From the NCBI GenBank assembly GCA_028873125.1, contig JAGWMQ010000019.1:1-38139 (forward strand): DNA of 38,139 bases, written 5' to 3'. A program made the position numbers and the translations under genes. Positions 1-38,139 of the stretch are shown here, piece after piece. Under the pieces are notes generated by a model, which had not been told where the DNA came from, did no database searches, and saw only the letters and a list, made by a program, of their open reading frames with translations. The number at the start of each line of letters is the position of its first letter. Within the stretch, counting starts at the first letter, position 1. This stretch comes from Verrucomicrobiota bacterium (GTDB taxonomy: Bacteria > Verrucomicrobiota > Verrucomicrobiia > Limisphaerales > UBA11358).

Positions 1-370
1 ACTTGACCAGCAACTCACGCATGAGTTCCAGCAGGGCGGGAACATCCACCGGCTTTTCCACCAGGGCACTGACTCCCGCAGCCTGCGCCAGCTCGCTTTG
101 GTGGGACAATCCGGTGAGAATCAAAACCGGCGGGGAGCAATCGAGTTCGAGCAGCCGGTCCACCGTGGCCCATCCGTTTTTCAACGGCATGTTCAGGTCC
201 ACCAGCAGCAGGTCAATCCGGCCCTTCTCGCGGCGGAAGGTCTCCAGCGCCTCCACGCCATCGGCGGCCAGGATCACCTGATAGCCTTCACCGTGCAAAA
301 GCTTGCGCAACGATTCGCGGACCGATTCGTCGTCGTCCGCCACCAACACCTTGTGTCTCCTCTCGGTCAT
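1..370 (-). CDS. Stand-alone response regulator receiver protein (3' end truncated by window start)
   Basis: Reverse-strand frame from ATG at 370: MTERRHKVLVADDDESVRESLRKLLHGEGYQVILAADGVEALETFRREKGRIDLLLVDLNMPLKNGW...LILTGL...ALVEKPVDVPALLELMRELLVK; receiver DDD, phospho-Asp (LLLVDLNMP), T and K-P all present. Open to window edge, so absent from the ORF track. Confidence 0.9.
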   Translation of the reverse strand, partial: MTERRHKVLVADDDESVRESLRKLLHGEGYQVILAADGVEALETFRREKGRIDLLLVDLNMPLKNGWATVDRLLELDCSPPVLILTGLSHQSELAQAAGVSALVEKPVDVPALLELMRELLVK

Positions 371-440
371 CGGCTGTCTCCGGGCGCCGGTTTGCCGCGA
401 ACGGTCAAAACGCCGATGAGAATGGCCTGGCAGCTCATGC

Positions 441-857
441 TCATTCCGGACGGTCGTCTGCGCCGGGACCCCTGTCGGAAAAAATGAAGCTCAGGCGGTG
501 GCGCTCGGCGAACCGGGACAACTCGGGCGCGGCCGTGGCTGAAAGGGCGCCGCCCCGGGCCCCGCCAAAGGTGGCCAGCGCGGCATCCGGGACCCTCCGG
601 CGCTCGGCCCACACCTCCAGCCAGTCCATCAGCCAGATCGGAAGATGGCCGGGCTGGCGTACCGAAAGCACGATCAGGTGCGCGTCGGCCGCCTCCATCA
701 AAGCCTCGGCCGCCGCCGGCGCCAAATTCAGCATGTCCACCCGCCACGGCATGACATTCCACAGCACCGCATCACCGGCCCGGTCGGACGCCCGCTCCAG
801 CATCGCCTTGGCCTTCGCCGCGAAATCGAACTGGTCGTAGATGATGACCGCCTTCAT
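441..857 (-). CDS. Hypothetical protein (~138 aa)
   Basis: Open frame MKAVIIYDQFDFAAKAKAMLERASDRAGDAVLWNVMPWRVDML...; ORF 441..965 trimmed to the more plausible internal ATG at 857. Confidence 0.6.
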   Translation of the reverse strand: MKAVIIYDQFDFAAKAKAMLERASDRAGDAVLWNVMPWRVDMLNLAPAAAEALMEAADAHLIVLSVRQPGHLPIWLMDWLEVWAERRRVPDAALATFGGARGGALSATAAPELSRFAERHRLSFIFSDRGPGADDRPE

Positions 858-1056
858 AATCTCGTTTGAAATTTCTCCATTTCGAATGATTCGCGCGCTC
901 ATGCTGCTGTTCGTTGGTTTCCGCAATTGCGCCAGCGGAGGTGGCATGGATTCAACGCCACCCAATTAGCTAACATCATGCCAGCGGAGCGGGTGGTTCG
1001 ACCTGTTCAATTTCAAGCGGTTAGCCCGCCGGCGAGTCGGGCGGACGCGCCGAGGT

Positions 1057-1084
1057 GGCAGGTGAGAATCCACCTGCGGCCAGC
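1057..1084 (+). repeat. REP-like 28-bp element, copy A (inverted relative to 3975-4002)
   Basis: GGCAGGTGAGAATCCACCTGCGGCCAGC; matches the reverse complement of 3975-4002 at 24/28, all differences transitions; sits just past the 3' end of the regulator/kinase operon. Confidence 0.7.
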
Positions 1085-1164
1085 AGGTGGTCAGTTCGCG
1101 GCACTGGAGATGCCTGCACGGAGACGTTTTGGAGGCGGAAGGGCGGTCAAGCGGACCGACCCGT

Positions 1165-2610
1165 TCATCCGGGTTGTCCGGGTTTCTCTCCGGGGGGTCG
1201 CAATCCAAAGCGGGTCAGCTTTTCCCGCATGGTGGTGCGGGTTACGCCCAGCCAGCGGGCGGCCTTGGCCTGGTTCCCGCGCGCCAGGTGAATGGCGCGG
1301 GTGTACAACTCGCGCTCCATGTCCTCAAACATCCGGGCATGCACGCCCTCGGCCTCGCCGCGCGCCGCCCGCGCCAACAGGTCGCTGAAGTAGCCGGCGA
1401 TGGTCTGGTCGGCTCCGACGACGGGTTTGTGGCTGCGGGCAGACGCCTGTTGCACGTGCTCCAGGCTGATGGAATAGCCCCGGGCCAGCAGGAGGCCCTG
1501 CCGCACCACGTTCTCCAGTTCGCGCACGTTGCCCGGCCACGCCTGGTTTTGCAGGAAGGCGATGGCCTGGGGCTGGATGGACGGCGAATCCTGGTCGAGT
1601 TCCGCGGCCGAGCGCCGCAGGAAATAGCGCACCAGATCCGGGATATCCTCGGGCCGCTGGCTCAAGGGCGGCAAGGTGATGGTGACGCCGCTCAGACGGT
1701 AAAACAAATCTTCCCGAAACTGCTTTTCCCGGATGGCGCTTTCCAAGTCCCGGTGCGTGGCGGTAAGGATCCGGACGTCCACGGGCACCCGTTCGTTGCC
1801 GCCCACGCGCTGGATGTACTTTTCCTGGAGCACGCGCAGGAGTTTGACCTGGGTGCTCAGGCTCAGGTCGCCGATTTCATCAAGGAAAATCGTGCCGTGG
1901 TTGGCCTGCTCGAAGCGGCCCACACGGCGGGCGTGCGCCCCGGTAAAGGCGCCGCGCTCGTGGCCAAACAATTCGCTCTCCAGCAGCGTCTCCGGAATGG
2001 CCGCACAGTTCACGGCGATGAACGGCTGGTCGGCGCGCCTGCTGTGCTGGTAAATCGCCCGCGCCACCAGTTCCTTGCCGGTGCCGGTCTCGCCGCGGAT
2101 GAGCACCGTGACGGAGGTGGCGGCGACGCGCCCGATTTCCTTGTAGATGGCCTGCATGGCCCGGCTGTCGCCGATGATGGCCGATTGCGCCGACTGCGTG
2201 GCGCCCATTTCCAACGGTTCGGACATCAACCGGCTGGAGGCGACGGCCTTGGCCACCAGGTCGAGCAACTCACCCATGTCGAAGGGCTTGAGGAGATAGT
2301 CGTAGGCGCCGAGTTTGGTGGCTTCAATGGCCGTCTCGGTGGTGCCGAAGGCGGTCATCATGATGATGGGCAGTTTGGGTTTGGCGGCGTGGAGTTGTTC
2401 GATCAACTCCAGTCCGGTCAAGCCCGGCAACCTCAGATCGGTGAGCACCACGTCGCACGGATGCTCCCGCGCCAGAATCAGACCCTCATCGCCGCGTGTG
2501 GCCAGCGCGACCTGATAACCCTCGGTCTGCAATTGCTTTTTCAACGCCGCCACAATGCCGGCATCGTCCTCGATCAGGAGAATGCTAGGGGGACGGTTCA
2601 TGATCTTCAT
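1165..2610 (-). CDS. Sigma-54-dependent response regulator, NtrC/AtoC family (receiver + AAA+ + Fis-type HTH)
   Basis: LIEDDAG, VVLTDLRLPG receiver motifs; GETGTGKELVARAIY Walker A; GAFTGA loop; C-terminal AARWLGVTRTTMREKL HTH. Confidence 0.95.
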   Translation of the reverse strand: MKIMNRPPSILLIEDDAGIVAALKKQLQTEGYQVALATRGDEGLILAREHPCDVVLTDLRLPGLTGLELIEQLHAAKPKLPIIMMTAFGTTETAIEATKLGAYDYLLKPFDMGELLDLVAKAVASSRLMSEPLEMGATQSAQSAIIGDSRAMQAIYKEIGRVAATSVTVLIRGETGTGKELVARAIYQHSRRADQPFIAVNCAAIPETLLESELFGHERGAFTGAHARRVGRFEQANHGTIFLDEIGDLSLSTQVKLLRVLQEKYIQRVGGNERVPVDVRILTATHRDLESAIREKQFREDLFYRLSGVTITLPPLSQRPEDIPDLVRYFLRRSAAELDQDSPSIQPQAIAFLQNQAWPGNVRELENVVRQGLLLARGYSISLEHVQQASARSHKPVVGADQTIAGYFSDLLARAARGEAEGVHARMFEDMERELYTRAIHLARGNQAKAARWLGVTRTTMREKLTRFGLRPPGEKPGQPG

Positions 2611-3961
2611 CGGGTCTGGCCTGCGGCAGCACGATGGTGAAGGTCGCGCCGCGGTTCAATTCCGACCGGCACTCCAGTAGGCCGCCATGCTTTTCAACAA
2701 TGCGCGCGGCGATCGGCAGGCCCAGGCCGGTGCCTTCCTCCTTGGTGGTGAAAAATGGATCGAACATCCGTTGCTGGACCTCGGGCGGGATGCCCCGGCC
2801 GGTGTCGTTGACTTCCAGGACGGCCCACGGCCCGCTGCGACCCGCCACGCGCCCCAGGCGCGTGCGGGCCCGCAGGGTGATCGTGCCGTCGTGTCCCAGG
2901 CTTTCCGCCGCGTTTTGAACCAGGTTGATCAACACCTGTTCAATCTGGTACGGATCGGCCCGCATCCAGACGTCCGGCACGGATTCCACATTGAGCCGGA
3001 TGGCGGTCTTTTCCAGCTTGGGGCCAAACAGGGATTGCACCCTGGCAAACAGGCTGTCCACCGAAATCGCCAGCAGCTTCGGCTCGGCGGGCCGGGCAAA
3101 CTGGAGAAACTCCTGCAGGATGCGCTCCAGACGCTGGATTTCGTGGCCAATGACCGAGGCGTCCTCGAATTCTGACGATCGAGGCGTGAGGTTCTTCTTC
3201 AGGCCATGCAGGCGCACGTTGATGGCGGTGAGCGGATTGCGGATTTCATGGGCGACGCCGGCGGCCAGGGTGCCGAGCGAGGCCAGCTTTTCGTTTCGCG
3301 CGGCCCGGGCGCGACTTTCGCCCAACTCGACGCGCAACGGGCCGATCACCCCGCGATAAATCGCCACCGCCGCCGTACCCGCCAGGACGGCCAGCAGGGC
3401 CAGCAATACGATCAACAGCTCCTGCAGCCAGGCCAGCGCCCGGCGCGAGTTCTTCATGAATTGCGCCTGCGCGGTGCGCTCGGCCGACTTCAATTGCCGG
3501 CACAGCTCGAGGAGCGGCGCGGACTGGCTTTCCACCTGTTCCAGCGAAGGTTGGGACCCAGCGGCCGTTCCGGCCTGCGCCGGCTCCTGCATCAGCCGGG
3601 TGATTCCCGCCTGATACCCCTCGAATACCAGGTTGATCCGGTCCATCAACTTCCGCGTCTCAGGCATGAGGGGCGTATTTTGTCTCCTGCTGATCCACTG
3701 CCTCACTTCCTGGCTCTTCCGCTCAAATTCCCGCCGATCCGCGGGATTGCGGCGCAACCCAAAACGAAGCGCGCTTCGGTTCAAGTCGCCGATGGACGCC
3801 TCGAGGTATTCCGAAAGATGGAAATCGCCGGTTTGCGCCGACGCGAAACTCCGGTGCAGCTGCCCCAGCTCCAGCCAGGTGACGCGCCCCGACCAGCCCA
3901 CGACCAACGCCAGCGCCAGCGTGGCCAGGGCATAACCGTAGGACCGCGTCCGGATGTTCAT
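2585..3961 (-). CDS. Membrane sensor histidine kinase
   Basis: AAGVAHEIRNPLTAI H-box; QVLINLVQNAAES N-box; VNDTGRGIPPEVQQRMFDPFFTTKEEGTGLGLPIAARI G-boxes; two TM segments; start trimmed from 3997 to MNIRTRSYGYA. Overlaps the regulator start by 26 nt. Confidence 0.93.
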   Translation of the reverse strand: MNIRTRSYGYALATLALALVVGWSGRVTWLELGQLHRSFASAQTGDFHLSEYLEASIGDLNRSALRFGLRRNPADRREFERKSQEVRQWISRRQNTPLMPETRKLMDRINLVFEGYQAGITRLMQEPAQAGTAAGSQPSLEQVESQSAPLLELCRQLKSAERTAQAQFMKNSRRALAWLQELLIVLLALLAVLAGTAAVAIYRGVIGPLRVELGESRARAARNEKLASLGTLAAGVAHEIRNPLTAINVRLHGLKKNLTPRSSEFEDASVIGHEIQRLERILQEFLQFARPAEPKLLAISVDSLFARVQSLFGPKLEKTAIRLNVESVPDVWMRADPYQIEQVLINLVQNAAESLGHDGTITLRARTRLGRVAGRSGPWAVLEVNDTGRGIPPEVQQRMFDPFFTTKEEGTGLGLPIAARIVEKHGGLLECRSELNRGATFTIVLPQARPDEDHEPSP

Positions 3962-3974
3962 AAAGTGATTCACC

Positions 3975-4002
3975 GCTGACCACAGGTGGATTCCCACCCG
4001 CC
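3975..4002 (-). repeat. REP-like 28-bp element, copy B
   Basis: Reverse complement GGCGGGTGGGAATCCACCTGTGGTCAGC; internal hairpin GGTGG-GAAT-CCACC; lies immediately upstream of the kinase start. Confidence 0.7.
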
Positions 4003-4368
4003 ATCACCAGCGCGGTCAACCCCACACGCGCGTTTCATAACCCGTTGACATTGAAGCCGCGTGCCTTCAAGTGTTCCCTGGCACGAAGCTCGCTAAAGAA
4101 AAAAGGGTCAGCCTTGCTATGGGTTGATGATACGGCACGCGCGATGCCAAAGCGATGAAAAGAATTTTAAATTTCGCCAGTGCCCTGTCCTGCGGCACGT
4201 TCAGCCTGAGGGGCAACTACACGTGGGGAAAGCGGCCCACACACGACCGAACGCAGCGCGAATGCCGATGGCGGGTGGGGGGGGGAAGCCCCGCCAGCGC
4301 GGACCGGTACCAGAACGGTAATCCGGCCTGCCTGCAACAGGGCACTGGCAGCCGAACGTCCCGGTCCT

Positions 4369-4866
4369 ATGAATGGCACCATTCTTGTTGTGGATGACGA
4401 CCGGTCTGTTCGTGAGTCCTTGAGCCGGGCGTTGCAGGCGGAGGGCTACAGAATCATTCTGGCGGAGAACGGGCAGACGGCCATCGGGAAGTTGGAAGTG
4501 GAACGGATTGACCTTTTGTTGCTGGACTTGGGTCTGCCGGTCAAAGACGGGTGGGCCATGCTGGACCGGCTGGCCGAAACGGAGCCGCTGTTGCCGGTCG
4601 TGGTCATCACCGGTCACTGGGAGCAGGCGATGCGCGCGGCCTCGTGCCGCGTGGATGTGCTCATGGAAAAGCCCCTCAATGTGCCGGCGTTGTTCCAAAT
4701 CATCCGCGAACTGCTGCAAGAACCTCACGAAGCCCGGGCCCGGCGCATCCACGACCACGGCCCCGGTTTCCGGCACGTGCCATGCGACATCAAGGAGTTT
4801 TGTGAGCAGTTGCGGAAGGCCTACGCCACCCCCTACCCGGGCTGTGAAACCGACGGGCTGGAATAA
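4369..4866 (+). CDS. Response regulator receiver protein
   Basis: MNGTILVVDDDRSVRESLSRALQAEGY...IDLLLLDLGLPVKDGW...VVVITGH...MEKPLNVPAL. Confidence 0.92.
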   Translation: MNGTILVVDDDRSVRESLSRALQAEGYRIILAENGQTAIGKLEVERIDLLLLDLGLPVKDGWAMLDRLAETEPLLPVVVITGHWEQAMRAASCRVDVLMEKPLNVPALFQIIRELLQEPHEARARRIHDHGPGFRHVPCDIKEFCEQLRKAYATPYPGCETDGLE

Positions 4867-4872
4867 TTGCGC

Positions 4873-5274
4873 ATGGACCCGAACATCCTTTCCAGCAATG
4901 GCGATACCAGGTCCCGGGAATCGCTGCGCCAGCAGCTTGGAGCGGAAGGCTGCCACGTGGGTCTCGCCGGCGGGAGCGGCGAGGACAGCCGGCCGTTCGA
5001 CACGGGTCCGGTGGACGTTCTGGTGCTGGACCTCAACCCGCCGGGCAGCGAAGGGTGGGACGTTTTTGGCGTGATTGATTCTCTTAATCCTTCCTTTCCC
5101 ATCGTCATCGTCGTGAGCAGCAGAGGCAATCCAAACTGGCGTCGCTGGCCGGCATCAGGCGCCCTGACCGAGAAATCGTTCAATGTTCCCCTGTTGCTGC
5201 GAACGATAAAAAGAAGTATCTGCCTCCATCCGATTCGCGTCTGCTTCCTCCGGGAGCAAGTCTCCGTGGAATAA
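4873..5274 (+). CDS. Degenerate receiver-like protein (pseudo-receiver)
   Basis: MDPNILSSNGDTRSRESLRQQLGAEGCHVGLAG...VDVLVLDLNPPGSEGWDVF...TEKSFNVPLLLRTI; aligns to the preceding receiver but the acidic VVDDD cluster is replaced by LSSNGD. Confidence 0.6.
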   Translation: MDPNILSSNGDTRSRESLRQQLGAEGCHVGLAGGSGEDSRPFDTGPVDVLVLDLNPPGSEGWDVFGVIDSLNPSFPIVIVVSSRGNPNWRRWPASGALTEKSFNVPLLLRTIKRSICLHPIRVCFLREQVSVE

Positions 5275-5342
5275 CTGGATCGCTCCCAATCCGCAGAGGG
5301 TGCGCGCTTGGCGACAGGCGCTTTGACTGGCATACTCGGCGC

Positions 5343-6437
5343 GTGGCCATCACGCATCACGCATCCGCCATTGCGTCCCGGCACGACGGGCCCCGCCCCG
5401 CACCCAAAATCCGCGTGGCCGTCCTGGGCGCCGGTTCCCTGGGACAACACCACGCGCGCATTTATTCCGAACTCCAAAGAGTGGGGCAGGTCGAGTTTAC
5501 CGGGATTCTTGACTCGAACCCGGACACGGCCAAACGGGTCGCCGCGGCGCACCGCGTAAGAAATTTCAATTCCATCGCCGAAACCGCCGCCCACGCCGAC
5601 GCCTTGAGCCTGGTGACGCCGACCGTCACCCATTTCCAAATCGCCAAACCGCTGCTCGCGCAGGGCAAACACGTCCTGGTCGAAAAGCCGATGACCGACA
5701 ACGCGGCGCAGGCCGCCGAACTCGTCCGGCTCGCGCAGCAGAACAACTGCGTCCTGCAAGTCGGCCACGTCGAGCGGTTCAATCCGGTTTTCACCTTCCT
5801 CCAGACCGCCGCGCCCGAGCCGCGCTTCATCGAGTGCCACCGCCTCTCGCCCTACCCGGCCCGCTCCACCGACATCGGCGTGGTGCTCGATTTGATGATT
5901 CACGACCTCGACGTCGTGCTCGCCTTCGTGAAATCGCCGGTGACGGGCGTGGATGCGGTGGGCATTCCGGTGTTGAGCCGGAGCGAGGACATCGCCAACG
6001 CGCGCCTGCGGTTCGCCAACGGCTGCGTCGCCAACCTCACCGTCAGCCGCGTCAGCCCGGAGCGGATGCGGAAGATCCGCGTGTTCAGCGGCGGCGCCAC
6101 CACGCCCAGTTACATCTCGCTCGATTACCGCGCGCAGGAAGGTTTCATTTACCGCATCGCCCGCGAAGGCGAACCCGAGACACCGCTGCTCAAAAAAGTC
6201 CTGGCCGCGAAACTCGGCGTGGGCAAGGACTCCGCCATTGTGAGCGAATTCGGCGGCAAACGCATCGTGCGCGAACCGGTGCCGATTGCGAAGGACGAGC
6301 CGCTCAAGCTGGAACTGCAACACTTCATCGCCTGCGTCCGCGAGAAGCAGACGCCGTTGGTCAGCGGCGAATCCGCCAAGCGCGCGCTGGACTTGGCGTT
6401 TGAAATCACGCGGCAGATTCAGGGGCAAAAGATTTAA
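5343..6437 (+). CDS. Gfo/Idh/MocA family NAD(P)-dependent oxidoreductase
   Basis: KIRVAVLGAGSLGQHHARIY Rossmann motif; KHVLVEKPMT; VGHVERFNP; GVVLDLMIHDLD. GTG start at 5343, true start may be slightly internal. Confidence 0.93.
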   Translation: MAITHHASAIASRHDGPRPAPKIRVAVLGAGSLGQHHARIYSELQRVGQVEFTGILDSNPDTAKRVAAAHRVRNFNSIAETAAHADALSLVTPTVTHFQIAKPLLAQGKHVLVEKPMTDNAAQAAELVRLAQQNNCVLQVGHVERFNPVFTFLQTAAPEPRFIECHRLSPYPARSTDIGVVLDLMIHDLDVVLAFVKSPVTGVDAVGIPVLSRSEDIANARLRFANGCVANLTVSRVSPERMRKIRVFSGGATTPSYISLDYRAQEGFIYRIAREGEPETPLLKKVLAAKLGVGKDSAIVSEFGGKRIVREPVPIAKDEPLKLELQHFIACVREKQTPLVSGESAKRALDLAFEITRQIQGQKI

Positions 6438-6464
6438 CGCGAAGACGCAAAGGCGCGGAAAAAT
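6436..6464 (+). repeat. Short-period repeat ACGCgAAGACGCaAAGGCGC
   Basis: Imperfect direct repeat of an ~8-nt unit directly after (and overlapping) the oxidoreductase stop codon. Confidence 0.45.
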
Positions 6465-6556
6465 GAAATTTAAGACGCGACCAATCGAAATGTTGTTTCC
6501 GTGTCGGCGGGAGAAAGCTGCGGAGCAGCGCGCGGCAGCAGCCCATAGCGACAGCC

Positions 6557-6712
6557 ATGGGAAAACGCCGGAAATATCTGGAGGAGAATCTTGGCGCGGC
6601 TTGGGTCCAATTGACCGCCGCAGAAATCCGCGAACTCGATGCCAGGCTTTCGCCCGGCACCGTGGCCGGACCCCGTTATACCGGGGAAATGATGGCGCTG
6701 GTCAATCGCTGA
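6557..6712 (+). pseudogene. C-terminal remnant of an aldo/keto reductase
   Basis: Frame gives MGKRRKYLEENLGAAWVQLTAAEIRELDARLSPGTVAGPRYTGEMMALVNR*, the typical AKR C-terminus (KYLEEN-GA-...-L-..E...LD...GxRY); no TIM-barrel body upstream. Confidence 0.75.
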
Positions 6713-6756
6713 CGCGTGAAACGACCCGTTGAGAAATCCGTTTGAAGCGATGATGC

Positions 6757-8024
6757 ATGCATTTTGGAACGAAAGTGGCATGGATTGTCGCGGGAATGAT
6801 TCTGGCCCGGTTGGCGGTGGAGTTGTGGCTGTCGGCGCTCAACCGCCGGCATGTGCTGGCCCATGCCGGCCCCGTTCCCACCGCCTTCGAAGGGTTCATC
6901 AATCAGTCAGCTTACGACAAGTCCATCGCCTATACGCTGGCCAAGGAGCGGTTTGGAAGCATCGAGGCTGTTTACAGTATTGCGGTTTTAATCGTCGTGG
7001 TATTTAGCGGAGTTTTGCCGTGGGCTTTCGAGCATTCCTCAGAGGCGCTGGGCCAGTCGGCCTGGGCGATGGCGGCCTTTCTGTTTGTAATCGGCCTAGG
7101 CATGTCGTTGCTGGGTTTGCCGTTTGATTGGGTTTCACAATTCCGTTTGGAACAGAAATTCGGTTTCAACGCCACGACCCAGCGAATCTGGTGGTTTGAC
7201 CGGCTCAAGATTTTGTTGCTGTCTCTGACATTGGGTTATCCGTTACTGGTCTTGCTCTTAAAAATGGTCACCTGGACAGGCCCCTGGTGGTGGTTGTGGG
7301 ATTGGGGCGCGGTCATCGTGGTCCAACTGGTCTTGAGCGTGCTGGCTCCGGTCCTGATCCTGCCCTTGTTCAACAAGTTGACACCGCTGCCCGACGGCAG
7401 CCTGCGGGATGGATTGCTGGATCTGGCGAAGAGAACCCGGTTCCGGGCAAAAGCATCCAACTGATGGACGGCAGCAAGCGATCGCGGCATTCCAACGCGT
7501 TCTTCACCGGCTTCGGCCGATTTCGGAAAATCGTGCTGTTCGACACGCTGGTCGAGCAACTGTCCGAGCCGGAAGTGGAGGCGGTCGTGGCGCATGAGAT
7601 CGGCCATTGCCGGAAAGGGCACATTCCCAAGATGCTGGCGTTCTCGGCGATCAGTTTGCTGGTTGGCTTTTATCTCCTGGCCGTGCTGTCCCGGCAGGCG
7701 TGGTTTTATCGCGCTTTCGGATTTGAATCCGGGAACATCGCGCCGGCGTTTCAGTTGTTTAGTCTGCTGGCCGGCACCGCCGGATTCTGGATTGGGCCGC
7801 TGGCGCATTGGTGGTCGTGGCGTTACGAATATCAGGCCGACGCCTTTGCCGCCCAAGCCCCGGGCCAGGTTCAATCCTTGATTGCCGCGTTGCGGAAATT
7901 GAACGGGAAGAATTTGAGCAATCTGGTTCCACATCCGCTCTACGGCGGATTCTATTATTCACACCCAACCCTGCTGGAACGGGAGCGGGCGCTGAGCAGA
8001 TCTGGCCACAACCGTCCGGCGTGA
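6757..8024 (+). CDS. M48 family metallopeptidase (STE24/CAAX protease-like), interrupted by an apparent -1 frameshift
   Basis: First frame 6757-7464 gives the multi-TM N-terminal part ending LPLFNKLTPLPDGSLRDGLLDLAKRTRFRAK; the continuing frame has SIQLMDGSKRSRHSNAFFTGFGRFRKIVLFDTLVEQL and VVAHEIGHCRKGH (HEXXH). Junction at A-run 7449-7452. Confidence 0.9.
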
Positions 8025-8039
8025 GGGTGGTAATTCGGA

Positions 8040-8216
8040 TCAACCAAATGTCTTTCCGTTCCAACCCCAATTGCCCGCTTCAACCTCCGTGAAATTGAGG
8101 TGGATGCGGTTCGGCGGAACGCCAAGGGATTGGTTCAGCAGGCGGCAGACCTTTGGCGAGCGTTGACGGTTTACGCTTCCACTCAAGCCGGATGCATCGC
8201 GGGGCGCCGGCGATGT
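8040..8216 (-). pseudogene. C-terminal remnant of a MIF-like tautomerase
   Basis: Reverse frame: ...DASGLSGSVNRQRSPKVCRLLNQSLGVPPNRIHLNFTEVEAGNWGWNGKTFG*; resembles the MIF-family C-terminus (NR-IY-NF-D-...-N-GWN--TF). In-frame TGA at 8219-8217 closes the frame upstream. Confidence 0.7.
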
Positions 8217-8308
8217 TCAGCCAAACGGGCGCGGACTTCGATCAACCGCCGCCGCGAGGTTCGCAAAGGATTTGAAATTGGCGCGTTTTATTCCTACCTT
8301 GGGCCGCA

Positions 8309-9898
8309 ATGACAATGATTCCCGAAACCCAGTGCGCCGTGCAATTGGTCGGGCCGGACCAGCTTCGCATCAATGAAGCCAAGCCCGTCTTCCAGCCCGG
8401 GCCGCATCAGGTGCTTTGCCGGGTCGAGGTCTGCGGCTTGTGCTTTTCAGATTTGAAACTGCTCAAACAATTTTCCAGCCACGCCCGCAAATCCGAAGTC
8501 GTCGCCGGCATCGCCCCGGACGTCCTGGCCCAGATGCCGCAGTACGTGCCGGGCGAAAAACCGGTCGTGCCCGGGCATGAAACCGTCGTGCGCGTCGTCA
8601 AGGTCGGGCCGGAGGTCGAACGGTTCAAGGTCGGCGAGCGGTATCTGGTGCAGACCGACTTTCGCTGGCTGCCGACGAGGAACTCCAATTCCGCCTTCGG
8701 CTACAACTTCGAGGGCGCGCTTCAGGAATACGTCCTCGTGGACGAGCGCGTCATCACCGCGCCGGACGGCGAGACGATGTTCATCCCCGCGCCGGAGGAC
8801 CTGTCGGCCTCGGCCATCGCCCTGTGCGAGCCGTGGGCGTGCGTCGAGGACGCCTACGTCGAGAAGCAACGCCGCGGCTTCAAGCGCGACGGGAAAACTT
8901 TGATTGTCGCTGACCATGAACCGAAAGTGGATGGCGCGGGAAAAATCACTTACGCCGGACCATCGGCGTTGTCGGCGGGAAAATTCGACGACGTGATTTA
9001 TTTCGGCGGTGACGCCGCGGTTTGCGAGAAACTGTTCGCCAACGTCGGCACGAACGGATTGTTCGTCATCGTGCAAGGCGGCAAGAAGTTCGGCCGTCCG
9101 GTGGTGACGGCCGTGGGCCGGGTTCATTACGGCGGCATCCGCGTCGTCGGGACAGCAGGCAGCAACGTGGCCGACGCCCTGGCCGCAATTCCGGCGACCG
9201 CGGAAATCCGGCCGAACGACAAGATCAACATCGTGGGCGCGGCGGGGCCGATGGGCACGATGCACGTCCTCCGCGATTTGTGCCAGGGCGTGCCCGGCGT
9301 CACGGTCTGCGCCGGTGATCTCAACGACGAACGGCTCGCCGCGCTGAAACGGCTCGCCGAACCGCTCGCGCAAAAGAACCGGCTCGCGCTAAGGCCCTAC
9401 AACCCATCGAAGGACAAGCCGGCGGAGCGGTTCAATTACATCGTCCTCATGGCGCCGGTGCCGGCGCTGGTCGCCCAAGCGGTCCGGGACGCCGCGCCGC
9501 GCGCCATCATCAACATTTTCGCCGGCATTCCCGCGGACAAGACCGGCGAGATTGATTTGGACGCCTACCTCGAAAAACAATGTTACTTCATCGGCACGAG
9601 CGGTTCGACGCTCGACGATATGAAGGTCGTTTTAAAAAAGGTGGCGTCGCGGCAGTTGGACACGAATTTGTCCGTGGCCGCCATCACCGGGCTGGACGGG
9701 GCGGTGGACGGAATCCGCGCGGTGGAAAAAAACCTGATGCCCGGCAAAATCATCGTTTATCCATTCGCAAAAGGTTTGCGGCTCACCGCCCTGCCGGAAG
9801 TGGGCAAGGAACATGCCGGCGTCGCCCGGGCGCTCCATGACGGTCAATGGAGCAGGAATGCCGAGGAAGCCTTGAAAAGGGAATTCGAGGCGCCATGA
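8309..9898 (+). CDS. Large zinc-type medium-chain alcohol/polyol dehydrogenase (sorbose-1-phosphate reductase-like)
   Basis: VLCRVEVCGLCFSDLKLL; PVVPGHETVVRVVKVG; NIVGAAGPMGTMHV nucleotide-binding motif; 529 aa. Confidence 0.85.
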   Translation: MTMIPETQCAVQLVGPDQLRINEAKPVFQPGPHQVLCRVEVCGLCFSDLKLLKQFSSHARKSEVVAGIAPDVLAQMPQYVPGEKPVVPGHETVVRVVKVGPEVERFKVGERYLVQTDFRWLPTRNSNSAFGYNFEGALQEYVLVDERVITAPDGETMFIPAPEDLSASAIALCEPWACVEDAYVEKQRRGFKRDGKTLIVADHEPKVDGAGKITYAGPSALSAGKFDDVIYFGGDAAVCEKLFANVGTNGLFVIVQGGKKFGRPVVTAVGRVHYGGIRVVGTAGSNVADALAAIPATAEIRPNDKINIVGAAGPMGTMHVLRDLCQGVPGVTVCAGDLNDERLAALKRLAEPLAQKNRLALRPYNPSKDKPAERFNYIVLMAPVPALVAQAVRDAAPRAIINIFAGIPADKTGEIDLDAYLEKQCYFIGTSGSTLDDMKVVLKKVASRQLDTNLSVAAITGLDGAVDGIRAVEKNLMPGKIIVYPFAKGLRLTALPEVGKEHAGVARALHDGQWSRNAEEALKREFEAP

Positions 9899-10707
9899 CT
9901 TTCTCGCTGGAAGACAAAATCGCCGTGGTCACCGGCGGTGCGCAGGGCCTGGGGCGGGCGATTTCACAACGGCTGGCCCACGAAGGCTGCCAGGTCGTCA
10001 TCGCGGACCTGAAGGACGAGGCGGCGCAGGCGACGGCGGCGGAGATTGTCAAGACGACGGGGCGCGGGGCGCTGGCGCTGAAGACCGACGTGACGCAGGA
10101 GGCCGACGTTGAAGCCTTGTTCCATCGCGCCATTTCGGAATTCGGCCGGGTGGACATCGTCGTGGCCAACGCGGCCATTCTCATTGCCGGGCCGATCGCC
10201 GAGGCGGATGCCGAAAAATGGCGCGCGGTGATGACCGTGAATCTGTTCGGCAATTTTCTCACGCTCAAGCATGCCTGCCGGGTGATGAAGCCGCGGCGCA
10301 AAGGCGTGATCATTCAAATCAATTCCAAGTCCGGCAAGAAGGGCAGCGCGGCCAACAGCGCCTACGCGGCGACGAAATTCGGCGGCATCGGCCTGGTGCA
10401 AAGCGTGGCGCTGGAAATGGCCCCGCACGGCATCCGTTGCAACGCGATCTGTCCGGGCAACCTGCTGGAGTCGCCGCTGTGGACCGACCCGGACCACGGC
10501 CTGTTCGTGCAATACCTCCGCGCCGACAAGGTGCCCGGCGCCCAAACCATCGAGGACGTCCACCAGGCGTACGTCGCCCAGGTGCCGATGAAACGCGGCT
10601 GCGCCTACGAGGACGTCTGCAACGCCCTGGTTTTTCTGGCCAGCGACGCGGCGGGCTACCTGACGGGCATTTCCTTGAGCGTGACCGGCGGGCAGGAGAT
10701 GAATTGA
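9895..10707 (+). CDS. SDR family oxidoreductase (sorbitol-6-phosphate 2-dehydrogenase-like)
   Basis: VVTGGAQGLGRAIS; VVANAAI; IIQINSKSGKKGSAANSAYAATKFGGIGL; GNLLESPLW; PMKRGCAYEDV. ATGA overlap with the upstream gene. Confidence 0.92.
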   Translation: MTFSLEDKIAVVTGGAQGLGRAISQRLAHEGCQVVIADLKDEAAQATAAEIVKTTGRGALALKTDVTQEADVEALFHRAISEFGRVDIVVANAAILIAGPIAEADAEKWRAVMTVNLFGNFLTLKHACRVMKPRRKGVIIQINSKSGKKGSAANSAYAATKFGGIGLVQSVALEMAPHGIRCNAICPGNLLESPLWTDPDHGLFVQYLRADKVPGAQTIEDVHQAYVAQVPMKRGCAYEDVCNALVFLASDAAGYLTGISLSVTGGQEMN

Positions 10708-10711
10708 AGCG

Positions 10712-10735
10712 GGCGACCCGGGCGCCGTTTTTTTT
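10712..10735 (+). terminator. Possible Rho-independent terminator
   Basis: GGCG-ACCCGGG-CGCC stem-loop then G and TTTTTTTT, directly after the SDR stop. Confidence 0.5.
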
Positions 10736-10775
10736 GGCGGCGGATGCAGTCCCATCCGGGATCCGTTCGTGCGCA

Positions 10776-10803
10776 TTGACATCTTGATTTTCGGCGATAG
10801 TCT
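10776..10803 (+). promoter_or_regulatory. Candidate sigma-70-like promoter for the pilus motor cluster
   Basis: TTGACA at 10776-10781 with a weak -10 (TAGTCT, 16-bp spacer) ahead of the GTG at 10845. Confidence 0.3.
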
Positions 10804-10844
10804 GTCCGGACTTTCCGCGGGACAAATGCGTGCTATTTTGAGAC

Positions 10845-12548
10845 GTGGCTGAGAAAGACGATTATCTGGCAGACGTGTTGGTGGACTTGGGGCTGGCGAC
10901 GGCCGAGCAGGTGACCAAGGCGCGCGCCGAGGCCCATGGGGCCGGCGTGGGCGTGGTGGACCTGTTGCTGGCCAACAAGGTCATCAAGCCGGCGGACGTG
11001 ACCCAGGCCAAGGCGGCGCAGTTCGGCGCCGAGGTCATCCAGTTGAGCGGCCTGAAAATTCCCGACGACGTCATCGCCATCATCCCGCGGCACATCGCCA
11101 AAAAATACCGCGTGCTGCCGGTGCTCAAGAGCGACGGGAAGGTGGCGGTGGCCATCGCCGATCCGTCCGACCTCAACACGATTGACACGCTGACGCACCT
11201 GCTCAACGCCGAGATTGACCTGCGCGTGGCCTCGGAGCAGGACATCGAATCGGCGCTCAACAAGTATTACGGCAGCACCGGCCAGACGGTGGTGGACAAG
11301 GCGATCCAGGAGTTGACCGAGAGCGAGGTGGCGGTGCCCACGGTGGGGGTGGACGAAGGCGGCGAGACGCTGGAAGCCGACGCGCCGCTCATCCGGCTGG
11401 TCAACCAGATCATCGTGGACGCCTTCAAGATGCGCGCCTCGGACATCCACCTGGAGCCGCTGGCCAAGCGGTTCCGCCTGCGCTACCGGATTGACGGCAT
11501 GTTGCACGAGATGAAGGCGCCGCCCAAGCGCCTCCAGCCCTCGATCATCACGCGCCTGAAAATCCAGTCCAACATGTCCATCTCCGAGCACCGCATTCCG
11601 CAGGACGGCCGCATCCAGACCAAGGTGGGCAATAAACTTATTGACCTGCGTGTCTCCTGCCTGCCGACCAATCACGGCGAGAGCATCGTCATGCGCATCC
11701 TGGACAAGGAGGGGCTGCGGCTCGGCCTGGCCGAGTTGGGATTTTTCACCGATGACCAGCAAACCTTCGAGCGGATGATCGGCCTGCCCGACGGCATCCT
11801 GCTGGTGACCGGGCCGACCGGTTCGGGCAAGACGACGACGCTGTATTCCTGCCTGCACTTCATCAACCGCCCCGACCGCAAGATCATCACCGTGGAGGAC
11901 CCGGTGGAATACATCCTGGCGGGCATCAACCAGGTGCAGGTCAACGAGGTGGTGGGGCTGTCGTTCGCCGCGGCGCTGCGCTCCATCCTGCGCCAGGCGC
12001 CCAACGTGGTGATGATCGGTGAGATCCGCGACCTGGAGACGGCGTCCATCGCCATCAACGCCTCGCTCACCGGTCACCTGGTGTTCTCGACGCTGCACAC
12101 CAACGACGCGCCCAGCGCCGTGACGCGCCTGGTGGACATCGGGGTCAAGCCGTTCCTGGTCGCCTCGTCCATCCGCTGCCTGATGGCCCAGCGCCTGGTG
12201 CGCAAGGTCTGCAAGAAGTGCTCGCAGCCCTACCAGCCTAGCGAGATGGAGATGCGCGCGCTGAGCCTCGACGCGGCGGCGGTGGCCGGCGCGACGCTGG
12301 TCAAGGGGCGCGGCTGCGCGGATTGCTCGAACACCGGCTGCCGCGGGCGCATGGGCATTTTCGAGATTTTCGTGATTGACGACGAGGCGCGCAAATTGAT
12401 TTACGACAAGGCCCCCTCGTCGGTGCTGCGCGCCCGCGCCCGCGAGATGGGCATGCGCACCCTGCGCGAAGACGGCATCCGCAAAGTGCTGGCCGGGTTG
12501 ACCACGCCCGAGGAGGTGATCCGGGCGACGGTGGGCGACGTGGATTAA
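10845..12548 (+). CDS. pilB: GspE/PilB-type assembly ATPase (first copy)
   Basis: N-terminal MshEN-like domain; [15 protein letters not shown] Walker [28 protein letters not shown]; tetracysteine CKKC...CADC. GTG start. Confidence 0.93.
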   Translation: MAEKDDYLADVLVDLGLATAEQVTKARAEAHGAGVGVVDLLLANKVIKPADVTQAKAAQFGAEVIQLSGLKIPDDVIAIIPRHIAKKYRVLPVLKSDGKVAVAIADPSDLNTIDTLTHLLNAEIDLRVASEQDIESALNKYYGSTGQTVVDKAIQELTESEVAVPTVGVDEGGETLEADAPLIRLVNQIIVDAFKMRASDIHLEPLAKRFRLRYRIDGMLHEMKAPPKRLQPSIITRLKIQSNMSISEHRIPQDGRIQTKVGNKLIDLRVSCLPTNHGESIVMRILDKEGLRLGLAELGFFTDDQQTFERMIGLPDGILLVTGPTGSGKTTTLYSCLHFINRPDRKIITVEDPVEYILAGINQVQVNEVVGLSFAAALRSILRQAPNVVMIGEIRDLETASIAINASLTGHLVFSTLHTNDAPSAVTRLVDIGVKPFLVASSIRCLMAQRLVRKVCKKCSQPYQPSEMEMRALSLDAAAVAGATLVKGRGCADCSNTGCRGRMGIFEIFVIDDEARKLIYDKAPSSVLRARAREMGMRTLREDGIRKVLAGLTTPEEVIRATVGDVD

Positions 12549-12553
12549 AATGA

Positions 12554-12677
12554 CGTTGAAGCGTTACAGGGTTGAAGCGTTCAAGCGGGAGCGTCGTGCG
12601 CCGCGCGTAACGATTTCATTTTCAAACGGTCTAATTTCCGTGACGCTCCAACGCTCCAACGCTTCAACGCTTTAACG
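12554..12677. repeat. Inverted pair of short-period repeats between pilB and pilT
   Basis: Left arm CGTTGAAGCGTTACAGGGTTGAAGCGTTCAAGCG (from 12554) and right arm CGCTCCAACGCTCCAACGCTTCAACGCTTTAACG (to 12677) are imperfect reverse complements. Confidence 0.75.
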
Positions 12678-12680
12678 AGT

Positions 12681-13790
12681 ATGTCCTATTCCATGTCCGA
12701 CCTGCTGCAGTTGGTGGTGTCCGAAGGCGCCTCGGACCTGCACATCCGCGTGGCCACACCGCCGACGATCCGCGTGCATGGCATTCTGCACCGCGTCGAG
12801 GGGCCACCGCTCAAGCCGGAGGACACCGAGGAATTGATGCGCAGCATCACCTCCGAGGAGCACATCCAGGGCACCCGCGAGCGGGGCGGGGCCGACTTCG
12901 GATTTGCCTTTGGCGACGCGGCGCGATTTCGGGTGAGCGTCTTCAAGGAGAGGGGCAATTTTGGCCTGGTGCTGCGGCAGATCCCCAACAAGCTGCTGAC
13001 CTTCGAGCAGATCGGCATTCCGCCCAGCACCAAGGAACTGCTTTACAAACCGCGCGGCCTGGTGCTGGTGACCGGGCCGACCGGCTCCGGCAAAACCACC
13101 ACGCTGGCCACGATGCTGGACATCATCAACCAGGAACGCGACGAGGTCCACCTCATCACCATTGAAGACCCGATTGAGTATTATCATCACCATAAAAAGG
13201 CCCTCATCACGCAGCGCGAGATCGGGGTGGACGTGCCCAACTTCGCCGAGGGCCTGCGCCGGGCGTTGCGCCAGGATCCGGACGTGATCCTGGTGGGCGA
13301 AATGCGCGACCTGGAAACGATCGAGGCGGCGATCACCGCGGCGGAAACGGGCCACCTGGTGTTCGGCACCTTGCACACCACCGGCGCGGCCAAGACCATT
13401 GACCGCATCACCAACGCCTTTCCGACCAACCAGCAGGAGATGGTGCGCATCCAGCTCTCCACCGTGATGCAGGCGGTCATTTCCCAATTGTTGATTCCGC
13501 GGATTGACAAACCGGGCCGCGTGGCCGTCTTTGAAGTCATGGTCAACACGCCGTCCATCGCCGCGTTGATTCGCGACAACAAGACGTTCCGCATCCAGTC
13601 GGACATCCAGACCGGGGCGAAATACGGCATGGTCACGCTCGACTCCTTTCTCATTGACAAATACCTGCAAGGCATGATCGCCCGGGAGGAGGTCATCACC
13701 AAGGCGCAGGACCCCACCACCATCCAGGCGAAGCTGCAGGAACTGGACCTGGCCCAGGCCGTCACCTCCAAGGGCGGCGAAAAGAGATAG
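12681..13790 (+). CDS. pilT: Type IV pilus twitching motility / retraction ATPase PilT
   Basis: [45 protein letters not shown]-like block; [16 protein letters not shown]; 369 aa. Confidence 0.95.
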
Positions 13791-13796
13791 ATTCCC

Positions 13797-15497
13797 ATGG
13801 CCGAAGAAATTTCAGATCCACTCCTGTCGCTCATCAAGGGAAACGGGCTGATTGACGACCTCCAATTCGAGGAGGTCGCCTCCGAATTCAAGCGCAGCGG
13901 CACGCCGGTGGTCCAGCTCCTCCAGGATTTCGGAATCATGAACCTGGACGACATCCTGCACGTGATGGCCACGCACCTGGGCACCACGGTCGTCTCGTTG
14001 CGCGACCGGGAGTTCGCGCCCGATCTGCTCCAGAAAATCCCCGCCCACGTCGCCCGGATGTATCAATGCCTGCCCGTCGGCGTCAACAACGGCGCCGTCC
14101 AGGTGGCCCTGGCCGATCCGCTGGACCCGGCGCGCGCCGACGAAATCCAGTTCGCCATCAAGAGCGACGTGCAGGTGGTCGTGGCCGACCCGGCGGAGGT
14201 GGAAAAGGCCATTGACCGCTGTTACGGGCAGGACACCGGGGACTTTTCGGACATCCTCAAGGAACTGGGCGCCGACCAGGACATCGCCCGCGAAGCCGCC
14301 GCGGCGGCGGATGACGAGCGCCGCGTGGTCGAACTGGCCAACGACGCGCCCATCGTCAAATTCGTCAACCTCGTCCTGTCGCAGGCCATCCAGGACCGCG
14401 CCAGCGACATCCATTTCGAGCCGTTCGAGACCGAGTTCCGCATCCGCTACCGCGTGGACGGCGCGCTCTACGAAATGTCGCCGCCGCCCAAGCACCTGGC
14501 GTTGCCGGTCATCTCGCGCATCAAGGTCATGTCCGGCCTGAACATCTCCGAACGGCGCCTGCCCCAGGACGGACGCATCAATTACAACGTGGGCCGGCGG
14601 CAGGTGGACCTGCGCGTCTCCACGCTCCCGACGCAATTTGGCGAATCGGTGGTGCTACGCGTGCTAGACCGCGCCGCGGTCAACCTGGAAATCGAATCGC
14701 TGGGCTTCCCCAAATACGTCCACGATTACGTGGTGGAGGCGATCCAGCGGCCCAACGGCATCATGATCGTCACCGGCCCGACCGGTTCGGGCAAGACGAC
14801 CACGCTGTATTCTTGTTTGCGGCGGATCAACACCATGGATTCCAAGCTGCTCACCGCCGAGGACCCGGTGGAATATGACATCGAGGGCATCATGCAGGTG
14901 GCCATCAACGAGGCGGCGGGACTGACCTTCGCCAAGGCGCTGCGGTCCTTCCTGCGCCAGGACCCGGACATCATCATGGTCGGCGAAATCCGCGACCTGG
15001 AGACGGCGCAGATCGCCGTGCAGGCCTCCCTGACCGGCCACCTGGTGATGAGCACGCTGCACACCAACGACGCGGCCGGCGCCATCACCCGCATGATTGA
15101 CATGGGACTGGAGCCATTTTTAATCTCGTCCACCCTGATGGCGGTCCTGGCCCAGCGGCTGGTGCGCACCATTTGCCAGAATTGCCGGACCTCCTTCGAG
15201 CCGACCGAGGACCAACTGGCCCTGCTGAACCTCTCGCCGCACGACCTGGGCGAGAAGGTCTTTCATTATGGACGCGGCTGCTCGGCCTGCAACGACACCG
15301 GCTACAAGGGGCGCAAGGGCATCTTTGAACTGCTCGTCATCAGCGAGGCCGTCCGCCTCCTCATCAACGAACGCGCGCCGACGGTGGTCCTGCGCCAAAA
15401 GGCCGTGGAACTGGGCATGGTGACCCTGCGGGAGGACGGCTTGCGCAACATCTTCCAGGGTGATACAACCATTGAAGAAGTCGTGAAATACACCTGA
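13797..15497 (+). CDS. pilB: GspE/PilB-type assembly ATPase (second copy)
   Basis: [56 protein letters not shown]; tetracysteine CQNC...CSAC. Confidence 0.94.
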
Positions 15498-15510
15498 GCC
15501 GGGAAGCGTT

Positions 15511-16824
15511 ATGCCAAAATACAGTTACGTCGCGTTGGATGCCCACGGCAAGGAAACCAAGGGCGTCATCGAGGTCGCCAGCCAGAACGAGGCGATTGGC
15601 CGCGTCAAGGACATGGGGCTGTTCCCCACCAAGATCACCGAGACCGAAAAGGCCGCGGCCAAGGCCGCCGGCAAGAAACCCAAGGCCGCCAGGAAGGCCG
15701 GAGGCAAAAAGGGCGCCCTGGACATCCAGATCAAAATCCCCGGCCTGAGCGGCCGGATCAAACCCAAGGTGCTGACGACCTTCACCCGGCAGTTGGCCAC
15801 GCTGGTGGACGCCGGCCTGCCGCTGCTGCGCGGCCTGCGCGTGCTGGAGAAGCAGGAGCGCAACGCCACCCTGCGGGGCATTCTGGACGATTTGTCCCTG
15901 GCCATCGAGGGCGGCAGCACCTTTTCCGAGGCGCTGGCGCAGCATCCCAAGGTTTTCAACCGCCTCTTCGTCAACATGGTCAAGGCCGGCGAACTGGGCG
16001 GCGTGCTGGAGGTGGTCCTCAAGCGCCTCGCCGAGTTTTCCGAGAAGGCCCAGAAGATCAAGGGCAAGATCAAGGCCGCCATGTTCTATCCCATCGCCGT
16101 GCTCATCGTCGCCAGCGGCATCATGGTTCTGCTGATGACGTTTGTGATTCCGCGGTTCAAGGAGGTGTTCGCCGGCATGATGCCCGGCAACGAACTGCCC
16201 AAGTTCACCCAGATCGTGATGGGCATCAGCGACATCATCAAAAGCCACTTCCTGGTGGCCGCCGGCTGCCTCGCCGCTTTTATCGTCCTGTTCCTGATCT
16301 TCATCCGCACCAAGTTCGGCCGGTGGGTCTGGGACAAATTCAAGTTGAAAGTGCCGATCATCGGTCCCGTCGTCAGCAAGGTTTCCATCGCCCGGTTCAC
16401 CCGCACGCTGGGCACGCTCGTCAGCAGCGGTGTGCCCATCCTCCAGGCGCTCACCATCGTCAAGGAAACCGCCGGCAACGTCGTCATCGCCAACGCCGTC
16501 GGCGAGGTCCACGAAAGCGTCAAGGAAGGCGAAACCATCACCGCACCGCTCGAAGGCTCCGGGGTCTTTCCGCCCATGGTCGTGAGCATGGTGGACGTGG
16601 GGGAACAGACCGGCGCTCTGCCGGAAATGCTCCTGCGCATCGCCGACAATTACGACGAGGAAGTGGACAACGCCGTGGCGTCCATGACCTCGCTGCTGGA
16701 GCCGGTCATGATCGTCTTTCTGGCCGTCATCGTCGGCAGCATCGTCATCGCCATGTTCCTGCCGCTCATCAAGATGATCAGCGTCATGAGCGGACAAGGC
16801 GGCGGGGGCGGCGCCGGAGACTAA
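15511..16824 (+). CDS. pilC: Type II secretion/type IV pilus inner-membrane platform protein PilC/GspF
   Basis: FTRQLATLVDAGLPLLRGL...; second GspF domain FTRTLGTLVSSGVPILQAL; SMTSLLEPVMIVFLAVIVGSIVIAMFLPL C-terminus. Confidence 0.95.
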   Translation: MPKYSYVALDAHGKETKGVIEVASQNEAIGRVKDMGLFPTKITETEKAAAKAAGKKPKAARKAGGKKGALDIQIKIPGLSGRIKPKVLTTFTRQLATLVDAGLPLLRGLRVLEKQERNATLRGILDDLSLAIEGGSTFSEALAQHPKVFNRLFVNMVKAGELGGVLEVVLKRLAEFSEKAQKIKGKIKAAMFYPIAVLIVASGIMVLLMTFVIPRFKEVFAGMMPGNELPKFTQIVMGISDIIKSHFLVAAGCLAAFIVLFLIFIRTKFGRWVWDKFKLKVPIIGPVVSKVSIARFTRTLGTLVSSGVPILQALTIVKETAGNVVIANAVGEVHESVKEGETITAPLEGSGVFPPMVVSMVDVGEQTGALPEMLLRIADNYDEEVDNAVASMTSLLEPVMIVFLAVIVGSIVIAMFLPLIKMISVMSGQGGGGGAGD

Positions 16825-16910
16825 ATCCTCCGCGTGCCGCCTGGATGCAGGCCCGTGCCAAGCCCGGACACCATGCCCGAGTCGCATTTTGATTTTTAAC
16901 GAAAAACCTG

Positions 16911-16977
16911 TTGACAACCCGCGACGCCCGTGCGTAAATACATTGTAAACACATTGCATGGGCGTTGAATTTACAAT
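16911..16977 (+). promoter_or_regulatory. Candidate promoter plus operator for the TA pair
   Basis: TTGACA 16911-16916; -10-like TAAATA 16935-16940; inverted repeat ATTGTAAA (16942-16949) / TTTACAAT (16970-16977); direct repeat ACATTG at 16940 and 16951, 11 bp apart. Confidence 0.5.
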
Positions 16978-16986
16978 TGGCTCGCT

Positions 16987-17274
16987 ATGGAGTTCGATTG
17001 GAACAATCCGCCTTTCGAGTTGGATGGTTCTTTGATTCAGCGAGATGTGGAAGAGTCCTTTGAGGATCCCTTCGCCATTCGCTTGTTGCCGGATTCGTCG
17101 CGATTCGGCCTCCAGGCCCGCTTTTTTAATCTGGGCATGACCGCGGCCGGCGTGGGCGTCTTCAGCGTCTATCGGACCAATGGACGGCTGGTCCGGGTGC
17201 TGCTGGCGCGTCCCTTCGACGCCGAAGAACGATTTTTTTACCAGCGGAAACGGGATCAAACCTTGCAAGGGTGA
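16987..17274 (+). CDS. BrnT-like toxin
   Basis: MEFDWNNPPFELDGSLIQRDVEESFEDPFAIRLLPD...GVGVFSVYRTNGRLVRVLLARPFDAEERFFYQRKRD; fits the BrnT pattern F-W...EE-F-DP-A...VY...R---AR-----ER--Y. Confidence 0.72.
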   Translation: MEFDWNNPPFELDGSLIQRDVEESFEDPFAIRLLPDSSRFGLQARFFNLGMTAAGVGVFSVYRTNGRLVRVLLARPFDAEERFFYQRKRDQTLQG

Positions 17275-17290
17275 CGGGTGAAACGTGGCG

Positions 17291-17325
17291 AGCTTGGGGT
17301 TTGGCGTCTGGCGTCTGGAATCCGG
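17291..17325 (+). repeat. Short-period repeat TTGGCGTCTGGCGTCTGG between toxin and antitoxin
   Basis: GCTTGGGGTTTGGCGTCTGGCGTCTGGAATCCGG; tandem GGCGTCT units. Confidence 0.5.
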
Positions 17326-17382
17326 GGGTTGAAACCGGATCGGCCGGGAAGCGAGACGCCGGCTCCCGGGCCCAAATTTGAC

Positions 17383-17658
17383 ATGCGAACCTTCGCCAAA
17401 TGGGAAGAGGTGCCGCTCTTCGACAGCGAAGAGGCCGAGGCGGCCTTTTGGGCGGAGAACCGCCCCAGCCTGCGGCTGATGGAGACGGCCGTGGCCGGCG
17501 GCGCCGAGGCCGCCGAATCGGTGACCATCACGCTGCGGATTGACCCGCGGATGCTGGCGCGCATCAAGCGGCTGGCGCGGGCGCGCTATTTGAATTACCA
17601 GAGCATGATCAAACAATGGCTGAGCGAGCGGATGGAAGACGAAATGCGTGAACGCTGA
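17383..17658 (+). CDS. CopG/RHH-type antitoxin
   Basis: MRTFAKWEEVPLFDSEEAEAAFWAENRP...VTITLRIDPRMLARIKRLARARYLNYQSMIKQWLSERM; ribbon-helix-helix-like C-terminus. ORF can extend to GTG 17278. Confidence 0.75.
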   Translation: MRTFAKWEEVPLFDSEEAEAAFWAENRPSLRLMETAVAGGAEAAESVTITLRIDPRMLARIKRLARARYLNYQSMIKQWLSERMEDEMRER

Positions 17659-17664
17659 AATGAC

Positions 17665-18402
17665 ATGAACAATCGCCGGACAGCGGAAAAGCGACGGTCG
17701 GGAGCCGGGAACAGCACCGGTTTCACCTTGATCGAACTGTTGGTGGTCATCTCCATCATCGCCGTCATCGCCGCCTTTCTGGTGCCGGTGGCCGGCGCGG
17801 TCCGGCGGCATGAGTTGATCCAGAAAACCCAGGCGGAGATGGCGCAACTGGAAACGGCCCTCAGCAGCTACAAGGCCGCCTACGGCTTCTACCCGCCGTG
17901 CAACCCCGATAATCCCATGATCAATCCGCTGTACTATGAACTGATGGGAACGACCAACATCGTGACTTCGCCGAAATTCCTGAAATATCAGTCGCTTGAT
18001 GATCCCGGTGTGCAAATCATTGGCGGCGGTCCAGGTACGCCAATGTTCTTCGCGTTCCATGTGTCCGGTTTCATGAATTGCAGCAAACCGGGCGCGGGAG
18101 AGGACGCCCCGAAGGCCAGAAGTTTTCTTGAGGATTTGAAACCGGATCAGGTGGCAAAGGGCTTCACGAACAGCATGATTCACCCCCCGGGCGTGGTCCT
18201 GCTGGTCGCCTCGGTGGGCGGACCGGACCCGAACTATCGCCCCTTGGGGGCGTCCGGCGTGAATCCCTGGCGCTACGTTTATCCGGGGACCAACAATCCC
18301 AACTCCTATGACCTGTGGGTGCAACTGGTCTTCAAGCCCGGCCAAACCAATCTCATCTGCAACTGGAGCCGCCAGGTGCAGATCAACGCTCCGCTGCCCT
18401 GA
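17665..18402 (+). CDS. GspG-like prepilin / pseudopilin
   Basis: Leader MNNRRTAEKRRSGAGNSTG, then FTLIELLVVISIIAVIAAFLVPV. Confidence 0.9.
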   Translation: MNNRRTAEKRRSGAGNSTGFTLIELLVVISIIAVIAAFLVPVAGAVRRHELIQKTQAEMAQLETALSSYKAAYGFYPPCNPDNPMINPLYYELMGTTNIVTSPKFLKYQSLDDPGVQIIGGGPGTPMFFAFHVSGFMNCSKPGAGEDAPKARSFLEDLKPDQVAKGFTNSMIHPPGVVLLVASVGGPDPNYRPLGASGVNPWRYVYPGTNNPNSYDLWVQLVFKPGQTNLICNWSRQVQINAPLP

Positions 18403-18674
18403 TGTCTTATGCGCCTGACCGCAAAATCCAGATTCCGCCCCCGGGGACGCGGGATTCCCGTGCAGTGGCGTGACTGCGTGTGGCCGGCGCGCGTGGTGGT
18501 GCGGTTGTCTCAGTGGCCGCGCCGCGAGCCGCCCGCCCGCGTTTTGAACCCCGGCGGCAGGCCGCGCCGTTCCCGGACGGCCGCGGCTTTCCGCGGCTTC
18601 CGGCCGGGTCGAACAGCATCGTCGCCTTTGACCCGCTTGCTTCGGGGGCGCCGCCGAATTCCTTTTTCAAGCCT

Positions 18675-19505
18675 ATGAAACCCATCAAGAAATGTGACCG
18701 GAGGCAGGTGACCCGTGACACGGACGGCAATCTGAACGGACGGCTCTTTCCGCGCCGCAGGTCGCGTGTCACCCGCCAACTTGCAGCCTTCACCCTCATC
18801 GAACTGCTCACCGTCATCGCCATCATCGCCATCCTGGCGGCCATCCTGTTGCCGGCCCTGGGCTACGCCAAAACCGCGGCGAAGAAGACGCAGGCCAAGC
18901 TGCAAATCAGCGACCTGGCCACCGCCATCCAAAAATACGATTCGGACTACAGCCGGATGCCGGTTTCGACCGCCGACCAGTTGCTGGCCGTCACCAACGA
19001 TTTCACCTTTGGCGGCGTGTTCCAAACCCCGACGGGCCCGACGACGATTGGCAACGTGACCACCAATTCCGATGTCATCGCCATTTTGATGGACCTGACG
19101 AATTTTCCCGACGGCGCGCCGACGGTGAACGCCAACCATGTCAAGAACCCCCAGCGGACCCTGTATCTGAACGCCAAGCGGGTCGCCGACACCGCCACCT
19201 GGCCGGGCGTCGGACCGGACCTGGTCTATCGCGATCCGTGGGGCGATCCCTACGTCATCAGCATGGACGTGAATTACGACGGCGAGTGCCGGGACGCCTT
19301 TTATTCGCGGTCGGCGGTTTCGAAACTCGATGGGAGCACCGGCTACTTTGGATTGGTGGACCCGACGGATACCGGTGGAAATGACAATAATTTCGAATAC
19401 CACGGCAAGGTGATGGTCTGGTCCGCCGGGCCGGACAAGAAAGTGGATCCCGGCGCCAAGGCCAACCAGGGCGTCAACAAGGACAACATCTTGAGCTGGC
19501 AGTGA
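18675..19505 (+). CDS. Prepilin-type N-terminal cleavage/methylation domain protein
   Basis: Leader MKPIKKCDRRQVTRDTDGNLNGRLFPRRRSRVTRQLAA, then FTLIELLTVIAIIAILAAILLPALGYAKTAAKKTQ. Confidence 0.88.
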   Translation: MKPIKKCDRRQVTRDTDGNLNGRLFPRRRSRVTRQLAAFTLIELLTVIAIIAILAAILLPALGYAKTAAKKTQAKLQISDLATAIQKYDSDYSRMPVSTADQLLAVTNDFTFGGVFQTPTGPTTIGNVTTNSDVIAILMDLTNFPDGAPTVNANHVKNPQRTLYLNAKRVADTATWPGVGPDLVYRDPWGDPYVISMDVNYDGECRDAFYSRSAVSKLDGSTGYFGLVDPTDTGGNDNNFEYHGKVMVWSAGPDKKVDPGAKANQGVNKDNILSWQ

Positions 19506-19507
19506 AG

Positions 19508-20440
19508 ATGAGCAGCAAGTGGCAAGCAGCAGGTGACAGATTGACGGCGGCGCGCGGTGCGCGCTTCTGTCCCACGTGCCGTGTCCCGTGCCGCATTCAT
19601 AGTTGTTCCAGCAAGCGCGCTACTCGCCCGCGATGCAAGAGCAACACAGGCTTCACGCTCATCGAGCTGCTGGTCGTCATTGCCATCCTGGGCATCCTGG
19701 CGGCGCTGACGGTGCCCGCGCTCAAAAATTTGGGCAAATCCTCCACGGTCACGGCCGCCGCCGCGCAACTGCTCGGCGACGTCGGGCGCGCCCGCCAACT
19801 GGCCATCGCCGATCACACCACCGTCTATATGGTGTTCGTCCCGACGAATTTTTGGAGCTATCTGCCCGCCGCAGTGAAAGATCTTCCTGCCACGAGCAAT
19901 CTGTGCGACAAGCAACTGACCGGTTACACCTTCATCGCCTATGGCGCCCTGGGCGACCAGCCCGGACAACACCGGTGGCACTATCTCGCTCCGTGGCAGA
20001 CGCTGCCGGACGGCATGTTCATCGCCCAGCAGAAGTTTGCGGAGCCGTCCGGTTTCTTTTATTCCATTCCAAAAATTCCCGGCGTGCCCTCGAGCGGAGC
20101 CTACGATGTCTATGGCTTCAACGTGACCAACACCATTCCCTTTCCCACGGAAACCAATCTGCCTGCGGTGAACCCCCCTTCCCAGCTTTATCTGCCGTAC
20201 ATCGCCTTCAACTACCTGGGGCAATTGACCTTTGACGGCCAGAACCTCGCCGGCCATGACGAGAACATTCCCCTGGCGCGGGGCAATGTGTTTTACGCGG
20301 TCAACGCCGACAAGGTGCCTCAGTTCAGTCCGCCGCAGGTGACCGTGTTCCCGCCCGGCAACGACACCAACGCCTACAACATCATCCACATTGACGCGCT
20401 CTCGGGGCGCGCCATTTGGGAGCAGCCGCGCGTGCAATGA
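19508..20440 (+). CDS. Prepilin-type protein (Verru_Chthon cassette D-like position)
   Basis: ~48-aa leader MSSKWQAAGDRLTAARGARFCPTCRVPC...SNTG, then FTLIELLVVIAILGILAALTVPALKNLGKSS. Confidence 0.87.
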   Translation: MSSKWQAAGDRLTAARGARFCPTCRVPCRIHSCSSKRATRPRCKSNTGFTLIELLVVIAILGILAALTVPALKNLGKSSTVTAAAAQLLGDVGRARQLAIADHTTVYMVFVPTNFWSYLPAAVKDLPATSNLCDKQLTGYTFIAYGALGDQPGQHRWHYLAPWQTLPDGMFIAQQKFAEPSGFFYSIPKIPGVPSSGAYDVYGFNVTNTIPFPTETNLPAVNPPSQLYLPYIAFNYLGQLTFDGQNLAGHDENIPLARGNVFYAVNADKVPQFSPPQVTVFPPGNDTNAYNIIHIDALSGRAIWEQPRVQ

Positions 20441-21336
20441 AAATTTTCGTCTGCCATTTTCCATTGCCGGGCGGGGCGGCCAGTCCGCTGGCCGCCGCCG
20501 GCGCGCAGAGGACTGCGCGCCCCACCGCGCGATCCGGCTTCACCATGGTGGAGATCGCCATCAGCCTGGCCATCATCGGCATCGCGCTGGTGGCCATCAT
20601 CGGCGTGCTGCCGATGGGCGTGAACGTCCAGAAACAGAACCGCGAGGAGACGATCGTTGACCAGGACGCCACCGTCCTGATGAACGCCATCCGCAACGGG
20701 GCGCTCGGCTCGGACGAACTGACCAATTACGTCTTTGCCGTCACCAATTTCTGGGGGTTGTACAACGCCAACGGCGCGAAGGTGAATTCCGGCGCCAATT
20801 ATTACAGCTACGCCAATTCCCAGGCCGCGCCCTCGCCGCGGGTGTTTCCTCAATTCAACCTCGACAGCGGCAGCAACATCGTGGCCTTGTTGAGCACGCC
20901 GGAGTATCAGGGCAACTTTGGCGTGCCCCTGGACAATCTTTCCGGCGGCGGTTACAGCAACCACATCGTGGCCTGCGTCCATTCCATCAGCGGGCCGGCG
21001 TCTGAAAAGCCGCCGCAAAACAACGACATCGTTGTCGGCGACTCCTTCAGCTACAAGGTGGTCTGTGCAAACCTGCCGGTGGCCGTGGAAACCAATCTCT
21101 TTTATCTGCCGACCAATGATCCGGCCTACGGTTACGGGCGGCAACTGACCGCCAATCTGCACGAACTGCGCCTGACCTTTCTCTGGCCGTTGTATCCCAA
21201 CGGCGGCGTCGGCAACGGGCGCCAGACCTTCCGCACCCTGGTGCCCGGACGGCTGGCCGCGGCGCCGAGCGCCCCGGGTCCGCGCGCGGCGTGGATTCAT
21301 TTCTTCCAGCCCCAGGCCTTCACCAACGCGCCATGA
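20437..21336 (+). CDS. Prepilin-type protein (Verru_Chthon cassette B-like)
   Basis: Leader MKIFVCHFPLPGGAASPLAAAGAQRTARPTARSG, then FTMVEIAISLAIIGIALVAIIGVLPMGVNVQKQNREETIVDQDA; ATGA overlap with upstream gene. Confidence 0.87.
   Translation: MKIFVCHFPLPGGAASPLAAAGAQRTARPTARSGFTMVEIAISLAIIGIALVAIIGVLPMGVNVQKQNREETIVDQDATVLMNAIRNGALGSDELTNYVFAVTNFWGLYNANGAKVNSGANYYSYANSQAAPSPRVFPQFNLDSGSNIVALLSTPEYQGNFGVPLDNLSGGGYSNHIVACVHSISGPASEKPPQNNDIVVGDSFSYKVVCANLPVAVETNLFYLPTNDPAYGYGRQLTANLHELRLTFLWPLYPNGGVGNGRQTFRTLVPGRLAAAPSAPGPRAAWIHFFQPQAFTNAP
20475..20521. repeat. REP-like palindrome pair inside prepilin leader coding sequence
   Basis: GGCGGCCAG-TCCG-CTGGCCGCC (20475-20496) and GGCGCGCAG-AGGA-CTGCGCGCC (20500-20521); opposite loop orientation, BIME-like. 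Confidence 0.8.
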
Positions 21337-22328
21337 ACCGGAAGTTCCAAGTTCCAGGTTCCAAGTTCCAAGTCCGGCGTCGGAACTTGAAAGGCGCGGC
21401 GTTGCGCCGCGGTTCCATCGCCGACCGCAAATCGGAGATCGCAAACGGGTTTACCTTGGTGGAAATCCTGGTGGCCATGGCGCTGCTCTCGCTCATCGTG
21501 CTGGCGCTGATGTCGGTCTTCAGCAACACCCAGGCCGCCTTCCGCGCCAACCTGACCCAGAGCGACGTGCTGGGTTCGGGCCGCCAGGTGATGGACCTGA
21601 TCACCCGCGACCTGCAGATCATGGCCCCGTCGGACGATTACAGCAACGGCGCGGTGAATTTTTACGCCGGTGTCAATCCGGACGGCCTGCTGCAATCGCT
21701 GCCCGGCAGCAGCCTGTCGCGCACCAACGTCCTGGAGGACTTTTTCATCCTCAGCCGCCGGAATGTGAACGGCGGCGACTGCTGGGTGGGCACCGGTTAC
21801 GCCGTGGTCATCAATTCGCCGGACGGCCTCTATTCCCTCTACCGCTTCACCGTCAAGCAGCCGGTCGCGCCACTCCTGAACGCGACCGTGGCGCGCGGGC
21901 CGCGGTATCTTTTTTACAACAGCAACAAGCTCTACCCGACCAACTTTCAAAATTTCCTGCTGGCGCCGACCAACTACAGCCATCTCCTGGACGGCGTGGT
22001 GGCCCTGCGCGTGCGCGCCTATGATGCCGGCGGCTACCCGATGGCGAACCTCTACCAGTTTGAGGCCACCCGGTGGGTGACCAACCGAAACGTCCTGTTC
22101 TTCGCGCCGCAAAATGGCGAGACCGGTTTTTCCTTTTACAGCAATTCCCTGCCGGCGTCGGTGGAAGTGGAACTGGGCGTGCTCGAAGACCACACCCTCC
22201 AGCACGCCGAAGGCCTGGTGGACAACTGGACCGTGCTGACCAATTACCTCGCCCAGCACGCCGGCCAGGTCCATCTCTTCCGCCAGCGCGTCTGGATCCG
22301 CAATTGCGACCCCTCGGTTTACCAATGA
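21333..22328 (+). CDS. Prepilin-type protein (Verru_Chthon cassette C-like)
   Basis: Leader MNRKFQVPGSKFQVRRRNLKGAALRRGSIADRKSEIANG, then FTLVEILVAMALLSLIVLALMSVFSNTQAAFRANLTQSD; ATGA overlap. Confidence 0.87.
   Translation: MNRKFQVPGSKFQVRRRNLKGAALRRGSIADRKSEIANGFTLVEILVAMALLSLIVLALMSVFSNTQAAFRANLTQSDVLGSGRQVMDLITRDLQIMAPSDDYSNGAVNFYAGVNPDGLLQSLPGSSLSRTNVLEDFFILSRRNVNGGDCWVGTGYAVVINSPDGLYSLYRFTVKQPVAPLLNATVARGPRYLFYNSNKLYPTNFQNFLLAPTNYSHLLDGVVALRVRAYDAGGYPMANLYQFEATRWVTNRNVLFFAPQNGETGFSFYSNSLPASVEVELGVLEDHTLQHAEGLVDNWTVLTNYLAQHAGQVHLFRQRVWIRNCDPSVYQ
21341..21391 (+). repeat. Short-period repeat (AAGTTCCAAGTTCCAGGTTCCAAGTTCCAAGT...) in leader
   Basis: Tandem ~8-9-nt units AAGTTCC/AGGTTCC, followed by inverted tail GGAACTT. 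Confidence 0.75.
21417..21448 (+). repeat. Short-period repeat ATCGCCGACCGCAAATCGGAGATCGCAAAC in leader
   Basis: Alternating GA(T/C)CGCAAA / TCGGAGATCGCAAA units encoding IADRKSEIAN. Confidence 0.65.
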
Positions 22329-25300
22329 AACCTCCCTTTACGATTTACGATTTGCGATCTGGGATTTGCAATGGAGCGGGCAGGGCGCGCCACTCCGCGC
22401 GCGCCGCCGACGGCGGTCAGAGGACTGGCCGCCCTGCCCAATTGAACGCCCATCGTCAATCGTCAATCGTCAATCATAATTCCCAAAGCGGCATCGCCCT
22501 GGTCCTGACGGTCATTTTGCTGGCGGTGGTCACGGTCATGGTCCTGGCCCTGCTGGCGGTGAGCCGGCGCGAACGCGGCGCGGTGACGACCACCACCGAC
22601 CAGACCACGGCGCGATACGCCGCCGACGCCGCCCTGGCCAACGCCGAGGCCCAGATCATGGCCAACGTCCTGGCCCACACCAATCCTTATGATTTCGGCC
22701 TGGTGGTTTCGACCAATTACATCAATCCCTACGGGTTCCAGCCCGGCGTCGCCAATCCCACCAACGTCAACTACGATTATCGGGCTTCGGGCGGCGTCTG
22801 GAGTCAAAACGATTTCCTGCAAAACCTGGCCAATCTCTATTACAGCCCGCGCGTGCCGGTGTTCATCCCCAACCCGACCAATCCGTCGGCGCGGCCCGAT
22901 TTCCGCTTCTACCTGGACCTGAACCGCAACGGAGCGTTCGACACCAACGGCGTCGTGGAGAAAGTGGACAACGAAGGGAATCCGCTCGGCCCCCTTTCCG
23001 AAACCGGCGATCCCGAATGGATTGGCGGCCTGGAGCGGCCCGACGCGCCCTACGGGCCGGACAATCGTTTCCTCTACCGCTACGCCTTCGTCGCCCTGCC
23101 CGTCGGCAACACGCTGGATTTGAATTACATTTACAACTACGCCAAGCGCCGGCCCCCGATGCGCAGCGGCAACGACAGCTTTTATCGGAACGAAGGCGTC
23201 GGTTCCTGGGAAATCAATCTGGCCGCGTTTCTGGCGGACTTGAACACGGACGAATGGCTGCCGCTCGAGCCGCCCAACAACCAATACTACAATTACAGCA
23301 CCAGCCTCTTTGATCCCAACCGCGGCAAGGCCTTCGACGACGCGTTTTCTCTCTTGTATTACCGTTACGGCAGCAGCCAGAACGGCTTCAACAACCTGGC
23401 CTCGGTGGACAATCTTTTTGGCGTTCCCGGCGCCGACGCCTTCCTCTACGACAACGTTGACGGCTACGCGGGCGGGCCGCTGATGACCGGCCTCCAGTTG
23501 CCGCTGGACAACGATCATCCAGCGTGGTCGTGGCCGGGCGCGGACAACCCAATTCATTTCTTCGATATGCAGGAGTTGTTCGACCGCAGCAAAGCTGCGG
23601 CCGACCGCACCCCCAACCTCATCGCCAACGGCGCCGATTTCACCGACCATCTCCTCGCCGCCGGCGCGGACACCTTTGGCGGCAAGGTGGTGTCCACCTA
23701 CGACCGCTACACGTTTTACCGGCTGCTCTCCCAACTGGGCACCGACTCGGCGCCGCTGCAAAACCGGATCAACCTCAACTGGTCCAACGCCGTCGCCCGA
23801 TTCGACCCTTACACCGGGGTGGCCACCAACATCGCCGTCTTCCCGGACGCGCAAACCAATTTTGCCCCGTGGGACCCGCTGCAGTTCTTCACCATCACCG
23901 CCGACCGGCTGCTGCGCGCTTATTCGGAGGAATGGCTGGCCGAAAACCCGACCAACTACGTGGCGACCTACCGCCTGGCCACCAACATCGGCACGTTCGT
24001 CAATCCGGTCTATGTCCCGGTGCCGTTCGGCATCACCAACATCCCGGTGGTGGTCAACGGACAGTTTGTCTATTCGCCGGCCATCCAGCGCGTGCTCCAA
24101 TTGGCGGCGAACATTTGCGACGCCACCACCAACCGCGCCGCCGTGTTCGGACGGGATTATCCGTCGGTCTTCAAACCGCTCTTCCTGGTCCAAGGCACTC
24201 CTGCGGGAGTCGTGACCAATATTCTGATCGTCGGTTATCAGGCGGTGACAAACTTCACCAGGTTCCCGGCCTATAACGATCCGCAACTGTTCCCGCCGGT
24301 GGACTGGCATAATCTGCGCGCCGGCTTCAGCGCCATCAATTATGGACCCAACGGGGTGAACGTTTTTGGCGTGCCGTGGATCATCGGCGCCAAAAAGGGT
24401 TTCCCCAACTTCAATGAGTTTTCGATGGAAAGCGTCGTGGGCATCACGCGCCGGCTGCAGGTCACCCGTCCGGCGACCAACACGGCGACGGTGAATCTCG
24501 CCGCGTTCCGGACCAACCAGATGTATATCATGACCGTGACCAACTTTCTGGGCGTGGAATGCTGGAATTCCTACACCAACACCTACACCAACCTCGGCCC
24601 GCTGAGCATCGTGGTGCGCGATTACTTGACCGCGGCGCTGAACAACGACGCCGGATTGCACGTGCCCTTCAACGCCGCGTACAATCTGGTCCCGGCGCGG
24701 ACCATCCCGGCCACGCCGCCCTACTGGCCTAGTTCATTCCCGTGGACCGGCGACGGCAAGCCCAGTCCGCTTTCCTTCGACATCCCGTTCATCACCGAAG
24801 CGACGATGCCGCTGAACACCGGCTTCGCAAACAACCCGGGCTGGTGGACCTATGTCCGCGGGGCCAATGATTTTGTGCCCGTCCCCAACGCTCCGCTGTT
24901 CGAGACCGGCGTCAATCTGGCCGACGCCTTCCCGCGTTTTACCCTGTTGACCACCAATTGGCTGCAGGTCTTCATGCTCGACGGCAATCACGTCATTGAT
25001 TACGCCTCGTTCGCCGGGCCGGTCACCATCCGGGATTTGAACGCGGAATTTTTCACCGACGACAACAACGGGGTCTGGAACACGAACCTGTCCACGACCG
25101 GCGCGCCGGACGGAGTGGTCAATCAAGTCATGATTTCACGCGGCGCGGCCCTGACTCCCAACTCGCTGCCGCCGCCGGAAGACGGCGCCTGGCACGCCGA
25201 TCCCGAAGCCGTTCCGCTGGGCGGCACCGTTGCCCAGCAACAGGCCTATTTTGACGCCTTCTTCAAGCCGTATAACATCGGCGCGGCCCGCAACGGCACG

Positions 25301-26713
25301 CGCGCCACGAACGTCCAGTTGAGCGTCCAGGCGCCTTACGCGCCCACGCGCTTTGTGGTGGATTACACCACCTGGCAGGCCAATGATCCGCTGGTGCATG
25401 ACCTGGCCAGCGATTTGAATTACACGGGACCGACGAGCGGCGGGCTGGCCCCGGGCACCAACACCTTCAATTACACGGCGTCCAATTCCATTCCCATCCT
25501 GCCCAATCTGGGCAAGCTGAACGAACACTATTCGCCCTGGGGCGGCTCGCCGTACTTCAGTTCCTCGCCGGCCGACACCAGCAGCCAGGCGGCCCTCACC
25601 CGGTACAACCTGGCCGTCAAGGACCCGCTGGTCTGGCGCTCCGACGACTGGTATTTCCCGGCGAACAAGCTGCCCACCACCGGCTGGCTGGGCCGGGTCC
25701 ACCGCGGCACGCCCTGGCAAACGGTCTATCTCAAATCCCCGGACGTGCTGGCGGAAGTCGCCGCGAGCGGTCCTTTGGCGGGACAAAATATCGGCGTCAG
25801 CTCCTGGGCCCAATGGACGGGTGACACCCGGGTGACGACCAACGGCCAATACTTTGACGCCATCAACAGCGCGCCCGACCAGGACCGGCTGCTCTTTGAC
25901 CTGTTCAGCGCCGCACCCGACGACAACGCCACGCGCGGAACGCTTTCGGTGAACGTGGACGCGAATGAGATGAACACAAACGAACCTGCCACGCTCGCCG
26001 CCGGCCTGGCCGCGTGGTCGGCGCTGTTCAGCGGGGTCATCGTGCTGTCCAACACCGCGTCGGATTCGCTGCCGCAATACGTCCAATACTTCCCGCAACA
26101 TCCCGGCACCCTGCCCGCCGCCAGTTTTCCCATCCAGCCCGCCGGTCCGGCCTACACCAATTCGCCGCTGGGCCGGATCGTTGCCGGCATCAACGCCGCC
26201 CGCGCCAATTTCGTGAACGTGGGCGGGCTTAAAGGCGCCTTCGAGCACACCGGCGACATTCTGGCCGTGCCGCAGTTGAGCGTCGCCTCGCCGTTCCTGC
26301 ACGTCAGCAACTATGTCAACAACGCCTGGGCGGACGACCCTTATCAAAAGGAAAACGGCGTCAGCGACGAGATGTACGAATGGCTGCCGCAGCAGGTGAT
26401 GTCGCTGTTGCGCTGCCCCAGTTCGCCCCGCTACGTGATTTATTCCTTCGGCCAGGCGCTCAAACCCGCGCCCAACTCGATTTTCACCGGCGGCGACACG
26501 CTGGCCGACGGCCGGTCCGCCTTCGGCATGGTCACCAATTACCAGGTGGTCGCGGAAGTGGACACGCGCGCCGTGGTGCAGTTCGACGGCACCGTCACCA
26601 ACGTGGTCTCCGTCACCAACGATTTTTCGGGATTCCCGCACCTGTTCACGATGCCCGTGGTGACCAACAGCCGCGCCGTGATCCAAAAATTCAACGTCCT
26701 GCCGCCCGAATAA
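22325..26713 (+). CDS. Very large prepilin-type/PilX-GspK-like protein (~1462 aa; Verru_Chthon cassette A-like)
   Basis: Leader MKPPFTIYDLRSGICNG...HRQSSIVNHNSQSG, then IALVLTVILLAVVTVMVLALLAVSRRERGAVTTTTDQTTARYAADAALANAEAQIMANVL; ATGA overlap; ORF 22073..26713 trimmed. Confidence 0.85.
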   Translation: MKPPFTIYDLRSGICNGAGRARHSARAADGGQRTGRPAQLNAHRQSSIVNHNSQSGIALVLTVILLAVVTVMVLALLAVSRRERGAVTTTTDQTTARYAADAALANAEAQIMANVLAHTNPYDFGLVVSTNYINPYGFQPGVANPTNVNYDYRASGGVWSQNDFLQNLANLYYSPRVPVFIPNPTNPSARPDFRFYLDLNRNGAFDTNGVVEKVDNEGNPLGPLSETGDPEWIGGLERPDAPYGPDNRFLYRYAFVALPVGNTLDLNYIYNYAKRRPPMRSGNDSFYRNEGVGSWEINLAAFLADLNTDEWLPLEPPNNQYYNYSTSLFDPNRGKAFDDAFSLLYYRYGSSQNGFNNLASVDNLFGVPGADAFLYDNVDGYAGGPLMTGLQLPLDNDHPAWSWPGADNPIHFFDMQELFDRSKAAADRTPNLIANGADFTDHLLAAGADTFGGKVVSTYDRYTFYRLLSQLGTDSAPLQNRINLNWSNAVARFDPYTGVATNIAVFPDAQTNFAPWDPLQFFTITADRLLRAYSEEWLAENPTNYVATYRLATNIGTFVNPVYVPVPFGITNIPVVVNGQFVYSPAIQRVLQLAANICDATTNRAAVFGRDYPSVFKPLFLVQGTPAGVVTNILIVGYQAVTNFTRFPAYNDPQLFPPVDWHNLRAGFSAINYGPNGVNVFGVPWIIGAKKGFPNFNEFSMESVVGITRRLQVTRPATNTATVNLAAFRTNQMYIMTVTNFLGVECWNSYTNTYTNLGPLSIVVRDYLTAALNNDAGLHVPFNAAYNLVPARTIPATPPYWPSSFPWTGDGKPSPLSFDIPFITEATMPLNTGFANNPGWWTYVRGANDFVPVPNAPLFETGVNLADAFPRFTLLTTNWLQVFMLDGNHVIDYASFAGPVTIRDLNAEFFTDDNNGVWNTNLSTTGAPDGVVNQVMISRGAALTPNSLPPPEDGAWHADPEAVPLGGTVAQQQAYFDAFFKPYNIGAARNGTRATNVQLSVQAPYAPTRFVVDYTTWQANDPLVHDLASDLNYTGPTSGGLAPGTNTFNYTASNSIPILPNLGKLNEHYSPWGGSPYFSSSPADTSSQAALTRYNLAVKDPLVWRSDDWYFPANKLPTTGWLGRVHRGTPWQTVYLKSPDVLAEVAASGPLAGQNIGVSSWAQWTGDTRVTTNGQYFDAINSAPDQDRLLFDLFSAAPDDNATRGTLSVNVDANEMNTNEPATLAAGLAAWSALFSGVIVLSNTASDSLPQYVQYFPQHPGTLPAASFPIQPAGPAYTNSPLGRIVAGINAARANFVNVGGLKGAFEHTGDILAVPQLSVASPFLHVSNYVNNAWADDPYQKENGVSDEMYEWLPQQVMSLLRCPSSPRYVIYSFGQALKPAPNSIFTGGDTLADGRSAFGMVTNYQVVAEVDTRAVVQFDGTVTNVVSVTNDFSGFPHLFTMPVVTNSRAVIQKFNVLPPE
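22337..22372 (+). repeat. Short-period repeat TTTACGATTTACGATTTGCGATCTGGGATTTGCAAT in leader
   Basis: Tandem (T)TTACGA / TTTGCGA / GATTTGC units encoding FTIYDLRSGIC. Confidence 0.7.
22384..22433. repeat. REP-like composite element inside leader coding sequence
   Basis: GGCGCGCCACTCC (22384-22396) plus GGCGGTCAG-AGGA-CTGGCCGCC (22412-22433); same two units recur inverted at 37864-37940. Confidence 0.75.
22453..22480 (+). repeat. Short-period repeat CGTCAATCGTCAATCGTCAATCATAAT in leader
   Basis: Three tandem CGTCAAT units encoding RQSSIVNHN. Confidence 0.75.
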
Positions 26714-26835
26714 AATGAAAGCGAGGATGAACACGATGGAATTTGGCATGACGCGCCCCGCCAAAACCAGACATTGCCGCGGTCCCGGCCCTTTTCTTGG
26801 CGGGAGAGGTGTGAGATAGTAGGAGAATTGTTTTT

Positions 26836-29800
26836 ATGAAAGCTCGTCCCTGGTTCTGGTTTTTGGTGTGCCTGTTGTGTTTGGGCGGGGCGTGGTATGC
26901 GTGGCGGGCCGGAGACCGCTGGGCGGCGCGGCAGAGGAAGGTTTTGCCGCGACCGGCCGAAAGCGTCCGCTCGGCCTCGACGGCGCCCAAGCTGTTCACC
27001 CTGCCAGCCGCTGCGACCAACGCCGTCAAAGCCGCCGCGGCGGCCGCAGCCACCAACAAGTTCGCGTATCGGTTGAGCAACACCCGCGAGCCGATTGGGC
27101 GGCTGGCGCGGGACGACCAGGCGATCTTGCTGGCCAACGCGCTGATAGACACGAGCCGGCCGCTTTTGTTGGCGATCCCCCGGAGCCTGCGGACGCCGGG
27201 CGATCCTGGGGCCTACATCGTGCAGTCGCGGGGGCCGATGCCGGCGGCCTTCCAGGCCAGGCTGCGGGCGGCGGGGGCCAGGCCGGTGGCCTACATCCCC
27301 AACAACGCCTGGCTGGTGCGGGCGGACAAGGCGGTGGCTGACAAGCTGGCGGGCGATCCGCTGACGCAGGCGGTGCTGCCCTACGAGCCATATTACAAAC
27401 TGGACGCCTCGCTGATGGGCTGGGTGGGCCGGACCTTGCCGCCGGAGGCGATGTTGAACGTGGCAGCTTATCCGGACACGGCGGAGGCGGCGCGCGCGGC
27501 GCTGGAAGGGATGGGGGCAACCATCGTGGGATTGGACCGCTCGCCCTTTGGGGAGGTGTTCACGGTCCGGGGGGTCGGGGACGTGGCGGCGGTGGCGCGT
27601 ATCCCCGCGCTGCAAATCGTCGAGCCGTTCCATCCGCGTCAGCCGGCCAACGACCTGAGCCGGGTGGCGGTGGGGGTGGCCGCCGACACGATCACCAAGA
27701 CCAACTACATGAACCTGACCGGGAAGAACGTGACGGTGGAGGTCAACGACACCGGCATAGACACGAACCATCCGGATTTGACCGGCCGCGTGCTGCTGGA
27801 TTTTGCGGGCAGCGGGAATGACACCGACGGCCACGGGACGCACGTGGCGGGGATCATCGCCGGAGACGGCGCGAAATCCTACACCATTGATCTCAACACC
27901 AACACCCTTCCGTCGGGGTCGGTCCTGGACTCGAATTCTCCCAACGCCGATTTTCGCGGCATGGCGCCGGCGGCGGCGCTGTTTTCGGTGGGCGCCCTGA
28001 ACGGCGGCCACGACACGAATTATTTTGTCCAAGGGTCGAGTTTTTTCCTTCCGGTTCTGCCGACCTTTTTCACTTCCACCCTGGCGGAGGGGCAGACCAA
28101 CTTCTTTGTGCCGGGCCGGTTTCCCGACTGGTATTTGCAGGAGGCGGCGGCGGCGACCAACGCGCTGATTTCCAACAACAGTTGGGACAACGGCGACCCG
28201 GCCTATGACCTGGCGGCGGCCAGCTACGACGCGGCCACGCGGGACGCGCTGCCGGGGGTGGGCGGCTCACAGCCGGTGCTCTTTGTGTTTGCGGCGGGCA
28301 ACGCCGGGGGCGGCAAGGACGACGGGAGCGGCGGCAACCCCGACTCGATCCTCTCGCCGGGGACGGCCAAGGACGTGATCACCGTGGGGGCCATCGAGGA
28401 GTTCCGGAACATCACCAAGGTGGTCACCAACCTGTTCGACACGCCCACCACGCCCTGGCAGCCGGAGACCGACTCGGGCTACCAGGTGGCCGGTTTTTCG
28501 AGCCGGGGCAACACGGGCATTGGGGTGGAAGGGGGCTTTGGGCGGTTCAAGCCCGACGTGGTGGCGCCGGGGACGTTTGTGGTCTCGACGCGCTCGGGCC
28601 AGTGGGATCAGGCGGCGTATTACAATCCGACCAACTATCATTTCAGCAGCTACACCTTCCAGCAGGTGGTGCCGGACACGCCCATTTATTACGACCTGGA
28701 CCTGTCCACGCATCCCAACACGGTGGGGGTGAGCCTCCAACTGGTTCCCAACTCGCAGTCGGCGCAGCCCTTTTCGACCAACCTGTGGCTTTATGTCCGG
28801 GCGGCCGGCTATCCGACGCCGGCGACCTACGACATTTTAAGCAAGACCAACGCGGTGAACATTCCGCCCGACGGCGGGGCGGGGTATTTGGCCACGGCCA
28901 TCGCCCAGGGCAACCTGTTTTTGATGGTGACCAACACCGGGACGGCGGCGGTCAATTACGACGTGGACATCGAACTGGTCACGACCAATGACAACGGGAA
29001 TGAACTGACCGTCCTGAGCAACCTGAACAACACGCTGGGAAAGAACCCGAATGGGCCTTGGTATTATCGCTATGAGACGGGCACCAGCATGTCGGCGGCG
29101 GACGTGTCGGGGGTGCTGGCGCTGATGCAGGATTACTTCACCAACCAGCTCGGCACCCTGCCCAGCCCGGCGCTGCTCAAGGCGATGCTGATCAACGGCG
29201 CGCGCCCGACGGGCTTCTACAATCTGCAGGTGGCCAACCCCATCAACTTCGAGGGCTGGGGCCTGGTCAACCTGCCCGACAGCCTGCCGACCAACCTGAC
29301 CAGCCGGTTGGACGTTCCCTGCGCGGGCTTTTTCCAGGACCAGAGCACGGCGGACGCCCTGGCCACCGGGCAGCGCCGGACGCTGTTCGTGACGGCCACC
29401 AACGTGCAGCCGCTGCGGGTGACGCTGGCCTGGACCGATCCGCCGGGCGACCCGGCGGCGGCCATCAAGCTGGTCAACAATCTGGAACTGGTGGTGACCA
29501 ACCTGGATGACCCGACCAATCCCATCATCTATTACGGCAACGACATCCCGGCCCAAAGCGACTTCAACTCGGCCCACGGGACCAATTCGCCGCCGACGTT
29601 CGACACCATCAACAACATCCAGAACGTCTATCTGCCGCCGGGGGCGGGCACCAACTTCTCGGTCACGGTGCTGGGCTGGCGGGTCAACGTCAACGCGGTG
29701 AGCGCCCAGACCAATGATTTCAACGGCGCGTATGCGCCGGACATCGTGCAGGATTACGCCCTGGTCATCTCCAGCGGCGAGGGCCAGATCACCAACGCCC

Positions 29801-32800
29801 TGACGGTCAGCGCCACCAGCCCGCTGGCGCCGGGACCTTCCTATTCGGCCAATCCCACCGGAGACCAGCAAATCACCTACGTGGCCACGGGGCTGAGCGG
29901 CACCAGCGGGCCGCTGCTCAACCAGAGGGTGGGGGCCAACTCGCCGTTGCTGGGGACCAACACCCTCCAGATCGGCGCGGGCAGCCAGATCAACGGCCTG
30001 ACGCTGGGCGCCAGCCCGATGGTGGTCACGGTGGGCCAGACCGACCAGTGGCATTTCTACGTGGTGACCAACACCACCGGCTTCACCAACGCCGCCTTCG
30101 TCACCTTCGCGCCGCCGACGCTGTCGGTGCCGCGGATGGGGGCCCTGGCCGGCACGCTGGACAACGCCACGCGGCCGGAGGCGGACATTGACCTGTACGT
30201 GAGCACCAATCCGGGGCTGACCAACCTGGACCCGGTGGTCGTCTCCAACGCCGACAAGTCGCTGGGCCGGCTGGGCGAGGAGTTCGTCGCCTACAGCAAC
30301 TCGGTCCAGGGCGAGATTTATTACGTGGGCGTCAAGTCCGAGGACCAGATGTCGGCGCTCTACAACTTTCTGCCCATCTTCAGCCAGACGCCCTTCAGCG
30401 TGATGCGCAACGGCAACGAGATCGTCACCGGGGTGCCGGTGCCGGCAGCCATTCCCGGGGGCAACCCGGCCGTGCCCGGCTACACCGACGTGGTGGGCAT
30501 CGCGCTGTATCCGATCACCATGCGGCGGGTCGTCGTCGCCAACGCCCTTTACGCCGAGGACCTGGGCGACCTGGTGGGGGCGGTGACGCACAACGGCCGG
30601 CACGTGATCTTGAACAACCATTCCCTGCCGGTCAACGGGCCGGGCGGTTACGAGTTCATCTACGACGACAGCGGCCAGAACGATGTCCTTCCCGATCCCA
30701 ATCCGCCGCTGGGCTACACGTCCTTCGTCAAACCCAGCGACGGGCCGGGGAGCCTGAGCACCTTCGTGGGCCAGCAGGGCGTGGGCGTGTGGATTCTGCA
30801 CGAATCGGACAACGTGGCCGGCTACAGCAACGTCATCGACTCCTTCAACCTGACGATTGAACCGCACGTCTCCCATCACGGCACCACCGTCACCACCACC
30901 GTCACGCCTGGCACCTGGTTTTACGATTATGTGGACGTGCCGCCGGGGGCCACCAACCTGACCATCACCGTCACCAACCTGACGGCCACCGGCGAGGTGG
31001 ATTTGTATGAGAAATACGGCGCTCAACCGACCCTGACCAATTACGACCGGCGCGTGGCGATCATCCCGCCGGCCACAGTGGGCACCCTCTCCGTGGGTCC
31101 GCCCTTGACGGCCGGGCGCTATTGGTATGGCATTTACAATCCGGGCACCATCGCCCAGGAGCTTTCCATCACCGTCAATGTCGGCCTGGGCGCGGCGCCT
31201 GGCCAGGTGGTCTATCCATCCACCGACACGCCCAAGCCAATCCCGGACGAGGCGGTGATGGACGATTCGATCTTTGTGCCCGACGACCAGATCATCTCGT
31301 CGCTGGACGTGGGGATTGCGGTGGAGCACCCGCGCATTTCCGACCTGGTGTTCCATCTCATCGGCCCCGACGGCACCCGCGTCCTGCTCATGGAAAACCG
31401 CGGCGGCACGAGCACCAACGGAGCGGGGGGAGCGGCTTTCCTCACCACCAATGCGGTAATGGCCGGCAGCTTTGAGGGATTGGCGGGAGACTACGCCGCC
31501 GGCCAGACCGTGGCCGGATGGACGGTATCGAGCAATCAGGTCAGCGTGGTCAACGATCCGACCAACGCCTATCCGGGCGCCAGCAGCTACCTGGCGCTGG
31601 CCAATGGAACCCTCTCCGCCACCGTGCCCACCGTTGCTGGACAGACCTACACGCTGTCTTTCGCCTACCGCGGGCCGGGCATTGTCGGCTGGTGGCGGGC
31701 GGAAGGCAATGCCAACGACAGCATTTATGGAAATAATGGCACGTTGGCGAATCCCACTTACCTCTATTATACCAACGGCGAAGTGGGCAGTTCATTTTTC
31801 GTTAATACTGTTCCTCCTGGCACTTATGTGGGAGTGGATATTCCTGATTCGCCGTCTTACGTGCTTACCAATTCATTGTCCATCGAAGGTTGGATCCGGC
31901 CTGTCGGGGGTGGGGTTGTTTTCTATCGGGGAGACAATCGCACGGGTTTTGATCCTTATGCTATCTCGGTAAATAACAGCCCCGAGCTGTTCTTTGACAT
32001 CACAGACGGGGCGGATAATGTCGCCCAAGTTGCCAGTCAGCCGCTGAACTATGATCGGTGGTATCATATCGCGGCCACACTGGACGGCAATTCCGGCACG
32101 ATGAACTTGTACATCAATGGCATTTTGGTTGGCCAAACCAAAACGGCCATCCGGCCGCTCGGCAACTTGATCGCAACCGATCATCCGGGCGTCGGCATCG
32201 GCAACGTCAACGACGGGTATAACAATTTTCCGTTCTACGGGGCCATTGATGAAATGTCGTTGTATAACCGCGCGCTTTCGGCCTCGGAGGTTCAGGCCAT
32301 TTACGACGATGGCATTGGCGGCAATCCCGAAGGCGGCAATGGCAAGTTTGCTCCCGCCGAATTCTCCGTTTCGCCCGCTCAATCCCTGGCCGAGGCGGCC
32401 GCCAGTGTCAACGGCGGCGCGCCGATCATGTTCACCGGCGACAACACCAACTGGCAGACTACCAACATCACCTTCACCGCCACGCAAAATGCGGCGACCC
32501 TCCAGCTTGCCGGGATGGAGCCGGGAATGCTGTTGGATGCCGTGAATTTGACGACCGTGGAGACGAACTACTCCTACCTCGTCTTTACCGAAAACACCAA
32601 CCTGACCACCACGCCCATCAAGTTCGCGCCCGCGCCCTTCACGCCCGGGCCGGCCACCAACACCGCGGCGGTCCTGGTTTATACCAATAACTTCGAGGGC
32701 CTGACCGCGACGGATGCCGGAGCCGGACAGACCGTGGCCGGCTGGACGGTCACGGGCAACCAGGTGAGCGTGGCCACCGACCCGGTGACCTCCGATGGCG

Positions 32801-34560
32801 GCACCAACTACCTGGCCCTGGCCAACGGGACCATCGCCACCATCCTGCCCACCGTCGCCGGAGACACTTACACGCTCACGTTTGCCTGCCGCGGACCGGG
32901 ACTGGTTCATTGGTGGCGGGGGGAATCGGGTTCCAGCGCGGTGGATGTCATCGGCGGCAACAATGGCGCGCTGATGGGAAATGTCACACTCACCAACGCC
33001 GAGGTCGGTCAAGGCTACTACTTCAACGGCAGCGATTACATCAATGTGCCCTTCAGCCCTGCGCTTCAGTTCACAAATCAGTTCACGTTGGAAACGTGGT
33101 GGGAGGACATCGCAACACCAATCCCCGGAGGTTATGGACTAATCTCTGATCGCCACATGGATCCTCAACCCGTCAACTTTGCCATCAACGTGGTGAACAA
33201 TAATGGGCTTGGCGGCTTGGGCATTTACTACAATGACCTCAATTATTTTTGGCCGGGTAACACCAGCGACGATCAGAACGATCTGGAGACATCAAGATAT
33301 CCCGTCATACCATCGAAGGGAGTGTTTCATCATTTGGCGGCAGTTTATCGACAGATGGGCGTAACCAACATTGAGTTGCAAACATACCTTGACGGACAAT
33401 TGGTTAGAACCAAGGTCATGCCGGGGAATTTCTCCAATACCCTGAACACTGATGCGGTAACCATCGGTACTACCTCCACACTTGGGGAATACCTCACGGG
33501 GATTATCGATGAGATGTCCATCTATAATCGCGCCCTGTCCGCATCGGAAGTTAATGCCATTTATACCGCCCGCGGCGCCGGCAAATTCGACCCGGCGGTT
33601 TACGCGACCTCGCCGGCGCAAAGTCTCGCCAAGGCGCAAGTCAGCGTGATTGGACAGGCGCCAACCACGATTTACGGCAGCGACACCAACTGGCAGACCC
33701 AGACCATCACCTTTACCGCCACTCAAGACGGAACGCCGCTGCAAATCATCGGCACCAAGCCGGGCATGTTGCTGGACAATTTCGCGCTCACCCAGGTGTC
33801 GAGCGGGCCGGATTTGTATTACCTGCCCGAACAGCCGCTCGACGCTTTCGACGGCCAGGACGCCTACGGCAACTGGACGCTGGAAGTCCAGGACGACCGC
33901 GCGGGGGCCGGGCCGACCAACTGGCTGGCCAGTTGGCAGTTGCGGTTCATCTACACCACCGCCGGCGGCGTCGGCTCGCTCAATGTGGTGCCGCCGCCAA
34001 CCAACACCATCATCCCCGCCGGCGGCCTCGAATATTATTTGATCAACGTCCCCGCCAACGCCAGCTTCGCCACCAACCTGCTCTCTGGCGCCAGCGAGCC
34101 GCTGAACCTGTGGTTCAACCAGACCTCCCAACCCACCGGCACGGGCGCGGCGGGCGATTACCTGCTGCTGTCAGGCGTGACCAACGGCCTTTCCGTTTTA
34201 ACCACCAACAGCGCGCCCGCAAATATCGTGCCCGGCGGCAGCTATTGGCTGGCCGTCCAAAATCCCAACGCCACCAACGCCAGTTACAACATCGAGGTGG
34301 ATTTCGACGTGCCCGGCGGCAGTCTGCACCCGCGATTCACCATTTCCGCCGCCAACGTGACCAGTGCCGGCGCGACGCTGCAATGGACGGCGCCCACCAA
34401 CGACCAGTTCCAGGTGGCCTGGGCGTCCAGCCTGACGCCGCCGATTGGATGGACCACCAATTCCGCCGTCATCACCTCGACTGATGGAATGTTTACGTTC
34501 GCCGACAGCAGCGCAACCAATGTCCCCACGCGGTTCTACCGGCTCATTCTGTTGCCATAG
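26836..34560 (+). CDS. Giant secreted S8 subtilisin-like serine protease (2574 aa) with P-domain and two LamG-like domains
   Basis: Catalytic Asp VEVNDTGIDTNHPDL (27748), His DGHGTHVAGIIAG (27832), Ser YETGTSMSAADVSG (29086); P-domain DLVFHLIGPDGTRVLLMENRGG and AYGNWTLEVQDDRAGAGPTNWLASWQLRF; LamG blocks GWWRAEGN...NRALSASEVQAIY and HWWRGESG...NRALSASEVNAIY; N-terminal TM/signal segment. Confidence 0.93.
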   Translation: MKARPWFWFLVCLLCLGGAWYAWRAGDRWAARQRKVLPRPAESVRSASTAPKLFTLPAAATNAVKAAAAAAATNKFAYRLSNTREPIGRLARDDQAILLANALIDTSRPLLLAIPRSLRTPGDPGAYIVQSRGPMPAAFQARLRAAGARPVAYIPNNAWLVRADKAVADKLAGDPLTQAVLPYEPYYKLDASLMGWVGRTLPPEAMLNVAAYPDTAEAARAALEGMGATIVGLDRSPFGEVFTVRGVGDVAAVARIPALQIVEPFHPRQPANDLSRVAVGVAADTITKTNYMNLTGKNVTVEVNDTGIDTNHPDLTGRVLLDFAGSGNDTDGHGTHVAGIIAGDGAKSYTIDLNTNTLPSGSVLDSNSPNADFRGMAPAAALFSVGALNGGHDTNYFVQGSSFFLPVLPTFFTSTLAEGQTNFFVPGRFPDWYLQEAAAATNALISNNSWDNGDPAYDLAAASYDAATRDALPGVGGSQPVLFVFAAGNAGGGKDDGSGGNPDSILSPGTAKDVITVGAIEEFRNITKVVTNLFDTPTTPWQPETDSGYQVAGFSSRGNTGIGVEGGFGRFKPDVVAPGTFVVSTRSGQWDQAAYYNPTNYHFSSYTFQQVVPDTPIYYDLDLSTHPNTVGVSLQLVPNSQSAQPFSTNLWLYVRAAGYPTPATYDILSKTNAVNIPPDGGAGYLATAIAQGNLFLMVTNTGTAAVNYDVDIELVTTNDNGNELTVLSNLNNTLGKNPNGPWYYRYETGTSMSAADVSGVLALMQDYFTNQLGTLPSPALLKAMLINGARPTGFYNLQVANPINFEGWGLVNLPDSLPTNLTSRLDVPCAGFFQDQSTADALATGQRRTLFVTATNVQPLRVTLAWTDPPGDPAAAIKLVNNLELVVTNLDDPTNPIIYYGNDIPAQSDFNSAHGTNSPPTFDTINNIQNVYLPPGAGTNFSVTVLGWRVNVNAVSAQTNDFNGAYAPDIVQDYALVISSGEGQITNALTVSATSPLAPGPSYSANPTGDQQITYVATGLSGTSGPLLNQRVGANSPLLGTNTLQIGAGSQINGLTLGASPMVVTVGQTDQWHFYVVTNTTGFTNAAFVTFAPPTLSVPRMGALAGTLDNATRPEADIDLYVSTNPGLTNLDPVVVSNADKSLGRLGEEFVAYSNSVQGEIYYVGVKSEDQMSALYNFLPIFSQTPFSVMRNGNEIVTGVPVPAAIPGGNPAVPGYTDVVGIALYPITMRRVVVANALYAEDLGDLVGAVTHNGRHVILNNHSLPVNGPGGYEFIYDDSGQNDVLPDPNPPLGYTSFVKPSDGPGSLSTFVGQQGVGVWILHESDNVAGYSNVIDSFNLTIEPHVSHHGTTVTTTVTPGTWFYDYVDVPPGATNLTITVTNLTATGEVDLYEKYGAQPTLTNYDRRVAIIPPATVGTLSVGPPLTAGRYWYGIYNPGTIAQELSITVNVGLGAAPGQVVYPSTDTPKPIPDEAVMDDSIFVPDDQIISSLDVGIAVEHPRISDLVFHLIGPDGTRVLLMENRGGTSTNGAGGAAFLTTNAVMAGSFEGLAGDYAAGQTVAGWTVSSNQVSVVNDPTNAYPGASSYLALANGTLSATVPTVAGQTYTLSFAYRGPGIVGWWRAEGNANDSIYGNNGTLANPTYLYYTNGEVGSSFFVNTVPPGTYVGVDIPDSPSYVLTNSLSIEGWIRPVGGGVVFYRGDNRTGFDPYAISVNNSPELFFDITDGADNVAQVASQPLNYDRWYHIAATLDGNSGTMNLYINGILVGQTKTAIRPLGNLIATDHPGVGIGNVNDGYNNFPFYGAIDEMSLYNRALSASEVQAIYDDGIGGNPEGGNGKFAPAEFSVSPAQSLAEAAASVNGGAPIMFTGDNTNWQTTNITFTATQNAATLQLAGMEPGMLLDAVNLTTVETNYSYLVFTENTNLTTTPIKFAPAPFTPGPATNTAAVLVYTNNFEGLTATDAGAGQTVAGWTVTGNQVSVATDPVTSDGGTNYLALANGTIATILPTVAGDTYTLTFACRGPGLVHWWRGESGSSAVDVIGGNNGALMGNVTLTNAEVGQGYYFNGSDYINVPFSPALQFTNQFTLETWWEDIATPIPGGYGLISDRHMDPQPVNFAINVVNNNGLGGLGIYYNDLNYFWPGNTSDDQNDLETSRYPVIPSKGVFHHLAAVYRQMGVTNIELQTYLDGQLVRTKVMPGNFSNTLNTDAVTIGTTSTLGEYLTGIIDEMSIYNRALSASEVNAIYTARGAGKFDPAVYATSPAQSLAKAQVSVIGQAPTTIYGSDTNWQTQTITFTATQDGTPLQIIGTKPGMLLDNFALTQVSSGPDLYYLPEQPLDAFDGQDAYGNWTLEVQDDRAGAGPTNWLASWQLRFIYTTAGGVGSLNVVPPPTNTIIPAGGLEYYLINVPANASFATNLLSGASEPLNLWFNQTSQPTGTGAAGDYLLLSGVTNGLSVLTTNSAPANIVPGGSYWLAVQNPNATNASYNIEVDFDVPGGSLHPRFTISAANVTSAGATLQWTAPTNDQFQVAWASSLTPPIGWTTNSAVITSTDGMFTFADSSATNVPTRFYRLILLP
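31471..33800 (+). repeat. Tandem duplicated ~1.1-kb module within the subtilase
   Basis: Copy 1 FEGLAGDYAAGQTVAGWTVSSNQVSV...LQLAGMEPGMLLDAVNLTTV (31471-~32563) and copy 2 FEGLTATDAGAGQTVAGWTVTGNQVSV...LQIIGTKPGMLLDNFALTQV (32692-~33800). Confidence 0.88.
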
Positions 34561-34692
34561 AAGGTAGCTCCAGACGTCGGACCTGCTCTTGCCGCGGAGA
34601 CTCTGCTCTGCGTACGGGAAGCCTTCCCCGTCATGTCCGCGCTATTTCATCGGCTGATTCAGTTGCCATGACAAGGAATCTCATTTACTGTC

Positions 34693-35484
34693 GTGGTTCA
34701 ATCACGAATGAATAAATACTTTCACGCCGCGCGTCACAGCATGGCCAGCCTGCTCGGGTGGTTTCGATTGCGCTCCGGGGAACCGCAATTTGCCCGAGAA
34801 CTCCTTAGACGCCGTTGGCGCTATTTCGCCCGGCGGCAATTTGATCCCGGTTTCGTCACGCCCGATGGATTTGTTTTGCCAACGCCGGATTCCCTTGTCG
34901 GATACTGGTCGATGTTCGTCGAACGTGAGTTGTATTGCAAAGATTGGGTTGCCGCTTTGCAGGCCGCGCCGCAGCCATTGGTGGTGGATGTTGGCGCCAA
35001 TGCTGGATTATTTTCCCATCTGGCTTTTTGTCTGAATCCGCGCGCTGAAATCGTCGCATTTGAACCGTTGCCCATGATGGTTGAACACATCAATTCCTTG
35101 AAACAGCGGAACGGGATGAATCTTCGCTGCATCCCGAAAGCCGCCGGGCGCGCGCCGGGCATGGCTGCGATGGAGAGTCCCCACGGCTATGATGGCACGT
35201 CCCGCATTTCCGTCTCCGCTCAACCGGCTGGTCGGACCTTGCAAGTGGAGGTGACCACGCTGGACCGCGAGCTGGCGGGCCGCGCGGTGTTGGTGATGAA
35301 GATTGACGTGGAAGGGTTCGAGGAGGAGGTGATCGGCGGCGCAAAGGAGACGTTGTCCCGGACGAAATTCCTCATCCTGGAAGCCCACGACGCCCCGCGG
35401 CGGGAGCATCTGGCCGGCTTGCTGGGGCCGGGCTGGCGGTGGCGCCGGCTGGGCGCCAGCGATTATCTATTCGCGCGCGTTTGA
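34693..35484 (+). CDS. FkbM family methyltransferase
   Basis: LVVDVGANAGLFSHLAF; VAFEPLPMMVEHI; TTLDRELAGRAVLVMKIDVEGFEEEVIGGAKETL. GTG start, or ATG at 34708. Confidence 0.9.
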   Translation: MVQSRMNKYFHAARHSMASLLGWFRLRSGEPQFARELLRRRWRYFARRQFDPGFVTPDGFVLPTPDSLVGYWSMFVERELYCKDWVAALQAAPQPLVVDVGANAGLFSHLAFCLNPRAEIVAFEPLPMMVEHINSLKQRNGMNLRCIPKAAGRAPGMAAMESPHGYDGTSRISVSAQPAGRTLQVEVTTLDRELAGRAVLVMKIDVEGFEEEVIGGAKETLSRTKFLILEAHDAPRREHLAGLLGPGWRWRRLGASDYLFARV

Positions 35485-35510
35485 AAACTGTCTCTATCGC
35501 CCGTAAAAAT

Positions 35511-35650
35511 GGGGAGCGCGACCGTCCCGGTCGCGGCGGACGGCGTCCCGCCGACCGCTTTTCGCACCACGTCGAATGATGTCTCGAATCGCGCGAGAGA
35601 ATGTTTCCGGCCAGAGGCCGAAAACGGCGGGCGCGACGCCCGCGCTCCCC
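35511..35650. repeat. ~140-bp REP/BIME-like element with inverted termini
   Basis: Terminal IR GGGGAGCGCG (35511-35520) / CGCGCTCCCC (35641-35650); internal hairpins such as GCGACC-GTCCC-GGTCGC and GCGGGCG-CGA-CGCCCGC. Confidence 0.7.
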
Positions 35651-35776
35651 GAATCATCCGCCTCGTTCCAGATGAGGGTTCATGGTGAGCCCCGGCCTCC
35701 AGGATTGGACGCGCATTGGAACCATGAATCCGGCGGGGACGGCGCGCGGCGCAATCGTTCCGCCGGCTGAGGCGCG

Positions 35777-35807
35777 GGCGGGGACATCGCAGCGCGATGT
35801 CCCCGCC
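35777..35807. repeat. Perfect 14-bp stem palindrome, 3-nt loop
   Basis: GGCGGGGACATCGC-AGC-GCGATGTCCCCGCC; no following T-tract. Confidence 0.75.
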
Positions 35808-35895
35808 AAATCAAGAACCGTATCAAGATGCATCCCGGAACGCGGCCGCTGAAAAAACTTGTTACCCATTTTATCAATGAAGCGTCTGTTTTCTT

Positions 35896-37719
35896 ATGGT
35901 TCAATCAATGGGTCGGCGGCTTCTTCTGATTTCTGTGACGGCGGCGGGGCTGACGGTTTCCCCGTGCTCCCACGCGGTGACCATGCTGTCGGGGCCTGTC
36001 TTCACCCCGGCCAGCAACGCGCCGCTGGCGGGTCTTCTCCAACTGACCACCGACGAGCCGTCCAGGGTCGGCGTCCTGGTCAGCGACGGAACCGACACCT
36101 GGGAACGGGATTTCTACGATTTCGCCACGACACATGCGGTGCCGTTGCTGGGATTCAAGCCCGGCCGGACCAACCAGATTCTGGCGGCCGCCTATGACGC
36201 GGATGGGAACGCCTGCACGGCTTCGCGGTTGTTGACCTTTATCACCGCGCCCCTCCCGGCAAATTTTCCAACCGTCAACGTGCTGACGAGCGAACCGGAC
36301 CAGATGGAGCCGGGATATATGTTGTCTGTCATTGATCGCGCTTACACCCGCATTGGCGACTACATCACCCTCCTGGACAATGAGGGGAATGTGGTCTGGT
36401 ATAGTCCGGTTCCGTCGTCCGGCTCCGCCTATTCGGATGTGCGACAGCTTGACAACGGCGATTTGTTCCTGCAACTGGCACCGCCGTCGAACGAGTTCAT
36501 CGAAATGAACATGCTCGGGGAAATCGTCAGGACCTGGCAACCGCCCTCGGAGTATCCGATCAACCTTCATGAGGGCCTCGTAACCAGTCATGGCACCATC
36601 ATGTACTTGAGCGATGTCAGCCAGGTGGTGTCCAACTTCCCGGGCAGCGATACCCTTTTAAATCCTCCGTTAATCACGACCAATGTTGACGACAATCCGG
36701 TTGTCGAAATGTCGTTCACCGACTCGGCGCTCCTGAACGTCTGGTCGCCGCTGACGAATGGCCTGGTGGATCCGACGCGGGTTACCTATTTGACCTACGG
36801 AGAATATACCGGTTCTTCCTACGGACTGGACAATGAGCACGCCAATGCGCTGGTTGACGACACCAACGATAATTCCATCATTGTTTCCATGCGCGTTCAG
36901 AATGCGGTCTTCAAATTCTCCCGGTCCACGGGGAAACTGAAATGGATTCTCGGGCCGCATGCGCTGTGGGGAACGAACTGGCAACCCTATCTGCTCGCGC
37001 CGGTGGGCGCGCCGTTCGACTGGAATTATGGCCAGCACGCGCCGGAACTCACGCCCCAGGGCACGTTGCTGCTCTTCAACGACAACCCTTACCAGGCCAG
37101 CCCCTTCGACCCTCTGGTGGCCGATCAAAGCAATTACAGCAGCGCCGTTGAATACAGCGTCAACGAAACCAACATGACGGTGTCCGAGGTCTGGAATTCC
37201 GCCTGGCAAACGAATCAGGACCGGATCTATGCGCCCATCGTGGGAAGGGTGCAGTGGCTTCCCAAGACCCGGAACGTCTTCGTCACCTATGGCTTTATTA
37301 CTTACGTGAACGGCGTTCACCCCGACCCCTACGCCCCCAATGCGGAAATGATCCGGCTCATCGAGTACACACACGATCCGGTGCCGAAAGTGGTGTTTGA
37401 TGTTTCGTTTTTTGATTACGGCGACACCAACCCCAATTACCTCGGCTATTACTGCTACCGCGCCTGCCAGATTCCCGATCTTTACCCTCACCCGGCCGAG
37501 GCGGTCAGTGACCTGGCCGTGAGCGACGCGGGCCAGGTCCCCGTCCTGCAATTTTCAGCGGACCCGGCCCACAGCTACGAGATTCAGGCGTCCACGGACC
37601 TGACGAACTGGACGACGATTGGCGCGCCGGTGCAGCAAGGCGGCGAGGGCGATTTTGATTTTGACGACCTGAACGCCGGCTCGTTCCCGGCCCGCTTTTA
37701 TCGCGTGGTCACCCAATAG
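35896..37719 (+). CDS. Secreted arylsulfotransferase (ASST) family-like protein
   Basis: N-terminal signal-like segment; GDYITLLDNEGNVVWYSP; DNEHANALVDDTNDNSIIVSMRVQNAVFKFSRSTGKLKWILGPH; QHAPELTPQGTLLLFND; C-terminal module YEIQASTDLTNWTTIG...FPARFYRVVTQ. Confidence 0.85.
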   Translation: MVQSMGRRLLLISVTAAGLTVSPCSHAVTMLSGPVFTPASNAPLAGLLQLTTDEPSRVGVLVSDGTDTWERDFYDFATTHAVPLLGFKPGRTNQILAAAYDADGNACTASRLLTFITAPLPANFPTVNVLTSEPDQMEPGYMLSVIDRAYTRIGDYITLLDNEGNVVWYSPVPSSGSAYSDVRQLDNGDLFLQLAPPSNEFIEMNMLGEIVRTWQPPSEYPINLHEGLVTSHGTIMYLSDVSQVVSNFPGSDTLLNPPLITTNVDDNPVVEMSFTDSALLNVWSPLTNGLVDPTRVTYLTYGEYTGSSYGLDNEHANALVDDTNDNSIIVSMRVQNAVFKFSRSTGKLKWILGPHALWGTNWQPYLLAPVGAPFDWNYGQHAPELTPQGTLLLFNDNPYQASPFDPLVADQSNYSSAVEYSVNETNMTVSEVWNSAWQTNQDRIYAPIVGRVQWLPKTRNVFVTYGFITYVNGVHPDPYAPNAEMIRLIEYTHDPVPKVVFDVSFFDYGDTNPNYLGYYCYRACQIPDLYPHPAEAVSDLAVSDAGQVPVLQFSADPAHSYEIQASTDLTNWTTIGAPVQQGGEGDFDFDDLNAGSFPARFYRVVTQ

Positions 37720-37770
37720 AATGGCGCCGCTGCATTTTTGAGAAACGCTTTGAACCGGTGGTGAGGGTCA

Positions 37771-37821
37771 GGCTGGCGGCGCCGGCTGGGCGCCAGCGAT
37801 TATCCTTCCGCGCGCGTCTGA
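37771..37821 (+). repeat. Duplicated 3' tail of the FkbM methyltransferase gene
   Basis: GGCTGGCGGCGCCGGCTGGGCGCCAGCGATTATCCTTCCGCGCGCGTCTGA encodes GWRRRLGASDYPSARV*; matches 35431-35484 (GWRWRRLGASDYLFARV*) apart from a 3-nt gap and a few substitutions. Confidence 0.85.
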
Positions 37822-37863
37822 GAACCTCCAGGGTTTCAAAACGTGCATCGGGGCCATGGGTGG

Positions 37864-37940
37864 GGCGCGCAGTCCTCTGCGCGCCGCGAACGGGAAAGAA
37901 GACGGTTTGGCCCCAAGCGGCGCGCATGGAGTGGCGCGCC
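37864..37940. repeat. REP-like composite element
   Basis: GGCGCGCAG-TCCT-CTGCGCGCC (37864-37885) and CGCGCATGGAGTGGCGCGCC (37921-37940); inverted version of the units at 22384-22433, and the same palindrome as 20500-20521. Confidence 0.78.
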
Positions 37941-37962
37941 CGTGTGAAAAAGAGTGGTTACA

Positions 37963-38139
37963 ATGATTGTTCGATATGACATAGACATCGTAAGACGAAC
38001 CTGCGATTCCGTTCGCAGTAGCCTATCGGCACTGGCGAGACTGGCAACGGTCTGGTCAGAAGCTGCCGTGACAACATCCATCCGTCGTCCAGATGAGGAA
38101 ATGGCCGCGAGGTTGTTTCCGCGACTGCGAGCGTCAATG
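37963..38139 (+). CDS. Possible partial hypothetical ORF running off the window
   Basis: ATG at 37963, open to the end: MIVRYDIDIVRRTCDSVRSSLSALARLATVWSEAAVTTSIRRPDEEMAARLFPRLRASM; no family recognised. Confidence 0.3.
   Translation, partial: MIVRYDIDIVRRTCDSVRSSLSALARLATVWSEAAVTTSIRRPDEEMAARLFPRLRASM

Follow-up and report, generated by a model that had tools for sequence, protein, structure and literature searches.

The DNA analysed here, which we call the window, is a stretch of 38,139 nt on the forward strand of contig JAGWMQ010000019.1 (assembly GCA_028873125.1), from a Verrucomicrobiota bacterium (Limisphaerales; UBA11358). It harbours a gene on the + strand (26836..34560) whose 2574-aa open reading frame matches the peptidase family PF00082 (E=3e-34). 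The Peptidase S8 region extends approximately over 27691..29295 (+) and contains the Asp/His/Ser triad, which is kept wherever it is covered in the alignment of orthologues (D 65/65, H 67/67, S 68/68). Profile match and triad together show that the product is a subtilase with intact catalytic residues and predicted activity. Besides Peptidase_S8, Pfam detects two stretches of Laminin_G_3 and a P_proprotein domain in two stretches, and NCBIfam adds choice_anch_C (TIGR04362), with the N-terminal half in its best stretch. The orthologues are distant from one another, at about 70% identity in the protease part. The gene is present in 43 of the 49 genomes of the genus, nearly always as a single copy, and a sample of the class contained hardly any cases outside the order. 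We compared the corresponding regions of 40 relatives and then of 40 more. The named relatives are metagenome-assembled genomes (MAGs) of Verrucomicrobiota subdivision 3/Limisphaerales, several of them from bog and other environmental samples.

The subtilase gene has a conserved neighbourhood. Upstream, and on the same strand, lie type IV pilus/T2SS-like genes (10845..22328, +) that comprise PilB-, PilT-, GspE- and GspF-like members and five pseudopilins. They are followed by a large pseudopilin-like gene (22073..26713, +; GspK/Verru_Chthon_A-like, with a TIGR02600 N-terminus), the true start of which is probably later than that of the ORF. A homologue of this large gene is found directly upstream of the subtilase, in the same orientation, in 60 of 60 loci that have enough upstream DNA for the comparison, and the association with type IV pilus/T2SS genes is thus one of conserved linkage. 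The gene order suggests that the adjacent type IV pilus/T2SS-like machine may export or display the subtilase. In the literature that we searched, we found no paper naming Verru_Chthon. Directly downstream of the subtilase, positions 34693-37719 hold genes for an FkbM-type methyltransferase and for an arylsulfotransferase.

Architecture of the second P-domain

The subtilase has two P-domains. The first (30448..30870, +) is uninterrupted and is recognised by its own profile; it serves as an internal control. Pfam P_proprotein matches this domain in 14 of 24 orthologues and not in the window copy. The second is divided. Its N-terminal piece, PN (31240..31431, +; aa 1469-1532), matches positions 3-43 of PF01483 with 28 bits, and its C-terminal piece, PC (33814..33954, +; aa 2327-2373), matches positions 52-86 with 24 bits. 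When the two are stitched together, the match covers positions 3-86 with 49.6 bits, approximately the sum of the parts (cutoff 21). An earlier note on this DNA had proposed that the P-domain is split into an N- and a C-part, and the parts and coordinates that it gave were correct. It had missed a feature between the two inserted modules. The segment in question (32575..32640, +; aa 1914-1935) has the sequence YLVFTENTNLTTTPIKFAPAPF in the window, and it is a conserved middle strand of the P-domain itself, which we term PM. This strand, typically YLxFTEDTNLTTTPIKFAxPPF, occurs within the insert in 77 of the 79 orthologous proteins that have PN. Because this strand lies between the modules, the P-domain is divided into three, and each module sits in a loop of its own, designated slot A or slot B; the layout is PN-[slot A]-PM-[slot B]-PC. 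The copies that had been described as duplicated in tandem therefore sit in two different loops, with a strand of their host between them. In the window the three pieces are separated by gaps of 384 and 392 aa; the stitched match spans PF01483 as a whole, and contiguity, which is usual for the family but not strictly defining, is absent. Slot lengths in these proteins range between 3 and 951 aa for A and between 8 and 975 aa for B. In one relative (L072:6963-13614), the protease and the split P-domain are distributed over two overlapping reading frames, and this copy may therefore be frameshifted.

Each slot of the window contains a module that is itself interrupted. In slot A, the first half of module 1 (N1; 31450..31680, +) matches TIGR04362 positions 14-83 with 37 bits, and the second half (C1; 32338..32556, +) matches positions 115-155 with 17 bits; LamG1 (31681..32337, +) lies between them. 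In slot B, LamG2 (32902..33579, +) is flanked in the same manner by N2 (32665..32901, +; positions 21-83, 30 bits) and C2 (33580..33798, +; positions 112-153, 15 bits). Both modules are cut at the same point, as had been noted before, and this point follows ‘..YTL.FA.RGPG’. The interrupting domain is Laminin_G_3 (PF13385); its two stretches together reach 137 bits, with the cutoff at 27.6. Stitched modules match TIGR04362 over the length of the domain, N1+C1 with 56 bits (positions 21-155 of 157) and N2+C2 with 45 bits. Since these scores fall below the curated cutoff of 120 bits, we refer to the modules as choice_anch_C-related and not as members of that family. Among contiguous modules of orthologues, 23 of 24 match TIGR04362, and a profile built from such modules matches PDB chains of CBM4-type jelly rolls (xylanase and alginase chains).

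Each host domain thus has uninterrupted homologues, in the form of contiguous modules and of orthologues with near-empty slots, and these represent natural intermediates without LamG or without modules. Together with the split profile matches and the stitched scores, they confirm the predicted nesting in the window, with LamG inside a repeated module inside a P-domain. A structure model of the window protein (from 27 sequences) had a mean pLDDT of 67; the ends of the P-domain and module 2 were modelled well, and LamG1 poorly. In Foldseek searches, the best match to this model was the lectin-like domain 4 of an arabinanase, and further matches included a T. turnerae domain of unknown function and the lectin pilin PilC (7oa8).

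Contents of the two loops across the order

A census of the 61 orthologues that retain all host segments revealed that the contents of the slots vary widely. Slot A holds a previously undescribed domain in 36 proteins, a circularly permuted LamG in eight, a module with LamG in four (including the window), a legume lectin in two, and a module without LamG and a C-type lectin in one each; it is empty in nine. In slot B we found a module alone in 24 cases, a module with LamG in 13, and a module with a LamG that contains a C-type lectin in nine; six are empty, and nine have other combinations. The latter include an NHL propeller in the module loop where other proteins have LamG. By parsimony over a quickly built host tree, with states labelled by hand, at least 12 changes of content in slot A and at least 22 in slot B are needed among these 61 orthologues. 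Across the order, unrelated folds occupy these two loops and the loop within the module, with many changes on the host tree.

The most common occupant of slot A is a domain of approximately 105-140 aa (YNFYTVPDxMTVYYG...LTIVMNQ...WxYT; for example, L035:11285-11608 and L037:4656-5042). It corresponds to no Pfam family, and a profile search of the PDB returned no significant relative. It also occurs once in slot B (L108). As this domain and the NHL propellers illustrate, not all of the cassettes are lectins.

The nesting reaches four levels in 11 orthologues, in the order P-domain, module, LamG, C-type lectin, LamG, module, P-domain (for example, L049:7968-10493). These proteins are 55-71% identical to the first row of their alignment. 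Lectin_C exceeds its cutoff in L054 and stays under it in L049; a structure model of the four-level nest failed, at a pLDDT of 41. An alternative description of slot B in L049 and others, as two side-by-side LamGs, was discarded; we now read the region as one LamG interrupted by a C-type lectin.

The permuted LamGs lie directly in the P-domain loop at slot A, with the C-terminal half before the N-terminal half (L042, 9253-9993; L101; L104, 9207-9926; L105-L107; L109; L110). A rotated LamG profile matched most of these domains in one piece, those of L042 and L101 with about 102 bits, compared to the 71-75 bits that the normal profile gives for its best half; it did not resolve L106. Four further loci, from another collection (L139, L145, L146 and L150), have this reversed arrangement or, where the contig is truncated, the first half of it. 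L146 (CAMBEJ010000044.1) is titled as a MAG of Akkermansia muciniphila, and it is a full member of the family; it possibly derives from a mislabelled or mixed bin.

The best explanation for these observations, to which we assign a probability of roughly 0.6, is that the gene encodes an active secreted protease whose P-domain presents exchangeable, putatively glycan-binding cassettes. The second P-domain would be a display scaffold, and mostly lectin-like cassettes, drawn from a genome-wide pool, would be gained, lost and exchanged by recombination at its fixed loops. Such cassettes could direct the protease, whether secreted or associated with a pilus, towards glycans or surfaces as these change. 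Loops that merely tolerate insertion, with contents that drift and have no role in binding or targeting, would account for orthologues such as L067, in which the slots are nearly empty and the protease is intact. We nonetheless consider drift of this kind unlikely: the reading frame is kept through the inserts, which are intact and mostly have lectin-type folds, and the four-level nest has been kept in 11 orthologues at the identities given above.

Histories of LamG1 and LamG2

The two LamGs stand out in base composition. At fourfold-degenerate sites, the GC fraction is 0.72 in LamG1 and 0.65 in LamG2 (0.69 together), compared to 0.80-0.88 in the four module halves and 0.93 in all of the listed non-LamG segments taken together (LamG versus the rest of the gene, p=2e-21; module halves versus LamG, p=1e-4). 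Further, the GC3 values of the LamGs are 0.61 and 0.62, and the minimum among non-LamG stretches of similar length sampled in the gene is 0.81. LamG has a lower fourfold GC than its host in 18 of 20 orthologue modules. The notion that LamG coding sequence is GC-poor in general was not upheld by LamGs in other, non-host genes, which as a group have no such drop, and by the four-level clade (means of 0.85 for the host, 0.90 for LamG and 0.85 for the C-type lectin). The simplest reading is that the LamGs of the window were recently imported from sources of lower GC content; effects of local mutation or recombination could also account for the difference.

All three parts of the two composites are clearly alike, with alignment scores between copies of 218, 190 and 193 for the N-half, LamG and C-half (shuffled maxima 28, 14 and 20). 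Identity is 63% in the N-half, 56-58% in the C-half and 39-42% in LamG. In a tree of 22 LamGs, LamG1 groups with the slot-B LamGs of G007 and G053 (100/100), and LamG2 with those of G016, G050 and G196 (99/97). A clade of LamG1 plus LamG2 is rejected (p-AU 1.4e-51; 3e-47 with more rows). When LamGs of other proteins are added, LamG1 falls in a 14-row clade (99/88) that consists mostly of LamGs of non-subtilase genes. These trees show that LamG1 and LamG2 are not sisters. A tree that holds the module halves of the window together, by contrast, is compatible with the data (p-AU 0.53); the two LamGs are of different lineages, and the modules around them fit together. A relative with a module and LamG in slot A, L036, has a different type of LamG (p-AU 0.0008), yet its module halves fit with those of the window. 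When the module halves are constrained to the groupings of the LamGs, the constraint is rejected in a 22-row tree (p 0.002 and 0.005) and not in a 55-row tree (p 0.09 and 0.25), which makes this the weaker direction of the comparison; the trees of the module halves are built on only about 125 columns and have weak support.

LamG1 and LamG2 thus look like separate later imports or replacements. In such a history, related modules would have come into slots A and B, and each LamG would have been inserted or replaced afterwards, independently of the other. Copying between slots also occurs in the family. Both slots of L138 contain a module with LamG, and there the LamGs are sisters (53% identical, with module halves at 43% and 38%, the reverse of the window). 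In L054 (8583-9125), the C-type lectin of slot A is approximately 50% identical to the LamG-nested one in slot B, both its own and those of its relatives, which suggests the copying of cassettes from one slot to the other.

Could the composite nevertheless stem from an old copying event, after which gene conversion preserved the likeness of the module halves and the two LamGs diverged or underwent partial replacement? The higher identity of the module halves (63% and 56%, versus 42% for LamG) can be read in this way, and N1 is also close to slot A of L036. But LamGs of both types are found in slot B in relatives that carry an unrelated domain in slot A, which means that the types are not fixed by slot, and the low fourfold GC of both LamGs suits a recent entry; we judge this history to be improbable. 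More improbable by far is the one favoured in the earlier note, namely that LamG entered a module first and that the module with its LamG was then duplicated in tandem inside the P-domain. It would explain the shared insertion point, the likeness of all three parts and, in L138, the sister LamGs. It is opposed by the rejection of a LamG1-LamG2 clade, by the location of the copies in different loops, by the greater proximity of LamG1 to LamGs of other proteins, and by the existence of orthologues in which neither of two modules has a LamG (L051 and L072) or just one of them does (L036). That there is no nesting at all, and that the region consists of independent, contiguous domains and linkers, is barely credible even with a structure model of only moderate quality, given that the halves match consecutive parts of their profiles, that their scores add when stitched, and that uninterrupted homologues exist. 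Least credible is an assembly or binning artefact: the window and its relatives are MAGs, but the frame of 2574 aa is single and open, with no internal stop, and the same architecture appears in independent assemblies (L138, L036 and L041).

Relation to known systems

Nested insertions of the form A1-B1-C-B2-A2 have been surveyed in ECOD, where they reach a depth of six levels, in cyanobacterial RNA polymerase, and where inserts tend to be smaller than their hosts (median 115 versus 199 residues; PMC13114784). Our case is like those architectures in that a domain that interrupts another is itself interrupted (PMC13114784). It runs against the trend in size: LamG (219-226 aa) is larger than its module (~148 aa), and the modules (~370 aa) are larger than the P-domain (~133 aa). 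It differs also in that the content varies between orthologues, in two loops and at several levels.

The combination of a subtilase with P-domains is shared with other S8 proteases of the PF00082 plus PF01483 type; here, however, large nested inserts lie in the second P-domain, whose core is divided into three. The modules resemble the choice_anch_C (TIGR04362)/DUF642/CBM4-like group, insofar as the contiguous forms in orthologues match TIGR04362 and CBM4-type chains. Unlike that group, both window copies are split by LamG, and in relatives NHL propellers or other domains are found in that loop. A further parallel is PilC of Streptococcus sanguinis, a lectin-bearing modular minor pilin for which glycan binding has been shown (PMC9934059). 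Both systems associate a ConA-like lectin module with a type IV pilus, in our case through gene linkage; the lectin-type domains described herein reside in a protease beside pseudopilin genes and not in a pilin. Our search of a literature collection with few subscription papers found nothing specific on this architecture, on Verru_Chthon cassettes or on interrupted P-domains.

To our knowledge, nested domain insertion has usually been studied from single examples. In the present family, one orthologous gene, usually one per genome, exists in near-empty, one-, two-, three- and four-level states. The same family adds two loops, a circularly permuted insert and repeated swaps; in the window gene, the base composition carries a trace that may point to recently added layers. 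One can thus test, in a single family, in what order and direction and how fast domains are inserted, and its members taken together are more striking than the window case alone.

More tentatively, and at somewhat less than even odds, we propose that the system is a recursive cassette-exchange platform, in which a pilus-linked protease would swap lectin-type folds at fixed loops at several depths. If this is true, the lineage could quickly alter its specificity for surfaces or glycans, with the protease and the host domain staying conserved. If the cassettes do bind glycans, the secreted protease would carry a plug-in display scaffold that evolved naturally and would be useful for protein engineering. 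These findings point to an unstudied, putatively pilus-linked protease system in uncultured Verrucomicrobiota.
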